A stretch of DNA of 64,000 nucleotides from positions 124,001 through 188,000 of the forward strand of contig NZ_JAUQUB010000001.1 of the NCBI RefSeq assembly GCF_030580675.1, in the 5' to 3' direction. The DNA is from Antiquaquibacter soli (GTDB lineage Bacteria > Actinomycetota > Actinomycetes > Actinomycetales > Microbacteriaceae). Both the position numbers and the translations under genes were made by a program. Under the pieces are notes generated by a model that saw nothing but the letters and a program-made list of their open reading frames with translations, did not search any database and had not been told where the DNA came from. Below are positions 1 to 64,000 of this stretch, one piece after another. The stretch's first letter is position 1; each line of letters opens with the position of its first letter.

Positions 1-609
1 GCCACGACGGTGTGGGAGCGCTGGGACTCGCTCCTGCCCGACGGCTCGGTCAACCCGGGCGAGATGACGAGCTTCAACCACTACGCGCTCGGCGCGATCG
101 CCGACTGGATGCACCGCACCGTCGCCGGACTCGGTCCCGACGCCCCCGGCTACCGTCGCCTCCGCATCGCACCCCGCCCGCTGCGTCAGCTCGGGTGGGC
201 GAGCGCGAGCCACGAGACCCCGTACGGTCTCGCGTCGGTGTCGTGGACTCGGGATGGCTCGACCGTCTCCGTCGTCGCGGTGGTGCCGCCGAACACCACC
301 GCCGTGGTGGATCTGCCCGGACATCCGATCACCGAAGTCGGGTCGGGCGAGCACCGATTCTCGTTCGAGGAGGCGCCCGCGCCCGAGCGCAGCTCGCCGC
401 TCGGCCTGGACTCGTCGGTCGCGGCGATCATCGACGACGAGCGGGCGTACCACGCCGTCGTCGACGCCATCGCCGCGATCGACCCTGACCGCGCCGCGAC
501 GTTCCGCACCGAGACGGTGTGGGCCGAGCGCCGCACCCTGCGCCAATCGCTCATCTTCACCCCGCCCGCCGTGTTCGAGAGCATCGAGCGCGCCCTCGCC
601 GATCTCTAG
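1..609 (+). CDS. alpha-L-rhamnosidase, GH78 (C-terminal part only)
   Basis: The gene runs in from outside the window; 202 codons remain. What is seen: the end of the GH78 catalytic barrel (WERWDSLLPD near residue 5, FNHYALG near 26) followed by the C-terminal beta-sandwich (HETPYG near 72), in the same order and with strong similarity to the end of the second GH78 at 14422-17004. Family knowledge: GH78 enzymes release L-rhamnose from pectin or plant glycosides. Odd: after the sandwich comes a helical tail of about 65 residues (from about 136) that the second GH78 lacks and that resembles the N-terminus of the next gene. The next start is 7 bases after the stop, so the two are probably co-transcribed. 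Confidence 0.85.
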   Translation, partial: ATTVWERWDSLLPDGSVNPGEMTSFNHYALGAIADWMHRTVAGLGPDAPGYRRLRIAPRPLRQLGWASASHETPYGLASVSWTRDGSTVSVVAVVPPNTTAVVDLPGHPITEVGSGEHRFSFEEAPAPERSSPLGLDSSVAAIIDDERAYHAVVDAIAAIDPDRAATFRTETVWAERRTLRQSLIFTPPAVFESIERALADL

Positions 610-616
610 GAAAGCC

Positions 617-2365
617 ATGTTCGACCGCAGCTCCACCCTCACCGCCGCCCTCGCCTCGAGCGAGGCCCGCGCCGTGCTCGACCGCCACCTGCCGGGCGTC
701 GTCTCGTCGCCGATGCTCGCGCAGCTCGGGTCGCTGCGCCTCGGCCAACTGCTCATGATGAACCCGGCGACGCGCGACGACGAGTCGCTCGCCGACGCCC
801 TATGGGCGGAGCTCGCCGAGGTGACCGACGGGGAAGAGCCGCGCGTCTACGGCGCGGCCATCGCCCCCAACCCCGGGTACGAGGCGTCCGGCGCCCCGAA
901 GGCGACCGTGTCGCTGCCCGGCCCGACCCCGCGGTGGGGCGTCGTCGAGGTGGTGCTGGATGGCCCGAGCCACGGCAACCCCTTCGTCGAGGTCGAGCTC
1001 TCGGCCGTGTTCCACCACGGCGACCGGTCGCTCGAGGTCGGCGGGTTCTACGACGGCGACGGCCGCTACCTGCTGCGGCTGCTCGCGGAGGACGAGGGGG
1101 AGTGGTCGTTCGAGACGCGCTCGACCGCGGCATCCCTCGACGGACTGTCCGGCACGGTGACGGTGACCGCCCCGGCGGCCGGGTCGCACGGGCCGGTGCG
1201 GGTCGACGGCTTCCACTTCGCCCACGCCGACGGAACGCGCCACCGCCCGCTCGGCACGACCGCCTACGCGTGGACGCACCAGGGCGACGCCCTCGAGGAG
1301 CGCACCCTCGCCGCGCTCGCCGACTCGCCGTTCACGAAGATCCGCATGTGTGTCTTCCCGAAGTCGTACCTCTACAACCAGAACGAGCCGGAGCGCTTCC
1401 CCTTCCCGGGCTCCCTCGCCGACGGCTGGGACGTCGAGCGCTTCGATACCGAGTACTACCGTCACCTCGAGCAGCGCATCCGGCAGCTCGGCGAGCTCGG
1501 CATCGAGGCCGACCTCATCCTCTTCCACCCCTACGACCGCTGGGGGTTCGCCGACCTGGGGGCGGCGGTGGACGACCGCTACCTCTCTTATACAGTTCGG
1601 CGGCTGTCGGCCTTCGCGAACGTGTGGTGGTCGATGGCCAACGAGTACGACCTCATGTGGGCGAAGTCGGTGGATGACTGGGAGCGGCTCGCCGCGGTCG
1701 TCGGCGCGAACGACCCGCACGGGCACCTCAACTCGATCCACAACTGCCTCGCCTTCTACGACTACTCGAAGCCGTGGATCACCCACGCGAGCACGCAGCG
1801 CATCGACGTGTACCGCACTGCCGAGAACACGGATGCCTGGCGCGAGCAGTGGGGCAAGCCCGTCGTCATCGACGAGTGCGCGTACGAGGGCGACATCGAC
1901 CAGGGCTGGGGCAACGTCACGGGCGAGGAGCTCGTGCGCCGGTTCTGGGAGGGCGCCGTTCGCGGCGGCTACGTCGGCCACGGCGAGACGTACCTCAACG
2001 ACGCCGAGGAGCTCTGGTGGTCGAAGGGCGGCGAGCTGATCGGCTCGAGCCCGGCGCGCATCGCGTTCCTGGAGAGCATCCTCGCCGAGTCGCCGACGGG
2101 CACCCTCGACCCGCTGCCGTCGGAGTGGGACGTGCCGTGGGGCGGCGTCGCGGGCGAGTACCTCATTGGCTACTTCGGGTTCTTCCGGCCGCGCTTCCGG
2201 AACGTCGTGCTGCCGCCGTCGGGTCGCTTCTTCGTGGACGTGATCGACACGTGGAACATGACCGTCGAGCGGCTCCCGGGGCTCCACGAGGGACTCGTGC
2301 GGGTGGACCTGCCCGCGCGGCAGTACATGGCGATCCGCGTGGTCGCGGAAGGGGCATCGTCATGA
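617..2365 (+). CDS. apiosidase-like glycoside hydrolase (DUF5060 + DUF4038/DUF5605)
   Basis: 582 aa from the ATG at 617; I chose it because it follows the upstream stop by 7 bases and starts the recognisable protein. Layout: residues 1-75 helical domain, about 105-190 beta-sandwich like DUF5060 (VEVVLDGPSHGNPF, GEWSFET), about 195-500 TIM-barrel (LGTTAYAWTHQ), then a C-terminal sandwich. Likely catalytic acids of the GH-A type barrel: E343 in ANEYD and E420 in VVIDECAYEG. Family knowledge: DUF4038-type barrels include the GH140 apiosidases of rhamnogalacturonan II. Inference: releases apiose or a related pectic side-chain sugar. No signal peptide is visible, so it would act on imported oligosaccharides. 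Ends ATGA-overlapped with the next gene, in one operon with apnL. Confidence 0.78.
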   Translation: MFDRSSTLTAALASSEARAVLDRHLPGVVSSPMLAQLGSLRLGQLLMMNPATRDDESLADALWAELAEVTDGEEPRVYGAAIAPNPGYEASGAPKATVSLPGPTPRWGVVEVVLDGPSHGNPFVEVELSAVFHHGDRSLEVGGFYDGDGRYLLRLLAEDEGEWSFETRSTAASLDGLSGTVTVTAPAAGSHGPVRVDGFHFAHADGTRHRPLGTTAYAWTHQGDALEERTLAALADSPFTKIRMCVFPKSYLYNQNEPERFPFPGSLADGWDVERFDTEYYRHLEQRIRQLGELGIEADLILFHPYDRWGFADLGAAVDDRYLSYTVRRLSAFANVWWSMANEYDLMWAKSVDDWERLAAVVGANDPHGHLNSIHNCLAFYDYSKPWITHASTQRIDVYRTAENTDAWREQWGKPVVIDECAYEGDIDQGWGNVTGEELVRRFWEGAVRGGYVGHGETYLNDAEELWWSKGGELIGSSPARIAFLESILAESPTGTLDPLPSEWDVPWGGVAGEYLIGYFGFFRPRFRNVVLPPSGRFFVDVIDTWNMTVERLPGLHEGLVRVDLPARQYMAIRVVAEGASS

Positions 2366-3120
2366 CCGACCGACTCCTCGGCAAGACCGCGCTCGTCACG
2401 GGCGCGGCGACCGGAATCGGCCGCGTCGTCGCCGACCGCTTCGCCCGCGAGGGCGCGCGCGTCGTCTACGCGGACCGCGATGCGGCGGGGGCGGCTGCTG
2501 CGGCTGCCGCTGCGGGCCAGTCGTCGAGGGCCGTCACGATGGATGTCTCGGCCGAGGCATCCGTCGCCGCCGCGTTCGCCGACCTCGCCGCCGACGGCTG
2601 GACGCCCGACGTCGTCGTCGCCAACGCGGGAGTGCAGCTCTTCGGCCAGGACGCGGAGGTCGCCGACCTCGACCTCGACGTGTGGCGCCGCACGATCGAC
2701 GTCAATCTGACGGGCGCGTTCCTAACGGTGAAGCATGCCGTTCGGGGAATGCTCGCCCTCGGCGGCGGTTCGATCATCCTCACCGGTTCGCCGACCGCGG
2801 TGCGCGGGGAGGGCAGCGACTTCACCGCCTACTCGACGTCGAAGGCCGGGATGCACGGCCTCGGCCGAACCGTGGCGGCCGCGTATGCCCGCCGCGGAAT
2901 ACGGGTGAACACCGTCGGCCCGGCGTACACGGAGACCGGTCTCGTCTCGACGATCACGAACGATCCGGAGGCTCGCGCGGCGATCATCGGCCGCATCCCG
3001 ATGGGCCGAGCCGGGTCGCCCGCCGACCTCGAGGGCATCATGGTGTTCCTCGCGAGCGACGAGTCCGCGTTCGCGACCGGTGCCGTGTTCGCGGTGGACG
3101 GGGGGATGACGACACTGTGA
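2362..3120 (+). CDS. SDR-family sugar dehydrogenase (candidate apiose 1-dehydrogenase)
   Basis: 252 aa short-chain dehydrogenase/reductase. Seen: NAD(P)-binding TGAATGIG near residue 14, NAG motif (ANAGVQ) near 90, catalytic serine in LTGSPT, YSTSK for the Tyr/Lys pair near 155-159, and the usual C-terminal DGGM. The ATG overlaps the preceding stop (ATGA) and its own stop overlaps the next GTG. Because it lies between an apiosidase-like hydrolase and an apionate lactonase, I infer that it oxidises the freed aldose to its lactone. The published apiose dehydrogenase belongs to the Gfo/Idh/MocA family, so this would be a non-orthologous replacement. L-rhamnose 1-dehydrogenase is the main alternative. 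Confidence 0.8.
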   Translation: MTDRLLGKTALVTGAATGIGRVVADRFAREGARVVYADRDAAGAAAAAAAAGQSSRAVTMDVSAEASVAAAFADLAADGWTPDVVVANAGVQLFGQDAEVADLDLDVWRRTIDVNLTGAFLTVKHAVRGMLALGGGSIILTGSPTAVRGEGSDFTAYSTSKAGMHGLGRTVAAAYARRGIRVNTVGPAYTETGLVSTITNDPEARAAIIGRIPMGRAGSPADLEGIMVFLASDESAFATGAVFAVDGGMTTL

Positions 3121-4631
3121 CCTCGTGGGGGCGGGACGAGCCTGAACCGAGGTCTTGGACCTCGGGCCCGTGGTCGGTCGACGTGCGCGGCGACGAGCTC
3201 GCGGATGTCACTTTCGACGGGTCGCTCGTGCTGCGCGCCGTGCGGGCCGTCATCCGAGACCGCGACTGGAACACGGTGCCGACCACGGTCGTGTCGGCTG
3301 AGCTCGGCGACCCACTGTCGCTGTCGCTGCGGTTCGACGGCTTCGGCGCCGAGTTCGATGGCACGCTGTCGGTCACTGCGGAGGGGGACATCCTCACCGT
3401 CTCCTTCTCGGCGACGGCCCACCGCGACTTCCTCCGTAACCGAATCGGACTCGTCGCGCTGCATCCCCCGACGCTCGCCGGTCACCCTCTCGCGATCACC
3501 CACCCCGACGGCACCACCACGCTCGCGGAGTACCCCGACACGATCGCCCCGCACCAGCCCGCGCGCGATATCGCCGCGCTCGCGTGGTCGGCCGGCGGCC
3601 TCGACATCGCCGCGCGTTTCACCGGCGACACCTTCGAGATGGAGGACCAGCGCAACTGGACCGACGCCTCCTTCAAGACCTACAGCACCCCGCTCGACGT
3701 GCCGTTCCCGGTGCTCGTGCCCGCGGGCACGGAGATCTCGCAGTCTCTTGAGTTGTCGGTGTCGCGAGTCGCCCCCGCCGCGATTCAGGATGACCCGGCG
3801 ATTGTCTTCACGCGCACCGACGCTCTCGTCCCGGAGGTCTCCGCCGGCAGTGCCGTCGAGCACCTCGTGGTGGGCGCCCCCACGGAGGTCGCCCCGGCCG
3901 TCGCGGCCCTGCCGCCCCGCACTCGCCGCGTCGCCGTCTTCGACGCCGCAACCCACATCACCGAGCCCGCACTCTGGGACGCCCTAGTGGCCGCGGCCGC
4001 CGGCCGCTTCGAACTCGTCGGCGGGACCCGCGCCCACTTCACCGAACTCAACCGCACCCACGAGCGGCTCCCCGCCGACCTCCCCGCCCTCACTTTCTCG
4101 ATCACCCCGCAGATGCACGCCCGCGAGAACGCCCAACTGGTCGAGTCGATCGGGATGCAGCGGCTCGTCGTCCGCGACGCCCGGGCAATCGCTGCCGGCC
4201 GCCCCCTCCACGTCGGCCCGGTCACGCTTCGCCCGAGGTTCAACGCCGTCGCGACGAGCGGGGTGGTCGAGCCGGCGCCCGCGGACGAGCGGCAGTCGTC
4301 GCCCGCCCTCGCCGCGTGGACGATCGCGAGCGCCGCGGCCCTCTTCCAGCCCGGCGTGGCTTCGGTGTCGTGGTTCGAGGAGTCAGGGCCGAAAGGGGTT
4401 GCGGGCTTCCCGGTCGAGGAGGCTATCCGCTGGCTCCGCGAGCTGGCCGGGCATCCACTGTTCATCGCCGAGGATCTGCCGCGCGACGTCTGGGCGGTCG
4501 CGGCGGAACTCCCGACCGGGCCCGTGGCCCTCGTCGCCAACCTGCGCGACGAGCCCGTGACCGTGCGACTCGGAACGCCGTTCGACCGGGGGGTGAGCAT
4601 CCCGCCGCTGACCGCGCTGCGCCTAGGGTGA
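3117..4631 (+). CDS. apnL: D-apionate lactonase
   Basis: 504 aa from a GTG that overlaps the SDR stop (GTGA). Recognised from conserved stretches of the apionate lactonase family: RAVIRDRDWNTVP near residues 43-55, RNRIGLVALHP at 107-117, APHQP near 144, and EMEDQRNWTDASFKTY at 174-189. Family knowledge: ApnL hydrolyses D-apionolactone to D-apionate in the oxidative D-apiose route. Cytosolic, no signal peptide. Its position after the apiosidase-like hydrolase and SDR fits, and the next enzyme (apnO) is in the same window at 33.1 kb. The C-terminal part (about 260-504) is less familiar to me; it may be a second domain. No homologue search was possible. Confidence 0.72.
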   Translation: MTSWGRDEPEPRSWTSGPWSVDVRGDELADVTFDGSLVLRAVRAVIRDRDWNTVPTTVVSAELGDPLSLSLRFDGFGAEFDGTLSVTAEGDILTVSFSATAHRDFLRNRIGLVALHPPTLAGHPLAITHPDGTTTLAEYPDTIAPHQPARDIAALAWSAGGLDIAARFTGDTFEMEDQRNWTDASFKTYSTPLDVPFPVLVPAGTEISQSLELSVSRVAPAAIQDDPAIVFTRTDALVPEVSAGSAVEHLVVGAPTEVAPAVAALPPRTRRVAVFDAATHITEPALWDALVAAAAGRFELVGGTRAHFTELNRTHERLPADLPALTFSITPQMHARENAQLVESIGMQRLVVRDARAIAAGRPLHVGPVTLRPRFNAVATSGVVEPAPADERQSSPALAAWTIASAAALFQPGVASVSWFEESGPKGVAGFPVEEAIRWLRELAGHPLFIAEDLPRDVWAVAAELPTGPVALVANLRDEPVTVRLGTPFDRGVSIPPLTALRLG

Positions 4632-4635
4632 AGGA

Positions 4636-5247
4636 GTGAAGTTCTGGTTCTGGGGGTTGGGCGCAATCGCAGTACTGCTCACGGTACTTTCGGTCGCGTT
4701 GACGACGGCGGGCGTCAGTCTCTCCGTGAACACGGTGCGGGCGCGGAACGTCGATCTCGTCGTCCTGATGGGCGGGATCGGGGTGAGCCTGGTGATCACC
4801 TGGATCGTCATGGCGGGGTTCGCACTCCCGCTTGTCGCCTCTCTTCGTCGAGTCCGGCAGCAATACCCCGCCGATTTGGTGACTATGGCTCAGCGCGTCA
4901 CCAAGGAGTCCCCCTTCCGCCGCGTAGGTCCAATCGCGGACTTCCCCGCGTACTTCATCGTGGCGTGCTCCGACGGCGAGCTCAGGTTCATCGATGCGGG
5001 TTCGCGCCAGTTCCTCCGTATTGACGCCGAGCAGGTCGCCCAGGTGGGTGTCGGATCGACGATGGTCGGCTGGCGAACGTGGAGCACGGTTCGACTGGAT
5101 GCTCGGAGCGGTGGATGTTTGGAGTTCATCCCGTCACGAGAAGGCGATGTGCTCGTGCCCCTGCCCACCGAGGCGAGCGTGCGGGAACTCGCCGATAGGA
5201 TTCGTCTAGGTCTCGGGACGCCGACTGCGGTAGACGTCCGTTGGTAG
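4636..5247 (+). CDS. hypothetical membrane protein, two N-terminal TM segments
   Basis: 203 aa from GTG 4636, with AAGGAG at 4631-4635 overlapping the upstream stop region. Two hydrophobic helices at about residues 3-26 and 41-64 flank a short extracytoplasmic loop. The remaining 135 residues are soluble and, with a WRTWSTVRLDARSG stretch, look like a small beta-rich, PH-like domain. I do not recognise the family. The base composition and codon use (GTT, CGT, GTA, ATT) are noticeably less biased than in the genes to the left, and the same holds for the next two genes, so the three probably form one recently arrived or weakly expressed block. Confidence 0.7.
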   Translation: MKFWFWGLGAIAVLLTVLSVALTTAGVSLSVNTVRARNVDLVVLMGGIGVSLVITWIVMAGFALPLVASLRRVRQQYPADLVTMAQRVTKESPFRRVGPIADFPAYFIVACSDGELRFIDAGSRQFLRIDAEQVAQVGVGSTMVGWRTWSTVRLDARSGGCLEFIPSREGDVLVPLPTEASVRELADRIRLGLGTPTAVDVRW

Positions 5248-5313
5248 AGTCCTGGCACAGGTCGCCACCGGTGGCAGCATGGCTGCACTAGGTGCCATCG
5301 CGATGGTGCTCTG

Positions 5314-5964
5314 ATGATGGATGACGACGACAAGGCGACTGCCGCGGACGCAGTCGCCCAGAGCCTTGCCTCGAAAGGGGACATCCCGGCGGCCATTCAG
5401 TACCTCACCGATGCTCAGCGAACGCTGAACCACTACGGGCTGTGGCACAACCTGGGACGCCTCCAGGTGTCCGCGGGGGACTACGAGGGAGCCATCGACA
5501 GCTTCAGCCGAGCCATCCAGCACGACTACAACCCGAGTCTCGTGAGCCGGGGCCTTGCCTACGAGTATCTGCTGATGAACGCGGAGGCGACGGCGGACTA
5601 CCTCGAGGCGCTCCGCCGCGATCCGGGTGACTTGGAGGCGCTCATCAACCTCGGCACGCTCTATGTGGAGGAGGGGCAGCTGCCGTCAGCCCGAGAGCTT
5701 CTCGAGCGGGCGGCGGCGATCGACCCGACGGCGAACTGGCAGCTCAGCGACGTGTATCTCGAATCGGCCGACTGGAACGGCGCGATCGCGGTGGCCGATC
5801 TCGCGATCGCCGCGGGCGAGCCTCGAGCTCACCTCGCGAGAGCGCTGGCCCGAGAAGCACTCGGGGATGACCCGGTGCCCGACTTCCGGGCCGCAGTGGA
5901 GGCCGGGGCGCGCACCGCCGAGAGCGAGTTGGAGCGATACCTCGTGAAGCGTGACCGAGCGTGA
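5314..5964 (+). CDS. tetratricopeptide-repeat protein
   Basis: 216 aa; ATG at 5314 or 5317, no strong ribosome-binding site visible. TPR-like helical pairs run through most of the protein (GLWHNLGRLQVSAGDYEGAI near 41-60, DLEALINLGTLYVEEGQLP near 108, WQLSDVYLESADWNGAIAVAD near 143). No signal peptide or enzyme motif, so it is presumably a soluble protein-protein adaptor. Its stop overlaps the GTG of the following lipoprotein, so the two are translated together. Function unknown. Confidence 0.75.
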   Translation: MMDDDDKATAADAVAQSLASKGDIPAAIQYLTDAQRTLNHYGLWHNLGRLQVSAGDYEGAIDSFSRAIQHDYNPSLVSRGLAYEYLLMNAEATADYLEALRRDPGDLEALINLGTLYVEEGQLPSARELLERAAAIDPTANWQLSDVYLESADWNGAIAVADLAIAAGEPRAHLARALAREALGDDPVPDFRAAVEAGARTAESELERYLVKRDRA

Positions 5965-6404
5965 GGCGGATGACTCATACACCAGCGATGACGGCCCTCG
6001 CGGGTGTTGCGCTTGTCGCGTCCTTGGTCGCGTGTGACCCGATCGACGACCCGGATGCAGACGCCGCCCTCCAAGTCGTCGAGGGTGTGCCCGTCTTTGT
6101 CGTGTGCCACGATGTCGATGCTGATCTTCTGCTGTCGTCCGCGAGGGATTTCTCTCAAGCGGGGTCGTCATGGGATCCGCTCGTCGAGAACTACGGTCCG
6201 CTGAGTGTTCACGCCGGTGCTCCGATCGCAGTCACGAACCCAAGACGTATCGAAGTGCGACCGGGCATGAGCGTCTCGTTCCTCCTGCGCGAGGCCACCG
6301 GGGGCGATGTGCTCAGCACCGAGTTCCTGATTCCGGATGACTGGATCGGCAGTGACTCGACGTGGCTCACCCCATCGGGCGAGTTGGTCAAGCGCCCCTG
6401 TTAG
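5961..6404 (+). CDS. small predicted lipoprotein, unknown function
   Basis: 147 aa. GTG 5961 overlaps the TPR gene stop (GTGA); an ATG at 5970 is the alternative start. The N-terminus is a lipoprotein signal: basic MRRMTH, a hydrophobic stretch, then lipobox LVAC with Cys25. The mature part is acidic and has no motif I recognise. It is probably anchored on the outer face of the membrane, with the TPR protein and the two-TM protein as genetic partners. A strong palindromic terminator starts 8 bases after the stop. Confidence 0.7.
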   Translation: MRRMTHTPAMTALAGVALVASLVACDPIDDPDADAALQVVEGVPVFVVCHDVDADLLLSSARDFSQAGSSWDPLVENYGPLSVHAGAPIAVTNPRRIEVRPGMSVSFLLREATGGDVLSTEFLIPDDWIGSDSTWLTPSGELVKRPC

Positions 6405-6412
6405 AAGCGGGC

Positions 6413-6456
6413 TTCCGGCGGGTGGCGGGTGCCGCGGCACCGGCCACCCGCCGGAA
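6413..6456 (+). terminator. 44-bp near-perfect palindrome, likely terminator
   Basis: Bases 6413-6434 and 6435-6456 are reverse complements with a single mismatch, so there is almost no loop in DNA; outer arms 6413-6426 and 6443-6456 match perfectly. It lies 8 bases after the lipoprotein stop and before the LacI gene promoter. There is no U-tract, which is usual for actinobacterial terminators. Confidence 0.75.
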
Positions 6457-6537
6457 TGCGCGCCAGGACCGGCGCGCACCCGCCGAGCGGCTCGCGGCAC
6501 GGGCATCCCGCCGCCCACGGCCCGCAACCCGCGATAA

Positions 6538-6549
6538 TGGAACGATTCA
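6538..6549. promoter_or_regulatory. LacI-type operator before the first LacI gene
   Basis: TGGAACGATTCA is a 12-bp imperfect palindrome around a central CG, 29 bases before the LacI start codon. It matches, with changes in the inner bases, the TGAATCGTTTCA site at 14351 before the rhamnose importer. This suggests autoregulation and shared control. Single-site evidence only. Confidence 0.45.
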
Positions 6550-6577
6550 AGATCCACTAACCGGGGGAGCACACACC

Positions 6578-7585
6578 ATGGCGGTGGTTAGCGTTCGAGA
6601 CGTCGCCGAGCGCGCGGGCGTCTCGGTGGGCACCGTCTCTAACGTGATGAACCACCCCGACAAGGTGTCGGCCACGACGGTGGCGCGTGTGCAGGCGGCG
6701 ATCGACGAGCTGGGGTTCATCCGCAACGACGCCGCCCGGCAGCTGCGCGACGGGCGATCCAAGACCATCGGGCTGGTCGTGCTCGACGTGCGCAACCCGT
6801 TCTTCACGGATGTCGCGCGCGGCGCCGAGGACCGCGCGGCCGACGCCGGGCTCACGGTAACGCTCGGCAACTCCGACGACTCCACCGAGCGCGAGTCCAC
6901 CTATCTCGACCTGTTCGAGCAGCAGCGCGTGCACGGCGTGCTCATCTCCCCGTACAGCGACATCACGGAGCGGCTGCGGCGGCTGCGTCAGCGCGGCATC
7001 CCGGTCGTCCTCGTCGACCGCACGAGCGACGACCTCTCGTTCAGCTCCGTCTCGGTGGATGACGTCGCCGGCGGCCGCCTCGCCGCCGAGCACCTCCTCG
7101 AGCAGGGCCGTCGCCGCATCGCCTTCGTCGGCGGGTCGATGATCCGCCAGGTCGCGGACCGACTCGAGGGGGCCCGCCAGGCTGTCTCCGGGCATCCGGA
7201 TGCGACGCTCGAGTTCATCGAGACCCCGGCCCTCAGCGTGCTCGCCGGTCGCGACGCGGGCAACTCCGTGCTCGCCCGCCGGGCCGATCAGCGTCCCGAC
7301 GCGATCTTCGCCGCCAACGACCTCGTCGCGATGGGGGTGCTGCAGGCGCTCATGATGCAGGGGCAGGGCGGGCTGCGGGTTCCGCAGGACATCGCCCTCA
7401 TCGGCTACGACGACATCGACTTCGCCTCCGCGGCGGTGGTGCCGCTGTCGTCGATCCGCCAGCCGTCGGCGCTCATCGGGCAGACCGCGGTGGAGCTGCT
7501 GCTCGCCGAGGCTGCGGACCCCGAGGTGGCGCCGTCGCAAGTGGTGTTCCAGCCGGAGCTCATCGTGCGGGCATCCACGCAGTAG
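6578..7585 (+). CDS. LacI-family transcriptional regulator
   Basis: 335 aa from ATG 6578, preceded by GGGGGAG at 6563-6569. N-terminal HTH (SVRDVAERAGVSVGTVSNVMN) then a periplasmic-binding-protein-like sensor domain (VLDVRNPFF near 69, DAIFAANDLVAMG near 245, IGYDDIDFA near 280). The recognition helix VSVGTVSN is identical to that of the second LacI at 8573-9592 on the other strand, so the two should read similar operators. Likely a sugar-responsive repressor of the rhamnose/apiose genes; the effector cannot be told from sequence. Confidence 0.92.
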   Translation: MAVVSVRDVAERAGVSVGTVSNVMNHPDKVSATTVARVQAAIDELGFIRNDAARQLRDGRSKTIGLVVLDVRNPFFTDVARGAEDRAADAGLTVTLGNSDDSTERESTYLDLFEQQRVHGVLISPYSDITERLRRLRQRGIPVVLVDRTSDDLSFSSVSVDDVAGGRLAAEHLLEQGRRRIAFVGGSMIRQVADRLEGARQAVSGHPDATLEFIETPALSVLAGRDAGNSVLARRADQRPDAIFAANDLVAMGVLQALMMQGQGGLRVPQDIALIGYDDIDFASAAVVPLSSIRQPSALIGQTAVELLLAEAADPEVAPSQVVFQPELIVRASTQ

Positions 7586-7596
7586 GCCGCCGGCGC

Positions 7597-7654
7597 CGAG
7601 TGTTCCGAAAGTGCCGCTTGGGCGGCGCCTGAAGCGGCACTTTCGGAACACTCG
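7597..7654. repeat. intergenic palindrome, family A copy 1
   Basis: Perfect 23-bp arms at 7597-7619 and 7632-7654 with a 12-base spacer, between convergent genes. The outer arm begins CGAGTGTTCCG. The same element occurs at 8497-8558 and 21486-21543. It can serve as a two-way terminator here, but the conserved sequence across copies suggests a dispersed repeat. Confidence 0.85.
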
Positions 7655-7666
7655 CGGCGAAAGTCG

Positions 7667-8470
7667 CTACCCCCACCGCTCGCCGAGGGGATGCCCGTCC
7701 CCCACGAACCCGCCGGCGAGCAGGTCGTCCCGCGACGGCAGGTCGGGCGTGCGACCATCCCGGTCGAGGAACCACTGCACCGCGTCATCCTGAGGCTCGA
7801 AGCCGATCGCGCGGCCCGCCTCCAGCGGGAACCACCCTTGCGCGTTCGCGGACACCGCCCAGACCAGGTGGTGGCCGGGTTCCTCGAGCGCTACGACCGC
7901 CTCCACGAGCCGCACCATGTCGGCGGGGGACAGCCACGTCGCGATGGTGCGACCGGGCACGGCGTCGACGGCGGGATGCTCCAAGAAGGTGCAGATGCGG
8001 GCGGACACGATCGACATCCCGAACCGGTCCGCGAAGACGCTGCCGAGCGCCTCCATGGCCGCCTTGCTCACGCCGTAGAGGGTGTCGGGCCGCGGCTCGA
8101 ACGGGTGGTCGTGGAGGTCCGCCGCAGACCAGTAGCCGGCGGCGTGGATGGAGCTCGCGAGCAGCACGCGGCCCACTCCCGCGTCGTGCGCCGCCGACAG
8201 GACGGCGTGCGTGCCGTCGATGTTGGTCGACAGGATGCTCTCCCACTCGTCCTCGACCGGGATCCCGGCGAGGTGCACGACGGTGTCCGCTCCCGCGAGT
8301 GCGGCGGCGAGGGCATCCCGATCGGTGACGGTCGCCTCGACCCAGTCGCCCGTGGCATCAGCCGGCACCTCGTGGTCGAGGAGCACGAGCCGGCGCCCCT
8401 CCCGCTCGAGCAGGGGCGCGATGGTCCGCCCGATGCGACCCGCCGCCCCCGTGATCACGATCGACTGCAT
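7667..8470 (-). CDS. NAD-dependent epimerase/dehydratase family (uronate dehydrogenase-like)
   Basis: 267 aa. N-terminal Rossmann motif TGAAGRIG near residue 7, substrate/cofactor motif HLAGIP near 70, catalytic Ser in LLASSIHAAGY and the YxxxK pair in YGVSK near 132. Overall order and the GRIG and GIP motifs resemble uronate dehydrogenase, which oxidises galacturonate or glucuronate to the aldaro-lactone; a role in pectic sugar oxidation fits the neighbours but the substrate is inferred. The promoter is leaderless: TAGGCT at 8477-8482 (minus strand), six bases, then ATG. Flanked on both sides by copies of the family A palindrome. Confidence 0.75.
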   Translation of the reverse strand: MQSIVITGAAGRIGRTIAPLLEREGRRLVLLDHEVPADATGDWVEATVTDRDALAAALAGADTVVHLAGIPVEDEWESILSTNIDGTHAVLSAAHDAGVGRVLLASSIHAAGYWSAADLHDHPFEPRPDTLYGVSKAAMEALGSVFADRFGMSIVSARICTFLEHPAVDAVPGRTIATWLSPADMVRLVEAVVALEEPGHHLVWAVSANAQGWFPLEAGRAIGFEPQDDAVQWFLDRDGRTPDLPSRDDLLAGGFVGDGHPLGERWG

Positions 8471-8496
8471 CCGTCGAGCCTATGCCGGGGCAGCAC

Positions 8497-8558
8497 CGCG
8501 AGTGTTCCGAAAGTGCCGCTAAACAGGGCTCCGAAGCGGCACTTTCGGAACACTCGCG
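8497..8558. repeat. intergenic palindrome, family A copy 2
   Basis: Perfect 24-bp arms at 8497-8520 and 8535-8558 with a 14-base spacer. The arm sequence is the same as in copy 1 at 7597; only the loop differs. It lies between the end of the LacI gene and the promoter of the epimerase gene, both on the minus strand. Confidence 0.85.
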
Positions 8559-8572
8559 AAACCGGGACGCCC

Positions 8573-9592
8573 CTAGCGCTTCGGGCGCGTCGACTCCCGT
8601 ACGACGAGCTCCGGCTGGAACATCGTCTGCCGCGGGATCAGCTCCGAGTCGTCCGCCTCCTCGAGCAGCACGCGCAGCGCGGTCTGCCCGAGGGTGCGGC
8701 TCGGCTGCCCGACCGAGGAGAGCGGCACGGCGGCCGCCCCAGCGAAGGCGATGTCGTCGAATCCGATGATGGCGATCTGGTCGGGAACGAGCAGAGTGCC
8801 GCCCACGACGAGCGACTGCAGAAGCCCGAGGGCGACGAGGTCGTTGGCGGCGAAGAGCGCGTCGGGGCGCAGCGCGGCGGGGCGATCGAGGATGCGCAGC
8901 CCCGCCTTGGCCCCCTCCGCGACGGTGAGCGCCTCCGTCGTGATGACCTCGATGTCTACATCCAGGTCGCTGTTCTCGACTGCCCACCGCGCGCCGTCCA
9001 ACCGGTCGCGCACCTGCCGGATGTCGAAGGGCCCGCCCACGAAGGCGATGCGACGCCGCCCGGTGTCGATGAGGTGCTGGGCGGCCATCCGCCCTCCTGC
9101 GACGCTGTCGACGGCGACCGAGCTGAACAGCCCGTCGACACTCACCCGGTCGACGAGGACGGCGGGGATGTCCCGCGCCCGCAGTTGCTGAAGGCGCCGG
9201 GTGATGTCGCCGTACGGCGCGATGAGCACGCCGCGCACCCGCTGCTCCTCGAAGAGGTCGAGGTACATCCCCTCGCGGCGGGGATCCTCGTCGGTGTTGC
9301 CGACGAGAACGGCGATGCCGTTCTTGGATGCCTCGTCCTCGGCGCCGCGCACGACCTCGTTGAAGAACGGGTTCTGGCCGTCGAGCACGACGAACCCGAC
9401 GGTGGAGGAGACTCCCGCACGCAGCCGCCGGGCGGCGTCGTTGCGCACGTAGCCGAGCTCGTCGATCGCGGCCTGAACGCGCACGATGGTCTCGGCAGCG
9501 ACCTCGTCGGGCTTGTTGAGCACGTTGGAGACGGTGCCCACCGAGACGCCGGCGTGCCGTGCGACGTCGCGGATGCTCGTGGTGGCCATCAT
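8573..9592 (-). CDS. LacI-family transcriptional regulator
   Basis: 339 aa (ATG 9592, or 9589). HTH SIRDVARHAGVSVGTVSNVLN, sensor domain with VLDGQNPFF, DALFAANDLVALG and IGFDDIAFA. Strongly similar along its length to the LacI at 6578-7585, including the recognition helix, so they are paralogues. It sits right downstream of the rhamnose-type ABC operon in the same direction, 71 bases after the rhaS end, with a hairpin between. Inference: controls the TGAATCGTTTCA and/or TGAMACGTKTCA sites in this window. Confidence 0.92.
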   Translation of the reverse strand: MMATTSIRDVARHAGVSVGTVSNVLNKPDEVAAETIVRVQAAIDELGYVRNDAARRLRAGVSSTVGFVVLDGQNPFFNEVVRGAEDEASKNGIAVLVGNTDEDPRREGMYLDLFEEQRVRGVLIAPYGDITRRLQQLRARDIPAVLVDRVSVDGLFSSVAVDSVAGGRMAAQHLIDTGRRRIAFVGGPFDIRQVRDRLDGARWAVENSDLDVDIEVITTEALTVAEGAKAGLRILDRPAALRPDALFAANDLVALGLLQSLVVGGTLLVPDQIAIIGFDDIAFAGAAAVPLSSVGQPSRTLGQTALRVLLEEADDSELIPRQTMFQPELVVRESTRPKR

Positions 9593-9614
9593 CTCTCCGG
9601 GTTCAGGGGTGGTC

Positions 9615-9647
9615 GTGGCCCGGCCGGTGCGAAACCGACCGGGCCAC
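9615..9647 (-). terminator. hairpin terminator after the rhamnose ABC operon
   Basis: Arms 9615-9628 and 9634-9647 (14 bp, one mismatch) around a 5-base loop GCGAA. It lies 17 bases beyond the rhaS stop on the minus strand, in front of the LacI gene. Confidence 0.75.
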
Positions 9648-9663
9648 GGAGGGGAAGAACGAC

Positions 9664-10698
9664 TTAGAAGTCGAAGTCCCCGATGTTGTCGGCGTCGAAC
9701 ACGTACGGGTCGCCGAGGAGCACGACTCCGTCGGCCCCGACCGTGTACGAACCCAGCTTGCCAGCGTCGAAGGTGTCACCCTCAGCGCCGGTGATCTCGC
9801 CCTCGATGAGCGCCTTCGCGGCGTAGGCCGCGAGGTAGCCGAGGTCGGCCGGGTTCCACAGCGCGAACGCGGTGACGGTGCCGTCCTCGACGTACTCGCG
9901 CATCTGGTTCGGAGTGCCGAGACCGGTCAGCGCGACCTTGCCCTTGAACTCCGAGGTGGAGAGGTAGCGAGCCGCGGCCGAGATGCCGACCGTCGTGGGC
10001 GAGATGATGCCCTTGAGGTTCGGGTACGTCTGCAGCAGCGCCGCGGTCTTGTCGAACGACGTCTGGTCGTCGTCGTCGCCGTAGACGACCTCGACGAGCG
10101 TGATGTCGGGGTAGTTCGCGGCGAGCTCCTCCTTCATGAGCTCGATCCAGGCGTTCTGGTTGGTCGCGTTCGCTGTCGCCGACAGGATCGCGATCTCGCC
10201 CGCGCCGCCGATCTGCTCGGCGATGAGGTCGACCTCGATCTTGGCGATGCCCTCGGCCGTGGCCTGGTTGATGAAGACGTCGCGGCAGTCGGGGTTGGTG
10301 TCGGAGTCGAAGGTCACGACCTTGACGCCGGCGTCACGCGCCTCGTTGAGCGCGTCGCAGATCGCCTCCGGGTCGTTCGCGGAGACCGCGATCGCGCCGA
10401 CGCCCTGCTGGGTGAGCGTGTTGATGAAGCTGACCTGCGAGTCGGGCGTCGCCTCGGTGGGCCCGACCTCGGCGTAGGTGCCGCCGAACTCGGAGATCGC
10501 CTCCTCGCCACCGCCGTTGGACGTGTCGAAGTACGCGTTGCCGAGGTTTTTCGGCAGGAAGGTGATCGACAGGTTGCCGCCGTCGCCGCCATCGCCACCG
10601 TCACCGGAGTCTCCGGCGGCGCAACCGGTCGCGACGAGCGCCACCGAGAGGGCGGCCGCGACGATCGCGCCGGCGCGGGCCTTTCGTGCAAACTTCAT
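9664..10698 (-). CDS. rhaS: rhamnose-type ABC transporter substrate-binding lipoprotein
   Basis: 344 aa. Lipoprotein signal with Cys26 (LVATGC), a glycine/aspartate-rich linker, then a type I sugar-binding fold: ITFLPKNLGNAYFD near 46, PDSQVSFINTLTQQGV, VTFDSD, and FALWNPADLGY near 285. These stretches are those of RhaS/AI-2-type binding proteins that feed the RhaPQT importer. It binds the sugar outside the membrane and is anchored by its lipid. It is the last gene of the rhaT-P-Q-S operon and is followed by a hairpin. Rhamnose is the expected ligand given two flanking GH78 genes; not provable here. Confidence 0.85.
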   Translation of the reverse strand: MKFARKARAGAIVAAALSVALVATGCAAGDSGDGGDGGDGGNLSITFLPKNLGNAYFDTSNGGGEEAISEFGGTYAEVGPTEATPDSQVSFINTLTQQGVGAIAVSANDPEAICDALNEARDAGVKVVTFDSDTNPDCRDVFINQATAEGIAKIEVDLIAEQIGGAGEIAILSATANATNQNAWIELMKEELAANYPDITLVEVVYGDDDDQTSFDKTAALLQTYPNLKGIISPTTVGISAAARYLSTSEFKGKVALTGLGTPNQMREYVEDGTVTAFALWNPADLGYLAAYAAKALIEGEITGAEGDTFDAGKLGSYTVGADGVVLLGDPYVFDADNIGDFDF

Positions 10699-10753
10699 TG
10701 TTTTCTCCCTATCTTGGTGCCGATGTGTGATTGCATCGACGGTTGGGGGGTCC

Positions 10754-11803
10754 TCAGTCCTGACCTGGTGCCGGGGGCCCCTTCTTCACTCCGGGCCCGA
10801 CCCGCCGGCGGCGGGCCCAGGCCAGGATGCTCGTGGACACCACGGAGGCGACCAGCAGGGCCCCCGTGATGATGTTGATGACGTCGCTCGTGACGTTCGC
10901 GAGTCGCAGGGCGCTCGACAGGATGCCGATGAGCAGCACTCCCGCGATGACGCCGTGGATGGCGCCGCGCCCGCCGAAGATCGACACTCCGCCGAGCAGC
11001 ACGGCCGCGATGACGCTGAGCTCGAGGCCCGTCGCGTTGTCGCCGCGCGCGCTGCCGAAGCGCAGCGTGTAGTAGATGCCCGCGAGGGCGGAGACCGCTC
11101 CGGAGAGCACGAAGAGGATGAACTTGGTGCGCTCGACGTTGACGCCGGAGAAACGCGCCGCCTCGCTCGACAGCCCGATCGCGAAGATGCCGCGGCCGAA
11201 CGCTGTGAAGTGCAGCACGATCGCGAACGCGATCGCGAGCACGACGAACAGGATCATGACGCTCGGGATGGGCGTGCCGGGAATCTTCGACTTGGCGAGG
11301 TCGGTCCAGAACTCAGTGAAGTCGGTGACGGCTGTCGTGCCGAGGAGGCCCACGGCGAGCCCGCGGAACAGGGCGAGCGTGCCGATCGTCACGGCGAGCG
11401 ACGGCAGCCCGACGACGGTGATGAAGAAGCCGTTCACCGCTCCGGCGATCGCGCCGACGACGATCGCGACGAGCCCGGCCGCCTCGATCGGCAGCCCCGC
11501 CTGGTGCAGGGTGCCGAGCACGACGCTCGACAGCCCCACGATGCTCGCGACCGACAGGTCGATCTCGCCCGTGATGATGATGAGGGTCATCGGGAGGGCG
11601 ATCATGAGGATCGCCGCGACATCCAGCAGCAGGTAGGTGATCGTGATCGGTGCCGCGAAGTTGCGCACCGACAGGGCGGCGACGAGGTAGACGATCACGA
11701 GCAGGCCGACGATCGCCATCTCCCGCGTGAGCAGGATGCGGCGCCACAGCGGCTGGCCGAAGTCCTTGTAGGTGCGCGGTGCGCGCTGGGCGGTGTCAGT
11801 CAT
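10754..11803 (-). CDS. rhaQ: rhamnose-type ABC transporter permease
   Basis: 349 aa from ATG 11803, which lies within the last codons of the previous permease (8-base overlap); an upstream in-frame start at 11821 is less likely. RbsC/BPD_transp_2-type permease with about 8-10 membrane segments and the conserved loop motifs TGEIDLSVAS near 87 and GGVSIFGGRGAIHG near 275. Second permease of the heteromeric RhaPQ pair. Ends 55 bases before the rhaS start. Confidence 0.88.
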   Translation of the reverse strand: MTDTAQRAPRTYKDFGQPLWRRILLTREMAIVGLLVIVYLVAALSVRNFAAPITITYLLLDVAAILMIALPMTLIIITGEIDLSVASIVGLSSVVLGTLHQAGLPIEAAGLVAIVVGAIAGAVNGFFITVVGLPSLAVTIGTLALFRGLAVGLLGTTAVTDFTEFWTDLAKSKIPGTPIPSVMILFVVLAIAFAIVLHFTAFGRGIFAIGLSSEAARFSGVNVERTKFILFVLSGAVSALAGIYYTLRFGSARGDNATGLELSVIAAVLLGGVSIFGGRGAIHGVIAGVLLIGILSSALRLANVTSDVINIITGALLVASVVSTSILAWARRRRVGPGVKKGPPAPGQD

Positions 11804-12785
11804 TGTCCCTCGCCTCCGCAAGTCGTCGGCTGGCCCTCACCGCGAGAACGCGGTCGAGCACGATCGCCCCGAGGATGAGCACGCCCACGACGGCGCGCTG
11901 CCAGAAGTCCTGAACGCCGAGCACGGGCAGGGCGCGGTTGATGGTGAGCAGCAGGTAGGCGCCGATCGCGGCACCCCACACCGTGCCGCTGCCGCCGAAG
12001 ATCGCGACGCCTCCGATGACGGCGGCGCCCACGGCATCCAGCTCCCAGCCGGATCCGGCCTGCGAGTTCACGGTGCCGTACCGGGCGGCGTAGAGCACTC
12101 CCGCGAGGCCGGCGAGGGCTCCGCAGAGCACGAACGCGGCGAGCACCCGCTGGGTGACCTTGAGGCCGTAGAGGTTCGCGGCGGCGGGGTCGGACCCGAT
12201 GGCGTAGAGCTCGCGACCGGCGCGCTGCGTGCGCATGAACCATCCCGCGACCACCAGCACGACGAGGGCGATCACCGTGAGCCACGGCAGCCCGGCGAGC
12301 GAGCTCGTGCCGAGGGCGAGGAACTCCTTCGGCATGTCCGACGGGTTGATGCGGTCGCTGCCGGTCCACAGCACGTTGATGCCGCGGTAGGCGTAGAGCG
12401 TGCCGAGGGTGATGACGAGCGCGGGCACCTTCGCGAACGCGACGAGCGCGCCGTTGATGAGCCCCAGCAGTCCGCCGAAGACGATCCCGATGAGGAACAC
12501 GGTTGGCCACGGCAACCACGGCAGGTCGATGAAGATGCGGCCGGTCAGGTAGGCCGAGAGGCCGAGCACCGAACCGACCGACAGGTCGACGTTGCGCGTG
12601 ATGATCACGATCGCCTGGCCGACCGCGACGAGCATGAGGATCGACGGCGTGAGCAGCAGGTCGCGGAAGCCGTCCGGCGAGAACAGGAAGTTCGGGTTGC
12701 GCACCGTCGTGACGATCACGACGAGCACGAGAGCGAGCAGGATGCCCGTCTCGCGCGCTTTCAGCAGAGAGGTGATCCGAGCCAT
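11796..12785 (-). CDS. rhaP: rhamnose-type ABC transporter permease
   Basis: 329 aa. Same family as the next permease: ITRNVDLSVGSVLGLSAYL near 68, GGVAIFGGSGTVWG near 262, with 8-10 hydrophobic helices. ATG 12785 shares one base with the stop of the ATPase gene (TGATG). The divergence from the neighbouring permease is typical of RhaP/RhaQ, which form a heterodimer in the membrane. Confidence 0.88.
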   Translation of the reverse strand: MARITSLLKARETGILLALVLVVIVTTVRNPNFLFSPDGFRDLLLTPSILMLVAVGQAIVIITRNVDLSVGSVLGLSAYLTGRIFIDLPWLPWPTVFLIGIVFGGLLGLINGALVAFAKVPALVITLGTLYAYRGINVLWTGSDRINPSDMPKEFLALGTSSLAGLPWLTVIALVVLVVAGWFMRTQRAGRELYAIGSDPAAANLYGLKVTQRVLAAFVLCGALAGLAGVLYAARYGTVNSQAGSGWELDAVGAAVIGGVAIFGGSGTVWGAAIGAYLLLTINRALPVLGVQDFWQRAVVGVLILGAIVLDRVLAVRASRRLAEARDND

Positions 12786-14305
12786 CACGCGGCCTCCCCG
12801 CTCGAGTGCGTCGCCGCGAACATGACGGATTCGGCCGTCGCCTCGGCGCGCGGGATGTCCGCGGTGATGCGTCCCTCGTGCACGACGAGCACGCGGTCGG
12901 CCATTCCCAGCACCTCGGGCAGCTCCGACGAGATCATGATGATCGCGAGCCCCTGGCCGGCGAGCTCCGAGAGCAGCCGGTGCACCTCCGCCTTCGTGCC
13001 GACGTCGATGCCGCGGGTGGGCTCGTCGACGATGAGCACGCGCGGGTCGGTGGCGAGCCACTTCGCGAGAACCACCTTCTGCTGGTTGCCGCCCGAGAGG
13101 GTGCCGACCTCGGTGTCGAGCGCATTGGTCTTGACCTCGAGCCGGCTCGCCCAGATGCGGGCGCTCGCGTTCTCCATGCCCGTCGTGAGCAGTCCGAAGC
13201 GCGAGAGCGCCCGGCGGATCGCCATCGTCGCGTTGCGGGCGACGGATGCCTCGAGCACGAGCCCCTGCTGGCGGCGGTCCTCCGGCACGAGCGCGATGCC
13301 CGCGGCCATCGCGGCCGTCGGCTTGCGCTTGCGCAGCAGCTGCCCGCCGACGCGGACCGTTCCGCTCGAGTACGGGTCGATGCCGAACACCGCGCGGGCG
13401 ATCTCGCTGCGCCCGGCGCCGACGAGTCCGGCGAGGGCGACGATCTCGCCCGAGCGCACGGTGAACGACACGTCGTGGAACACTCCCGGCTGGTTCAGCC
13501 CCTCCACGACGAGCACGTCGTCGCCGATCGTCGCCGGCGTCTTGGGGAAGAGGGTCGTGACATCCCGGCCCACCATCTGGCGCACGATCGCGTCGACGGT
13601 GGTGTCCTCGATCGCGCTCGTGGCGATGTAGGCGCCGTCGCGCATGACGGTGACGGTGTCGCACAGCGAGAACACCTCGTCGAACCGGTGCGAGATGAAC
13701 AGGATGGCCCGTCCCTCATCGCGCAGGCTGCGGGCGACGGCGAACAGGCGGTCGACCTCGACCCCGGAGAGCGCGGCGGTCGGCTCATCCATGATGAGCA
13801 CCTTCGCGTCGAGGGAGATGGCCTTGGCGATCTCGATGATCTGCTGGTCGGCGATCGAGAGGCCGAGCGTCGGGCGGTCGGGGTCGATGCGCACGCCGAG
13901 CCGCTCGAAGAGGGCGAGGGCCTCGTCGTGCATCGCGCGGCGATCGATCATGCCGAGCGCGCCGGTGGGCTGGCGGCCCATGAAGATGTTCTCGGTGACC
14001 GACAGGTCGGGGAAGAGCGTGGGCTCCTGGTAGATGACCGCGATGCCGGCGGCCTTCGCTGCGGCGGTCGACGTGAAGTCGACGGGATGCCCCTCGAGGA
14101 GGAACTCGCCCGCATCGCGCTGGTAGAGCCCCGCGATGATCTTGACGAGCGTGGACTTGCCGGCGCCGTTCTCGCCGACGAGGGCGTGGATCGATCCGGA
14201 CTCGAGGCGGAGGGTGCCGTTCGTGAGCGCGATCACCGCGCCGAACGCTTTGGCGATGCGCGAGAGCTCCAGTGCCGGGGGCGGAGCCGTGCCTATCGAC
14301 GTCAT
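12785..14305 (-). CDS. rhaT: rhamnose-type sugar ABC transporter ATP-binding protein (two ABC domains)
   Basis: 506 aa, the usual length for a duplicated sugar ATPase. First domain: Walker [10 protein letters not shown] near 44-52, IADQQ signature-like motif, [10 protein letters not shown]. Second domain: GLVGAGRSE replaces a canonical Walker A near 293, with LSGGNQQK and VDEPTRGID intact; this asymmetry is normal for the family. First gene of the operon, energising RhaPQ. Promoter and operator lie at 14351-14403. Confidence 0.92.
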
Positions 14306-14350
14306 TGTCTGTCTCTCTGGGTTCCCCGGTCGCGTGTGCTGAACACCGGG

Positions 14351-14403
14351 TGAATCGTTTCAGGTGGTGTTCAGACGATAGGCGCGATCCATCGATCCGT
14401 CAA
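14351..14403 (-). promoter_or_regulatory. promoter and LacI-type operator of the rhamnose ABC operon
   Basis: On the minus strand TTGACG (14403-14398), a 17-base spacer, then TATCGT (14380-14375) form a good sigma-70-type promoter. TGAATCGTTTCA at 14351-14362, a 12-bp near-palindrome centred on CG, sits just past the expected start of transcription, where a repressor would block elongation. Confidence 0.65.
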
Positions 14404-14421
14404 GTCGCAGAGGGAGAACGC

Positions 14422-17004
14422 TTAGAGCAGTGCGCTGAACGAGTGGATCCCGCTCCCCACCGCCACGGGCTCCGCGCCCGGCAGCTCGACCACGGCGTCC
14501 GCCCCGGTCGGCACGACGACGTCGACGCTCAGCACTCCGTCGGCGATGCGCCAGTCGATGGATGCCCGCCCGTACGGCGTCTCGTGCGCGGCCGAGGCCG
14601 ACGTCAGCCCGCCGCCCGGCTGCGGAGCGAACCGGATGCTGCGGTAGCCGGGGGCCGCGGGGGCGATCCCCGCCACGACGCGGTGCAGCCAGTCGGCGAC
14701 GGACCCGAGCGCGTAGTGGTTGAACGACGTCATCGTGCCCGGATTGACCGTGTCATCCGGCAGCAGCGAGTCCCAGCGCTCCCACACGGTGGTCGCGCCC
14801 TTCTTCACGGCGTACAGCCACGACGGGCACTCCTCCTCGAGGAGCAGGTCGTAGGCGGAGTCGTTCGCGTCGACGAGCGTGAGGGCGTCCGAGAGCACGT
14901 TCACTCCGGCGAAGCCGACCGAGATGCGGTTCCGACCCTCCGCGACGAGAGCCGCGAGCCGGGCGCCGGCTGCCGCCCGCAGCTCCGGGTCGACGATGAG
15001 GTCGAAGCGCAGCGCGAGGGCGTAGGCGGTCTGCGCGTCGCTCGACATGCGGCCGTCGGGCAGTACGTACTCGGCGACGAAGGCGTCGCGCACGAGATCG
15101 GCGAGTCGCGAGTAGTGGGCGGCGTCGTCGGCGAGCCCGAGCACCTCGGCGGCCTTCGCGAGGTGCCGTGCCGACCACGCGAAGTAGGCGGTGGCGACGA
15201 GGTACTTGTCGGTCTTGGCGTCCGCCGGGTCCTGCGGGGGAGCATCCGGGTCGAGCCAGTCGCCGAGCTGGAAGCCCTCGTTCCACAGGTGGTCGTCGCC
15301 CGCGAGGCGATCCTGCAGGTCGACCCACTTCTTGGCGCTCTCGTACTGCGCGGCGAGGATGCCGGCGTCGCCGGAGCGCTCGTAGAGCACCCACGGCGTG
15401 AGCACCGCGACATCCCCCCACACCGCGCCGGGGCGGATCGGCGTCCACATCTGGTGAGCCGGGATGACGGGCACGTACCAGGGGATGGTTCCGTCGGGGA
15501 GCTGCTCGACGGCGACGTCGCGCAGCCAGCTGCCGAGCATCCCGGACACGTCGTAGAGGAAGGCGGCGGTCGGCGCGAACACCTGGATGTCGCCCGTCCA
15601 GCCCACGCGCTCGTCGCGCTGCGGGCAGTCGGTCGGCACGTCGACGAAGTTGCTGCGCATTCCCCACAGCACGTTGTCGTGCAGCCGGTTGACGAGGGGG
15701 TTGGATGACTCGAACCACCCCGTGCGCTCCATGTCTGAGTGGTAGACCCGCCCCACCGCATCGCCCGCCGCGACGGCGGCGTCGAGGTCGCCCGGCCACC
15801 CGGTGACCTCCGCGTAGCGGAAGCCGTGGATCGTGAAGCGGGGCTCCCACTCCTCGGTGCCTTCGCCACGCAGCGTGTAGACGTCGGTCGACTTCGCCTC
15901 GCGCAGCGGGCGGGTGTAGAGCTCGCCGTGCTGCAGGACCTCGGCGGTGCGGATGGTCACGGTGTCGCCCGCGGCACCCGACACCCGGATGCGGATGCGA
16001 CCCGCGAAGTTCTGGCCGAAGTCGAGGATGCGCTTGCCGCTCGGCGTGGTGAGCACGGCCACGGGCGCGAGCTCCTCGGTGCACCGCACCGGCGGACCCT
16101 GCGGAGCGACGAGGGTCGCCGGGTCGCGCTCGCCGGTCGCGACGGGGCTCCACCCGGAGTCGTCGAAGGATGCCGCGGACCATCCCGGCAGCTCGTCGCG
16201 AGCGTCGTAGACCTCGCCGTCGTAGAGTCCGCTGCGGACGATCGGGCCGACGTGGGCGCGCCACGAGTCGTCCGTCGCGATGGTCTCGACCGAGCCGTCG
16301 GCATAGGTCACCTCGAGCTGCGCGAGCAGGGCGAGGTCGCTGCCGAACAGGTTGTAGAAGCCGCCGCGCCAGCCGAGGCGGCCGCGGTACCAGCCGTCGC
16401 CGAGCCACGAGCCGATCGCGTTCTCGCCCGGCTGCAGCAGCCCGGTGACGTCGTAGGTGTAGTACCGCAGGCGCTGGCCGTAGACCGTCCAGCCGGGGGC
16501 GAGCGCGTCGTCGCCGACGCGCGACCCGTTGAGCTCGACCTCGTAGAGGCCGTGGGCACTCGCGTAGAGGCGGGCCTTCGCGACGGGCTTGCCGAGCGTG
16601 AAACCCCGGCGCACGAGGGGCGGGCGCCGGGCATCCAGGTCGTCGCCCTCGTCCCAGGGGGCGCCGACCGGCACCGCCACCCAGTCGGTCGGGTGCAGCA
16701 GCCCGGCTTCGACGACGGATGCCTCGCTCCAGTCGCTCTCGTCTCCGGACTCGCCGACCACGCGCACCCGCACCGATGCGGACTCCCGTGACTCGAGGGG
16801 CGCGCCGACCCACGGCACGAGGACGGACTCGCCCGACTCGATGCGCTCGGTGTGGACTCGCTGGCTTCGCGTGACCTCGACCTCGTAGGCGGCCTGCCGC
16901 CACCCCGCGGGGGCCACCGTCTTCCACGACAGGCGCGGGGCGGCCTCGCCGATGCCGAGCGCCTCGCGGTGGTGCTCGAAGCGGGGGGAGCTCGGAGTGG
17001 CCAT
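14422..17004 (-). CDS. alpha-L-rhamnosidase, GH78
   Basis: 860 aa, full length for the family. Seen: N-terminal sandwich domains (residues 1-125), the galactose-binding-like Bac_rhamnosid_N domain (YASAHGLYEVELNG near 168, GSWLGDGWYRG near 205), a conserved linker domain (LDFGQNFAGRIRIRV near 325), the (alpha/alpha)6 barrel with DCPQRDERVGWTGDIQ at about 455-470, and the C-terminal sandwich (HETPYG). No signal peptide, so it acts in the cytosol on imported rhamnosides. Divergent from the cupin/epimerase pair across a region with two LacI-type operators. It is a paralogue of the truncated GH78 at the window start. Confidence 0.95.
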   Translation of the reverse strand: MATPSSPRFEHHREALGIGEAAPRLSWKTVAPAGWRQAAYEVEVTRSQRVHTERIESGESVLVPWVGAPLESRESASVRVRVVGESGDESDWSEASVVEAGLLHPTDWVAVPVGAPWDEGDDLDARRPPLVRRGFTLGKPVAKARLYASAHGLYEVELNGSRVGDDALAPGWTVYGQRLRYYTYDVTGLLQPGENAIGSWLGDGWYRGRLGWRGGFYNLFGSDLALLAQLEVTYADGSVETIATDDSWRAHVGPIVRSGLYDGEVYDARDELPGWSAASFDDSGWSPVATGERDPATLVAPQGPPVRCTEELAPVAVLTTPSGKRILDFGQNFAGRIRIRVSGAAGDTVTIRTAEVLQHGELYTRPLREAKSTDVYTLRGEGTEEWEPRFTIHGFRYAEVTGWPGDLDAAVAAGDAVGRVYHSDMERTGWFESSNPLVNRLHDNVLWGMRSNFVDVPTDCPQRDERVGWTGDIQVFAPTAAFLYDVSGMLGSWLRDVAVEQLPDGTIPWYVPVIPAHQMWTPIRPGAVWGDVAVLTPWVLYERSGDAGILAAQYESAKKWVDLQDRLAGDDHLWNEGFQLGDWLDPDAPPQDPADAKTDKYLVATAYFAWSARHLAKAAEVLGLADDAAHYSRLADLVRDAFVAEYVLPDGRMSSDAQTAYALALRFDLIVDPELRAAAGARLAALVAEGRNRISVGFAGVNVLSDALTLVDANDSAYDLLLEEECPSWLYAVKKGATTVWERWDSLLPDDTVNPGTMTSFNHYALGSVADWLHRVVAGIAPAAPGYRSIRFAPQPGGGLTSASAAHETPYGRASIDWRIADGVLSVDVVVPTGADAVVELPGAEPVAVGSGIHSFSALL

Positions 17005-17056
17005 CGTTGGTCACAGTCCTTTCAGCGGTGGCGGGCAGCGGATGCTCCGCCCGTAA

Positions 17057-17140
17057 TGACACGTTTCAAAATGCGATAGTACATGCCGCTCGGCCAATTG
17101 CACCCGCCCCATTGACACGTTTCAAAGCGTGGGGCAGGAT
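17057..17140. promoter_or_regulatory. divergent control region with two identical LacI-type operators
   Basis: TGACACGTTTCA occurs at 17057-17068 and again at 17113-17124, 56 bp apart. On the plus strand TTGACA (17112-17117) overlaps the second site and pairs with CAGGAT (17135-17140) at 17 bp, driving the cupin/epimerase side. On the minus strand TACTAT (17081-17076) is a likely -10 for the GH78 gene, with the first site just downstream. The same site type recurs at 24.8-25.0 kb. Confidence 0.7.
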
Positions 17141-17146
17141 GGGCCC

Positions 17147-17366
17147 ACCGAACACAACAGGCCACCGGCACACCAGCGACCGTGGTGTCGACGTTGTCGT
17201 GCCGGGAGACGACGCCGTCCGCGGCATCCGTCTCGCACCGGACAGGCCCGGCGGGGCACCCGCGCTCGGTGGCGGCGGGCTCCGGCTCGCTGCGCGCGAC
17301 CGCCCCGCCGGCCTGTCTCGCCACCGCTCTGCGCCCACCGCGCCGCCCCGATTGGATGCCCCGCCC
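17147..17366 (+). other. untranslated leader with long inverted repeat before the cupin gene
   Basis: About 220 bases between the predicted plus-strand transcription start and the cupin ATG hold no convincing coding sequence. Arms at about 17241-17257 and 17302-17317 (one-base bulge) form a GC-rich hairpin over a roughly 44-base loop. It may be an attenuator or simply a stable leader. The predicted start site is inferred from promoter match only. Confidence 0.4.
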
Positions 17367-17744
17367 ATGCCCGTCCTCGAACCCGGCACCTGGCTCAACC
17401 CCGACACCCGCCCCGACTGGTGCGAGATCGGCTCCATCGGACGCTTCGCCGTACCCCTGGAGGGCGGCCGCTTCGAGCGCCACCACCACGACGACCACGA
17501 GGTGTGGTTCATCGCCGAGGGCAAGGCGAAGATCTTCGTCGACGGCGGGGAGCGCTACGTGCAGGCCGGGGACATCGTGCTGACCCGGGCGGGAGACATC
17601 CACGACATCGTCGAGGTCTACGAGACCGTGCGAGGGTTCTTCCTCGAGTCGGGCCACCCCGCGGGCGGCCGCATCGGCCACCTCGACGGCGTCGCCCACG
17701 ACGTGCCCGGGCTGCCCCTGCCCGCCGACTTCCCGGAAAGATAG
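17367..17744 (+). CDS. cupin-domain protein
   Basis: 125 aa from ATG 17367; upstream codons in frame give no protein-like sequence, which is why I start here, although no strong ribosome-binding site is visible. Single conserved cupin barrel with the metal-site pattern HHHDDHEVWFIAEGKAKIFVDG near 36-57 and GDIVLTRAGDIHDI near 66-79. Such small cupins can be sugar isomerases, sugar-acid-binding proteins or sensors; the substrate is unknown. It is followed after 5 bases by an NAD-dependent epimerase gene and is divergent from GH78 under the same operators, so it probably takes part in the use of the sugar freed by that enzyme. Confidence 0.8.
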   Translation: MPVLEPGTWLNPDTRPDWCEIGSIGRFAVPLEGGRFERHHHDDHEVWFIAEGKAKIFVDGGERYVQAGDIVLTRAGDIHDIVEVYETVRGFFLESGHPAGGRIGHLDGVAHDVPGLPLPADFPER

Positions 17745-17749
17745 TCCCC

Positions 17750-18589
17750 ATGCGCATCGCCGTCACCGGCTCGAACGGCCTTCTCGGCCGGGCCACCGTC
17801 GACCTCCTCCGCGCCGACGGCCACGAGGTCGTCGGCTTCGACGTCTCCCGCCCCGCCGGCCCCGGCTTTGTGAAGGTCGACCTCGCCGACTACGGCCAGA
17901 CGCTGGATGCCCTCCTCGGCGTCACCGCGCGCCACTCGGGTCTCGACGCTCTCGTGCACCTCGCCGCCATTCCCGTCAACGGACTCGTGCCCGACGCCAC
18001 CACCTTCCACAACAACATGACGGTGTCGTTCAACGTGATGTTCGGGGCGCTGCGGGCGGGCATCCGCACGATCGTCTACGCGTCGTCGATCACGGCGATG
18101 GGCTTCCCGTTCGAGGAGGCCCCGCCCGCGCTGCCCGTCGACGAGAGCTACACCGCCGCGAACAACACCTACGGCCTCGGCAAGGTGCTCGAGGAGGCGA
18201 TGGCCGCGCAGCTCGTGCGCTGGCACCACGACACCTCCATCACCGCGCTGCGCTACACGAACGTGGTGCCGGCTGACGGCTACGAGTCCTTCGCCCGCGC
18301 GGGCGACCCCACCTACCGCCGGGACCTGATCGGCTCCTACGTGGATGCCCGCGACGGGGCCAGCGCCGTCGCGGTGTCACTGCGGCACCGGGCACCCGGG
18401 TTCGAGGTGTACAACGTCGCCGCCCCGGACTCGGGGTTGAGCATCCCGACCGCGGAGCTCGCGAAGCAGTGGTTCCCGGGCGTGCCGCTCACCCCGGGCG
18501 GCGAGTTCGAGTCCCTCATGTCGACGGCGAAGCTCCAGTCGCTCGGCTGGCGCGCCGAGCACCTCTGGCGCGACGAATACCGCGGCTGA
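17750..18589 (+). CDS. NAD-dependent epimerase/dehydratase family protein
   Basis: 279 aa. Rossmann motif TGSNGLLG near residue 7, HLAAIPVNG near 69, catalytic Ser/Thr in YASSITAMGF near 107 and the YxxxK pair in NTYGLGK near 142. Extended-SDR fold, cytosolic. Five bases separate it from the cupin gene, so the two form a small operon divergent from GH78. Likely an oxidation or epimerisation step on a plant sugar; I cannot assign the substrate. It is distantly similar to the uronate-dehydrogenase-like protein at 7667-8470. Confidence 0.8.
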   Translation: MRIAVTGSNGLLGRATVDLLRADGHEVVGFDVSRPAGPGFVKVDLADYGQTLDALLGVTARHSGLDALVHLAAIPVNGLVPDATTFHNNMTVSFNVMFGALRAGIRTIVYASSITAMGFPFEEAPPALPVDESYTAANNTYGLGKVLEEAMAAQLVRWHHDTSITALRYTNVVPADGYESFARAGDPTYRRDLIGSYVDARDGASAVAVSLRHRAPGFEVYNVAAPDSGLSIPTAELAKQWFPGVPLTPGGEFESLMSTAKLQSLGWRAEHLWRDEYRG

Positions 18590-18595
18590 CGCCGT

Positions 18596-18652
18596 CGAGT
18601 TGCCACTAGTGGCGGTTCGAGCGCTCGAATAGCCGCCACAAGAGGCAACTCG
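18596..18652. repeat. intergenic palindrome, family B
   Basis: Arms 18596-18615 and 18633-18652 pair over 20 bp with two mismatches; outer sequence CGAGTTGCC. It lies just after the epimerase stop and can act as a terminator. Different sequence from family A but the same architecture and position. Confidence 0.75.
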
Positions 18653-18688
18653 CGCCGCCGATCGCCTGCCCCGCGTACCCTCGACACC

Positions 18689-19468
18689 GTGAGACCGCTA
18701 ATCGGCGTACTCTCGGCGGCGCTGCTGCTGACGGGATGCACGGCGCCCGCATCCGACGCCACGTTTCCCGCTGGCGGCCGCCCGGACTACCAGCTCGGCG
18801 GCTCTTACGACCCACCCGCGGGCGTGGCGATCGTCGCCCGTGACAGCCTCGAGAAGCCCGCGCCGGGCGTCTACAGCATCTGCTACGTCAACGGCTTCCA
18901 GACCCAGCCGGGGGAGGAGTGGCCGGATGCCCTCCTCCTGCACACCCCGCAGGGCGACCCGTTCCTCGACCCGAACTGGCCCGACGAAACCCTCATCGAC
19001 ATCTCGACGGCGGAGAAGCGACACCAGGCAGCAGACCGCATCGGCGCCGCGGTGGAGCGGTGCGCGACATCCGGTTTCGACGCCGTCGAATTCGACAACC
19101 TCGACTCGTTCACGCGCTCCGACGGGTTGCTCACCGAGGACGACGCGATCGCCTTCGCACAGCTGCTCGTCAAGGAAGCGCAGGACCACGGCCTCGTCGC
19201 CGGCCAGAAGAACACCCCGCAGCTCGGAGACCGCGGCCCCGAGATCGGCTTCACCTTCGCCGTCGCCGAGGAGTGCGCCCGCTACCGCGAGTGCGCCGCC
19301 TACACCGAGGTGTACGGCGACCGCGTGATCGACATCGAGTACGCCGACGACCTCGACCGCAGCTTCGCCGAGATCTGCGCCGACCCTGAGACTCCGGCAT
19401 CCACGATCCTGCGCGACCGCGACCTCGTGCCCGCCGGAGAACCCGACTACGTCTACGAGCACTGCTGA
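18689..19468 (+). CDS. GH114-like (endo-alpha-1,4-polygalactosaminidase type) lipoprotein
   Basis: 259 aa. Lipoprotein signal with Cys17 (LLTGC). The mature part matches the GH114/TM1410-type TIM-barrel family: ICYVNGFQTQPGEEW near 53, GFDAVEFDNLDSF near 130, and VAGQKNT near 170; the D/E residues in VEFDN are the likely catalytic site. Family knowledge: members cleave galactosamine-rich exopolysaccharide. Probably anchored outside the membrane. Leaderless promoter: TACCCT at 18676-18681, seven bases, then GTG 18689. Monocistronic. Confidence 0.75.
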   Translation: MRPLIGVLSAALLLTGCTAPASDATFPAGGRPDYQLGGSYDPPAGVAIVARDSLEKPAPGVYSICYVNGFQTQPGEEWPDALLLHTPQGDPFLDPNWPDETLIDISTAEKRHQAADRIGAAVERCATSGFDAVEFDNLDSFTRSDGLLTEDDAIAFAQLLVKEAQDHGLVAGQKNTPQLGDRGPEIGFTFAVAEECARYRECAAYTEVYGDRVIDIEYADDLDRSFAEICADPETPASTILRDRDLVPAGEPDYVYEHC

Positions 19469-19478
19469 CGCCGCAATT

Positions 19479-19516
19479 CCATCGGGATTGACGATGGATT
19501 CCCCGCGCCCCAGAGT
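19479..19516 (+). promoter_or_regulatory. MarR gene promoter with overlapping inverted repeat
   Basis: TTGACG (19488-19493) and CAGAGT (19511-19516) are spaced 17 bp; six bases later the ATG begins, so the mRNA is probably leaderless. CCATCG (19479-19484) and CGATGG (19492-19497) form an inverted repeat over the -35 box, a plausible autorepression site. Confidence 0.55.
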
Positions 19517-19522
19517 GGGCTC

Positions 19523-19963
19523 ATGACCGGTTCCGCGAGCGAGTTCGAGCAGCTCTTCCGTGACACCTATCGCGTCTTTCACCGGCGCGACGGGCGACGC
19601 AGCGGGCTGACGGGCGCATCCTGGGCCGTGCTCACGCACCTGTCGCTCACCGGCCCGGTCACGGTCGGCGAGGCGGCCCAGCACCTCGACCGGGCGCAGT
19701 CCGTCGTGAGCGACATCGTCACCCAGCTCGAGGGCAAGGGGCTCGTCGAGCGCCGCGCCGACAGCGCCGATCGCCGGCGCACGCACGTCTGGATCACCCC
19801 CGAAGGAGTGGATGCCCTGCGCGCCGACGAGCGGGTGCTCGGCCTCGACCTCCTCACCGATGCCTTCGAGCGGATGCCCGCCGCCGAGGCCACCTCGCTC
19901 CTCGCATCCCTCCGGCGTCTCGTCGATGCCGCCCCCGCCACCCACGAAAGGACCCCCTCATGA
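19523..19963 (+). CDS. MarR-family transcriptional regulator
   Basis: 146 aa. Winged-helix core: [19 protein letters not shown] near 54-72 (HTH) and a wing with [19 protein letters not shown] near 80-98, the typical D-x-R-D/R-R signature. Dimerising helices at both ends. Its stop overlaps the next gene start (ATGA), so it is co-expressed with a zinc-ribbon protein. Ligand unknown. Confidence 0.9.
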
Positions 19964-20199
19964 CCGCCCACTGCGAGAGCTGCGGAATGCCCATCGAGTC
20001 GGGCCGCTACTGCGCCCGCTGCACCGACGAGTCCGGCGCCCTGCAGGACTTCGACACCCGCTTCGCGCGGATGACCTCCTGGCAGGAGCGCAGCACGCCC
20101 GGAGCATCCCGCGAGGAGATCGAGCGCGCGACGCTCGCCTACATGGCGACGATGCCTGCGTGGCGCGACCACCCCCGCGTCGTGGAGGCGACTCGCTGA
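19960..20199 (+). CDS. small zinc-ribbon protein
   Basis: 79 aa. Two CxxC knuckles, CESCGMP near residue 5 and CARC near 18, predict one structural zinc near the N-terminus; the rest is helical. Small soluble protein of the putative zinc-ribbon type often found beside regulators. ATGA overlap with the MarR gene suggests translation coupling. No enzymatic motif. Confidence 0.78.
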
Positions 20200-20243
20200 C
20201 CTCGGACGGAATGCTCGCCGCCCCCGTGCGGTTGACTAGTGTC

Positions 20244-20684
20244 ATGCCACTTCAGGGAGAGTACGCACCGAGCACCGCCGATTGGGCCCGCGAGCAGGCC
20301 GAGAAGTACGAGGCCACCAACGGGCAGGAGAAGGGCGACCTGCGCGGCATGCCCGTCATCGTTCTGACGACCGTCGGCGCGAAGACCGGGATGCTCCGCA
20401 AGACCGCCCTCATGCGCGTCGAGCACGACGGACTGTACGCCGTCGTCGCCTCGCTCGGCGGCGCCCCCAAGAACCCGGTCTGGTACTACAACATCGTCAA
20501 GAACCCGCACGTCGAGCTGCAGGACGGCGCGGTCAAGAAGGACTACATCGCTCGTGAGATCACGGGCGACGAGAAGGCCGTCTGGTGGGAGCGAGCCGTG
20601 GCGGCGTACCCGCCCTACGCCGACTACCAGGAGAAGACGGATCGCGAGATCCCGGTCTTCGTGCTGGAGCCCTTCGAGGCGTAG
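20244..20684 (+). CDS. deazaflavin (F420)-dependent nitroreductase family protein
   Basis: 146 aa from ATG 20244, the usual length of Ddn-type proteins. Recognised from [19 protein letters not shown] near 43-61, the split-barrel core [19 protein letters not shown] near 68-86 and the NPHVEL stretch. Family knowledge: binds F420 (sometimes FMN or haem) and reduces quinones or nitro compounds; cytosolic or membrane-associated. No clear ribosome-binding site; a TAGTGT box lies too close to the ATG to act as its -10, so the start may need adjustment. Confidence 0.85.
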
Positions 20685-20717
20685 CGGCGGCTAGGCCCGC
20701 GCATCCCACTTCCTGGC

Positions 20718-20783
20718 TCGCGCGGGAGTTCGTGCCGCGCGCGGGTGCAGCAACTCCCGCAGACGGCAGCAACTCCCGCGCGA
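20718..20783. repeat. intergenic palindrome between convergent genes
   Basis: Perfect 13-bp arms at 20718-20730 and 20771-20783 (AACTCCCGCGCGA on the right). Inside, GCAGCAACTCCCGC is repeated, so the left arm can also pair with 20752-20760. It lies between the nitroreductase and nnrE ends; a bidirectional terminator role is plausible. Confidence 0.65.
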
Positions 20784-20807
20784 ACGCTCGGGACGTCGGG
20801 TCACGGC

Positions 20808-21443
20808 TCAGACCGGGTCGGGCAGTTCCACGAGCGGGGTGACCCCGGTGAAGTCCAGACCGAGGTCGACGAGTTTCACCTTGCCCGCGACGCGGCGCGC
20901 CGGCTCGAGCAGAAGCCCCGCCTTATAGGCGCCGAACGTCACCGTCAGCCGCGCGGGCAGCACCGGCCCGGGCAGCGCGCCCGAGTCGGGGTCGATGCCG
21001 CTCGGGATGTCCACCGCCACCACGGGGGTGAGCGTCCCGGCCGCGGCGATCACCAGGTCGAGGGCGCCTCCGCGCAACGGCCCCGAGGCGCCGATGCCCA
21101 CGAGTCCGTCGACGACGACGTCCGAGGCATCCACGAGCTCGGCCGCGCGCGATGCGGGTTCGACGACCGCGCCCATCTCGAGGGCGGCGCCGAGGGCGTC
21201 ATGGTGCATCGTCTCGCCGGACGCGATGATCGAGACATCCAGCCCCGACTCCGCCAGCTGCGCCCCCGCGTACAGGGCGTCGCCGCCGTTGTCGCCGGTG
21301 CCGACCAGCAGAAGGACGCGCTGGATGCCCGGCCGCCGCAGCTCGCCCGCGAGAGCGGTCGCCGCCATCTGCATGAGGGGGATGCCCCGCGCGCGCAGCG
21401 GCGCCTCCGCGTCCCGGACCTGCTGCGCCGAATAGCCCTTCAC
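20808..21443 (-). CDS. nnrE: NAD(P)H-hydrate epimerase
   Basis: 211 aa, YjeF_N type. GTG start with a leaderless promoter (TAGTCT, six bases, GTG). Seen: the N-terminal helix SAQQVRDAE, the Rossmann-like core VLLLVGTGDNGGDALYAGAQL near 43-63, VVDGLVGIGASG near 109 and VAVDIPSGIDPDSG near 142. It epimerises damaged R-NAD(P)HX for repair by the dehydratase. The partner dehydratase domain (NnrD) is not fused and not in the window. Confidence 0.9.
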   Translation of the reverse strand: MKGYSAQQVRDAEAPLRARGIPLMQMAATALAGELRRPGIQRVLLLVGTGDNGGDALYAGAQLAESGLDVSIIASGETMHHDALGAALEMGAVVEPASRAAELVDASDVVVDGLVGIGASGPLRGGALDLVIAAAGTLTPVVAVDIPSGIDPDSGALPGPVLPARLTVTFGAYKAGLLLEPARRVAGKVKLVDLGLDFTGVTPLVELPDPV

Positions 21444-21485
21444 GATCAGAGACTATCGGTCGCGAGCATCCGGGCACCTGAGTCG

Positions 21486-21543
21486 CGAGTGTTCCGATTG
21501 TGCCGCTTCGAGACGCCCGCAAGCGGCACTTTCGGAACACTCG
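21486..21543. repeat. intergenic palindrome, family A copy 3
   Basis: Arms 21486-21508 and 21521-21543 (23 bp, two adjacent mismatches). The right arm is identical to those at 7632-7654 and 8535-8557; the left arm has TT in place of AA. It lies between nnrE and the ABC permease gene, 13 kb away from the other two copies. Confidence 0.85.
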
Positions 21544-21564
21544 GCAACGCAGCGAGGAGCAGCG

Positions 21565-22449
21565 TCAGCCCTTCACCGCTCCCGCCGCAAGCCCCTTCAT
21601 GATGCGCTGGTTGAGGAACAGGTACAGCACGAGGATGCCGCCGACGGTGATGCAGATCGCCGCGAACAGCGGGCCGTAGTCGATCGCGCCGTACTCGCCG
21701 GAGAAGTTCAGCAGCCCTACCTGAATCGTGTTGAGCTTGCGCTGCCCGGCAAAGATGAGGGCGATGAGCAGGTCGTTCCAGATGAGGAAGAACTGCACGA
21801 TCGCGACCGTCAGCACCGCGTTGCGCACCATCGGGAAGCCGACCGAGCGGAACGAGCGCAGGATGCTCGCGCCGTCGAGAGTGGATGCCTCGAACACCTC
21901 CCGCGGGATCGCCCGGAAGTACGTCGCCATCATGAAGATCGTCAGCGGCAGTCCGCCGGCGGTGTAGATGATGATGAGCGGCCACAGCGAGCCGACGAGC
22001 CCGATCGAGAAGAACGTCGTGAAGAGCGGCAGGATGATCATCTGCCCGGGGATCATGATGCCGGCGAGCACGTAGAGGAGCACTCCGCCGCGGCCCTTCC
22101 AGATCATCACCTCGAGCGCGAAGCCCGCGGCGGTGCCGAGGATGACGATGAGCACGAGCGACGGGATCGTCACGATGATCGAGTTGGTGATCGTCGTGCC
22201 GAGGTTGCCGACCTCCCACGCGCGGGCGTAGTTGTCCCACATCCACACCTCGGGCAGGGCGTACGACGGGTTGTCGAGGAAGTCGGACTTGCCCTTGAGC
22301 GAGTTGATGACCATCCAGAACAGCGGGTAGGCCGTGATGAGGATGAGGAAGACGATGACGAGGAAGGCCGGGATGCGCTTGGCCAGCTTCACGACCGGGT
22401 TGTCGGATGCCCGGCGCCGGCTGCTCAGGGGTGCGGTGAGTTCGGTCAT
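21565..22449 (-). CDS. sugar ABC transporter permease (MalG type)
   Basis: 294 aa from ATG 22449, 8 bases after the stop of the other permease. Six membrane helices; cytoplasmic coupling loop EASTLDGASILRSFRSVGFPMVR near 190-212 (the EAA motif). C-terminus QRIMKGLAAGAVKG is typical of CUT1 sugar importers. Third gene of the operon binding protein - MalF type - MalG type. No ATPase gene is present; a shared MsiK-like ATPase elsewhere is the usual arrangement in actinobacteria. Confidence 0.9.
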   Translation of the reverse strand: MTELTAPLSSRRRASDNPVVKLAKRIPAFLVIVFLILITAYPLFWMVINSLKGKSDFLDNPSYALPEVWMWDNYARAWEVGNLGTTITNSIIVTIPSLVLIVILGTAAGFALEVMIWKGRGGVLLYVLAGIMIPGQMIILPLFTTFFSIGLVGSLWPLIIIYTAGGLPLTIFMMATYFRAIPREVFEASTLDGASILRSFRSVGFPMVRNAVLTVAIVQFFLIWNDLLIALIFAGQRKLNTIQVGLLNFSGEYGAIDYGPLFAAICITVGGILVLYLFLNQRIMKGLAAGAVKG

Positions 22450-22457
22450 GTCGTGCC

Positions 22458-23339
22458 TCACAGGGTGTTGTCGCGACGCGACGAGCGGAACAGGAGCAGG
22501 GTGATGAGCAGGCACATGATCGTCAGCAGGAGTGCGATCGTGGAGCCGTAGCCGTAGTCGCTGTACTGGAACGCGGTGCGGTACATGTACAGCGTGAGCG
22601 GCGTCGTCGAGTTTCCGGGGCCGCCGCCCGTCAGGGCGAACACCGAGTCGAAGACCTTGACGGTGCCGTTGATGGAGAAGATCGCCGACGCGAAGAGGAT
22701 CGGCAGCGACATCGGCAGGATGATGTGGCGGAAGAGCGACCAGAAGCGGGCGCCGTCCATCCTGGCCGACTCGATGATGTCCTCGGGGATGTCGAGGAGG
22801 CCGGAGAAGATCAGCACTCCGTAGAAGCCCATGGAGCGCCAGACATCCATGATGATGATGACGATGAAGGCGGTGTCGCCGGCGCCGAGCCAGTCGACGC
22901 CGGAGAGGCCGACGTTGACGAGGAGCTCGTTGACGAGCCCGTCGTTCGGGGCCGACTGGAAGAGCTTCTGGTACAGCAGCGAGATCGCGACCGTCGGCAG
23001 CACGACGGGGAAGAACACGAGAGTGCGCACGATCGACGACGACTTCTTGAGCACGAACATGTAGAGCAGGGCGAGGCCGTAGCCGAGCACGACCTGGCCG
23101 ATGGAGGTCAGCAGCGCGTACTTGACGGTGAACCAGAACGCGTCGTGAACGTAGCTGTCGGTGAACAGCCGCTGGAAGTTCTGGATGCCCGCGAAGTCGA
23201 AGCCCTGGAGCGGGTTGCCCTTGAAGAAGGTCAGCACGAACGACCAGACGACCGGCACCATCGTGATGAGCGTGTAGACGAGAAGAGCGGGCCCCAGCAG
23301 GATCGCGATCGCTCTCTTGTCAGCGAGGACTGAGTTCAT
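22458..23339 (-). CDS. sugar ABC transporter permease (MalF type)
   Basis: 293 aa from ATG 23339; further upstream codons give no hydrophobic or family-like sequence. Six to seven membrane segments, EAA loop ESARMDGARFWSLFRHIILPM near 200-220, and ALTGGGPGNSTTPLTLYMY near 247-265 typical of the family. Pairs with the following MalG-type permease. Separated from the binding-protein gene by a strong hairpin (23402-23442). Confidence 0.9.
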   Translation of the reverse strand: MNSVLADKRAIAILLGPALLVYTLITMVPVVWSFVLTFFKGNPLQGFDFAGIQNFQRLFTDSYVHDAFWFTVKYALLTSIGQVVLGYGLALLYMFVLKKSSSIVRTLVFFPVVLPTVAISLLYQKLFQSAPNDGLVNELLVNVGLSGVDWLGAGDTAFIVIIIMDVWRSMGFYGVLIFSGLLDIPEDIIESARMDGARFWSLFRHIILPMSLPILFASAIFSINGTVKVFDSVFALTGGGPGNSTTPLTLYMYRTAFQYSDYGYGSTIALLLTIMCLLITLLLFRSSRRDNTL

Positions 23340-23401
23340 GGGGCCTTCCGGTGGTGCGGGCGCCGATCGGGACGACGCGTGGTGTCGAGTATCGCTTAAG
23401 G

Positions 23402-23442
23402 CCGTGTGGCCGCGGGGGCAGCTGCCCCACGCGGCCACACGG
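23402..23442 (-). terminator. intercistronic hairpin after the binding-protein gene
   Basis: Arms 23402-23414 and 23430-23442 (13 bp, perfect) enclose another palindrome GGGGCAGCTGCCCC at 23415-23428, so the whole 41 bases fold into one stem. It lies 16 bases after the binding-protein stop and before the permease genes: a partial terminator or RNA stabiliser that would raise binding protein over permease. Confidence 0.7.
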
Positions 23443-23458
23443 GGTGATCACTGTGGGA

Positions 23459-24757
23459 TCAGGGGTTGTCGAGCGCGTCCTGGACGAGGCCCATGAACTC
23501 CTCCGCGGAGATCTGGCCGGTCACGAGGAGCGCCGCGTTGGTGGACGAGATGTTGCTCGCCTTGGCGTTGAACAGCGCCTCGAACCAGAGCACCGAGTCG
23601 GTGCTCGTCGCGATGGTGTCGGCGATGGTCGCGGTGACCTCGTTCTGCTCCACCTCGACGTCGGAGATGAAGCCGGTGATCTGGCCCTGCTCCGCCGCCT
23701 CGTTGCCGTAGTTCTCCGCGATGCACTTGAGCCACTCGCCGACCTCGGGCGTGTAGGTCTTGGAGCCGAAGGTGGCCGGGAGGCCGACGTTCGCCGGGTA
23801 CTGGCCGATGTCGCCAGCGCCGCCCTCGACCGCCGGGTACGGGAAGAAGCCGACGTTCTCGGCACCGATCTGGTTGCCGTCGCCGTTGATGTTGCCGAGC
23901 AGCCACGAGCCCATGTAGATCATCGCGGCCTTGCCCGTGAGGAACTCGTTGGTCGCGGCGTCGTAGTCGAGCGACGTGACGTTCTGGCCGAAGTAGCCCG
24001 CGGCACCGAGGTCGGCGATCGCCTGGGCGGCGGCGACGTACTCGGGGTCGGTGAGCTTGGCCTCGCCGTCGGCGACCTTCTTGAGGGCATCCGGCCCGAG
24101 GTCGCGGAACAGGTAGCCGGAGATGAGGCGCGTGAGCGGCCAGCCCTGCTCACCGGAGGCGGAGAGCGGCGTGTAGCCGGCGGCCTGGATCTCGGCGGAA
24201 AGCGCGGTCAGCTCGTCGAACGTCGTCGGAACCTCCCAGCCGTTCTCCTCGAAGAGGGCCTTGTTGTAGAAGACGCCCTCGATGTTGTACTGGAACGGCA
24301 GGAAGTTGAACGCGCCGCCGTAGAGCTTCTCGATCGTGGAGATCGCACCGGGCGCGATCTTGTCCTTGACGCCGAGGTCGGTGAGCGCTTCGTCGAGGTC
24401 GAGGATGACGCCCTGGTCCCAGAGCTTGGCGCCTTCGGCCGGGTTGCCACCGGCGGAGAACATGACGGGGAGGCCGTTCTGGCTGGCGAGCAGCTGCACC
24501 TGGGCGTCGAGGTCCGCCTGCGGCACCGAGCTGATCTCGAGCGGGAGCGTCTCCTCCTGGGCGGCGCACTGGTCGTCCGCGAGGGCCTGCAGGATGGGCT
24601 CGGTGGTGGTGTTCTCGGCGTTCTTCAGGAACGTGAGCGCCTCGGGAGCGCTCGAGCCGCCGCCGGCGCAGCCGGCGAGGGCGAGGGTGGCGACGCTGAG
24701 GGCGCCGACCGTGAGTAGCAGCCCTCGCGCAGCGCGGGGACGGTGTGCTGTGGTCAC
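23459..24757 (-). CDS. sugar ABC transporter substrate-binding lipoprotein
   Basis: 432 aa from GTG 24757, chosen because AAGGAGG lies five bases upstream and because it yields a normal lipoprotein signal with Cys30 (LALAGC). Type II CUT1 binding fold: FLKNAENTTTEPILQALAD near 45-63, PFQYNIEGVFYNKALFEENG near 140-160, AMIYMGSWLLG near 288. Lipid-anchored outside the cell. Two operators and a good promoter lie upstream, shared with the divergent SDR gene. Ligand unknown; a pectic mono- or disaccharide is likely from context. Confidence 0.88.
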   Translation of the reverse strand: MTTAHRPRAARGLLLTVGALSVATLALAGCAGGGSSAPEALTFLKNAENTTTEPILQALADDQCAAQEETLPLEISSVPQADLDAQVQLLASQNGLPVMFSAGGNPAEGAKLWDQGVILDLDEALTDLGVKDKIAPGAISTIEKLYGGAFNFLPFQYNIEGVFYNKALFEENGWEVPTTFDELTALSAEIQAAGYTPLSASGEQGWPLTRLISGYLFRDLGPDALKKVADGEAKLTDPEYVAAAQAIADLGAAGYFGQNVTSLDYDAATNEFLTGKAAMIYMGSWLLGNINGDGNQIGAENVGFFPYPAVEGGAGDIGQYPANVGLPATFGSKTYTPEVGEWLKCIAENYGNEAAEQGQITGFISDVEVEQNEVTATIADTIATSTDSVLWFEALFNAKASNISSTNAALLVTGQISAEEFMGLVQDALDNP

Positions 24758-24786
24758 AATTCCTCCTTGAAATGCGACGCCCCTTT

Positions 24787-24999
24787 TGAGACGTTTCAAT
24801 CGGGGATGCTAACTGCCGTGCGTCACCACTGTCAAGCGAATTCGGCTGCGGCCCGAGCATCCCGCTGAAACGTGTCAAACCCTCGATCCTGCTCGAGTGG
24901 AGGACGACGCGTCGCCGGAGCCTCCCGGTGTCAGCGTACCTCGGCGTGTCCTCGTCCGCTGGGGGCTGTGCTACAGTCCAAAGCAGTTGAAACGTTACA
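24787..24999. promoter_or_regulatory. divergent promoter region with three LacI-type operators
   Basis: Palindromic sites TGAGACGTTTCA (24787-24798), TGAAACGTGTCA (24866-24877) and TGAAACGTTACA (24988-24999). Minus strand promoter: TTGACA (24835-24830), 18 bp, TAGCAT (24811-24806), with the first site just past the start of transcription. Plus strand: TACAGT (24972-24977) as -10, with the third site just downstream. The sites match those at 17.1 kb, so one repressor probably controls both regions. Confidence 0.72.
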
Positions 25000-25045
25000 A
25001 AGAGCGCCGGGATGCTCGGCGCCCGCTTCAGAGAGGAAGCCGTTC

Positions 25046-25795
25046 ATGAGGCTCGAGGGTCAGCGCGCCATCGTCACCGGAGCAGCAGGAGCACTCGGCC
25101 GCGTCATCGCGCGCGTACTCGCGAGCGAGGGCGCGGATGTCGCCGGACTCGACCTGAACGCGGAGGGTCTCGAGGCCACGGCGGAGCTCGTCAGGGCCGA
25201 GGGTCGGCGCTCGCTGTCGGCGACCGCGGACCTCACCGACCACGCCGCCGTGAAGAGCGCGGTCGACGGCATCGTCGCCGAGTGGGGCGGCATCGACATC
25301 CTGCTCAACGGCGCCGGCGGCGGGGCGGTCGCGTGGTTCCACGAGATGACGCCCGACGTGTGGGCGACGCAGATCGAGCGGAACCTGACGACGGTCTACA
25401 ACGTCACCAACGCGGTGCTGCCGTCGATGCTCGAGCAGAAGCACGGTCGCATCATCAGCATCGCCTCGATCGCCGCGGTCTCGGGCGGCCGGCTCGTGCG
25501 CGGCGCCACCGCCTACGCCGCAGCGAAGGCCGGCGTCGTCGGGCTGACGAAGGCGCTCGCGATCGAGGTCGCCGAGCAGGGCGTCACCGTCAACGCGATC
25601 GCCCCGGGCGCCCAGGCGACCCCGGGCCGCGACAACGACACCCCCGAGCGGCGTGCCGCGCTCCTGGACCAGATCCCGACGAGACTGCTGGGAGAACCCG
25701 AGCACCTCGCCCAGGCGATCGTGTTCCTCGCCGCTCCCGAGGCGGTCAACATCACCGGAGTCATCCTGCCGCTCGACGGCGGACACTCGATCTAA
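25046..25795 (+). CDS. SDR-family sugar dehydrogenase
   Basis: 249 aa from ATG 25046. TGAAGALG near residue 12 (cofactor), LNGAGGG near 90, IASIAAVSGG near 138 (catalytic Ser), YAAAKAG (Tyr/Lys) near 156, and DGGHSI at the end. In one operon with a carboxymuconolactone decarboxylase-like protein (10 bases on) and, facing it, an SMP-30 lactonase. Inference: oxidises the sugar brought in by the divergent ABC importer. A second candidate, beside the SDR at 2362-3120, for the missing D-apiose 1-dehydrogenase step. Confidence 0.88.
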   Translation: MRLEGQRAIVTGAAGALGRVIARVLASEGADVAGLDLNAEGLEATAELVRAEGRRSLSATADLTDHAAVKSAVDGIVAEWGGIDILLNGAGGGAVAWFHEMTPDVWATQIERNLTTVYNVTNAVLPSMLEQKHGRIISIASIAAVSGGRLVRGATAYAAAKAGVVGLTKALAIEVAEQGVTVNAIAPGAQATPGRDNDTPERRAALLDQIPTRLLGEPEHLAQAIVFLAAPEAVNITGVILPLDGGHSI

Positions 25796-25805
25796 GGAGC
25801 ACCCC

Positions 25806-26213
25806 ATGAGCGACCGACTCGACAAGGGCAAGGAGTGGTTCGACAAGGTCTACGGCGAGGGCAAGTCCGAGGGCCTCATCGAGATGCAGACCGGGCTCGG
25901 GCAGGATCTCGCCCGCTTCGGCATCGAGTTCAACTTCGGCGACATCTACTCGCGGCCCGGGCTCTCGCTCGCGCAGCGCGAGCTGCTGTCGCTCGCCTCG
26001 CTCGTGACCATCGGCGGGCTCGAGCCGCAGCTGCGCGGCCACACGCGCGGGGCACTGCGGGTGGGATGCTCGCCCACCGAGATCCTGGAGACGGTTATCC
26101 ACACCGTGCAGTACTGCGGGTTCCCGAAGGCGCTCAACGCGATGCGCGTCATCACCGACGAGTTGCAGCTGCAGGGGCAGGAGATCCCGCCGGCGCTCGG
26201 TCCGGGAGAGTAG
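25806..26213 (+). CDS. carboxymuconolactone decarboxylase-family protein
   Basis: 135 aa from ATG 25806 with AAGGAG at 25795-25799. Family signature: QRELLSLASLVTIGGLEPQLRGHTRGAL across about 58-80 and EILETVIHTVQYCGFPKALNA near 88-107. The CxxC pair of the AhpD peroxidase branch is absent, so it belongs with gamma-CMD-like proteins, often found in sugar-acid operons without a proven reaction. Co-transcribed with the SDR. Ends against the convergent SMP-30 gene 7 bases away. Confidence 0.85.
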   Translation: MSDRLDKGKEWFDKVYGEGKSEGLIEMQTGLGQDLARFGIEFNFGDIYSRPGLSLAQRELLSLASLVTIGGLEPQLRGHTRGALRVGCSPTEILETVIHTVQYCGFPKALNAMRVITDELQLQGQEIPPALGPGE

Positions 26214-26219
26214 CCCGGG

Positions 26220-27035
26220 CTAGCCGAGGGGCAGGCGGTACAGCGACGTCGTCGCCGTGACGTAGAGCACCCCGTCGCCGAAGCAGAGGTTCGAGACCGT
26301 CTCGGGGAACTCGACGCGCTGCAGGAGCCGAGCATCCGGCGCATAGATCTCGATGGCCGCGCTCGACGACGTCCACACGTTCCCGAGGGGATCGACCCGC
26401 AGTCCGTCGGCGAAACCGGTGGGCTGCACGAACAGTCGCCCCTCCCACGTTGCCGTGTCGTAGACCCGGATGTGCCGCGGGCCGGCGTTCCACACCTCGG
26501 CGGTGTCGGCGACGTACAGCAGCGACTCGTCGGGGGAGAACGCGAGCCCGTTGGGGTGCACCATGTCGGTGATCACCGGCTCGGCGACCCCGTCGATGAC
26601 GCGGAACACGAAGCACCCGTCGTAGTCCTGCGTGCCCGGATGCCCCTCCCGCCCGCTCTCGTGCAGTCCGTACGGGGGGTCGGAGAAGTACACGGCGCCG
26701 TCCCGGGCGACGACGACGTCGTTGGGGGAGTTGAAGCGGCCGCCCGCCCACTCCGCCACGATCGGGGTGACGACGCCGGCGGCATCCCGCTCGACGCGGC
26801 GGAGGCCGTGGCTGCACTGGATGACGCTGCCGTCGGCGTCGACGGTGCGCCCGTTCGTGAACTCCACCGCCGTCGCGTACTCGACCACGTCGCCGGTCGC
26901 CTCGTCGAACTGCAGGATGCGGTCGTTCGGGATGTCGCTGAACCGCACCACCCCGTCGGCGGCGAGCCACGCGGGCCCCTCGAGCCACTCCCCGCCCGTC
27001 CACAGCCGCTCGGGCGCGGCGCCCTCGGGGATCAC
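26220..27035 (-). CDS. SMP-30/gluconolactonase-family sugar lactonase
   Basis: 271 aa from a GTG overlapping the GntR stop (GTGA). Six-bladed propeller signatures: LEGPAWLAADGVVRFSDIPN near 18-37 with the metal-binding Glu, FNSPNDVVVARDGAVYFSDP near 95-114 (metal Asn), MVHPNGLAFSPDE near 153, and FADGLRVDPLGNVW near 205 (metal Asp). It hydrolyses a sugar lactone to the acid, the natural step after an SDR dehydrogenase. Translated with the GntR regulator, and ends against the CMD-like gene. Confidence 0.9.
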   Translation of the reverse strand: MIPEGAAPERLWTGGEWLEGPAWLAADGVVRFSDIPNDRILQFDEATGDVVEYATAVEFTNGRTVDADGSVIQCSHGLRRVERDAAGVVTPIVAEWAGGRFNSPNDVVVARDGAVYFSDPPYGLHESGREGHPGTQDYDGCFVFRVIDGVAEPVITDMVHPNGLAFSPDESLLYVADTAEVWNAGPRHIRVYDTATWEGRLFVQPTGFADGLRVDPLGNVWTSSSAAIEIYAPDARLLQRVEFPETVSNLCFGDGVLYVTATTSLYRLPLG

Positions 27036-27766
27036 TCGAGGGCTCCGGCGAGGCGGCGCGCGGCGGTGTTCATGTGCAGCGCCATGGCGCTCGCCGCGGC
27101 ATCCGGGTCGCGCGTGGCGATCGCGGCGTGCACGGCGGCGTGCTCCTCGATCGCGGCGAGCGCCTCGGCGGGCTCCTGCACGGCACGGTCGACCCAGACG
27201 CGCAGGAGCGAGCGGATGCTCTGCAGAAGGTCGAGGAGCACGGAGTTGTCCGTGCTGCGCGCGAGCTCGAGGTGGAACTGCAGGTCCGCTTCGACGAACC
27301 GCTCGAGCGTGTCGACGGAGGCGCGCATCTCCTCGACGCGGGCGCCGAGCGAGGCGAGTTCCTCGTCGCTCATGCGGGTCGCGGCGAGCCGCGCGGCGTA
27401 GATCTCGAGGGCACCGCGCACGTCGATGAGCTCGCGCGTCTTGGGCTCGTCGAGCATGAGCCCCCAGCTGAGCGTTTGCGGCAGCAGCTCGCTCGCGGAG
27501 CCGCGCAGGTAGGTGCCGGAGCCGGGTCGCACGTGCACGATTCCCAGGATCTCGAGGGCGGCGAGCGCCTCGCGCACGGCGGAGCGGCCGACGCCGAGGG
27601 TCGAGGCGAGCTGTCGCTCCGGGGGGAGCCGGGTCCCGGGCTCGATGTCGCCGCGGGTGAAGATCTCCAGCAGCGCCTTTGCGACTCCGGAGACCGCCGT
27701 GCCCGCCTCGAGGGTGCCGAGCGAGGCCGCGATCTCGGCTGAGGAATCGTTCGGATAGGCGGGCAT
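27032..27766 (-). CDS. GntR-family regulator, FadR type
   Basis: 244 aa. Winged-helix domain (LPPERQLASTLGVGRSAVREALAAL near 47-71, then VRPGSGTYL) plus an all-helical FCD ligand domain with the metal-binding residues DLQFHLELA near 158 and EEHAAVHAAI near 207. Leaderless promoter (TAGCCT, seven bases, ATG 27766). Divergent from the MFS gene over a region with two GntR boxes, so it very likely represses the MFS/kinase/apnO operon and itself; FCD regulators usually sense sugar acids such as apionate or a uronate derivative. Confidence 0.92.
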   Translation of the reverse strand: MPAYPNDSSAEIAASLGTLEAGTAVSGVAKALLEIFTRGDIEPGTRLPPERQLASTLGVGRSAVREALAALEILGIVHVRPGSGTYLRGSASELLPQTLSWGLMLDEPKTRELIDVRGALEIYAARLAATRMSDEELASLGARVEEMRASVDTLERFVEADLQFHLELARSTDNSVLLDLLQSIRSLLRVWVDRAVQEPAEALAAIEEHAAVHAAIATRDPDAAASAMALHMNTAARRLAGALE

Positions 27767-27792
27767 GAGTCACAGGCTAGCAATTGCATTCG

Positions 27793-27853
27793 GCCAACCG
27801 GTGGACCGAAATTGGTCAACCGGTTGACAAACCCGAGGACCGCCCCGCATACT
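27793..27853 (+). promoter_or_regulatory. MFS promoter with two GntR operators
   Basis: GTCAACCGGTTGAC at 27815-27828 is a perfect 14-bp palindrome of FadR type; GCCAACCGGTGGAC at 27793-27806 differs at two positions and lies 22 bp away, two turns of the helix. TTGACA (27824-27829) overlaps the perfect site and pairs with CATACT (27848-27853) at 18 bp, so binding would hide the -35 box. Confidence 0.75.
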
Positions 27854-27921
27854 CGTTCGCGCGACCACCGTGGTTCACCGGCCAGGGCGGCGCGCCATCC
27901 CGCCTCACCGAAGGAGTCAAC

Positions 27922-29292
27922 GTGGACACCACCACAGCTCGCGTGCAGTCTGCCGTCGAGAAATCTGCCATCAAGAAGGTCGCGATCCGGCTCGTGCCGT
28001 TCGTCGCCCTGATGTTCTTCATCAACTACCTCGATCGCACTGCGATCGGGTTCGCCGCCCCGAACGGCATGAACGAGGACCTCGCCCTGTCGGCCGCCCA
28101 GTTCGGCTTCGCCTCGGGCGTGTTCTTCATCGGCTACATCCTTCTGGAGGTGCCGTCGAACCTGGCCCTGCACCGCTTCGGCGCCCGCAAGTGGCTCGCC
28201 CGCATCATGGTGAGCTGGGGCATCGTCGCCCTGCTCTTCACGTGGGTGCAGAACTTCGAGCAGCTCGTCGCCCTGCGCTTCATCCTCGGTGTCGCCGAGG
28301 CCGGATTCTTCCCGGGCGCGATCCTCTTCCTCAGCCTCTGGGTCCCGGCGGAGCACCGCTCGAAGATTCTCGCCCTGTTCTACCTGGCGCAGCCGCTCAC
28401 GACGGTCATCGGCGCCCCGTTCGCCGGGTGGCTCATCCAGCAGCACGGAATCTTCTTCGGCCTCGAGGGCTGGCGCTTCATGTTCCTCGGCGTCGCGATC
28501 CCCGCGATCATCGTCGGCATCGTCGCGTGGTTCTACCTCAAGGACAAGCCGTCAGACGCCAAGTGGCTCACCACCGAGGAGCAGGAGTGGCTCACCGGCG
28601 CCCTCGCCCTCGAGCGCGCGAACACCGAGAAGGCCAACAACACGCACCGCATCCGCGACGCCTTCACGTCCGGCCGGGTGTGGGTGCTCTCGGGCATCTA
28701 CTTCGGCTTCATCTACGGCCTCTACGCCCTCGGCTTCTTCCTCCCGACGATCATCGGCGGCTTCCAGGAGCAGTTCGGCACCGAGTTCGACGTCTTCCAG
28801 AAGGGCCTCATCACGGCGATCCCGTATGTCCCCGCTGCGATCGCGCTCTACTTCTGGTCGCGGGATGCCTCGCGCCGCGGCCTCAAGACCTGGCACATCG
28901 TCATCCCCGCCCTCGCCGGCGCGGTGAGCATCCCGCTCGCCCTCTTCGCGGGCTCGCCCGCGGCGACCATCGCGGTCATCGCGGTGACGGCGATGGCGAT
29001 CTTCTCGGCGCTGCCCAACTTCTGGACGCTGCCGACGAAGTTCCTCACCGGTGCCGCCGCCGCGGCGGGCATCGCGCTCATCAACACCATCGGCAACCTC
29101 GCCGGCTTCTCGGCCCCGTACATCACGGGCCTCGTCGCCGACGCGACGGCGGTCGACGGCGAGCCGAGCTACGTCGCGCCGATGTTCATCGTGGGCGGCT
29201 TCATGCTGCTCTCCGCGGTGCTCATGATCGGCCTCGCCGCCCGCACCAAGACGACCGCCCCGGCGGTCGCCGAGACGGTCGCAGCCGAGTAA
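27922..29292 (+). CDS. MFS transporter, anion:cation symporter (ACS) type
   Basis: 456 aa from GTG 27922 with AAGGAG at 27911-27916. Twelve membrane helices. ACS signatures: FFINYLDRTAIGFAAP near 33-48, LLEVPSNLALHRFGARKWLA near 75-94 and GVAEAGFFPGAILFLSLWVP near 122-141. Family members import organic and sugar acids such as hexuronates, tartrate or galactonate. With apnO and a kinase downstream, the likely cargo is apionate or another sugar acid. A perfect hairpin (29298-29333) separates it from the kinase gene. Confidence 0.9.
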   Translation: MDTTTARVQSAVEKSAIKKVAIRLVPFVALMFFINYLDRTAIGFAAPNGMNEDLALSAAQFGFASGVFFIGYILLEVPSNLALHRFGARKWLARIMVSWGIVALLFTWVQNFEQLVALRFILGVAEAGFFPGAILFLSLWVPAEHRSKILALFYLAQPLTTVIGAPFAGWLIQQHGIFFGLEGWRFMFLGVAIPAIIVGIVAWFYLKDKPSDAKWLTTEEQEWLTGALALERANTEKANNTHRIRDAFTSGRVWVLSGIYFGFIYGLYALGFFLPTIIGGFQEQFGTEFDVFQKGLITAIPYVPAAIALYFWSRDASRRGLKTWHIVIPALAGAVSIPLALFAGSPAATIAVIAVTAMAIFSALPNFWTLPTKFLTGAAAAAGIALINTIGNLAGFSAPYITGLVADATAVDGEPSYVAPMFIVGGFMLLSAVLMIGLAARTKTTAPAVAETVAAE

Positions 29293-29297
29293 CGACT

Positions 29298-29333
29298 ACC
29301 CCGGGGCGGTCGTCCACCCGACCGCCCCGGGGT
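29298..29333 (+). terminator. hairpin between the MFS gene and the kinase operon
   Basis: Perfect 15-bp arms at 29298-29312 and 29319-29333 with a 6-base loop, 5 bases after the MFS stop. No new promoter is evident before the kinase, so this may be a partial terminator or processing site that separates transporter and enzyme levels. Confidence 0.7.
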
Positions 29334-29369
29334 CTCCCTCAGATCCACTCGAACCACCCGGAGCACTCC

Positions 29370-31121
29370 ATGACCCGCCTGTTCAACGAACCGAGCGCCT
29401 TCGCCGATGAGATGATCGACGGCTTCGTGGCCGCGAACTCCGCCCAGGTGCGCCGGGTCTCGGGTGGCGTCGTGCGCAGCACCGTCTCCACTCCCGGCAC
29501 CGTCGCGGTCGTGATCGGCGGCGGCTCGGGTCACTACCCCGCCTTCGGCGGCATCGTCGGCCAGGGCCTCGCGCACGGTGCGGCCATGGGCAACCTCTTC
29601 GCCTCGCCGTCCGCGCAGCAGGTCCACTCGGTCGCCGCCGCGGCGAACCTCGGCGGGGGCGTACTCCTTACTTATGGCAACTACGCCGGCGACGTGCTCA
29701 ACTTCACCGCCGCGCAGGATCGCCTGAACTCCGAGGGCATCGAGACCCGCACGGTCGTCGTCACCGACGACATCGCGAGCGCCCCTCTCGCCGAGAAGCA
29801 CAAGCGTCGCGGAATCGCCGGCGACCTCACGGTCTTCAAGGCGGCCGCCGCCGCGTCCGAGGCGGGCTACTCGCTCGACGAGGTCGTGCGCGTGGCGGAG
29901 CTGGCCAACGAGCGCACCCGCTCTTTCGGCGTCGCCTTCACGGGATGCACGCTCCCCGGTGCGGCCGAGCCCCTGTTCACGATCCCGGAGGGCCGCATGG
30001 GCGTCGGCATCGGCATCCACGGCGAGCCCGGCATCGACGAGACGGATGTCCCGACCGCCGACGGTCTCGCCGAGCTCTTCGTCTCCACGCTGCTGTCCGA
30101 GCTCCCCGAGGGCATCTCCTCGCCCGACGGCCAGCGCGCCGCGGTGCTGCTCAACGGCCTCGGCTCGGTGAAGTACGAGGAGCTCTTCGTCGTCTACCGC
30201 CGGGTCGCGCAGCTGCTCGAGGAAGCCGGGGTCGTCATCGTCGAGCCGGAGGTCGGCGAGCTCGTCACGAGTTTCGACATGGCCGGGGCATCCCTCACGC
30301 TCTTCTGGCTGGGCACCGAGGAGGGCAGCGAGCTGGAGCGCTTCTGGCGAGCCCCGGCCGACACCCCCGCCTACCGCAAGGGCTCCGTCGGCGCCGTGGA
30401 GCAAGCGGCCCCCGCGCCAACCGAGGCTCTCGACGCGGGCCTGACCGAGAACATCCCTCCCGCCACCGACGACTCCCGCGCCGCCGCCGCCGTCGCGGCC
30501 GCCGCGCTCCAGGCCATCGCCGAGGTCATCGACGAGAACGTCGGCGAGCTCGGCCGCATCGATGCCGTCGCCGGGGACGGCGACCACGGCATCGGAATGC
30601 AGCGGGGCTCCCGAGCCGCGTCGTCCGCCGCTGTCGAGCTGCTCGCCGTTGGTTCCGGCGCGCGCACACTGCTCCAGCGGTCGGGCGACGCGTGGGCCGA
30701 TCGCGCGGGGGGAACGTCGGGTGCCCTCTGGGGAGTGGCCCTCCGCGCGATCGGCGACACCCTCGGGGACTCGGATGCCGCGAGCGGCGCCGCGGTGGCT
30801 GCGGGCGTCCGCGGCGCGACGACGGGCATCCTCGGCTTCGGCGCCGTGGTCGGCGACAAGACCATGGTCGACGCCCTCGTGCCGTTCGCGGACGCGCTCG
30901 AGGCGGGCATCGCGGCCGGCCGCCCGCTGACCCAGGCCTGGGCGGATGCCGCGGACGCAGCCACTACGGCGGCCGCCGCCACCGCCCAGCTCCTCCCGAA
31001 GATGGGCCGCGCCCGGCCCCACGCCGAGAAGAGCCTCGGCACGCCCGACGCGGGCGCTCACTCGTTCGCGCTGATCGTGCAGCGCATCGCGACCGTACTC
31101 AAGGAACAGGACAGTAAGTAA
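29370..31121 (+). CDS. dihydroxyacetone kinase-family enzyme (DhaK-DhaL fusion), probable L-erythrulose kinase
   Basis: 583 aa from ATG 29370. DhaK half (about 1-340): GGGSGHYPAF near 50-59, LLTYGNYAGDVLNF near 99-112, and the substrate-linking histidine H217 in GIGIHGEPG. DhaL half (about 365-583): AGDGDHGIGM at 401-410 with the metal-binding aspartates, and DKTMVDALVPF further on. ATP-dependent ketose kinase. Because RpiB-like, TIM-like and apnO genes follow with overlaps or short gaps, I infer phosphorylation of L-erythrulose to L-erythrulose 1-phosphate (the role called LerK). Plain dihydroxyacetone kinase or D-erythrulose kinase cannot be excluded by sequence alone. Confidence 0.85.
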   Translation: MTRLFNEPSAFADEMIDGFVAANSAQVRRVSGGVVRSTVSTPGTVAVVIGGGSGHYPAFGGIVGQGLAHGAAMGNLFASPSAQQVHSVAAAANLGGGVLLTYGNYAGDVLNFTAAQDRLNSEGIETRTVVVTDDIASAPLAEKHKRRGIAGDLTVFKAAAAASEAGYSLDEVVRVAELANERTRSFGVAFTGCTLPGAAEPLFTIPEGRMGVGIGIHGEPGIDETDVPTADGLAELFVSTLLSELPEGISSPDGQRAAVLLNGLGSVKYEELFVVYRRVAQLLEEAGVVIVEPEVGELVTSFDMAGASLTLFWLGTEEGSELERFWRAPADTPAYRKGSVGAVEQAAPAPTEALDAGLTENIPPATDDSRAAAAVAAAALQAIAEVIDENVGELGRIDAVAGDGDHGIGMQRGSRAASSAAVELLAVGSGARTLLQRSGDAWADRAGGTSGALWGVALRAIGDTLGDSDAASGAAVAAGVRGATTGILGFGAVVGDKTMVDALVPFADALEAGIAAGRPLTQAWADAADAATTAAAATAQLLPKMGRARPHAEKSLGTPDAGAHSFALIVQRIATVLKEQDSK

Positions 31122-31588
31122 TGGACAAGCTCCGCATCGTGATCGGCTCGGATGACGCCGGCTACGACTACAAGGAACTCCTCAAGAAGGACCTGTTCGC
31201 GAGCGACCTCGTCGAGTCGGTCGAGGACGTCGGCGTCGACGCGGACGGCCACACCCCGTACCCGAAAGTCGGCGTCGCGGTCGGCGAGACCATCGCGCGC
31301 GGCGACGCGGACCGGGGCCTGCTGATCTGCGGCACCGGCATGGGTGTCGCGATGGCGGCGAACAAGGTGGCGGGCATCCGCGCGTCCGTCGCGCACGACT
31401 CTTTCTCGGTCGAGCGGCTCATCCTGTCGAACAACGCCCAGGTGCTCGCCCTCGGGCAGCGCGTCATCGGTGCCGAGCTCGCCCGCCGACTCGTGCGCGA
31501 GTGGCTCACCTACCGCTTCGACGAGTCCAGCGCGTCGGCCGAGAAGGTCGCCGTGCTCGACCAGTACGAGCTGACCGGATCCTGCTGA
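31121..31588 (+). CDS. derI: RpiB-family isomerase, probable D-erythrulose-4-phosphate isomerase
   Basis: 155 aa; ATG shares a base with the kinase stop. RpiB fold with active-site cysteine C70 in CGTGMGVAMAANKVAGIRA and LSNNAQVLALGQRVIGAEL near 102-120. Odd: the usual GxDHAG histidine is aspartate (GSDDAG, D12). As I recall, tetrose-phosphate isomerases of this family (EryI/DerI) also lack that histidine and share the SNNAQ stretch. Inference: converts D-erythrulose 4-phosphate to D-erythrose 4-phosphate, the entry to the pentose phosphate pathway. Ribose-5-phosphate isomerase B is the alternative. Confidence 0.8.
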   Translation: MDKLRIVIGSDDAGYDYKELLKKDLFASDLVESVEDVGVDADGHTPYPKVGVAVGETIARGDADRGLLICGTGMGVAMAANKVAGIRASVAHDSFSVERLILSNNAQVLALGQRVIGAELARRLVREWLTYRFDESSASAEKVAVLDQYELTGSC

Positions 31589-32328
31589 TGCCCCGCACGG
31601 TCGGTGTGAGCCTGAAGATGTACTTCGGGCACGCCGCCGCGCTGTCGTGGTTCGATCGCGTGGCGGAGCTCGCGCGCGAGCATCGCGCCGTCGCGTCGGG
31701 GGAGGTCGAGCTTTTCGTGATCCCGTCGTTCCCGGCGATCCCGGGGGCGATCGCGGCGTTCGAGGGCACTCGCGTTCTCGTCGGCGCCCAGGACCTCTTC
31801 TGGGAGGACTCCGGCGCGTACACCGGCGAGGTGTCGGGCGCCGAGCTCGCCGAGATCGGGGTGCGCGTCGCCGAGGTCGGCCATGCCGAGCGACGCCGCC
31901 TGTTCTTCGAGACGGATGCCGTCGTCGCCGCCAAGACCGCCGCCGCCCTGCGCAACGGCATCGCCCCCGTGTTGTGCATCGGCGAGGTCGCGGAGGTCAC
32001 GCCCGCGGTCGCCGCCGCCGAGGTCATCTCGCAGCTCGATGCTGCGGTGCAGGATGCTCCGGCCGGCCGCATCATCGTCGCCTACGAGCCCGTCTGGGCC
32101 ATCGGTGCCGCAGAGCCCGCCGGTCCCGACCACATCTCGCCCGTCTGCCGCGCGCTGCGCGAGCACCTCGACGCGATCGGGCGCGGGGGGACCGTGATCT
32201 ACGGCGGCAGCGCCGGACCCGGGCTTCTCACCCGCCTCGGCGACAGCGTGGATGGGCTGTTCCTCGGCCGCTTCGCCCACGACCCGGCCGCGCTCGCCGC
32301 GGTACTCGACGAGGCGGCGGCATCGTGA
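31588..32328 (+). CDS. lerI: triose-phosphate-isomerase-family enzyme, probable L-erythrulose-1-phosphate isomerase
   Basis: 246 aa; one-base overlap with the RpiB-like stop. TIM barrel with catalytic K10 (SLKMYF), H99 (EVGHAERR) and E167 (VAYEPVWAIG), and phosphate loop YGGSAGPG near 204. The asparagine two residues before the lysine in true triose-phosphate isomerase is serine here (S-L-K), as I remember for EryH-type erythrulose-1-phosphate isomerases (SWK). Inference: L-erythrulose 1-phosphate to D-erythrulose 4-phosphate. Cytosolic. It is not the housekeeping tpiA, which would lie in a gap-pgk-tpi cluster. Confidence 0.82.
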   Translation: MPRTVGVSLKMYFGHAAALSWFDRVAELAREHRAVASGEVELFVIPSFPAIPGAIAAFEGTRVLVGAQDLFWEDSGAYTGEVSGAELAEIGVRVAEVGHAERRRLFFETDAVVAAKTAAALRNGIAPVLCIGEVAEVTPAVAAAEVISQLDAAVQDAPAGRIIVAYEPVWAIGAAEPAGPDHISPVCRALREHLDAIGRGGTVIYGGSAGPGLLTRLGDSVDGLFLGRFAHDPAALAAVLDEAAAS

Positions 32329-33122
32329 TCGGCCTGTCCACCTACGCCTTCTTCTGGCAGCACTCCGATCGGGCCCCCGCACCGCTCACGCTCGCCGACA
32401 TGCTGCACCGCACGCGGTCGTCGGGCGTCGACCTGTTCCAGGTGTGCGATTACGCCCCACTCCTCTCTTACTCCGCGGCGGAGCTGCAGGGCATCCGGTC
32501 GCTCGCCGACGACCTCGGGATCACCCTCGAGCTCGGCACGAAGGGGCTCCAGACCGAGCATCTCGCGACGTTCCTGTCGATCGCCGAGGTGTTCGGCGCG
32601 ACCTTCGTGCGCAGTATGGTCAACGGTCCCGACTCGACGCCCACCCTCGTCGAGGCCGAGTCGCTGTTGCGCGCGGCGCTGCCCGCGTTCGAGGCGGCCG
32701 GCGTGACGCTCGCCCTCGAGACCTACGAGCAGGTGTCATCCACCGACCTCGTCTCCCTCGTCGAGACCGTCGCGAGCCCCGCCCTCGGCATCACGCTCGA
32801 CCCGGCGAACTCGGTGGCGGCGCTCGAGCATCCGCGCGACGTCGTCGAGCGCACCGCGCCGTACGTCCGCGGCATCCACGTGAAGGACTTCGCCTTCTCC
32901 CGTCGCGGGGGATGGGTCGGCTTCACCCTCGAGGGCGTGCCGCTCGGCACCGGACTCCTCGACTACGACCATCTGGTGGGGACCGTGCGCCCGGAGGAGC
33001 GCGGCATCAACCAGGTCATCGAGCACTGGCTCACCTGGCGCGACTCGTTCGACGAGACCGCCCGCCTCGAGAACGAGTGGAACTCCCACAACCTCAGTTA
33101 TCTAAGGAGCAAGCAATCATGA
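32325..33122 (+). CDS. xylose-isomerase-like TIM-barrel enzyme, candidate 3-oxo-isoapionate decarboxylase
   Basis: 265 aa from a GTG overlapping the TIM stop (GTGA). AP-endonuclease-2/xylose-isomerase-like fold: GLSTYAFFW at the start, likely divalent-metal ligands E132 (LALETYE), D159 (TLDPANS), H185 (GIHVKDF) and E203 (LEGVPLGTG). Such folds catalyse isomerisation, epimerisation or decarboxylation. Placed between the erythrulose-phosphate isomerase and apnO, it would be the step that turns 3-oxo-isoapionate into L-erythrulose and CO2 (the role called OiaC). The specific role is inference from order; the fold is clear. Ends ATGA-overlapped with apnO. Confidence 0.75.
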   Translation: MIGLSTYAFFWQHSDRAPAPLTLADMLHRTRSSGVDLFQVCDYAPLLSYSAAELQGIRSLADDLGITLELGTKGLQTEHLATFLSIAEVFGATFVRSMVNGPDSTPTLVEAESLLRAALPAFEAAGVTLALETYEQVSSTDLVSLVETVASPALGITLDPANSVAALEHPRDVVERTAPYVRGIHVKDFAFSRRGGWVGFTLEGVPLGTGLLDYDHLVGTVRPEERGINQVIEHWLTWRDSFDETARLENEWNSHNLSYLRSKQS

Positions 33123-33973
33123 GTGACAAGCTCACCATCGCGGTCATCGGCGCGGGCGGGAAGATGGGCATGCGAGTGTCCAACAACCTCGTGAAGACCG
33201 ACCACACCGTCTACTACAGCGAGAACTCGCCCGCGGGCCAGGAGCGCGTCACCGCCACCGGCCGCACCCTCACCGACACGGATGCCGCGGTCGCCGACGC
33301 CGACGTCGTCGTGCTCGCCGTGCCCGACCTCGCCCTCGCGGCGGTGTCGGCCGCGGTCATCCCGCAGATGAAGTCCGGATCGATCATGCTGACCCTCGAC
33401 CCGGCCGCCGCGTACGCCGGCCTCCTCGCCACCCGCGAGGACGTCATCCAGGGCGTCACCCACCCGTGCCACCCGTCGGTGTTCCTCGAGCGCCACACCC
33501 CCGAGGAGTACGCGGACACCTTCGGCGGAATCGCGGCCCCGCAAGACGCGATCGCCGCGATCGAGTCAGACGACCCGGCCAAGAAGGAGATCCTCGAGGC
33601 CGTCGTGCGCATCATCTTCGCGCCCGTCATCGACGTGCACTGGGTGACCGTCAAGCAGCTCGCGCAGCTCGAGCCGACTCTCGTGGAGACGGTCGCGTGC
33701 ATGGTCGGCGCGCTGCTCGCGGAGGCCCTCGAGGAGACCGTGAACACCATGGGGGTCCCGCGGGAGGCGGCGCGCAGCATCCTGCTCGGCCACACCCAGG
33801 TCGCGCTCGCGAACACGCTCAAGGGCTCGAACCCGTTCTCCGACGCGTGCCTCATCGCGATGGACTACGGCCGCGAGTCGATCATCAAGGAGGACTGGAA
33901 GAAGATCTTCCGCGACGACGAGCTCGACAAGAACCTCGCGCGGATGCTCCACCTCGACGAGATCACGAGGTAG
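33119..33973 (+). CDS. apnO: D-apionate oxidoisomerase
   Basis: 284 aa from ATG 33119, with TCTAAGGAGC at 33101-33110 as a strong ribosome-binding site. Rossmann domain IGAGGKMGMRV near 10-20, DVVVLAVPD near 65, then an all-helical C-terminal domain like the phosphogluconate-dehydrogenase C-terminal family: THPCHPSVF near 112, VKQLAQLEPTLVETVACMVG near 179-198, KGSNPFSDACLIAMDYG near 237-253. I recognise this arrangement as ApnO, which oxidises D-apionate and rearranges it to 3-oxo-isoapionate. Last gene of the five-gene operon starting at 29370. No function search could be run. Confidence 0.75.
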   Translation: MSDKLTIAVIGAGGKMGMRVSNNLVKTDHTVYYSENSPAGQERVTATGRTLTDTDAAVADADVVVLAVPDLALAAVSAAVIPQMKSGSIMLTLDPAAAYAGLLATREDVIQGVTHPCHPSVFLERHTPEEYADTFGGIAAPQDAIAAIESDDPAKKEILEAVVRIIFAPVIDVHWVTVKQLAQLEPTLVETVACMVGALLAEALEETVNTMGVPREAARSILLGHTQVALANTLKGSNPFSDACLIAMDYGRESIIKEDWKKIFRDDELDKNLARMLHLDEITR

Positions 33974-33990
33974 TTCCCGAAGCTCCACCC

Positions 33991-34062
33991 CGCAAGGGCA
34001 CACCTACTTCCCATTGGCGCGGCGAATTCGCAGCGCTCTAGGGAATTAGGTGTGCCCTTGCG
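33991..34062. repeat. intergenic palindrome after apnO
   Basis: Arms 33991-34006 and 34047-34062 match over 16 bp (CGCAAGGGCACACCTA on the left); pairing extends imperfectly inward to 34012/34041. The loop is 28 bases. It lies between apnO and the LacI promoter, so a terminator role is possible, but the long loop and unusual low-GC arms resemble the other intergenic palindromes here. Confidence 0.7.
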
Positions 34063-34110
34063 CGAGACGGGTGGCGATCCCTTCCGCCACCGACGCGGTA
34101 TCCTCCTGCA

Positions 34111-35124
34111 ATGGCCAGGGTCGGTATTAGAGAGGTAGCGACGCTCGCCGAGGTCTCCCTCGGCACCGTCTCGCACTACATCAACCACCCCGACAAGGTC
34201 TCCCCGGAGAAGCGCGAGCGCATCCAGCGGGCGATCGACCAGCTCGGCTTCGTGCGCAACAATGCCGCGTGGCAGCTGCGGCTCGGCCGCTCGGGCACGA
34301 TCGCCTACATCGCCCCGGATGTCTCGAACCCGTTCTTCGCGACGATCGCGGAGGGTGTCGAGCAGCGGGCCGCGACGCACGACCTCTCCGTCTTCATCTC
34401 CAACTCGAACCGTTCGCGCGCGCGCGAGGACGCGTACCTCGAGCTGTTCGAATCCCAGCGCGTGCAGGGGATGCTCGTCTCCTCGCACCACCCGATCGAC
34501 GACCGCTTGGCGCAGATCCGCAGCCGCGGCATCCCGTCGGTGCTCATCGGACAGCGCGCCGCGGACCCGACGCAGCCGTCCGTGTCGATCGACGACGTGA
34601 CCGGCGGCCACATGGCCGTGCAGCACTTGCTCGAGCTCGGGCGGCGGCGCGTCGCGTTCGTCGGCGGCCCGCTCGGGATCCGGCAGGTCGCCGACCGGCT
34701 CGAGGGCGCGAACTCGGCGGTGCGCGAGGTTCCGGGCGCAGTGCTGGAGATCGTCAACGGCACGAACCGCACGATCGCCGAGGGCCGGGAGATCGGCCGC
34801 GCGATCCTCGCCCGACCCGCGGATGCCCGACCCGACGCCGTCTTCGCGGTCAACGACTTGCTCGCTCTCGGCATCCTGCAGGTGCTCGTGCACGGCGGGA
34901 TCCGCGTGCCGGAGGACATCGCGCTCGTGGGCTACGACGACATCGAGTTCGGGGAGGCGTCGATCATCCCGCTCACGACGATCCGCGCGCCGCACGAGGG
35001 CTTCGGCTTCGCCGCGGTGGACCTGCTCGTCGACGCGATGTCGGACGAGCCGCGCCCGGATGCCCCGAAGCAAGTGATCTTCCAGCCCGAGCTCATCGTG
35101 CGCGCGTCGACGACGGGCCGCTAG
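34111..35124 (+). CDS. LacI-family transcriptional regulator
   Basis: 337 aa. HTH VGIREVATLAEVSLGTVSHYIN, sensor domain with YIAPDVSNPFF near 68, DAVFAVNDLLALG near 247 and VGYDDIEFG near 276. The recognition helix (VSLGTVSHY) differs from the two LacI proteins at 6.6-9.6 kb (VSVGTVSN). Leaderless: TATCCT at 34099-34104, six bases, ATG. It follows the apionate operon and could bring catabolite-type control, but no palindromic operator is visible at its own promoter. The end overlaps the convergent esterase by 4 bases. Confidence 0.92.
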   Translation: MARVGIREVATLAEVSLGTVSHYINHPDKVSPEKRERIQRAIDQLGFVRNNAAWQLRLGRSGTIAYIAPDVSNPFFATIAEGVEQRAATHDLSVFISNSNRSRAREDAYLELFESQRVQGMLVSSHHPIDDRLAQIRSRGIPSVLIGQRAADPTQPSVSIDDVTGGHMAVQHLLELGRRRVAFVGGPLGIRQVADRLEGANSAVREVPGAVLEIVNGTNRTIAEGREIGRAILARPADARPDAVFAVNDLLALGILQVLVHGGIRVPEDIALVGYDDIEFGEASIIPLTTIRAPHEGFGFAAVDLLVDAMSDEPRPDAPKQVIFQPELIVRASTTGR

Positions 35125-35747
35125 AACCGCTCCAGCCAGGCCGCGCAGAGCTCGCGCCACGCGGCGGCGGGCTTGCCCTCGGCGAACCCGAGCCCGTGCC
35201 CGCCGTCCGCGAACACATGGAAGTCGTGCTCGACGTTGTGCCGGGCGAGCGCCTGCCCGAGCGGGTAGGCGTGGTCGGCGTACTCGACGCCGTGGTCGCC
35301 GGCGGTCGTCCAGATGAACATGGGCTTCGTCTCGGGGGTGACGAGCCGCGGCAACGAGACCGCGCGCTTGGCCCACCACGAGGGGCGCGGTCCGAGCAGG
35401 TTGGTGCGCGAGCCGATGTGGGTCGACGCCTGCATGGTCGTGACGGGATAGCACAGTACCGCGAAGTCGGGCCGGTCCACGGCATCCTTCACGAGCGTCG
35501 CGTGCCCGGCGAGGTGGCCGCCCGCGGAGAAGCCGAGGATGCCCACCTGCTCGTATCCCGCGGCGCGCTCGGCGGCGAGCTCGCGCTGCACCGCCCGCAG
35601 GGGGCCGGGATGCCGCGTCTTGACGGGGTACTCGACGACTCGGGCATCCCACCCGAGGCCGCGGATCCACTCGGCGACCGGCTCGCCCTCGTGGGGGGCG
35701 TGCCCGGCGTACCCGCCGCCGGGGAGGACGAGGATGCTGCGCTTCAT
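35121..35747 (-). CDS. alpha/beta-hydrolase, small acetylesterase type
   Basis: 208 aa. Oxyanion-hole motif LPGGGYAGHA near residue 8, nucleophile serine in GILGFSAGGHLAGHA near 89-103, Asp in the TTAGDHGVEYADH region near 168 and His in FADGGHGLGF near 184. Short members of this group remove acetyl groups from xylan or pectin sugars; BD-FAE/Axe-like. No signal peptide. Proximity to the apiose locus makes deacetylation of imported pectic fragments plausible. Confidence 0.82.
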   Translation of the reverse strand: MKRSILVLPGGGYAGHAPHEGEPVAEWIRGLGWDARVVEYPVKTRHPGPLRAVQRELAAERAAGYEQVGILGFSAGGHLAGHATLVKDAVDRPDFAVLCYPVTTMQASTHIGSRTNLLGPRPSWWAKRAVSLPRLVTPETKPMFIWTTAGDHGVEYADHAYPLGQALARHNVEHDFHVFADGGHGLGFAEGKPAAAWRELCAAWLERF

Positions 35748-35760
35748 CCCCCCAGCTTTT

Positions 35761-35813
35761 CAGGAATATGCGGTCGCCGAGTGCACTATCCCGTCGGCGG
35801 CGGCATATTCCTG
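35761..35813. repeat. intergenic palindrome between divergent genes
   Basis: CAGGAATATGC at 35761-35771 and its exact complement at 35803-35813; pairing continues outward through T/A runs and inward through GCCGA/TCGGC. Being between two divergent start regions, it cannot be a shared terminator of converging genes, unlike several other palindromes in the window. Confidence 0.7.
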
Positions 35814-35840
35814 AGAAACTGGGTAGTGAGTAAAGAAAAT

Positions 35841-35893
35841 TTGACATGAGGTACGGGATTCTTTACAGTGGTCGATGTCAAAGATTCTGTACA
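35841..35893 (+). promoter_or_regulatory. promoter with paired direct repeats before the membrane/XRE cassette
   Basis: TTGACA (35841-35846), 17 bp, TACAGT (35864-35869). GATTCTTTACA (35857-35867) over the -10 box and GATTCTGTACA (35883-35893) in the early transcript are direct repeats 26 bp apart, a likely binding site for the cassette's own XRE regulator. Confidence 0.6.
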
Positions 35894-35914
35894 TGGCGTC
35901 ACGAAGGAGCCCCC

Positions 35915-36334
35915 ATGACCTACGAAGAACGCGGCACGTGGGTGTACCTCGTCGTCGTTCTCGGCACCTACGGTGTCTACCTCGGCATCGTGCTGAGCCA
36001 GCTCGCCACAACGCCCGCGGGCGATATCGACTACGTCGGCCCGCTGCTCTGGTCGATCGGCATCTCGATCGCGTCGGCCATCGTGCTGCGCATCCTCGTC
36101 GAGATGGTCACCCCGCGCGCGAGCCAGCGGGCGGATGACCGCGACCGCGACATCGCCCGCACCGCCGAGCGCCTCGGCGCCTGGCCCCTCGTCGCGGGAG
36201 CCGTCGCCGCACTCGTGCTCGCGATCCTCCGCGTCGACTACTTCTGGATCGCCAACGCGGTGTACCTAGGCTTCGCCGCTCAGGCCGTACTGACGTCGAT
36301 CATCCGCATCGGCCTCTACCGCCGGGGATTCTGA
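35915..36334 (+). CDS. four-TM membrane protein paired with an XRE regulator
   Basis: 139 aa from ATG 35915 with GAAGGAG at 35903-35909. Four hydrophobic segments at about 10-32, 42-67, 91-108 and 112-137, with a charged cytoplasmic loop ([12 protein letters not shown]). No catalytic motif. Its stop shares a base with the next gene, a small XRE regulator; this two-gene pairing is common in actinobacteria, but its role (stress sensing or membrane maintenance) is not established to my knowledge. Confidence 0.78.
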
Positions 36335-36561
36335 TGGGAAAGCCCACCCGCGTCACCAATGACATCCGCGCGCTGCGCTTCGCGAACGGTGAGATGACCC
36401 AGGCCGAGCTCGCCGACCGCATCGGCGTAACGCGGCAGACCGTCCTCGCGATCGAGCAAGGCAAGTACTCGCCCTCGCTCGAGCTCGCGTTCCAGATCGC
36501 CCGCGTGTTCGGTGTCCCGCTCGACGCGGTGTTCCACTACCCGGAGGAGTCGGAGTCATGA
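36334..36561 (+). CDS. small XRE-family HTH regulator
   Basis: 75 aa, a single HTH_3 domain of the YozG/Cro-like kind: [29 protein letters not shown] near 21-49. No ligand domain. Starts on the last base of the membrane-protein stop and overlaps the next gene (ATGA), so membrane protein, regulator and oxidoreductase are one transcript. Likely acts at the direct repeats in the promoter at 35841-35893. Confidence 0.9.
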
Positions 36562-37508
36562 GAGCAGCGGTCTTCAGCCGGTTCGGCGGTCCCGATGTGG
36601 TGGAGGTCCGGGAGGTGCGCGACCCCGAGCCGGCCGTGGGGGAGGTGCTCGTGCGCGTCGAGGCGGCCTCGGTCGGGGCATCCGACGCCGCGGGGCGCAG
36701 CGGGAAGCCGCGGATCGCGCGACTCATGTTCGGCCTGGGGCCGCGAGACCAGGTGCTCGGGAGCGACTTCGCCGGCACGGTCGAGCGGGTCGGCGCGGAC
36801 GTGACCGAGTGGATGCCCGGCGACCGCGTCTTCGGGGCGACGGGCGCGAGCTGGGGCGGCCACGCCGAGCTCATCACGGTGAAGGAGCGCGGCGCGATCG
36901 CCGCGCTCCCCGACGAAGTGACCCCCGCGCAGGCGGTGGCCCTCACCGACGGCGGGATGACCGCCCTCCCGTTCCTCCGCGACACGGGTCGCCTCCGCGC
37001 CGGCATGCGCGTGCTCGTCATCGGCGCGAGCGGGGCAGTGGGCTCCGCGGCCGTGCAGCTCGCGAAGCACCTCGGCGCCTATGTCACCGCGGTCACGACG
37101 AACACCGAGCTCGCGCTCGCCCTCGGCGCCGATGAGGCGATCGACTACCGGGAGCGCGACGTCACCGCCGAGGGAGAGCGCTTCGACCTGGTGTTCGACG
37201 CGGTCGGCTCGACCTCGTTCCGACGGGTGCGGGGCATCCTGTCGCCCGAGGGCGCCTACCTCACCACCGTTCCCGGCGCGGTGCTGCTCGACCGCCTCGT
37301 CACCCGCCGCGCGCGCATCGCGTTCACCGGACTGCGGAAGGATGCCGACAAGCGCCCGGATCTCGACGAGCTCGCGCTGCTCGCGGCGGCGGGCATCCTC
37401 GATCCGCTCGTCGACGGCGAGTACTCGCTCGACGACGTCCGCTCAGCGCACGCCCGGGTCGACACGGGCCGCAAGCGCGGCACCGTGGTGCTGCGGCCCG
37501 GCGAGTAG
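36558..37508 (+). CDS. zinc-independent quinone oxidoreductase-like MDR protein
   Basis: 316 aa. Medium-chain dehydrogenase fold: GroES-like N-terminus ([20 protein letters not shown]), [12 protein letters not shown] near 68, NADP-binding AXXGXXG in [20 protein letters not shown] near 154-173. The structural and catalytic zinc cysteines are missing, so it is of the quinone oxidoreductase/NAD(P)H-dependent reductase type. ATGA overlap with the XRE gene. Ends 5 bases before the convergent TetR gene. Confidence 0.88.
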
Positions 37509-37513
37509 CCTGC

Positions 37514-38080
37514 TCAGGCGCCCGTGACGACGTCGACGAGCACCGCCCACGCGGCGTCGATGTCGGCACCGTCGGGGAATCTTCCGGCGATCTCCAGCAT
37601 GGCGAGCCCGTGCGCCCACGCCCACGTGCTGCGGCCGAGGTCAACGTCGGGAAGGAGGCGGTACAGCGCGAGGGCGGCGCGCGTCTCGACCCCGGGTGCG
37701 AGCCGCGACCGGTCGATGGGCCGGTCGTTCATCAGTCGGTAGAGCTGGGGATGCCCGAGCGCGAAGCCGCGGTAGGCGGCGGCGTACGCCGCAACCCGGG
37801 TGCGCCGGTCCGCGGTATCGGGCACGGCGCCGAGGGCCGACTCGACCTCGGCGGTGAAGCGGCGGAACCCCTGCTCGACGAGCCCGAGCTCGAGATCGGC
37901 TTTGCCCTCCACGTGCTTGTAGAGCGAGGGCGTCTTGATGCCGAGCCGCCGCGCGACTTCGCCGAGCGAGAGGTGCTCGAGCCCGTCGCTCTCGAGAACC
38001 TCGAGGGCGACATCCAGCACCTGCTCGCGTCGCCCCGAGGGGGCCTTAGGCGAAGGTGAAGGCGGTGCGCTGGAGTCCAT
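37514..38080 (-). CDS. TetR-family transcriptional regulator
   Basis: 188 aa. N-terminal HTH (REQVLDVALEVLESDGLEHLSLGEVARRLGIKTPSLYKHV, about 18-57) and a C-terminal ligand domain of the WHG/TetR_C_33 kind. Its ATG lies 35 bases inside the end of the upstream DUF4260 gene, an unusually long overlap, but AGGA nine bases upstream supports it. Two palindromic operators at 38458-38502, before the DUF4260 gene, are its probable target, giving autoregulation of the pair. Confidence 0.88.
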   Translation of the reverse strand: MDSSAPPSPSPKAPSGRREQVLDVALEVLESDGLEHLSLGEVARRLGIKTPSLYKHVEGKADLELGLVEQGFRRFTAEVESALGAVPDTADRRTRVAAYAAAYRGFALGHPQLYRLMNDRPIDRSRLAPGVETRAALALYRLLPDVDLGRSTWAWAHGLAMLEIAGRFPDGADIDAAWAVLVDVVTGA

Positions 38081-38441
38081 CCCACGTCCTGAATCGGTAG
38101 CCGACGGCGCGGTCGGTGCTGATGTGCAGCGCCCAGCCGAGGGCGAGGAGCGGCAGTTCGAGCGCCGTGGGTAGCCACACTACCGGCGCGACGAGGCCGA
38201 GGAGCAGTAGCGCGAGCGGCACGTAGTAGCTGTGGAGGATGTTGTAGGGCACGACGGCTCGGCGGGCGAGCTGGCCTTTCTCGAGGCCGGGCGAGAATCC
38301 GCCGACGAGGGCCAGGTCGGGGACGATGACCCCGGCGACGAGGATGCCCGTGGCGATCCAGCCGTAAGCAACCCCTCCGGCGATAGCGAGCCCGAGCAGG
38401 GCGAGGGCGATGATCGCGTACACGATCTGTGCGAACTTCAT
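38046..38441 (-). CDS. DUF4260-type small membrane protein
   Basis: 131 aa, four hydrophobic segments. The stretch PYNILHSYYVPLALLLLG near 65-82 and the conserved GWALHISTDRAVGYRF near 102-117 mark DUF4260, a family of unknown function usually next to TetR regulators. First gene of a two-gene operon with TetR, behind two TetR-type operators. Probably induced by an unknown hydrophobic ligand. Confidence 0.82.
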   Translation of the reverse strand: MKFAQIVYAIIALALLGLAIAGGVAYGWIATGILVAGVIVPDLALVGGFSPGLEKGQLARRAVVPYNILHSYYVPLALLLLGLVAPVVWLPTALELPLLALGWALHISTDRAVGYRFRTWDGLQRTAFTFA

Positions 38442-38457
38442 CAGGGCTGTCCCATCT

Positions 38458-38502
38458 GGCTAATAGCGTTAGCTTCTCGGTCAGAGGCTAATACTGTTAG
38501 CC
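38458..38502 (-). promoter_or_regulatory. two TetR-type operators
   Basis: GGCTAATACTGTTAGCC (38486-38502) is a perfect 6-5-6 inverted repeat; GGCTAATAGCGTTAGCT (38458-38474) has one mismatch at the last base. The copies are 28 bp apart, in front of the DUF4260-TetR genes and 50 bp from the divergent ATP-grasp promoter. Confidence 0.8.
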
Positions 38503-38563
38503 GGACTCCGCAACCCCGCGCGGCTGAAACACCGCCGCAACACGGCGGCCCTATGCTCTCCCC

Positions 38564-40225
38564 ATGGCAGACCTGTTCGACGGCTACGGCGCCACCGCCA
38601 CCCGGCGACCGGGCGCTGCCGCGTGGGACGAGATGTTCGCCAGTCCCAACCAGGCGCGCTCCTCGTACAAGGAGATCCACTCCGCCTTGGCGCAGATGAC
38701 GCAGGACGAGCTGCGCGGTCGCACCGAGGCTCTCGGCGCGAGCTACCTCGCCCAGGGCGTCACGTTCGACTTCGCCGGGGAGGAGCGCCCGTTCCCCCTG
38801 GATGCTGTGCCCCGCGTCATCGACCAGGCCGAGTGGCTCACCGTCGAGGCGGGCGTCAAGCAGCGCGTCCGCGCCCTCGAGGCGTTCCTCGCCGATGTGT
38901 ACGGCCCGCAGAACGCCGTCAAGGACGGCGTCATCCCGGCCCGTCTCGTCACGAGCTCGGCGCACTTCCACCGCGAGGCCGCAGGCATCGAGCCGGCGAA
39001 CGGGGTCCGCATCCAGGTCTCCGGCATCGACCTCATCCGCGACGAGCAGGGGGCCTGGCGCGTGCTCGAGGACAACGTGCGCGTCCCGTCCGGCGTCTCC
39101 TACGTGATCTCCAACCGCCGGGTCATGGCGCAGACGCTCCCGGAGCTGTTCGTGAGCATGCGGGTGCGACCGGTGGGGGACTACCCGCACAAGCTGCTGA
39201 GCGCGCTGCGGGCATCCGCCCCCGCCGGCGTCGAGGACCCGACGGTCGTCGTCCTCACGCCCGGCGTCTACAACTCCGCCTACTTCGAGCACACCCTGCT
39301 CGCCCGTCTCATGGGCGTCGAGCTCGTCGAGGGCCGCGATCTGTTCTGCTCCGGCGGGCGGGTGTGGATGCGCACGACCGCCGGCCCCACTCGGGTCGAC
39401 GTCATCTACCGCCGGGTCGACGACGAGTTCCTCGACCCGCTGCAATTCCGTGCCGACTCGATGCTCGGCAGCCCGGGCCTCATGCTCGCGGCACGGCTCG
39501 GCAACGTCACCATCGCCAACGCGGTCGGCAACGGGGTAGCCGACGACAAGCTCGTCTACACCTACCTCCCGGACCTCACGCGCTACTACCTGAGCGAGGA
39601 GCCGATCCTGCCCAACGTGCAGACCTGGCGACTCGAAGACCCGGGCGCCCTCGAGGAGGTGCTCGATCGCCTCGACGAACTCGTCGTGAAGCCCGTCGAC
39701 GGCTCGGGCGGCAAGGGCCTCGTCATCGGCCCCTCGGCGTCGAAGGCCGAACTCGAGGAGCTCAAGGGCCGCCTGCTGCGCGACCCGCGGGGCTGGATCG
39801 CGCAGCCCGTCGTGCAGCTCTCCACGATCCCGACACTCGTCGACGACGGGATGCGCCCGCGCCACGCGGACCTGCGCCCGTTCGCGGTGAACGACGGCAA
39901 CGACATCTGGGTACTGCCCGGCGGCCTCACTCGCGTGGCCCTGCCCGAGGGAGAGCTCGTCGTGAACTCGTCCCAGGGCGGCGGCTCGAAGGACACCTGG
40001 GTCGTGGGACAGGATCCGCTGCAGATCGCGAGGCACAGCATCCAGGGTCTCGTCGCCGGTCAGGCCGCGGCGACCGAGGCGATCACGATCATCACGCCCG
40101 AGATGCTCAAGTCGCACCTGCAGGACCACGCACCGAGCGATCGCCCGCTCGGCCAGGGACAGCAGGAGCAGCAGCAGCAGAGCCGCTCGCTCCCTGACGC
40201 GCTCGAAGGGGCGGGCGAATGCTGA
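38564..40225 (+). CDS. circularly permuted ATP-grasp type 2 family protein
   Basis: 553 aa. Conserved features: RPFPLDAVPRVI near 75, the long LEDNVRVPSGVSYVISNRR stretch near 168-186, VDVIYRRVDDEFLDP near 279-293, ANAVGNGVADDK near 323 and VVKPVDGSGGKGLVIGP near 373-389 (glycine-rich ATP loop). Family knowledge: predicted to form amide bonds on a peptide or small molecule; the product is unknown. Leaderless promoter (TATGCT 38552-38557, six bases, ATG). Heads the triad with an alpha-E protein (7-base overlap) and a transglutaminase (4-base overlap). The C-terminal tail is glutamine-rich. Confidence 0.9.
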   Translation: MADLFDGYGATATRRPGAAAWDEMFASPNQARSSYKEIHSALAQMTQDELRGRTEALGASYLAQGVTFDFAGEERPFPLDAVPRVIDQAEWLTVEAGVKQRVRALEAFLADVYGPQNAVKDGVIPARLVTSSAHFHREAAGIEPANGVRIQVSGIDLIRDEQGAWRVLEDNVRVPSGVSYVISNRRVMAQTLPELFVSMRVRPVGDYPHKLLSALRASAPAGVEDPTVVVLTPGVYNSAYFEHTLLARLMGVELVEGRDLFCSGGRVWMRTTAGPTRVDVIYRRVDDEFLDPLQFRADSMLGSPGLMLAARLGNVTIANAVGNGVADDKLVYTYLPDLTRYYLSEEPILPNVQTWRLEDPGALEEVLDRLDELVVKPVDGSGGKGLVIGPSASKAELEELKGRLLRDPRGWIAQPVVQLSTIPTLVDDGMRPRHADLRPFAVNDGNDIWVLPGGLTRVALPEGELVVNSSQGGGSKDTWVVGQDPLQIARHSIQGLVAGQAAATEAITIITPEMLKSHLQDHAPSDRPLGQGQQEQQQQSRSLPDALEGAGEC

Positions 40226-41148
40226 GCCGCATCGCCGAGTCCCTGTTCTGGATCGGCCGCTACATCGAGCGCTCCGACGGCACGGCGCGCATCCTCGACG
40301 TGCACCTGCAGCTGCTGCTCGAGGATCCGTGGATCGAGGAGGACCTCGCCTGCCGCTCCCTGCTGAGCGTCATGGGCAGCGATGCGCCGGAGGACGCCCA
40401 GCTCACGCGACAGGACGTGCTCACGATCCTCGCCGTCGACCGCAACGAGCCGGCGTCGATCGCGTTCTCCCTCGGGGCCGCCCGCGAGAACGCCCGCCGG
40501 GCCCGTGAGATCGTCTCCACCGAGCTGTGGGAGTGCCTGAACACGACGCGCGCGAGGATGCCCCGCAAGGTGTCGAGCGACAAGGTGCACGAGTTCTTCG
40601 GCTGGGTTCGGGAGCGGTCGGCGCTCGCCGTCGGCATCATCGAGTCGGCGACGAGCCGTGACGAGGCGTGGCAGTTCTTCACCCTCGGCCGCAGCATCGA
40701 GCGCGCGGACATGACCGCGCGGCTGCTCGCCACTCGCTCGTTGACCGAGGCATCCGGTCCGTCGTGGACGACGATCCTCCGGAGTTGCGGCGCCTACGAG
40801 GCGTACCTGCGGACGTACCGAGGGGTGCCGAGCGCGCGGAACGCCGCCGAGTTCCTGTTGCTCGATCGGCTGTTCCCGCGCAGCATCCTGTTCTCCGTCT
40901 CGCGCGCCGAGAACTGCTTGCGCGAGATCGAGCCGCGCAGCGACCGCGTCGGCGTCTCCGACCAGGCGCAGCGGCTCCTCGGCCAGATCCGCAGCGAGCT
41001 CGAGTACCGTCCCATCTCCGAGATCCTCGAGGACCTGACGATGCACATGGACAACGTCCAGGCCGCGACGAGCGCCGCCTCGGAGGCGATCCGCCAGCGC
41101 TACTTCCCGACGCAGGTCGCGCCGAGCTGGGTGGGGGAGACCTCGTGA
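40219..41148 (+). CDS. alpha-E domain protein (DUF403)
   Basis: 309 aa, nearly all helical. Starts MLSRIAESLFWIGRYIERSDGTAR, the family hallmark, and keeps SLGAARENARRAREIVSTELWE near 90-111 and FFTLGRSIERADMTARLL near 153-170. The repeated ER-D/E pattern suggests a helical scaffold. Its start overlaps the ATP-grasp gene by 7 bases and its stop overlaps the transglutaminase start. The three are conserved together in many bacteria; their joint product is not known. Confidence 0.92.
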   Translation: MLSRIAESLFWIGRYIERSDGTARILDVHLQLLLEDPWIEEDLACRSLLSVMGSDAPEDAQLTRQDVLTILAVDRNEPASIAFSLGAARENARRAREIVSTELWECLNTTRARMPRKVSSDKVHEFFGWVRERSALAVGIIESATSRDEAWQFFTLGRSIERADMTARLLATRSLTEASGPSWTTILRSCGAYEAYLRTYRGVPSARNAAEFLLLDRLFPRSILFSVSRAENCLREIEPRSDRVGVSDQAQRLLGQIRSELEYRPISEILEDLTMHMDNVQAATSAASEAIRQRYFPTQVAPSWVGETS

Positions 41149-41993
41149 ACCGGCTGCGCATCAAGCACATGACGGGCTTCCACTACGGCGGCGACGTGAC
41201 GGCGTCGTACAACGAGGCGCGCATGCTGCCCGTGAGCTCCGACGGCCAGCTCGTGCTGTTCTCGAACCTCGAGATCCTGCCGATCTCGAGCCACCACAAT
41301 TACGTCGACTACTGGGGCTCCCGAGTCTCGTCGTTCGAAATCCTCACCCCGCACAAGGAGCTCGCGCTCACCGCGACGAGCCTCGTGGAGGTGCGCCCGC
41401 GACCGCACACAGACGACAAGCTCGACTGGGATGCCCTCGCCCTCGCCGCGGAGCGCACGACGTCGACCGTGGAGCAGCTCAAGCAGACCCGCCGCACCGC
41501 GCCGCCGGTTGAGGTGCAGGACCTCGCGCGCGAGATCGCCGCCGCCACGAGCGACGCGTGCGACGCGGCGCTGCAGATCTGCAACGCCGTGGGCGACGCG
41601 GTCGAGTACATGCAGGGTGTGACGGGAGTCCACTCGACAGCTGCCGAGGCCTGGGCGGTGCGCAAGGGCGTCTGTCAGGACATCGCGCACATCGCGCTCG
41701 GGGCACTGCGACACGTGGGCATCCCGGCACGGTATGTCTCGGGCTACCTGCATCCCAAGCCCGACGCGGAGATCGGCGAGACGATCGCCGGGGAGTCGCA
41801 TGCGTGGGTCGAGTGGTTCTGCGGCGACGGCTGGCGCGGCTACGACCCGACGAACAGCATCGAGATCGGCGACCGGCACGTCCTCGTGGGGCGCGGTCGC
41901 GACTACAACGACGTCCCGCCGCTGCGCGGCGTCTACGCGGGGCCCTTCGGCAGCTCCCTGTTCGTCACCGTGGAGATCACGCGCGAGAGCTGA
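41145..41993 (+). CDS. transglutaminase-family protein
   Basis: 282 aa from a GTG overlapping the alpha-E stop. N-terminal beta domain (KHMTGFHYGGDVTASYNEARM near 6-26) then a papain-like transglutaminase core with catalytic Cys in RKGVCQDIAHIAL near 173, His in SHAWVEW near 220 and Asp in GYDPTNS near 235. Cytosolic; probably a peptidase or amide exchanger acting with the ATP-grasp enzyme rather than a protein crosslinker. Last gene of the triad. Confidence 0.92.
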   Translation: MNRLRIKHMTGFHYGGDVTASYNEARMLPVSSDGQLVLFSNLEILPISSHHNYVDYWGSRVSSFEILTPHKELALTATSLVEVRPRPHTDDKLDWDALALAAERTTSTVEQLKQTRRTAPPVEVQDLAREIAAATSDACDAALQICNAVGDAVEYMQGVTGVHSTAAEAWAVRKGVCQDIAHIALGALRHVGIPARYVSGYLHPKPDAEIGETIAGESHAWVEWFCGDGWRGYDPTNSIEIGDRHVLVGRGRDYNDVPPLRGVYAGPFGSSLFVTVEITRES

Positions 41994-42099
41994 GCGTGCC
42001 CCCGGTTGTGGGGGTAGACGACGTGTACCCCGCCTGGGAAAGCGCTGATAGCGTAGGCCGATATACGGGGATGCCCGCACCACCCCTTCGGAGGATTCT

Positions 42100-43167
42100 G
42101 TGACCGCTCGTTCCGCCACCCGCCGACTCTCGGCCCTCGCCGTCGGAGTCCTCGCTCTCGCCGGAGCCGTCGCGGCAGCACCGCTCGCCGCCTCCGCCGC
42201 GACGACGAGCTACACGCTCGACTGCGAGACGCTCGTCAACGACTACTCCTACTTCCCGGTCGTGCCCGGCGACACCGTCACCCTCGAGGTCACCGGCTTC
42301 GACTCCTACTACGACTACGTGGGCGGGTCGACCGTGGCCGTCGACGAGACCGGCGACACGCTGGTTCTCGGGGCGGGGTCGGAGATCAACCTTTACTCGG
42401 ACTCCGGGCCGTGCACGGCGAGCTTCTATGCGTGGGTGTTCGAGGCCGCTCCCGAGACGGTGCCCTCGGGCTCGCACCTCTTCACCGAGGACATCACGAT
42501 CCCGCTCGGTGCGCCCCAGATGACGCTCACCGAGGACGAGGATGACGAGCACTTCCTCGGCGGCGATGAGGACTGCGGCCTCTCGACCTACGTGCACGGC
42601 ATCCACGTCTACGGCACTCTCGAGGTCACGGTCACGACCGCAGGCACGTACACCTTCCGTGGCATGCGTTCGACGCCCGCCGGTGACTATGTCCCGATCA
42701 ACGCGTTCGACCCGATCGGCGACCCGATGCTCGCGGTGTACTCCTCGTTCGACCCGGCGAACCCGGATGCCGGAGTGGTCGGCTGCAACGACGACCTCAA
42801 CGACATCGGCGACGAGAACGACGCCGAGTACCTCTCCGACGGCACGATCATCGAGGGCCACCAACCGTGGTTCAGCGCGGCCCTCGCGCCGGGCAACTAC
42901 ACCCTCGTGCTCATGACGTGGGAGGACCTGAGCGACGAGGACCTCGCCGACGGCTTCGCTCCGTACAGCGAGCTCAACTTCGCGATCGGAGCCAAGACGA
43001 CGACATTCGAGCTGTGGGGACCGGAGGGCGGTCTCGCGCTCGGCCACACCGCCCCGGCGCTCGCCGCGACCGGCGTCGACACGACCCCGATCGTTGCGGC
43101 TGGCGCCCTCGCGCTGCTCGCGGGGTTCGCGGCGATCGGCGCCGCGCGCCGCCGCCGCTCCGCATAA
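42100..43167 (+). CDS. secreted, cell-wall-anchored protein (LAxTG sortase signal)
   Basis: 355 aa from GTG 42100 with CGGAGGA at 42088-42094. Signal peptide about 1-34 (ending AASAA). The mature part is acidic, Tyr/Asp-rich and beta-like, with four cysteines and no enzyme motif. The C-terminus has the full sortase layout: LAATG, a 20-residue hydrophobic stretch, then RRRRSA. LAxTG is the motif of class E sortases of high-GC actinobacteria. Probably displayed on the cell wall; role unknown. No sortase gene is nearby. Confidence 0.8.
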   Translation: MTARSATRRLSALAVGVLALAGAVAAAPLAASAATTSYTLDCETLVNDYSYFPVVPGDTVTLEVTGFDSYYDYVGGSTVAVDETGDTLVLGAGSEINLYSDSGPCTASFYAWVFEAAPETVPSGSHLFTEDITIPLGAPQMTLTEDEDDEHFLGGDEDCGLSTYVHGIHVYGTLEVTVTTAGTYTFRGMRSTPAGDYVPINAFDPIGDPMLAVYSSFDPANPDAGVVGCNDDLNDIGDENDAEYLSDGTIIEGHQPWFSAALAPGNYTLVLMTWEDLSDEDLADGFAPYSELNFAIGAKTTTFELWGPEGGLALGHTAPALAATGVDTTPIVAAGALALLAGFAAIGAARRRRSA

Positions 43168-43182
43168 CCTTCCCCGACTCGT

Positions 43183-43226
43183 CGCGCGGCCGTCCCCTGA
43201 CGGCTCCCGAAGGGGGCGGCCCGCGC
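43183..43226. terminator. imperfect hairpin between convergent genes
   Basis: Left arm 43183-43198 and right arm 43211-43226 pair with a bulge and a mismatch over about 14 bp. It lies 15 bases after the surface-protein stop and just before the convergent MFS stop; a bidirectional terminator. Confidence 0.55.
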
Positions 43227-43228
43227 AG

Positions 43229-44575
43229 TTAGCTCGTGCGCCGCTGAGTCGTCTCGACGATCGCGATGTCCTGGGTGGCGAGCTCGCGCTCTTCTGCGCG
43301 AGCCGAAGCCGTGCGGTCCGCGGCGAACGAGAGGCCGAGGCCGAAGCGCGCTCCGGGCTGCCGGATGACGCGCATCCCTCGACCGAGCACGAGCCAGCCG
43401 ACCGCCACGAGGGCGGCGACGATCCCGGATGCCGCGGCAATGCCCACGGCCCAGCGGGGCCCCAGCTCGTTCGCCGCCCAGCCGACGATCGGCGCGCCGA
43501 TCGGGGTGCCTCCCGCGAACAGCGCCAGGTACAGCGCCATGACGCGCCCGCGCACAGCCGGGTCGGTGGTGGTCTGCACGTAGGCGTTGGCGGTGTTCAT
43601 GGTCGTGAGGCCGGCGGCGCCGACGAGCAGTAGCAGCCCCGAGAAGACCCACAGCGTGGGGGAGAACGCCCCCGCGAGGCACGCGAGGCCGAAGCCCGCG
43701 GCGCCGATGACGATGACCCCGAAGCGCGCCTTCTCACGACGGGCGGCGAGCAGCGACCCGACGAGCGAGCCGATCGCGATGACGGAGGAGAGGATGCCGA
43801 ACTGCTCCGACCCGCCGCCGAACTCGACGGTCGACATCGTCGAGACGAGGATGGGGAAGTTGAAGCCGAACGTGCCGATGATGAACACGACCGCGAGCAC
43901 CACGACGATGTCGGGTCGCGAGCGCACGTAGGCGAGCCCCTCGCGGATCTGCCCCTTCGCCCGTTCGAGCCGCGGGGCCGGCACGAGCTGGGATCGCTTG
44001 ATGAACGCGAGCGACGTGAGCACGCCGGCGAAGGACGCCGCGTTGAGAAGGAACACGGGGCCGGCCCCGATGAGCGCCACGAGCACTCCCGCTACGGCCG
44101 GCCCGACGAGCCGCGCCCCCTGGAACGACATCGAGTTGAGGGCGACCGCATTCGGCAGGTTCTCGTCGTCGACGAGCTCGGAGACGAACGCCTGCCGAAC
44201 GGGAGCGTCGATCGCGGTGGCGATGCCGAGCCCGAGCGCGAACGCGAAGACGGTGAGGAGCGTGGCGAGGCCGGTGACGACGAGGATGCCCAGACCCAGC
44301 GCGAGCACGAGCTGCGCACCCTGCGTCCACGCGAGCAGCCGCTTTCGGTCGAAGCGGTCGGCCATGAGCCCGGCGACGGGCATGAGCAGCAGGAGCGGCC
44401 CGAACTGGAGCGCCATCGTGACGCCGAGGGCGGCGGCGTCGTTGTCGGTGAGGTCGGTGAGCACGATCCAGTCCTGGGCGGTGCGCTGCATCCAGGCTCC
44501 GGTGTTGGAGACGAGCGCTCCGGCGAACCACCAGCGGTAGTTGGCCACCCGCAGGCTGCGGAACATGGCGCTCAC
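43229..44575 (-). CDS. MFS exporter (MFS_3/enterobactin-exporter type)
   Basis: 448 aa, about 12 membrane helices. MFS motif A appears as GLMADRFDRKRLL near 69-81; N-terminal YRWWFAGALVSNTGAWMQRTAQDW near 13-36 is typical of MFS_3 drug or siderophore exporters. Overlaps the upstream MarR gene by 4 bases, so it is expected to export a compound sensed by that regulator. Substrate unknown. Confidence 0.88.
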   Translation of the reverse strand: MSAMFRSLRVANYRWWFAGALVSNTGAWMQRTAQDWIVLTDLTDNDAAALGVTMALQFGPLLLLMPVAGLMADRFDRKRLLAWTQGAQLVLALGLGILVVTGLATLLTVFAFALGLGIATAIDAPVRQAFVSELVDDENLPNAVALNSMSFQGARLVGPAVAGVLVALIGAGPVFLLNAASFAGVLTSLAFIKRSQLVPAPRLERAKGQIREGLAYVRSRPDIVVVLAVVFIIGTFGFNFPILVSTMSTVEFGGGSEQFGILSSVIAIGSLVGSLLAARREKARFGVIVIGAAGFGLACLAGAFSPTLWVFSGLLLLVGAAGLTTMNTANAYVQTTTDPAVRGRVMALYLALFAGGTPIGAPIVGWAANELGPRWAVGIAAASGIVAALVAVGWLVLGRGMRVIRQPGARFGLGLSFAADRTASARAEERELATQDIAIVETTQRRTS

Positions 44576-45012
44576 GAGTCGGCGAGCGCGCGGATGATCG
44601 GGGCGGCTTCGAGCAGGGTGCGGCGGTCCTCGGGGCTGAGGCCCGCGAGGTGCGTGTCGAACCAGGCGGCGCGGCGCTCCCGCGTGGTGTCGACGATTCG
44701 GGTGCCGGAGTCCGTGAGGTCGATGAGCACCTTGCGTCCGTCGTCGGGGGCGGCGGAGCGCGAGACGAGCCCGGCGTCGACGAGGGCGTTCACCGTGCGC
44801 GTCATGGAGGGTGCGCTCACGCGGTCGATGTCGCTGAGCGAGCCGAGCGTCTGAGGCCCGTGCTTGGCGAGCACGAAGAGCACGGACAGCTGCCCGTCGG
44901 AAACATCCCCGTCCACCCGCTCGAGGCGCATCCGTCGCGCGAGGCGCATGACGGCGATGCGGAGGTCGTCTGCGCTGGCCAGGTGCTCGGGTGTGGAGGG
45001 ATCGATCATCAT
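44572..45012 (-). CDS. MarR-family transcriptional regulator
   Basis: 146 aa (ATG 45012 or 45009). Winged helix: LGSLSDIDRVSAPSMTRTVNAL near 57-78 and wing SRSAAPDDGRKVLIDLTDSG near 85-104. Overlaps the MFS exporter by 4 bases. The inverted repeat at 45014-45043 lies on its promoter, so it probably represses itself and the pump until a ligand releases it. Confidence 0.92.
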   Translation of the reverse strand: MMIDPSTPEHLASADDLRIAVMRLARRMRLERVDGDVSDGQLSVLFVLAKHGPQTLGSLSDIDRVSAPSMTRTVNALVDAGLVSRSAAPDDGRKVLIDLTDSGTRIVDTTRERRAAWFDTHLAGLSPEDRRTLLEAAPIIRALADS

Positions 45013-45013
45013 T

Positions 45014-45043
45014 ACTTAGCCTAGCAAATTAGCTGCGCTAAGT
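45014..45043 (-). promoter_or_regulatory. MarR operator over the promoter
   Basis: ACTTAGC (45014-45020) and GCTAAGT (45037-45043) are inverted, with a further TTAGC at 45029-45033 between them. On the minus strand TAGGCT (45023-45018) is the probable -10, five or eight bases before the two possible ATGs, so the repressor would sit on the promoter. Confidence 0.65.
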
Positions 45044-45083
45044 ATTCCCGGCCGCTCTACGATGGGCTCACGAGGAGGCCGCG

Positions 45084-45956
45084 ATGCCCACATTCACCCC
45101 GATCCGGCGCGATGGCTCGTACGTCGACGCGCACGGCGTGACCATCCACTACTACGCCTGGGCGGCGGCCAAGCCGCGCGCGGTCATCCAGCTCGCCCAC
45201 GGCCTCGGCGAGCACGCCCTGCGCTACGAGGCCGGCCTCGTGCCGAAGCTCGTCGCCGCGGGGTACTCCGTCTGGGCCGACGACCACCGCGGGCACGGCG
45301 CCACCGGCATGGGGCAGCACGACGGCGACCGCTCGCGCCTCGGTCGGCTCGGCGTCGGGGGCAACCGCGCGACCGTCGAGGGCATCCACCAGTTCACCGG
45401 CATCATCCGCGACGCGAACCCGGGACTGCCGATCGTGTTCCTCGGCCAGTCGTGGGGGTCGCTCCTCGGGCAGGTCATCCTCAACCGGTGGCCCGGCGAC
45501 TACGACGCGTTCGTGCTCACCGGCACCGCGTACCGGAGCGTTCGCCACATGAACTCCGGCGACCTCAACAAGAAGCACAAGCACCTCGGCACGACCGGCA
45601 ACGAGTGGCTGAGCCGCGACGTCGCAGTCCACACCGCCTTCTCGGACGACCCGCTGAACTTCGCCGCCATGGCCTCGAAGCTCTTCGGCCTCGTCGACGG
45701 GGCACGGCTGCTCGGACGGCCGGCGAAGAAACTGGGCGCGGACATCCCGCTGCTCATCATGATCGGCAGCGAGGACTCCCTCGGCGGCGAGCGCTCGGTG
45801 GAGCTGCTCGCGCGGGACTACGTGAAGCGCTCGGGCCTCACCGACGTGCAGGCCGTCGTCTACCCGGGTGCCCGCCACGAACTCTTCCACGAGACGAACA
45901 AGGACGAGGTCGTCGCCGACCTTCTCGCGTGGTTGGACTCGCGCCTGCCCTCATGA
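45084..45956 (+). CDS. alpha/beta-hydrolase, monoacylglycerol-lipase type
   Basis: 290 aa from ATG 45084 with GAGGAGG upstream. HGLGEHALRYE near 46-56 (oxyanion region), D-D-H-R-G-H-G near 76, nucleophile serine in FLGQSWGSLLG near 122, acid Asp in IGSEDSLGG near 236 and His in GARHELFHE near 267. Fits the serine aminopeptidase S33/lysophospholipase group; cytosolic. Its stop overlaps the HIT-protein start. Confidence 0.88.
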   Translation: MPTFTPIRRDGSYVDAHGVTIHYYAWAAAKPRAVIQLAHGLGEHALRYEAGLVPKLVAAGYSVWADDHRGHGATGMGQHDGDRSRLGRLGVGGNRATVEGIHQFTGIIRDANPGLPIVFLGQSWGSLLGQVILNRWPGDYDAFVLTGTAYRSVRHMNSGDLNKKHKHLGTTGNEWLSRDVAVHTAFSDDPLNFAAMASKLFGLVDGARLLGRPAKKLGADIPLLIMIGSEDSLGGERSVELLARDYVKRSGLTDVQAVVYPGARHELFHETNKDEVVADLLAWLDSRLPS

Positions 45957-46375
45957 GCTCCGTCTTCACCCACATCCTCGAGGGCCGCGCCCCGGGCCGC
46001 TTCATCTGGCGCGACGAGCGCTGCTTCGCCATCCTCACGATCGAGCCGCGGCGGCCCGGCCACACGCTCGTCATCCCGCTCGCCGAGGTCGACAAGTGGA
46101 CCGACCTCTCCGAGGAGGACGCCCTCCACATCTTCCGCGTCGGCCGGCTCATCGGCCTCGCCCAGCAGGAGGAGTGGGATGCCACGCGCGTCGGCGTCAT
46201 GTACGAGGGCTACATGGTGCCGCACGCCCACCTGCACGTCTGGCCGTCGTGGACGGTCTACGAGTACTCGCACACCGGCATCGACCGCACCGCGAAGCCG
46301 GAGGATCTCGACGAGGCCGCGCGGCGCTTGCGGGCGCGGCTGATCGCGCGCGGGCACGGCGAGTTCGTGCCCTAG
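45953..46375 (+). CDS. HIT-family nucleotide-binding protein
   Basis: 140 aa. Histidine triad PHAHLHVWP near 90-98 and N-terminal FTHILEGRAPGRFIWRD plus HTLVIPLAEVDKW near 42-54. Hydrolyses phosphoramidates or dinucleoside polyphosphates. ATGA overlap with the lipase gene. Confidence 0.9.
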   Translation: MSSVFTHILEGRAPGRFIWRDERCFAILTIEPRRPGHTLVIPLAEVDKWTDLSEEDALHIFRVGRLIGLAQQEEWDATRVGVMYEGYMVPHAHLHVWPSWTVYEYSHTGIDRTAKPEDLDEAARRLRARLIARGHGEFVP

Positions 46376-46405
46376 GGCCGTCCGGCGAGCCGTGCCATCC
46401 GGGCC

Positions 46406-47017
46406 TCAGGGGAGCCAGGGAATCGGGTCCACCCGAATGCCGTCGACCCACACCTCGAAGTGCAGGTGCGACACCGAGGCGTTGCCCGTTGCTCCGACGA
46501 GACCGATCGGTTCGCCCGCGGCGACCACCTGTCCGACGGCGACCATCTGCGAGCCCTCGATCAGATGGGAGTAGAGGGTGGCGATTCCGCCGCCGTGGTC
46601 GATCTTGATGTACTGACCCCAGCTGCCGCCCAGTTCCGACTCGATCACGGTCCCCGCCGCGGAGGCGACCACGGTCGTGCCGTGACCGCACATGACGTCG
46701 ATGCCGTTGTGCATGCCGCTCTCGCGGGGGCCGAAGCCGTCGTTGACGGGCGCGGAGCATCCCCAGGTGGTGAGGATGCCCGCGATCGGCGTCCCCGTGA
46801 ACTGCGGGGGCTCCGGGGGCTTCAGGATCTCGGCGCTGAACGAGTCGCGGATGAGCGGCGCCGCGTCGTATTGGTTGGCGACGAGCGTCTGCGCCTCCCC
46901 CGCCGGGACATACGTCTGCGCCGGCACGAGGTCCTCGGGGTCGGCGAACGCGGTCGCCGGAAGCATCACGGTGAGCCCGAGGGCTGCAGCCGAGACGAAG
47001 GCGACGAGACGTTTCAC
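46406..47017 (-). CDS. secreted M23-family peptidoglycan endopeptidase-like protein
   Basis: 203 aa from GTG 47017 (GGAG just upstream), which gives a clean signal peptide ending TAFA near 25. LytM zinc motifs HNGID (H-x3-D) near 119 and SHLHFEV (H-x-H) near 186, with YSHL near 155. The first zinc histidine and aspartate and the catalytic HxH are all present, so it should be active on cell-wall peptides. Exported, probably soluble. Confidence 0.85.
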   Translation of the reverse strand: MKRLVAFVSAAALGLTVMLPATAFADPEDLVPAQTYVPAGEAQTLVANQYDAAPLIRDSFSAEILKPPEPPQFTGTPIAGILTTWGCSAPVNDGFGPRESGMHNGIDVMCGHGTTVVASAAGTVIESELGGSWGQYIKIDHGGGIATLYSHLIEGSQMVAVGQVVAAGEPIGLVGATGNASVSHLHFEVWVDGIRVDPIPWLP

Positions 47018-47111
47018 GCTCTCCAGTCTGCCTCCGATCCCGCCGACCGGGGGAAATTCACCCGGTATTCTCCGGCAGGGCAGCCATCGCGCGGGAGAGT
47101 GCCCTCGCAAG

Positions 47112-47125
47112 TTAGGCTGGCCTAA
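47112..47125 (+). promoter_or_regulatory. DtxR/IdeR-like iron box over the lipoate-ligase promoter
   Basis: TTAGGCTGGCCTAA matches the core of DtxR-family iron boxes. It contains TAGGCT (47113-47118), a -10 box six bases before ATG 47125, so the site covers a leaderless promoter and abuts the start codon. The haem-type importer downstream agrees with iron control. Confidence 0.6.
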
Positions 47126-48174
47126 TGCACGGCGAGTTCAAGGTCCCCGGGGGCAAGCTGGTCGTCGTCGACCTCGACGTGGTCGACGGCGCGCTCGCGA
47201 ACGTTCGCGTGGCGGGCGACTTCTTCCTCGAGCCCGACTCCGCGCTCGACGACATCAACGCCGCGCTCACGGGACTGTCGGCGGACGCGGATGCCCAGGC
47301 CATCGCCACCGCCGTGCGCCGGGCCCTCCCCACCGACGCCCTCCTGCTCGGGTTCTCCCCCGAGGCGGTGGCGACGACTGTGCGCCGCGCGCTGCAGAAG
47401 GCGACCGGCTGGCGCGACTACGACTGGCAGCTCATCCAGGGGCCCGCGGTCGACCCCGTGGTGCAGATGGCGCTCGACGAGGTGCTCGCGACCGAGGTGG
47501 GCGCGGGTCGCCGCAAGCCGACGCTGCGCATCTGGGAGTGGGAGAAGCCCGCGGTCGTGCTCGGCAGCTTCCAGTCGGTCAAGAACGAGGTCGACCTCGA
47601 GAACGCGAAGAAGTACGGCATGGACATCGTGCGCCGCATCTCCGGCGGCGGGGCGATGTTCATGGAGGCGGGCACCGTCATCACCTACTCGATCTACGCG
47701 CCGATCGACCTCGTGCAGGGCATGAGCTTCGCCGACTCCTACGCGTTCCTCGACGAGTGGGTGATCGTCGCCCTCAAGTCGCTCGGCATCGAGGCGAGCT
47801 ACGTGCCGCTCAACGACATCACGAGCCCGACGGGCAAGATCGGCGGTGCCGCGCAGAAGCGGCTCGGCTCGGGCGCGGTGCTCCACCACGTCACCATGAG
47901 CTACGACATGGACGGCGACCGCATGGTGCAGGTGCTGCGCATCGGCCGCGAGAAGATCAGCGACAAGGGCGTGGTGAGCGCCAACAAGCGCGTCGACCCG
48001 CTGCGGAGCCAGACCGGGATGCCCCGCGCCGAGATCATCGAGCGCATGGTGGACACGTTCCGCGGCCTCTACGGGCTCACGCCGAGCGAGATCACCCGGG
48101 ACGAGTTCGAGCAGGCCCACCGCCTCGTCGCGGACAAGTTCAGCACCGAAGAGTGGCTGTACCGGGTTCCGTGA
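47125..48174 (+). CDS. lipoate-protein ligase-family enzyme with N-terminal accessory domain
   Basis: 349 aa. Catalytic domain about 100-349: RIWEWEKPAVVLGSFQSV near 142, RRISGGGAMFMEAG near 171-184, and the catalytic lysine in GKIGGAAQKR near 237. Residues 1-95 (GEFKVPGGKLVVVDL, VAGDFFLEP) resemble the LplA accessory domain, which in E. coli LplA is at the C-terminus, so the domain order is swapped. Family knowledge: activates lipoate with ATP and attaches it to 2-oxoacid dehydrogenases. Leaderless, with an iron box; the stop overlaps the haem-importer permease start. Confidence 0.85.
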   Translation: MHGEFKVPGGKLVVVDLDVVDGALANVRVAGDFFLEPDSALDDINAALTGLSADADAQAIATAVRRALPTDALLLGFSPEAVATTVRRALQKATGWRDYDWQLIQGPAVDPVVQMALDEVLATEVGAGRRKPTLRIWEWEKPAVVLGSFQSVKNEVDLENAKKYGMDIVRRISGGGAMFMEAGTVITYSIYAPIDLVQGMSFADSYAFLDEWVIVALKSLGIEASYVPLNDITSPTGKIGGAAQKRLGSGAVLHHVTMSYDMDGDRMVQVLRIGREKISDKGVVSANKRVDPLRSQTGMPRAEIIERMVDTFRGLYGLTPSEITRDEFEQAHRLVADKFSTEEWLYRVP

Positions 48175-49211
48175 ACCGCGCGAGCCGCTCCGTCATCCTC
48201 ACCGCCGCCCTCGCCGTACTGCTGGTCGGGGGTGTCGTCGTCTCCGCGGTCGTCGGGCAGCTGGCGGTGTCGCCCGCGGAGGTCGTCGGCTCCGTGCTGC
48301 GCGCGCTGGGCATCTCGAACGGCTGGGCGCCGACCGATCCGATCGTCGAGTCGACGCTGTGGGTGGTTCGCTTCCCGCGCATCGCGATGGGCCTCGCGGT
48401 CGGGGCAGCGCTCGCCGTCGCGGGTGCGGTGATGCAGGCGATCTTCGGCAACCCGCTCGCGGAGCCCGGCGTCGTCGGCGTCTCGTCGGGTGCCGCCCTC
48501 GGCGCGGCGGTCGGCATCGTCGTCGGCGTCACCGTGCTCGGCACCGGTGGCACGGCGCTGTTCGCCTTCGCGGGCGGACTCGGCGCGACTCTGCTCGTCT
48601 ATCTCGTGTCGCGCGCGAACGGCCGCACCGAGGTCGTCACCCTCCTCCTCACCGGAATCGCCGTGAACGCGTTCGCGGGTGCGGGCCTCGCGTTCCTCAT
48701 CTTCATCGCCGACTCCGGCAGCCGCGAGCAGATCGTGTTCTGGCAGCTCGGCTCCCTCAACGGCTCCCTGTGGAGCGAGGTCGTCGTCGTGGTCGTCGTC
48801 GCCGTGCTCGGTACGATCGCCGCCGTCGCACTCGGCCGCCGCTACGACCTGCTCGCGCTGGGGGAGCGCAACGCCCGCCACCTCGGCGTCAACGTCGAGG
48901 CGCTGCGGGTCGGCTCGATCGTTCTCGTCGCCCTGCTCACGGGCGTCGCTGTCGCGTTCTGCGGCATCATCGCCTTCGTCGGTCTCGTCATCCCGCACGT
49001 CGTGCGCATGATCATCGGCCCCGCCCACCGAGGGCTCATCGTCGCGAGCGCGGCCGGCGGCGGGGTGCTCATGGTCTACTCCGATCTGCTCGCCCGCTCC
49101 GTGGTCCCCGGCGCCGACCTGCCGATCGGCCTCCTGACGTCGCTCATCGGCGGCCCGTTCTTCTTCTTCCTGCTGTTCCGACAGCGGCGGCGCTCGGGGG
49201 GTTGGGCGTGA
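48171..49211 (+). CDS. hmuU: FecCD-family ABC permease, probable haem/siderophore importer
   Basis: 346 aa from a GTG overlapping the ligase stop. About 9-10 membrane helices. Signatures: RFPRIAMGLAVGAALAVAGAVMQAIFGNPLAEPG near 64-97, GVNVEALRVG near 238 and FVGLVIPHVVRMIIGPAHR near 269-287. Forms the membrane channel with the following ATPase. No binding protein gene (hmuT/fepB type) is present in the window. Confidence 0.88.
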   Translation: MNRASRSVILTAALAVLLVGGVVVSAVVGQLAVSPAEVVGSVLRALGISNGWAPTDPIVESTLWVVRFPRIAMGLAVGAALAVAGAVMQAIFGNPLAEPGVVGVSSGAALGAAVGIVVGVTVLGTGGTALFAFAGGLGATLLVYLVSRANGRTEVVTLLLTGIAVNAFAGAGLAFLIFIADSGSREQIVFWQLGSLNGSLWSEVVVVVVVAVLGTIAAVALGRRYDLLALGERNARHLGVNVEALRVGSIVLVALLTGVAVAFCGIIAFVGLVIPHVVRMIIGPAHRGLIVASAAGGGVLMVYSDLLARSVVPGADLPIGLLTSLIGGPFFFFLLFRQRRRSGGWA

Positions 49212-49972
49212 GCGCGGGCATCCGGGCCGACGGCGTCAGCGTCCAACTCGACGGGCACAGCGTGCTCGACGGCGTGACCCTCGACGTGCGGCCGGGGGAG
49301 GTGCTCGTGCTCGTCGGCCCGAACGGCGCGGGCAAGTCCACCCTCCTCGGGGTGCTCAGCGGCGAACGGCGCCCGAGCGCCGGTACGGTCACGCTCGAGG
49401 GGCGCGAGCTCGGGAGCATCCGGCACTCGGAGCTCGCGCGATTGCGCGCCGTGCTCACGCAGGAGAACCAGGTGAGCTTCCCGTTCCGCGTGATCGAGGT
49501 GGTCTCGATGGGTCGGGCCCCGTGGGCGCGCACCCTCGAGGGCCGCGACGACATCGCCGCCGTGAACGAGGCGATGGATGCCGCGGACGTCGCGCACCTC
49601 GCCAACCGCCGCTACACGTCCCTCTCCGGGGGCGAACGTGCTCGAGTGGCGCTCGCCCGCGTGCTCGCCCAGCGCACGCCGATCGTCTTCCTCGACGAGC
49701 CCACCGCCGCCCTGGACCTGCGGCACCAGGAAGACGTCATGCGCCGCGCGCGCGTGCTCGCCGACTCGGGATGCTCCGTCGTCGTCGTGCTCCACGACCT
49801 GTCGCTCGCGGGCGCCTACGCCGACCGCCTCGCCCTTCTCGCGGGAGGTCGCCTCGAGTCGATCGGCACCCCCGCGGAGGTGCTCACCGCCGATCGCGTC
49901 GAGCGCGTCTACGGCCTGCCCGTCGAGCTGCACCTCGTGAACGGCCGCCCCGTGGTGGTGCCGCGCCGCTGA
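49208..49972 (+). CDS. hmuV: haem ABC transporter ATP-binding protein
   Basis: 254 aa from a GTG overlapping the permease stop. Walker A GPNGAGKST at 37-45, Q-loop in TQENQ near 81, signature LSGGERARV near 138, Walker B VFLDEPTAALDLRHQE near 160-175, and the HmuV-type LHDLSLAGAYADRLALLAGG near 196. Powers uptake of haem or an iron chelate under probable DtxR-type control from the box at 47112. Confidence 0.87.
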   Translation: MSAGIRADGVSVQLDGHSVLDGVTLDVRPGEVLVLVGPNGAGKSTLLGVLSGERRPSAGTVTLEGRELGSIRHSELARLRAVLTQENQVSFPFRVIEVVSMGRAPWARTLEGRDDIAAVNEAMDAADVAHLANRRYTSLSGGERARVALARVLAQRTPIVFLDEPTAALDLRHQEDVMRRARVLADSGCSVVVVLHDLSLAGAYADRLALLAGGRLESIGTPAEVLTADRVERVYGLPVELHLVNGRPVVVPRR

Positions 49973-49977
49973 GGGCG

Positions 49978-51450
49978 TCACTCCACGAAGCCGAGCACCC
50001 GCCCCCGCTCGACGGCCGCCTGCCGGGAATCGACCTCGAGCTTGCGGTACACGCTCCGGATCTGCGTCTTCACGGTGTTGTGCGACACCGACAGCAGCCA
50101 CGCGATGCGGTGCTGCGACTCGCCCTCGGCGAGGTGGCGCAGCACGAGCCGCTCGCGGGGGCTGAGCAGGGGCTGTGGCGCGGTCGGGTCCGCCGGGAGC
50201 ATCCCGGCGACGTCCGACACGACACGCTGGGACGCCTCGGGCAACGCGGACCCGGCCGCCCGCCCGAGCAGCTCGGCGAGCGCCGTCGGCGGCAGCGTCA
50301 CGATGTAGCGCCGCAGGCCCGTGAGCGCGGCGAGGTCGAGCGCGCGGGCGAACGTCTCGTCGGCGGACACCGTGTCGCGCAGCCCCGCGTAGGCGGCTGC
50401 CGAGACGGCGAGCACGTACACGAGGGTGCGCATCGCGTGCGCCGGGCCGAGCGCGACGCACGGGGCGAGTTCCGCGAGGGCACGGTGGCAGTCGCCCGTA
50501 TCGAGGTAGAGCCTCGCGCGCCAGGCCGCCGGACACACTGAGTGGGCGGGGTCCGGGTCGATCCCGTCGAGGGCGGCGAGCGCGGGAGCGATCTGGCGCG
50601 CCCCCGCCTGGACGGCGAGCCAGGCACTCAATCCGAGGAAGCGGGCCGTCGCCGCATCGCTGCCCGCGGCGGCGTCGAGGTCCCACAGGGCGCGGGTGAC
50701 CGAGTCCGGTCGACCGGCCGCTTCGAGCGCGACAGCGTGCGCCGCCGTGAGGAGGGCGTGGTACTCGGTGCCCGCGGCGGAGGCGCGGGCGGCCGCGATC
50801 TCCTCGAGGTGCGCCTCCGCGGCGCCCGTCTCGATCGCGAGCAGGGCGCCCGTCGCCGCGGCGGGCAGCAGTGCGGTGCCGCTCGCGGTCGAGCGGATCG
50901 TGGCGAGCAGGGTGCGTGCGTCGTCGAGCCTGCCGACGAGGAACGCGATGAGGGCGAGCATCCCGGTCGCCTCCGCGTGCACGGAAGGCAGGTCGGCGAC
51001 GAGCTCACGGCCGCGCTCGAGGGCGGCCATCGCCGCCGGGAAGTCGCTCGACAGCGCGGCCGCGATGCCCTCGCGCACGTGCACCACTCCCGACAGGCGC
51101 AGCCGGTCGCCGAGGTCCAGTCGGCGCGACTCGAGGCCGGAGCGCGCTTCGTCGAGGGCGGCTGCCGCCTCCGCCGGCCTGCCGAGGGCGCGCAGGGCAT
51201 CCGCCCGCAGCACCGCCCCCACGGGCCCCGCCCACGCCGGCGCGCCCTCGCACTGGGCGGCAGCGGCGACGTACTCGAGCGAGAGCCCCGGGGTTGCGTT
51301 CCCGGCGCGGTGGGTGGCGGCGAGGCGCAGCAGCGTCGCGGCGTCCGACTGCCACGTCGCGGTCGGCAGCGCGAGGATGCCCGCCCGCTCGTCCTCCCGC
51401 GCGTCGAAGCACCCCGCCCACGCGAGGGCCGCGCGAGGCAGCTCGGTCAT
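49978..51450 (-). CDS. LuxR-type regulator with helical-repeat N-terminal region
   Basis: 490 aa. C-terminal LuxR HTH: LLSPRERLVLRHLAEGESQHRI then VSHNTVKTQIRSVYRKLEV, about 422-466. The preceding 410 residues are Ala-rich helical repeats resembling the MalT/LuxR TPR-like arm, but the NTPase domain of full LAL regulators (Walker A) is missing, so it is a shortened member. Leaderless (TAGCCT, six bases, ATG 51450). Convergent with hmuV, 5 bases apart. Target unknown. Confidence 0.82.
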   Translation of the reverse strand: MTELPRAALAWAGCFDAREDERAGILALPTATWQSDAATLLRLAATHRAGNATPGLSLEYVAAAAQCEGAPAWAGPVGAVLRADALRALGRPAEAAAALDEARSGLESRRLDLGDRLRLSGVVHVREGIAAALSSDFPAAMAALERGRELVADLPSVHAEATGMLALIAFLVGRLDDARTLLATIRSTASGTALLPAAATGALLAIETGAAEAHLEEIAAARASAAGTEYHALLTAAHAVALEAAGRPDSVTRALWDLDAAAGSDAATARFLGLSAWLAVQAGARQIAPALAALDGIDPDPAHSVCPAAWRARLYLDTGDCHRALAELAPCVALGPAHAMRTLVYVLAVSAAAYAGLRDTVSADETFARALDLAALTGLRRYIVTLPPTALAELLGRAAGSALPEASQRVVSDVAGMLPADPTAPQPLLSPRERLVLRHLAEGESQHRIAWLLSVSHNTVKTQIRSVYRKLEVDSRQAAVERGRVLGFVE

Positions 51451-51554
51451 GCCGGAAGGCTACCGCCGGTGGCCGCCCGGGCGCACTCCCCGGCGGCGGT
51501 GAAACCGGGGTGACGCCCGGGCGCCCACCCAGACCGCTGGCGTAGGATGCCGGG

Positions 51555-51836
51555 GTGGTGGAGCCCTGGGTCGTCATTGTCATCGTCGTGGGAGTCGGCG
51601 CGCTCGCGTATCTCGCGAACCGGCTCGGCTGGATCGACCTGAGCAACAAGTCGAAGACCTCGGGCACGCACGGCAGCGTGATGGGCATCGGCGACGAGGT
51701 GTTCCACCCCACGCGCCACGAGGCGCAGATCGAGCTCGACCGGCAGACCGTGCTGCCCGCCCCCGCCCCGGTCGCCGGGGACGGCGACAAGGGCGTCTAC
51801 GACGGCAAGGTTACGATCGACCTCGGCGACCGCTAG
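51555..51836 (+). CDS. small single-TM protein, DUF6191-like
   Basis: 93 aa from GTG 51555, leaderless (TAGGAT 51543-51548, six bases, GTG). One N-terminal membrane helix (about 5-23), then MGIGDEVFHPTRHEAQIELDRQ near 43-64, a stretch I associate with DUF6191, and a disordered Pro/Asp-rich tail. Function unknown. Confidence 0.65.
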   Translation: MVEPWVVIVIVVGVGALAYLANRLGWIDLSNKSKTSGTHGSVMGIGDEVFHPTRHEAQIELDRQTVLPAPAPVAGDGDKGVYDGKVTIDLGDR

Positions 51837-51854
51837 AGCATCACCAGGGCGCGA

Positions 51855-52139
51855 CTAGCGGGTCAGCAGGTCCTGGTAGTCGGGATGCTCGGCGATCCAC
51901 TGCGAGATGAACGGGCACCTCGCCACCACCCGCAGGTCGGACTCGGCCCGCACGAGGTTGAGGGCGCCGCGGGCGATCTCGTCGCCGAGGCCCTGACCGC
52001 GGTGGGCCGGATCGATCTCGGTGTGGACGAACACGATCGTGTCGCCGCGGACGATGTAGTCGGCGATGCCCGCCTGCTGCCCGTCGACGAGCAGCTCGAA
52101 GCGGTTCATCGCCGCATCCTGCACAACCTCGGTAGCCAT
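51855..52139 (-). CDS. YjdJ-like GNAT-fold N-acetyltransferase
   Basis: 94 aa, short GNAT of the Acetyltransf_CG kind: VFVHTEIDPAHRGQGLGDEIARGAL near 36-60 carries the acetyl-CoA loop RGQGLGDE. Followed by the conserved C-P-F-I region (ARCPFISQWIAEHPDY near 73). Leaderless: TAGTCT, six bases, ATG 52139. Cytosolic; substrate unknown. Confidence 0.88.
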   Translation of the reverse strand: MATEVVQDAAMNRFELLVDGQQAGIADYIVRGDTIVFVHTEIDPAHRGQGLGDEIARGALNLVRAESDLRVVARCPFISQWIAEHPDYQDLLTR

Positions 52140-52148
52140 GCCCCCAGA

Positions 52149-53174
52149 CTACGCGCTGTCGCGGATCACCAGTCGGGTCGGCATCACGCGCTCGGGGTCG
52201 GGGCGCTCCCCGCGCAGCAGGGCGAGGAGCATCCGGGCCATCTCCGTGCCCATCTCCCGGGAGGGCTGGTGGACGGTGGTGAGCGCGATCTCGCCGCTCG
52301 TCGCCGCAGAGCTGTCGTCGAAGCCGACGACGGCGACGTCCTCCGGTACCCGCTTGCCGCGGGCCCGCAGCACCGCCACCGCGCCCGTCGCCATGAGGTC
52401 GCTCGCCACGAACACCGCGTCGAGGTCGGGGGCGCGATCGAGGAGCGCGCGCATGGCGGTTGCGCCGCCGGCCATCGTGAAGTCGCCGTACTCGACGAGC
52501 GAGTCATCCTGGCCCGCCTCGCGCACCGTAGCGAGCCAGCCGTCGTGCCGGTCGATGGCGGCCTGCATGTTGGCGGGGCCGGCGATCGTCGCGATGCGGC
52601 GCCGTCCGAGCGACAGCAGGTGCTTCGTGCCGAGGGCCGCGCCAGCCGCGTTGTCGACGTCGACGTAGTTGTTGCGGTGCTTCTCCGGGTCGAAGGGGCG
52701 GCCGCCGAAGACCACGGGGATGGTCGCATCGAGGGTCGTGAAGAAGTCGTCGCCGGAGTGGTGCGAGACGACGATCGCGCCGTCGACGTTGCCGCCGAGG
52801 AGGTAGCGGATGGTCTTCTCCGACGGTGCGTCCGGGCGGGCTAGCTGCAGGTTGAGCACGTAGTCGGAGTCCTCGAGCACGCTCGTGATGCCCTGCATGA
52901 TCTCGGAGAAGAACGGGTCGCCGAAGAAGCGCTGGGTGTCCTCGGGCACGACGAGGGCGATCGCCATCGTCTGCCGGTTGGCGAGGGAGCGCGCCGCACG
53001 GTTCGGGATGTAGTTGAGCCGGTCGATCGCGGCGTTCACCGCGGTGACGACGTCGGGGCTGACATGGCTCGACCCGTTGACGACGCGCGACACGGTCGAG
53101 CGCGACACGCCCGCCTCCGCGGCAACCGCTTCCAGCGTCGGCGCAACGCGCCGGCCGGGCAGTTCGAGGGTCAT
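52149..53174 (-). CDS. cebR: LacI-family cellobiose repressor
   Basis: 341 aa. HTH TLEAVAAEAGVSRSTVSRVVN near 13-33 with the recognition helix SRSTVSRV, as in CebR, then a sugar-binding sensor (VPEDTQRFFGDPFF near 77, VGFDDSSAATSGEI near 285). It lies at the end of the bglC-cebGFE group, whose promoter holds two perfect TGGGAGCGCTCCCA boxes, the known CebR site of Streptomyces. Leaderless (TAGACT, seven bases, ATG). Cello-oligosaccharide would be the inducer. Confidence 0.82.
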   Translation of the reverse strand: MTLELPGRRVAPTLEAVAAEAGVSRSTVSRVVNGSSHVSPDVVTAVNAAIDRLNYIPNRAARSLANRQTMAIALVVPEDTQRFFGDPFFSEIMQGITSVLEDSDYVLNLQLARPDAPSEKTIRYLLGGNVDGAIVVSHHSGDDFFTTLDATIPVVFGGRPFDPEKHRNNYVDVDNAAGAALGTKHLLSLGRRRIATIAGPANMQAAIDRHDGWLATVREAGQDDSLVEYGDFTMAGGATAMRALLDRAPDLDAVFVASDLMATGAVAVLRARGKRVPEDVAVVGFDDSSAATSGEIALTTVHQPSREMGTEMARMLLALLRGERPDPERVMPTRLVIRDSA

Positions 53175-53200
53175 GGGGCTGAGTCTAACCAGTCACAGCG

Positions 53201-54646
53201 CTACAGCGTGCGCCCAGCGATTATGCGGGCGTAAGCGTTTGCACTGTCCTTCGGTGTCCGCTCGAGGGTGTCGTAGTCGACGTGCACGAGACCGAACCGC
53301 TTGTCGTAGCCCCAGGCCCACTCGAAGTTGTCCATGAGCGACCAGTAGAAGTAGCCGTGCACCGGCACGCCGTCGTCGATCGCGTCGAGGATGGCGCCCA
53401 GGTGCTGCTCCAGGAACTCGGTGCGCTCGACGTCGTGCACGACCCCGTCGGCCCCGACGACGTCCGCGTACGCGGCACCGTTCTCGGTGACGGCGAGAGC
53501 GACGCCCGCCGGCCCGGTGTACTCGTCGTGGATGCGACGCAGCAGCCGGGTGAGTCCCTCGGGCTGCACCTCCCAGTCCATCGCCGTGAGGGGCAGGTCG
53601 CGCAAGTGCCAGTACACGCCCTCCGCCGCGGGGAACGGGGAGCGCTTCGGGCGCTCCGACGGCGCCGCCGTGGACATGGATGCTCCCGCCGGCGGCTGCG
53701 CCCCCACGAGCTCGCCGTGGTAGTAGTTCACGCCGAGCATGTCGATCGGCGTCGAGATGAGCTCGAGGTCGCCCGGCTGGACGACCGGCTCGAAGCCGAG
53801 AGCGGAGACATCCCGCAGCACGTCCTCGGGGTAGGCGCCGCGGAAGACGGGGTCCAGGAAGAAGCGGTTGAACTGGCCGTCGATCTTCCGGGCGGCGTCG
53901 ACGTCCGCCGGATCGTTCGGGTCCACCGGGTCGGCGACGGTGAGGTTGAGGGTGATGCCGAGGCTCAGCCCGGGGTCGCGGCGCCGGAGCTCGTCGACGA
54001 CGAGTCCGTGGCCGAGGAGCAAGTGGTGCCCCGCAGCCAGGCCGGCAGTCGGGTCCTGCCGGCCTGGCGCGTGTTCGCCGCCGATGTAACTGAGGAACGA
54101 GGCGCACCACGGCTCATTCAGGGTGGTCCACGATGTGACCCGGTCCCCGAGGACGTCGTACACGGCGGTCGCGTAGTCGAGGAAGCGGTAGGCGGTGTCG
54201 CGATTGGGCCACCCGCCCTTCTCCTCGAGCGCTTGAGGGAGATCCCAGTGGTAGAGCGTGAGCCAGGGCAGGATGTCGTGCTGCAGCAGCTCGTCGGTCA
54301 GTCGAGAGTAGAAGTCGAGGCCCTTCGCGTTCACCGGGCCGCCGTCGGGACAGACCCGCGACCACGACGTCGAGAAACGGTAGGTCTGCACGCCCAGCCG
54401 CGACATGAGCGCGACGTCGTCGCGGTAGCGGTGGTAGTGGTCGCACGCGACATCCCCGTTCTCCATGCCGACGACCGCGCCCGGCACGCGACTGAACGCG
54501 TCCCAGATCGAGTCGGTGCGGCCGTCCTCGTGGGCGGCCCCCTCGATCTGGTAGGCGGCGGTCGCGACGCCGAACAGGAAGTCGTCGGGGAAGGGGCGCG
54601 GAGTGCTCGCGGGCACGCGGGCAGACTCCTCCGAAGTGATCGTCAT
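53201..54646 (-). CDS. bglC: beta-glucosidase, GH1
   Basis: 481 aa. FLFGVATAAYQIEGA near 23, acid/base Glu in TLNEPW near 178, nucleophile Glu in VTENGAAY near 386, and aglycone/glycone residues SLMDNFEWAWGYDKRFGL near 434. All GH1 catalytic and subsite residues are present; cytosolic. Splits imported cellobiose or plant beta-glucosides to glucose. Starts 4 bases after cebG ends, and is followed by cebR. Confidence 0.95.
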   Translation of the reverse strand: MTITSEESARVPASTPRPFPDDFLFGVATAAYQIEGAAHEDGRTDSIWDAFSRVPGAVVGMENGDVACDHYHRYRDDVALMSRLGVQTYRFSTSWSRVCPDGGPVNAKGLDFYSRLTDELLQHDILPWLTLYHWDLPQALEEKGGWPNRDTAYRFLDYATAVYDVLGDRVTSWTTLNEPWCASFLSYIGGEHAPGRQDPTAGLAAGHHLLLGHGLVVDELRRRDPGLSLGITLNLTVADPVDPNDPADVDAARKIDGQFNRFFLDPVFRGAYPEDVLRDVSALGFEPVVQPGDLELISTPIDMLGVNYYHGELVGAQPPAGASMSTAAPSERPKRSPFPAAEGVYWHLRDLPLTAMDWEVQPEGLTRLLRRIHDEYTGPAGVALAVTENGAAYADVVGADGVVHDVERTEFLEQHLGAILDAIDDGVPVHGYFYWSLMDNFEWAWGYDKRFGLVHVDYDTLERTPKDSANAYARIIAGRTL

Positions 54647-54650
54647 CGCG

Positions 54651-55559
54651 TCAGCCCTTGACGGCGCCGGCCATGATGCCGCTCACGAGCTGCTTGCCGG
54701 CGAAGATGAACAGCAGCAACAGCGGGATCGTGGCGAGCACGACCCCCGCGAGAACGAGCGAGTAGTCGACGAAATAGTTCGACTGCAGCAGCGAGAGCGC
54801 CACCGGCAGCGTGGGGTTCTGCGGGTCGAGCACGATGAACGGCCAGAAGAAGTTGTTCCACGCTCCCACGAAGGTGAACAGGAACAGCATCGCCGCGGCC
54901 GGGCGGGCGGCGGGCACGCCCACCGTCCAGAACGTGCGGATCATGGATGCCCCGTCCACGCGAGCGGCCTCGATGAGCTCGTCGGGCACCGACTGCCGCA
55001 GGTACTGGGTCATCCAGAACACACCGAACGCGCTCGTGAGCGCGGGGACGATGATCGCGCCGATCTGGCCGGTCCAGCCGAGCTCCGAGAACAGGATGTA
55101 CAGCGGAACGACGCCGAGCTGCTGCGGCACCGCCATCGTGGCGACCACGAAGGCGAGCATCCCCGGTCCGCCTGGGAAGCGCAGCTTCGCGAACGCCCAG
55201 CCCGCGAGCGTCGAGGTGAGCACGACGGCGGCGGCGATCAGGAACGACGAGTAGATGGAGTTCCACAGCGCCGGCCAGAAGTTGACGGCCGGGTTGGTCA
55301 TCACGGTGATCGCGTTGGAGATGAAGTTGCCGCCCGGCCACCAGGGGCGCTCGCGCAGCGACGACGAGTCGCCCGAGCCGATCACGAACGACCAGTAGAG
55401 CGGGAACGCGGCGCTGATGAAGACCGTCGTGAGGATCGCGTAGGTCCAGAAGCCGGGGCGGGCACCGCGGATGCGGATGGTGCGTTCGCCGCGACGGCGC
55501 TTGCCGGCGTTGGGGATGCTCTCTTCGACGATCGCGAGGGGAGGAGTGGTGGAGCTCAT
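54651..55559 (-). CDS. cebG: cellobiose-type ABC transporter permease
   Basis: 302 aa, MalG type. Six membrane helices after a basic N-terminal tail; EAA loop EAARVDGASMIRTFWTVGVPAARP near 193-216; C-terminal KQLVSGIMAGAVKG. ATGA overlap with cebF. No ATPase gene in the operon, as in Streptomyces where MsiK is shared. Confidence 0.88.
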   Translation of the reverse strand: MSSTTPPLAIVEESIPNAGKRRRGERTIRIRGARPGFWTYAILTTVFISAAFPLYWSFVIGSGDSSSLRERPWWPGGNFISNAITVMTNPAVNFWPALWNSIYSSFLIAAAVVLTSTLAGWAFAKLRFPGGPGMLAFVVATMAVPQQLGVVPLYILFSELGWTGQIGAIIVPALTSAFGVFWMTQYLRQSVPDELIEAARVDGASMIRTFWTVGVPAARPAAAMLFLFTFVGAWNNFFWPFIVLDPQNPTLPVALSLLQSNYFVDYSLVLAGVVLATIPLLLLFIFAGKQLVSGIMAGAVKG

Positions 55560-56554
55560 CGCGCGACCTCCTTCCGGCGCTGGCGGCGGGACACGGGCGC
55601 CCCGCGACGTCCCTCATCCCGCACGAGCGATCGCGTGATGAGGAGGTTGATGAGTCCGATGAGGACGATGATGATGAACAGGATCCAGGCCATCGCGGCG
55701 GCGCGGCCGAAGTTCCATTGGCCCCACCCGATGTCGTACAGGTAGAGGGTGATCGTGAGCCACTGCTGGCCCGCGCCACCGCGACCGAACTGGTCGAAGA
55801 CGCGCGGCTCGTCGAAGATCTGCAGACCACCGATCGTCGCGGTGATGATCACGAAGATGAGGGTCGGGCGCAGCGACGGGAGCGTGATGCTGAAGAACTG
55901 GCGGATCGGTCCGGCGCCGTCGACGGTCGCGGCCTCGTAGTAGTCCCGGTTCACGGCCTGCATGGCCGCGAGGAGGATGAGCGTGTTGTAGCCGGTCCAG
56001 CGGTAGTTGACCATGGTGGCGATCGCGATGTGGCTCCAGAACGGCTCCTTGTGCCACTGGATGCCCGGCAGCCCGAGATCGCCCAGGATGCCGTTGATGA
56101 GCCCGAAGTTGTCGGCGAACACCACGTTGAAGATGAGGCCGACGGCGACGGGGGCGACGACGAAGGGGAGCAGCACTCCCATGCGCCAGAACGTCTTGGC
56201 GCGGATGTTGCGGTCGAGGACCGCGGCGATGAAGATCGCGAGGATCAGCTGCGGCACCGTCGAGAGCAGGAAGATGCTGAACGTGTTGCGCAGTGCCGTC
56301 CAGAAGTGCGGCTGCTGGAGGATCCAGATGTACTGGTCGAAGCCGATGAACGTGCCGTTGTTGCGGACCAGGTCCCAGTCCATGAAGGAGATGACCGCCG
56401 TGTACGCGATGGGGAAGAGCCCGACGATCGCGAACATGATGAAGAACGGCGAGATGTAGAGGTAGGGCGAGACCTTGAGGTCCCACTTGCTCAGTCGCTG
56501 GGAGAACGACAGGACGCGGACCGGCTTGTCGGTCGGCAGGGCGGCGGTGCTCAT
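55556..56554 (-). CDS. cebF: cellobiose-type ABC transporter permease
   Basis: 332 aa, MalF type. Helices from about residue 33; EAA loop EAATVDGAGPIRQFFSITLPSLRP near 208-231; FDQFGRGGAGQQWLTITLYLY near 256. Follows cebE after an 84-base gap that contains a strong stem-loop (56594-56629). Confidence 0.88.
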   Translation of the reverse strand: MSTAALPTDKPVRVLSFSQRLSKWDLKVSPYLYISPFFIMFAIVGLFPIAYTAVISFMDWDLVRNNGTFIGFDQYIWILQQPHFWTALRNTFSIFLLSTVPQLILAIFIAAVLDRNIRAKTFWRMGVLLPFVVAPVAVGLIFNVVFADNFGLINGILGDLGLPGIQWHKEPFWSHIAIATMVNYRWTGYNTLILLAAMQAVNRDYYEAATVDGAGPIRQFFSITLPSLRPTLIFVIITATIGGLQIFDEPRVFDQFGRGGAGQQWLTITLYLYDIGWGQWNFGRAAAMAWILFIIIVLIGLINLLITRSLVRDEGRRGAPVSRRQRRKEVAR

Positions 56555-56593
56555 GGTTCGGCTTTCGGTCCGGCGCGGTCGAGGGGAAAGGAT

Positions 56594-56629
56594 CGGGGTG
56601 CGGGTCGCCGGGGGACGACCCGCACCCCG
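56594..56629 (-). terminator. intercistronic hairpin after cebE
   Basis: Perfect 14-bp arms at 56594-56607 and 56616-56629 with an 8-base loop, 9 bases past the cebE stop and before cebF. Same place and form as the hairpin at 23402-23442 in the other sugar importer; probably sets more binding protein than permease. Confidence 0.7.
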
Positions 56630-56638
56630 GGTGGTGCA

Positions 56639-57895
56639 CTAGAAGGCGGAGACCTCAGTCACCCACGTGTTCCAGCTCGTCTCCTGGTCCTCGAGTCCAT
56701 CGAAGACGCGGGTGACGGCGTTCTGGAGCGCGTCGTGGAACTGGAAGTACTGCGGGCCCTTGTACGTCGCGACCGTGATGGCGTTCGCGCGGTCGGTGAG
56801 GATCTCACCGGTGGGGGCGTTGTTGAAGTACTCGTTGGTCGCCGAGGCGAGCTCGTCGCTCGCCAGCGCCTCGACCTGGCTCGGGAACGTGCCCGCGTTC
56901 GCGAACGCCTGGAGCTGGACCTCGGGGGAGGTCAGCCACGCGGCGAGCTTCTGGGCCGCCTCGACGTTCTTGCCGTTGGCCGGGACGGTCAGGTACGAAC
57001 CGCCCCAGTTTCCGCCGCCGCCCGGGAACGCGTCAGCGATGTCCCAGCCGGTGGTCTCCGGCGCGTTGCCGGAGATGACGCCGAGCATCCAGCCCGGGCA
57101 CAGCATGACGGCGAACTCGCCGGACGCGAGGGAGGCGAACCAGTCCTCGCTCCACTGGCCCGAGTAGGCCGCGATCGGGACGGCCTTCTCGACGACGGCG
57201 TCGTACGCGGCGCGGATGTCGGGGTTCTCGGTGGCGATGATGGTGCCGTCCGGGTCCTCGTACGCGAGCTCGTACTGGTTCACGATGCCCTGGAGCACCG
57301 AGTTGGCCGAGTCGATGAACGGCTTGCCGGTGGCTGCCTTGTACTGGGCGCCGATCTCGAAGAAGTTGTCCCAGTCGCCGTCGAAGAGGGCGGCGACCTC
57401 GGCGCGGTCGGTCGGGAGACCAGCGGCGGCGAAGAGGTCGGAGCGGTAGCAGATGCCCTGCGGGCCGATGTCGGTTCCGTACGCGATGAGGTTGCCGGCG
57501 GAGTCGGTCGCGGAGGCTTCCTTCCAGTCGAGCCAGCGGCCCTGGAGGTCGGCGGGGACCGGCGCGAGGAGGTCGGCGTACTGCATGGCCTCGGTGAACC
57601 AGTCGATCTCGACGGCCTCGACGTCGGCGAGACCGGTCTTGCCGAGCTTCTGGAAGTAGTTGGCGCGGGCGTCGTTCGACGTCGCCGCCTTGTTGTGGAC
57701 GACCTCGATGCCGGTCTCCTCCGTGAACTGCGCGAGCAGCTCGTCGGTGTAGCCGAAGTCGTTGAACGTCGCGAGGGTGAGCGTGACCGGCTCGTTCGGG
57801 TCGGTGCCACCTCCCTGCGAACAACCGGTGGCGACGAGGGCGAAGGCTGCCGCGCCGGCGACGGCCGCGGCGATAGTGCGTCGTGATGTTCTCAC
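56639..57895 (-). CDS. cebE: cellobiose-type ABC transporter substrate-binding lipoprotein
   Basis: 418 aa from GTG 57895; AAAGGAG five bases upstream and the resulting lipoprotein signal with Cys25 (VATGC) decide the start over longer frames. Type II CUT1 binding protein: TLATFNDFGYTDELLAQFTEE near 37-57, AEVAALFDGDWDNFFEIGAQY near 160, AVMLCPGWMLGVISG near 259. Lipid-anchored outside the membrane. Controlled from the CebR-box promoter at 57949-58051. Cello-oligosaccharides are the likely ligands from context. Confidence 0.85.
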   Translation of the reverse strand: MRTSRRTIAAAVAGAAAFALVATGCSQGGGTDPNEPVTLTLATFNDFGYTDELLAQFTEETGIEVVHNKAATSNDARANYFQKLGKTGLADVEAVEIDWFTEAMQYADLLAPVPADLQGRWLDWKEASATDSAGNLIAYGTDIGPQGICYRSDLFAAAGLPTDRAEVAALFDGDWDNFFEIGAQYKAATGKPFIDSANSVLQGIVNQYELAYEDPDGTIIATENPDIRAAYDAVVEKAVPIAAYSGQWSEDWFASLASGEFAVMLCPGWMLGVISGNAPETTGWDIADAFPGGGGNWGGSYLTVPANGKNVEAAQKLAAWLTSPEVQLQAFANAGTFPSQVEALASDELASATNEYFNNAPTGEILTDRANAITVATYKGPQYFQFHDALQNAVTRVFDGLEDQETSWNTWVTEVSAF

Positions 57896-57948
57896 GGTCA
57901 CTCCTTTGTGTGCGTGGATGGGTGATGGTGCCGACCCCGTAGGTGTGG

Positions 57949-58051
57949 TGGGAGCGCTCCCAAGCTCGTTCTTGGGAGCGCTCCCACGGGGTCGAGCACA
58001 GACTAAGGAGCCCGTCTGAACCCTGTCAAGTACTGGGTGAGAGCGCTCCCA
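57949..58051 (-). promoter_or_regulatory. cebE promoter with three CebR boxes
   Basis: TGGGAGCGCTCCCA, a perfect palindrome, at 57949-57962 and 57973-57986; TGAGAGCGCTCCCA at 58038-58051. Minus-strand promoter TTGACA (58029-58024), 18 bp, TAGTCT (58005-58000): two boxes lie just downstream of the expected start site and one upstream of the -35 box, allowing looping. Confidence 0.85.
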
Positions 58052-58140
58052 CGACTGCAAGCGCTTACTCCCGCGCCGTTGCTGGGGAGGAACGTTTCAA
58101 AAACTCGCGGAAATCTCATCCCGGAACGCGGCGCGTCCGG

Positions 58141-58200
58141 CCCGCGCATCCCCGTCCCGGCCCGCGCATCCCCGTCCCGGCCCGCGCATCCCCGCTCGGC
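58141..58200. repeat. three tandem 20-bp repeats
   Basis: Unit CCCGCGCATCCCCGTCCCGG at 58141-58160 and 58161-58180, with a degenerate third copy at 58181-58200 and further partial copies of its GCATCCCCG core to about 58214. No spacers, so not CRISPR. It lies in a 350-base stretch between cebE and the efflux-pump gene that holds no gene. Confidence 0.85.
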
Positions 58201-58255
58201 GCGTGCATTCCCGCTCGCGCAGCGCCCGCCCACACTCCCTCGCACCCCGTGCCAC

Positions 58256-58340
58256 TTCCGAAACGACGGAGATGGGGGGCGGAGAACGGCGAATGCCGCG
58301 CACCCGGATCGAGCGCGCGGCATTCTCCGTCGTTTCGGAA
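58256..58340. repeat. nested intergenic palindrome
   Basis: Outer arms 58256-58272 and 58324-58340 (17 bp, perfect, TTCCGAAACGACGGAGA on the left); inner arms 58291-58301 and 58315-58325 (11 bp, perfect). Inner and outer right arms share two bases, so the two folds compete. Located 91-175 bases beyond the efflux-pump stop. Confidence 0.75.
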
Positions 58341-58400
58341 AGGGAGAGGGAAAGCGTTTCGGAAAGGGAAAGGGAAAGGGAAAGTCGGAAACGGAAAGGG
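58331..58400. repeat. purine-rich direct repeats
   Basis: CGTTTCGGAAAGGGA at 58331-58345 is repeated at 58355-58369, continuing into GGGAAA units to about 58400. Nearly all purine on the plus strand. Adjoins the nested palindrome and ends 31 bases before the pump stop. Confidence 0.75.
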
Positions 58401-58430
58401 GCGGGCGGGCTCGGAGCCCGACCTGGGCTC

Positions 58431-60365
58431 CTACCGCTTCGGGGGCGTGGATGCCTCGGCGCTGGACGCCTCGACGTCGGGCAGCTCGATGTCCGAGGTG
58501 TCGGCGTTCGGAGCGACGAGCGCTCCCGCCTCCGCGGCCGCGAGCTGCGCCGCGATGGCCGCCTCGTTCTCGGCGTTCTCCTGCAGCGCCGACTTCGCGC
58601 GCAGCGGCTGCGTCTTGAGGAAGAAGCTCAGCACGAACGCGATGAGCACGACCGCGAGGCCCACCCAGTACACGGTGACGGTCGCGTCGTTGAACCCGTC
58701 CAGGAACGGCGCCGTGAGCCGGTGGTCGGCGCCCGTGAGGAACGACGTGTCGCCGTTGAGGGAGTCGCCGAGCTGGCTGGTGTCCGCGCTACCGCTGGCG
58801 AGAGCATCCTGAACCGTCGGCACCGCCTGGTCGACGATGCCGGCGCGAACCGTGGCGTCGGAGAGGTCGACGCCCGCGGGCAGGTTCGCGACGATCGGGT
58901 CGACGACCTTGCTCCACACCGTGTCCATGACGCCGGCGTTGGCGGGGTCGTTCGCCACGGACGGGTCGAGTGCGGCATCCAGGGCGTTCGTGAGCGTGTC
59001 GGTGCGGCTGAAGGCGGCCGAGATCGTGTCAGCGACACGAGTGAAGAGCACCGAGAACAGCACGGCCACGCCGAGCGTTCCACCGATCTGGCGGAAGAAG
59101 GTGCTCGAGGAGGTCGCCACCCCGATGTCGCGGGGGCCGACCGAGTTCTGCGACGCGATGGTGAGCGTCTGCATGAGCTGGCCGAGGCCGAGCCCGATGA
59201 TGAACATCCCGGTCATGATCCAGACGACCGGCTTCTCGGCCGTCAGGAATGTCAGCCACAGGTAGCCGACCGCGAGCAGCGCGGTGCCGATCTTCGGGAA
59301 GATCCCGTAGCGGCCGGTGCGCGCGATGATCTGGCCGCTCGCGATCGAGGCGATCATGAGGCCGAGGATCATCGGCAGCATGAGGAAGCCGCTCTCCGTG
59401 GGGGTGGCCCCGTTGACGAGCTGGAGGTACAGCGGAATGGTCATCATCGCGCCGAACATGCCGAAGCCGATGAGCACGCCGAGCACGGTCACCATCGAGA
59501 AGGTGGGGTGCGTGAAGAGCTTCAGCGGGATGAGGGCGTCGTCGCCCATGAGGCGCTCGGCGACGATGAACGCGACGATGCCGAGGGCTCCGATCACGTA
59601 GCAGGCGATGGCGCCGGGCGAGTCCCAGCCCCACTCGCGGCCCTGCTCCGCGACGAGCAGCAGCGGCACGAGGGCGATGACGACGGATGCCGCGCCCCAC
59701 CAGTCGATGCGCACGGAGTGTCGCGTGTGCGGGATGTGGAGGAACCGAAGCACGATCGCGAGCGCGATAACGCCGATCGGGAGGTTGATCAGGAAGACCC
59801 AGCGCCACCCGGTGACGAACAGGATCTCGGGAGTGCCCGAGAAGAGGCCGCCGACGAGCGGGCCGATGACGCTCGAGATGCCGAACACCGCGAGGAAGTA
59901 GCCCTGGTACTTGGCGCGCTCGCGCGGGGCGAGGATGTCTCCCATGATCGCGAGCGGCAGCGCCATGAGCCCGCCGGCGCCGAGGCCCTGCAGGGCGCGG
60001 AACGCGGCGAGCTGGTACATCGAGTCGGCGAAGCCGGCGGCGACCGAGCCGACGAGGAAGATGCCGATCGCGATGAGGAACAGGGGCCGGCGCCCGAAGA
60101 TATCGCTGAGCTTGCCGTAGATCGGCGTCGCGATCGTGGAGGTGATGAGGTAGGCGGTGGTGACCCACGCCTGGAGGCTGAGGCCGTCGAGGTCGTCGGC
60201 GATCGTGCGCATCGAGGTGCCCACGATGGTCTGGTCGAGGGACGACAGGAACATGCCGGCCATGAGGCCGAAGATGACGAAGAGGATCTGGCGGTGGGTC
60301 ATGACGCCGCCAGCGTCGGCGATCGCCTGCGCCTGCTGCTGGCCGCGGGAGGGGGCACTGGACAT
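58431..60365 (-). CDS. MFS efflux pump, DHA2 (EmrB/QacA) family, 14 TM
   Basis: 644 aa from ATG 60365 (AGAAGG upstream); longer frames upstream are not protein-like. Fourteen membrane helices. Motifs: FLSSLDQTIVGTSMRTIADDL near 39-59 (motif D1), GKLSDIFGRRPLF near 84-96 (motif A), ALQGLGAGGLMALPLAIMGD near 124-143 and GPLVGGLFSG near 168 (motif C). Long acidic C-terminal tail. Exports drugs or toxic metabolites by proton antiport. No regulator gene adjacent, but an operator-like site lies at 60385-60401. Confidence 0.92.
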   Translation of the reverse strand: MSSAPSRGQQQAQAIADAGGVMTHRQILFVIFGLMAGMFLSSLDQTIVGTSMRTIADDLDGLSLQAWVTTAYLITSTIATPIYGKLSDIFGRRPLFLIAIGIFLVGSVAAGFADSMYQLAAFRALQGLGAGGLMALPLAIMGDILAPRERAKYQGYFLAVFGISSVIGPLVGGLFSGTPEILFVTGWRWVFLINLPIGVIALAIVLRFLHIPHTRHSVRIDWWGAASVVIALVPLLLVAEQGREWGWDSPGAIACYVIGALGIVAFIVAERLMGDDALIPLKLFTHPTFSMVTVLGVLIGFGMFGAMMTIPLYLQLVNGATPTESGFLMLPMILGLMIASIASGQIIARTGRYGIFPKIGTALLAVGYLWLTFLTAEKPVVWIMTGMFIIGLGLGQLMQTLTIASQNSVGPRDIGVATSSSTFFRQIGGTLGVAVLFSVLFTRVADTISAAFSRTDTLTNALDAALDPSVANDPANAGVMDTVWSKVVDPIVANLPAGVDLSDATVRAGIVDQAVPTVQDALASGSADTSQLGDSLNGDTSFLTGADHRLTAPFLDGFNDATVTVYWVGLAVVLIAFVLSFFLKTQPLRAKSALQENAENEAAIAAQLAAAEAGALVAPNADTSDIELPDVEASSAEASTPPKR

Positions 60366-60384
60366 AGTTCTGCCTTCTGAAAAA

Positions 60385-60401
60385 TTTGCGTAGAGTGCAA
60401 A
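60385..60401 (-). promoter_or_regulatory. operator-like inverted repeat before the efflux pump
   Basis: TTTGCGTAGAGTGCAAA is a 17-bp inverted repeat (5-7-5), 20 bases upstream of the pump start codon. Size and layout fit a TetR-type operator; the regulator is not in the window. Confidence 0.4.
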
Positions 60402-60522
60402 GTTACACCCGCCGCAGCCTTCGTGCAATGTCGGGGCATCCTCACAACTCCATGCAAACCTATGGATCCGGTGGGAATCCCGACGTCGGCCTTCACCGCC
60501 GTGAAGCCCGCGCCTACCGTGG

Positions 60523-61383
60523 ATGGCGATGTCTTTCCGCCGGATTTCCCTCGTGCTCGCTGCCGCCGTCGCGGCGGTCGCGCTGACCGGATGCACCGGC
60601 TCCACGCTCGACGCCGCCGCGCGCCTCGTCGGCCTCGACCCCGTGCACGTCGATTCCGTCTCCGCGACCGAGGGATCGCTCGTCGGCGGCGAGACCGTCG
60701 AGATCACCGGCGGCGGACTGTCCGACGTCACCGCCATCGAGGTCGGCGGGTCGGATGCCCCGCTCCTGTCCCAGTCCAACGACACCGTGGTTTTCGCCGT
60801 CCCGCACTCCGAGACCTACGTCAACGGCGAAACCGTGACGATCGAGGTGGTCGACTCGCTCGGCACCGCCGCCGAGTTCGACTACACCTACCGCACTCTC
60901 ACCGCTGTCGACCGACAGCTCGAGTACGCGTTCGCGCACTGGAACTCCTACAACACCGCGTACTACGGCGACTTCAACGCGTGGGGCGGGGACTGCCAGA
61001 ACTTCGTGAGCCAGACCCTCGTCGCGCGCGGGTGGACCGTCACCGACGAGTGGTTCAACGACGCGCAGGAGGACTGGGCACCCGCGTTCGTGCACGTGCC
61101 CTCGTTCGACGAGTGGCTCGCCGGGCATCCCGAGTACGGCGCGGTGCGGATGGGTCTCGACCGCATCGGCGACGTGAAGATCGGCGACGTCGTGCTCTTC
61201 GACTGGGAGGGCGACGGATCGCTCGACCACGCGCAGGTCGTGTCGAGTGTCGACACCGTCGATGGCGCGACCGAGATCGCGATGGTCGGCCACAACCTCG
61301 ACAGCACCTACCGCACGATCGAGGAGGCGCTCGACTCGCAGGGGCACGCGAACGCGCAGGTGTACTTCTGGAGCATCCCGTAA
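60523..61383 (+). CDS. lipoprotein with IPT/TIG domain and amidase-like (CHAP-type) domain
   Basis: 286 aa from ATG 60523; an ATG at 60529 is the better start if the TACCGT box at 60515-60520 gives a leaderless mRNA. Lipobox LTGC (Cys24). Residues about 45-120 form an IPT/TIG beta domain (GGETVEITGGGLSDVTAIEVGG stretch); residues about 130-280 match the putative amidase_6 family: WGGDCQNFVSQTLVARGW with the catalytic Cys near 156, and SLDHAQVVS with His near 236. Probably a cell-surface peptidoglycan amidase or endopeptidase. Confidence 0.82.
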   Translation: MAMSFRRISLVLAAAVAAVALTGCTGSTLDAAARLVGLDPVHVDSVSATEGSLVGGETVEITGGGLSDVTAIEVGGSDAPLLSQSNDTVVFAVPHSETYVNGETVTIEVVDSLGTAAEFDYTYRTLTAVDRQLEYAFAHWNSYNTAYYGDFNAWGGDCQNFVSQTLVARGWTVTDEWFNDAQEDWAPAFVHVPSFDEWLAGHPEYGAVRMGLDRIGDVKIGDVVLFDWEGDGSLDHAQVVSSVDTVDGATEIAMVGHNLDSTYRTIEEALDSQGHANAQVYFWSIP

Positions 61384-61409
61384 TCGGGCCGCTCGCCTAA
61401 ACTCGACGG

Positions 61410-62243
61410 GTGTCGACCGAGCTGCGCCCCCGCACCCGCCCCTCGCGCGCCGTGCGCCGCCGTCGCGCGCTCGTGATCGCGGGCGTCGCCCTCGTGGTCG
61501 TCGTCGGACTCTCGGTCGCGGTCGTCGCGCTCCTGCAGCCGAGCCCGCCCGCGCCCATGCCCACGCCGACGCCGTCGCGCACCCCCAGCGCGACGCCCAC
61601 GCCGACCCCGACCCCCACTCCCGTCGCGGCGGGCTTCGACAAGACCGCCCAGTCGATCGACGACCCGGCGAGCTACTGGGTCGTCGTCAACAAGCAGCGG
61701 CCGCTCATGATCCCCGACTACGAGGCCGTCGACCTCGTCGCCGTCCCGGTGCCGTACATCAACGAGCCGTACCTGCGGCAGGCGGCGTCCGACGCCGTCG
61801 TGCAGATGTTCGCGGCGATCACCGCCGAGACCGGTCTGCAGCTGCAAGCGCAGAGCGCGTACCGCAGCTACTCGACCCAGGTGAGCGTGTACCAGGGGTG
61901 GGTCGACAGCCTCGGCCAGGAAGGCGCCGACCTCACGAGCGCCCGCCCCGGCCACAGCGAGCACCAGACGGGCCTCGCGATCGACGTCAACGCGCTCCCG
62001 GATCAGGGATGCGCCCTCGAGCCGTGCTGGGGAGCGACGCCGCACGCCCAGTGGATCGCCGCGAACGCCTACCGCTTCGGCTTCATCGTCCGCTACCCGG
62101 ACGGCAAAACCCCCATCACCGGTTACGAGTACGAGCCGTACCACCTCCGCTACGTGGGGGTGGAGCTCGCCACCGAGATGCACAACACCGGGGTCACGAC
62201 CCTCGAGGAGTTCTTCGGGCTGCCGCCCGCGCCGACCTACTGA
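61410..62243 (+). CDS. D-alanyl-D-alanine carboxypeptidase, M15B (VanY) family
   Basis: 277 aa from GTG 61410, leaderless (TAAACT 61398-61403, six bases, GTG). One N-terminal membrane helix (about 19-43), then a Pro/Thr linker built from PTPTP units (about 48-72), then the peptidase: SAYRSYSTQ near 147, zinc ligands in GHSEHQTGLAIDV near 183-195 (SxHxxGxAxD) and PYHLRYVG near 247. Membrane-anchored, trims cell-wall peptides. Convergent with pgm, 3 bases apart. Confidence 0.92.
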   Translation: MSTELRPRTRPSRAVRRRRALVIAGVALVVVVGLSVAVVALLQPSPPAPMPTPTPSRTPSATPTPTPTPTPVAAGFDKTAQSIDDPASYWVVVNKQRPLMIPDYEAVDLVAVPVPYINEPYLRQAASDAVVQMFAAITAETGLQLQAQSAYRSYSTQVSVYQGWVDSLGQEGADLTSARPGHSEHQTGLAIDVNALPDQGCALEPCWGATPHAQWIAANAYRFGFIVRYPDGKTPITGYEYEPYHLRYVGVELATEMHNTGVTTLEEFFGLPPAPTY

Positions 62244-62246
62244 CGG

Positions 62247-63902
62247 TCAGTCCGCGAGCGCCGCATCCACGATGCTCTTCGCCTCCGCCTGCACCTCTCG
62301 CAAGTGCTCGACGCCCCGGAACGACTCCGCGTAGATCTTGTACACGTCCTCCGTGCCCGACGGGCGCGCCGCGAACCACGCGTTCTCGGTGACGACCTTC
62401 ACCCCGCCGATCGCCGCGCCATTGCCGGGGGCATGTGAGAGCTTCGCCGTGATCGTCTCGCCGGCGAGGGTCGTCGCCGTGATCGCCTCGCCGCTGAGCT
62501 TGCCGAGGCGCGCCTTCTGCTCCTTCGTCGCCGCGGCATCGACGCGCTCGTACGCCGGGTCGCCGAACTGGGCGACGAGCTCGGCGTAGAGCTGCGACGG
62601 CGACTTGCCGGTGACGGCTCGGATCTCGCTCGCGAGGAGGGCGAGCAGGATTCCGTCCTTGTCGGTCGTCCAGGCCGAGCCATCCCGCCGCAGGAAGCTC
62701 GCGCCCGCGCTCTCCTCGCCGCCGAAGCCGACGCTGCCGTCGACGACACCCTGCACGAACCACTTGAAGCCGACCGGCACCTCCCACAGCCGACGGCCGA
62801 GGGATGCCGCGACCCGGTCGATCATCGAGCTCGACACGAGGGTCTTGCCGATCGCCGCATCCGGCCGCCAGTCGGGGCGGTGCGTGTAGAGGTACTGGAT
62901 CGCCACCGCGAGGAAGTGGTTCGGGTTCATGAGCCCGCCGTCCGGGGTGACGATGCCGTGCCGGTCGGCGTCGGCGTCGTTGCCCGTGAGGATGTCGAAC
63001 TCGCCGGCCCGGGCGACGACCGACGCCATGGCGCTCGGCGACGACGGGTCCATGCGGATCTTGCCGTCCCAGTCGAGGGTCATGAAGCCCCACGCCGGGT
63101 CGACGAGCGGGTTGACGACGGTCAGCTGCGAGCGGCCGTCCGTGCCATCCAGCCCGTAGCGCTCCGCGATGAGCTGCCAGTAGTTGACGCTCGCCCCGCC
63201 CAGCGGGTCGGCCCCGATGCGGATGCCCGCACTCGCGATCGCGTCCATGTCGATGATGTTCTTCAGATCGTCGACATAGGCGGAGCGGTAGTCGTAGGTC
63301 TCCACGGCGCTCGGCTCGGACATCCGCACGTCCTTGTTGCCGGCCGCGATGAGCTCGTTGGCGCGGTTCGCGATCCACGTCGTCGCGTCGGAGTCGGCGG
63401 GGCCGCCGTGCGGCGGGTTGTACTTGAAGCCGCCGTCGCGGGGCGGGTTGTGGCTCGGGGTGATGACGATGCCGTCGGCGCGCTCGCTCTCGGCGGCATC
63501 CGCACCGAGCGCCGCGTTGTAGGCGATGATCGCGTGGCTGAGAGCCGGAGTCGGCACCCAGTCGTCGAATTCGTCGACCAGCACGCGCACGCCGTTCGCC
63601 TCGAGCACCTCGAGGGCGGTCGTCTCCGCGGGTCGCGAGAGCCCGTGCGTGTCCTTGCCGATGAAGAGCGGCCCCTGGATGCCCTGCCCCGCCCGGTACT
63701 CGACGATCGCCTGGGTGATCGCGGCGATGTGCGTTTCATTGAACGCCGTATCGAGGGAGGAGCCGCGGTGGCCGCTCGTACCGAACACGACGCGCTGCTC
63801 GGGGATCGAGACATCAGGCACCCCGCTGTAGTACGCCGCGACGAGCGCGTGCACGTCGATGAGGTCGTCTGAGGTGGCCGGCGTCCCTGCGCGATCGTTC
63901 AT
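62247..63902 (-). CDS. pgm: phosphoglucomutase, alpha-D-glucose-specific
   Basis: 551 aa, standard length. Substrate-binding FGTSGHRGSSLD near 41-52, phosphoserine loop ITPSHNPPRDGG near 147-158, metal loop GNDADADRHG near 308-317, sugar loop GGEESAG near 385 and phosphate loop ARPSGTEDVYK near 510. Interconverts glucose 1- and 6-phosphate, linking the sugar-uptake pathways to glycogen and cell-wall precursors. Divergent from pheA. Confidence 0.96.
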   Translation of the reverse strand: MNDRAGTPATSDDLIDVHALVAAYYSGVPDVSIPEQRVVFGTSGHRGSSLDTAFNETHIAAITQAIVEYRAGQGIQGPLFIGKDTHGLSRPAETTALEVLEANGVRVLVDEFDDWVPTPALSHAIIAYNAALGADAAESERADGIVITPSHNPPRDGGFKYNPPHGGPADSDATTWIANRANELIAAGNKDVRMSEPSAVETYDYRSAYVDDLKNIIDMDAIASAGIRIGADPLGGASVNYWQLIAERYGLDGTDGRSQLTVVNPLVDPAWGFMTLDWDGKIRMDPSSPSAMASVVARAGEFDILTGNDADADRHGIVTPDGGLMNPNHFLAVAIQYLYTHRPDWRPDAAIGKTLVSSSMIDRVAASLGRRLWEVPVGFKWFVQGVVDGSVGFGGEESAGASFLRRDGSAWTTDKDGILLALLASEIRAVTGKSPSQLYAELVAQFGDPAYERVDAAATKEQKARLGKLSGEAITATTLAGETITAKLSHAPGNGAAIGGVKVVTENAWFAARPSGTEDVYKIYAESFRGVEHLREVQAEAKSIVDAALAD

Positions 63903-63939
63903 GCGCCCAGTCTGTCACCGGGGCCATAAACTCGACCAC

Positions 63940-64000
63940 ATGCCCGCAGCCTCCGACCCCGCAGAGACCTACTCCTACCTGGGTCCCGCGGGCACGTTCA
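63940..64000 (+). CDS. pheA: prephenate dehydratase (first 20 codons; runs off the window)
   Basis: ATG at 63940 opens a frame reading MPAASDPAETYSYLGPAGTF to the window edge; YxYLGPAGTF is the N-terminal hallmark of prephenate dehydratase in phenylalanine synthesis. Leaderless promoter: TAAACT at 63927-63932, seven bases, ATG. Confidence 0.82.
   Translation, partial: MPAASDPAETYSYLGPAGTF

Follow-up and report, generated by a model that had tools for sequence, protein, structure and literature searches.

A predicted D-apionate-degradation operon in Antiquaquibacter soli and a likely upper apiose pathway encoded 25 kb upstream

In the window considered here, a 64,000-nucleotide stretch of Antiquaquibacter soli DNA, five genes at 29370-33973 form what we regard, on comparison of sequences and with a probability of about 87 %, as an apionate-degradation operon feeding central metabolism. 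All five are complete open reading frames on the forward strand with exact coordinates: a DhaK-DhaL fusion kinase gene (29370-31121, 583 residues, ATG start, Dak1 and Dak2 domains), an RpiB-like gene (31121-31588, 155 residues, ATG, LacAB_rpiB), a TIM-like gene (31588-32328, 246 residues, ATG, TIM), an OiaC-like gene (32325-33122, 265 residues, GTG, AP_endonuc_2) and the ApnO gene (33119-33973, 284 residues, ATG, PGDH_C with a Rossmann N-terminus). The four junctions overlap by 1, 1, 4 and 4 bases, in agreement with the initial annotation, which had described a five-gene operon with its last four junctions overlapping by 1-4 bases. That annotation left out a divergent regulator and an MFS gene upstream, as well as the likely upper-pathway genes at 617-4631.

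From the observed gene content, order and overlap, family membership, co-occurrence and a conserved site, the following route is proposed. D-apionate would be supplied by the MFS protein and/or by internal oxidation of apiose, and ApnO would oxidise and rearrange it to 3-oxo-isoapionate, which the OiaC-like protein, a member of the xylose-isomerase-like group, may decarboxylate to L-erythrulose. The kinase is expected to yield L-erythrulose 1-phosphate, and the TIM-like and RpiB-like isomerases would carry this through D-erythrulose 4-phosphate to D-erythrose 4-phosphate (E4P), which enters the pentose phosphate pathway. The divergent FadR-type regulator may act on the operon via the palindrome GGTCAACCGGTTGACC. 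A separate gene run ending with 617-4631 would provide the upper half, in which an apiosidase-like protein releases apiose, an SDR dehydrogenase oxidises it and an ApnL-type lactonase hydrolyses the resulting lactone.

Apiose is a sugar of plant cell walls and glycosides, and to our knowledge its bacterial breakdown has been worked out mainly outside Actinobacteria. Carter et al. (2018, Nat Chem Biol 14:696) reportedly described the breakdown of D-apionate by ApnO and OiaC to L-erythrulose. ApnO, a decarboxylase of the xylose-isomerase family and then an L-erythrulose kinase with two isomerases are common to that pathway and the one predicted here; the present case is actinobacterial and differs in that the genes overlap within one operon accompanied by a palindrome and a divergent regulator of the FadR type, and in an upper half that would comprise an SDR and a divergent lactonase. 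The core is very probably a further instance of a pathway known from other bacteria, here joined by a probable regulator of its own, a conserved site and a different first-step candidate. The data provide a concrete gene set, a candidate regulator and a candidate operator for apiose breakdown in Actinobacteria.

The product of 33119-33973 is predicted to be the D-apionate oxidoisomerase ApnO, an assignment to which both homology and gene context point. Its C-terminus matches PF16896 (PGDH_C, E 1.8e-58, Pfam) and the protein matches PDB 5t57 at E 4e-61; it shares 40-43 % identity with homologues adjoining OiaX/OiaK-type genes, and 42-43 % with Paracoccus proteins adjoining OiaX, OiaK-type, Gfo/Idh/MocA and ApnL-type genes. 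PF16896 and the kinship with these Paracoccus proteins uphold the earlier placement of the last gene in the ApnO family rather than among ordinary 6-phosphogluconate dehydrogenases. Across 398 sampled genomes of the family, ApnO and OiaC occur together in 77, ApnO only in one, OiaC only in two and neither in 318. Such co-occurrence, along with the conserved gene set, gives comparative support to the lower oxidative D-apiose pathway that had been proposed for these genes. The sole ApnO genome devoid of an OiaC-like gene carries OiaX- and OiaK-type genes beside a more distant ApnO (45 % identity).

For the TIM-barrel product of 32325-33122 we predict the OiaC role, 3-oxo-isoapionate decarboxylase, with which its fold family, operon position and co-occurrence with ApnO are consistent. 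Residues E132, D159, H185 and E233 are conserved, and no NCBIfam model matched the protein at E 0.001. Many proteins of the xylose-isomerase-like fold are isomerases or epimerases, and the protein could accordingly isomerise D-apiose or some other sugar instead of acting as a decarboxylase. Its weak NCBIfam matches are indeed ribulose-phosphate epimerases, and a relative in Rhizobium CC-CFT758 (31-33 % identity) adjoins a transketolase pair, an SDR and a TRAP transporter. We nevertheless consider an isomerase very improbable, given that the product of ApnO would need a decarboxylase, which no other operon gene resembles, and that the one ApnO genome without an OiaC-like gene has OiaX/OiaK-type genes. 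Moreover, the kinase and transketolases that would mark the non-oxidative route are absent as a set from the genes annotated beside the operon. According to PMC13001218, that route in Pectobacterium and E. coli comprises apsI, aplK, aptA and aptB (an isomerase, a kinase and two transketolase genes) and handles the same plant sugar with enzymes different from those predicted here.

The decarboxylase reading also sets the operon apart from the OiaK/OiaX branch. According to PMC11747546, growth of Rhodobacteraceae strain LCG007 on apiose is associated with a gene set including ApnO, OiaX, OiaK-type, Gfo/Idh/MocA and ApnL-type genes. ApnO and ApnL homologues are shared with this branch (strain LCG007, and Paracoccus TOH, locus L035), but decarboxylation is here predicted to precede phosphorylation, and neither the OiaX nor the OiaK-type protein of Paracoccus has a match at E 1e-3 within the window and the 20 kb preceding it.

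The families of the remaining three proteins fit an L-erythrulose kinase and two isomerases. The kinase, predicted to act as L-erythrulose 1-kinase (the LerK role), scores above the cut-off of NF011049 and below that of the glycerone-kinase model TIGR02361; it is the only match in the genome at E 1e-3 and retains 207 of the 211 columns that 35 relatives conserve. The TIM-like protein, which has conserved residues S8, L9, K10, M11 and Y12 among 31 relatives and a second TIM elsewhere in the genome at 39 % identity, matches PDB 11ef, an L-erythrulose-1-phosphate isomerase and the sole solved LerI, at E 7e-34. This is only its third match, the two better ones being PDB entries named triosephosphate isomerase. 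The RpiB-like protein exceeds the cut-off of TIGR02133, labelled ribose-5-phosphate isomerase, and falls below that of the rhizobial DerI model NF051858 (139 bits, cut-off 240); a second RpiB elsewhere in the genome is 31 % identical to it. The labels carried by the kinase, TIM-like and RpiB-like genes appear to be generic or misleading. The copies on Erwinia and Pantoea plasmids are annotated as dihydroxyacetone kinase family, triose-phosphate isomerase family and ribose 5-phosphate isomerase B.

In E. coli, LerK, LerI and DerI activities are reported to take L-erythrulose to E4P (PMC10733421), and related activities serve tetritols in Mycolicibacterium smegmatis (PMC12780249 and PMC10733421). 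The three genes might then be a set for erythritol, threitol or erythrulose, with a tetritol as substrate, that merely adjoins ApnO and OiaC. In loci L088, L139 and L094 the three, or a second set of them, lie on the strand opposite ApnO, and both SDRs of the window score weakly on the GolD/DthD dehydrogenase model (160 and 162, the latter for the SDR at 25046-25795, both below the cut-off of 286). A kinase tree of 92 sequences labelled operon and six labelled other, two of the latter also near ApnO, did not separate the options and included no known tetritol kinase. Against a tetritol set, domain and model searches of the five genes, the MFS gene and the regulator revealed no polyol or tetritol dehydrogenase, the three genes overlap OiaC-ApnO by 1-4 bases, the complete set of five recurs in 58 of 80 named loci, and ApnO and OiaC are near-constant partners. 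A tetritol function is on this balance very unlikely, and the operon, which has a kinase and enzymes of the TIM-like and RpiB-like kinds in common with the LerK-LerI-DerI module (PMC10733421, PMC12780249) and, like it, is predicted to lead to E4P, differs from it in lacking a tetritol dehydrogenase and in being predicted to be fed by apionate.

Among the named ApnO loci, the OiaC-like and ApnO genes occur together in 77 of 80 and, as noted, the full set in 58, although the presence of ApnO or OiaC was the ground for choosing the compared loci, and counts over species are not independent of one another. On plasmids of Erwinia E602 and Pantoea At-9b, the kinase, TIM, OiaC-like and ApnO genes follow the same order as here, with an MFS gene also present and RpiB nearby on the opposite strand. 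Since the arrangement recurs in many genera and four of its genes keep their order on two Erwiniaceae plasmids, it is not a product of chance. Quadrisphaera (locus L106) has RpiB, TIM, OiaC, ApnO, F1 (the family of the SDR described below), ApnL-type and kinase genes in a single run. In Halotalea alkalilenta, one stretch holds an ApsD-type, an MFS and an OiaC-like gene together with ApnO and an ApnL-type gene that runs off its edge, and links the classical apiose cluster to the present type of operon; no kinase, RpiB or TIM gene was found within the stretch searched.

The upper half of the pathway is likely encoded at 617-4631, 25 kb upstream of the operon and on the same strand. A protein with DUF5060, Apiosidase and DUF5605 domains, a predicted apiosidase (617-2365; PF13204, PF16586, PF18310), scores 42.9 bits on PF13204 (E 6e-11), above the cut-off of 26.5, and has relatives of at least 35 % identity in seven of the 80 named ApnO loci. 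It is directly preceded by the end of a GH78 rhamnosidase gene (1-609, forward strand, the 3' part of a gene that starts upstream of the window; Pfam on L121:7832-10609). The SDR dehydrogenase of family F1 at 2362-3120 is followed by a putative divergent D-apionate lactonase (3117-4631, GTG start) that scores 203 bits (E 7.5e-60) on the ApnL model NF049900, below the cut-off of 750, and is therefore called ApnL-type rather than ApnL. At 504 residues it is shorter than the median of 20 relatives (597), and about 46 residues are missing at two sites.

ApsD, the D-apiose dehydrogenase, presumably belongs to the Gfo/Idh/MocA family, and the closest relative in this genome of the Gfo/Idh/MocA protein of the Paracoccus cluster is only 28 % identical and does not qualify as ApsD. 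Relatives of that protein at E 1e-30 were detected in just two of 78 ApnO genomes. F1, scored as present at E 1e-60, accompanies ApnO in 58 of the 398 genomes (ApnO only 20, F1 only 1, neither 319), and in 49 of the 59 genomes having both, no more than 300 bases separate it from the ApnL-type gene. F1 is thus in 58 of 78 ApnO genomes, usually next to the lactonase gene, and this co-occurrence makes the SDR a good candidate for the D-apiose 1-dehydrogenase, non-orthologous to ApsD, a case that bears on the replacement of enzymes in a pathway discovered only recently.

The ApnL-type gene accompanies ApnO in 62 of these genomes (ApnO only 16, ApnL-type only 2, neither 318), and its absence from 16 of 78 ApnO genomes might suggest that the true substrate is another C4-C5 sugar acid undergoing the same chemistry. 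The MFS protein (27916-29292, forward strand; D-galactonate type, predicted apionate importer) likewise belongs to a broad group of sugar-acid transporters, scoring 281 bits on TIGR00893, below the cut-off of 395. A substrate other than apionate is nevertheless very unlikely: genes of the ApnL type and of family F1 tend to be found in the genomes that have ApnO, often near it, and in the window both come after an apiosidase-like gene.

The predicted regulator of the operon is a FadR/GntR-FCD protein (27032-27766, reverse strand; GntR and FCD by Pfam), whose family is present in 38 of 60 set-A loci, window included; the MFS family is present in 28 of the same 60. A conserved palindrome, GTCAACCGGTTGAC, is common to the divergent regulator and MFS genes. 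It lies at 27815-27828 (no strand), with an imperfect copy at 27793-27806, and its position and conservation suggest an operator. The core AACCGGTT is found in 33 of 35 regulator gaps; in the named loci, 45 of 65 regulator genes have it no more than 300 bases away, compared with 0.4 % for 95 control palindromes. Because ATCGCGAT is as common as or commoner than AACCGGTT in the same loci, the argument for an operator rests on position and not on raw counts. In several relatives the palindrome also precedes F1, ApnL-type and SMP-30 genes, and in the named loci it lies within 300 bases of four of 32 F1 and four of 40 ApnL-type genes. Four further places in the A. soli genome match TCAACCGGTTGA at one mismatch, as against two for the reversed control. 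No copy stands ahead of the upper-pathway genes in this genome, and joint regulation of the two halves does not follow.

We lean, with some reservation, towards a wider proposal in which Actinobacteria run the whole route from apiose to E4P. The F1 SDR (2362-3120) would replace the Gfo/Idh/MocA apiose dehydrogenase and work with the divergent ApnL-type lactonase, and a FadR-type regulator binding GGTCAACCGGTTGACC would govern an apiose regulon, extended in relatives to glycoside hydrolases and nucleoside-hydrolase-family genes that may be apiofuranosidases.

The SDR and CMD genes at 25046-26213 were also considered for the upper pathway and were dropped because a comparison with the 59 other set-A loci yielded no relative of either at 43 % identity. 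Pantoea At-9b also carries annotated SMP-30 and CMD-family genes, roughly 4 to 9 kb downstream from ApnO, which speaks against dropping them; in the comparison with that strain no match to the CMD gene was obtained, and SMP-30 reached only 25 % identity over 147 residues. The SMP-30/gluconolactonase-like gene of the window (26220-27035, reverse strand; SGL, PF08450) overlaps the regulator gene by 4 bases. With its family in five of the 59 other set-A loci and in none of the 80 named loci at 38 % identity, it is kept as a possible operon associate that may encode a second lactonase.

The five genes placed by the initial annotation in one operon, with overlaps of 1-4 bases, were recovered as five forward-strand open reading frames at 29370-33973, successively overlapping by 1, 1, 4 and 4 bases and encoding, in order, a DhaK-DhaL kinase, an RpiB-like protein, a TIM-like protein, an AP_endonuc_2 TIM barrel (OiaC-like, a predicted 3-oxo-isoapionate decarboxylase) and a protein combining PGDH_C and Rossmann domains (ApnO, the predicted D-apionate oxidoisomerase). 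An MFS transporter (27916-29292) and a divergent FadR/GntR-FCD regulator (27032-27766) lie upstream, the regulator gene overlapping an SMP-30 gene (26220-27035) by 4 bases, and a LacI-type regulator lies downstream. Gene content, order, overlap, co-occurrence and a conserved site support the proposed lower oxidative D-apiose pathway from genomic context, each reaction, transport and regulation step being a prediction. In E. coli, LerK, LerI and DerI are reported to convert tetritols to E4P (PMC10733421); a weak point of the assignment is that family models give the operon isomerases and kinase other names. ApnO and the kinase have single matches in their own genome, which holds a second TIM (39 % identity) and a second RpiB (31 %), so the operon isomerases are not sole copies and may be free to specialise.

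Amongst 398 sampled Microbacteriaceae genomes, whose species are not independent of each other, matches were found for ApnO in 78, OiaC-like in 79, the divergent D-apionate lactonase family (ApnL-type) in 64 (each at E 1e-20) and the short-chain dehydrogenase family F1 in 59 (E 1e-60); by genus, the counts were 33, 32, 30 and 28 of 85. ApnO and OiaC-like occur together in 77 genomes, their genes no more than 300 bases apart in 73 of these, while OiaC-like alone was found in two (G001, G295) and ApnO alone in one (G026). In the latter (locus L102) ApnO, 45 % identical to that of the window, adjoins OiaX- and OiaK-type genes. Counting L102, three family loci (L100, L101 and L102) show this arrangement, two of which also hold an OiaC-like gene; the RuBisCO-like-protein branch is thus present in Microbacteriaceae. 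None of the four families matched, at the limits used, in nine sampled same-genus genomes (G082, G145, G197, G242, G282, G316, G346, G372, G394); the operon is therefore patchily distributed, through recent gain or repeated loss. In one related genome the ApnO match falls in two overlapping pieces (G364:C1:1296509-1297347), which suggests a frameshift.

The 80 named loci best matching an ApnO alignment, some cut by contig ends, include organisms such as Agreia, Microbacterium, Arthrobacter, Streptomyces, Curtobacterium, Halotalea and Serratia; OiaC-like and ApnO occur together in 77 and all five operon genes in 58. Plasmids of Erwinia E602 and Pantoea At-9b, with generic annotation only, carry the order MFS-kinase-TIM-OiaC-ApnO with RpiB nearby on the opposite strand. 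The loci lacking OiaC-like are L193, L196 and L200. L193 and L200, from metagenome-assembled genomes of Actinomycetes and Acidimicrobiaceae, show no OiaC-like gene within their stretches, and there a 468-residue protein without Pfam match follows ApnO (L193:10905-12311, L200:8573-9979), a candidate alternative decarboxylase. In Rhizobium CC-CFT758 a 31-33 % OiaC-like relative (L037:6995-7813) adjoins a transketolase pair, an SDR and a TRAP transporter, and may differ in function.

The upper half of the pathway would be encoded by an apiosidase-like gene (617-2365; DUF5060, Apiosidase and DUF5605 domains), the F1 SDR (2362-3120) and the ApnL-type gene (3117-4631), successive genes overlapping by 4 bases. 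They end a run starting about 12400 bases upstream of the window, in the order solute-binding protein, permease, ABC ATPase, GH3, beta-lactamase-family protein, GH43, GH78, apiosidase-like, SDR and ApnL-type; the list covers the reading frames scanned for domains, and one further frame lies between permease and ATPase. The run (window 1-4631 with upstream stretches L120/L121), whose ABC importer is of oligopeptide type, resembles a locus for using plant glycans that would yield apiose among its products.

F1 occurs in 58 of the 78 ApnO genomes, and in 49 of the 59 genomes that hold both it and an ApnL-type gene the two are no more than 300 bases apart, whereas relatives of the Paracoccus Gfo/Idh/MocA dehydrogenase at E 1e-30 occur in 2 of 78 (42 % and 31 % identity), the best in this genome reaching 28 %; this leads us to infer the role of apiose dehydrogenase for F1. 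The assignment is weakened in that F1 fell under every cut-off, GolD/DthD included, among the best 25 of 225 NCBIfam SDR models. The window lactonase scores 203 bits on NCBIfam model NF049900, under its cut-off. Also counting against the assignment, this lactonase has 504 residues where the median of 20 relatives is 597, with about 46 missing in two places, though 60 of 70 strongly conserved columns are retained; and 16 of 78 ApnO genomes are without an ApnL-type gene, and may use apionate only. In Paracoccus TOH, a 43 % ApnO homologue adjoins an annotated OiaX, a four-carbon acid sugar kinase, a ribose-type ABC transporter, a Gfo/Idh/MocA protein and a lactonase-like neighbour (671 bits on the D-apionate lactonase model, cut-off 750), similar to the gene set reported for LCG007, which grows on apiose (PMC11747546). 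In Halotalea alkalilenta (L189), MFS-OiaC-ApnO are joined by an ApsD-type D-apiose dehydrogenase gene (56 % to its Paracoccus counterpart) and by an ApnL-type gene that the stretch end truncates.

The palindrome GTCAACCGGTTGAC lies at 27815-27828 in the regulator-MFS gap, and its core TCAACCGGTTGA has no further exact copy in this genome. Neighbourhoods were compared across 59 loci (60 with the window), namely 52 stretches from genomes of the order, picked for holding ApnO or OiaC, and 7 plasmid stretches. AACCGGTT occurs in 33 of 35 comparable gaps, with 73 intergenic sites in these loci against 5 genic, several preceding F1, ApnL-type, SMP-30 or GH78 genes. In the 80 ApnO-matched loci, 45 of 65 regulator genes have it no further than 300 bases away, compared with 0.4 % for 95 control palindromes, but just 4 of 32 F1 and 4 of 40 ApnL-type genes do; many of the latter two lie downstream of ApnO in its run and may need no site of their own. 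Since no such site precedes the upper genes of this genome, the upper half may be under the control of a different regulator.

A second GH78 rhamnosidase (14422-17004) adjoins a ribose-type ABC transporter (9664-17004 together), and its family is found near the ApnO operon in four other compared loci (L075, L076, L077, L081). Nucleoside-hydrolase-family genes adjoin apiose genes at L106:15012-16049 and 16079-16978, recurring in L076, L090, L104, L112, L079 and L114. In L090 and L076 the gap preceding one of them contains the palindrome. Hydrolysis of apiofuranosides is a possible role for their products.
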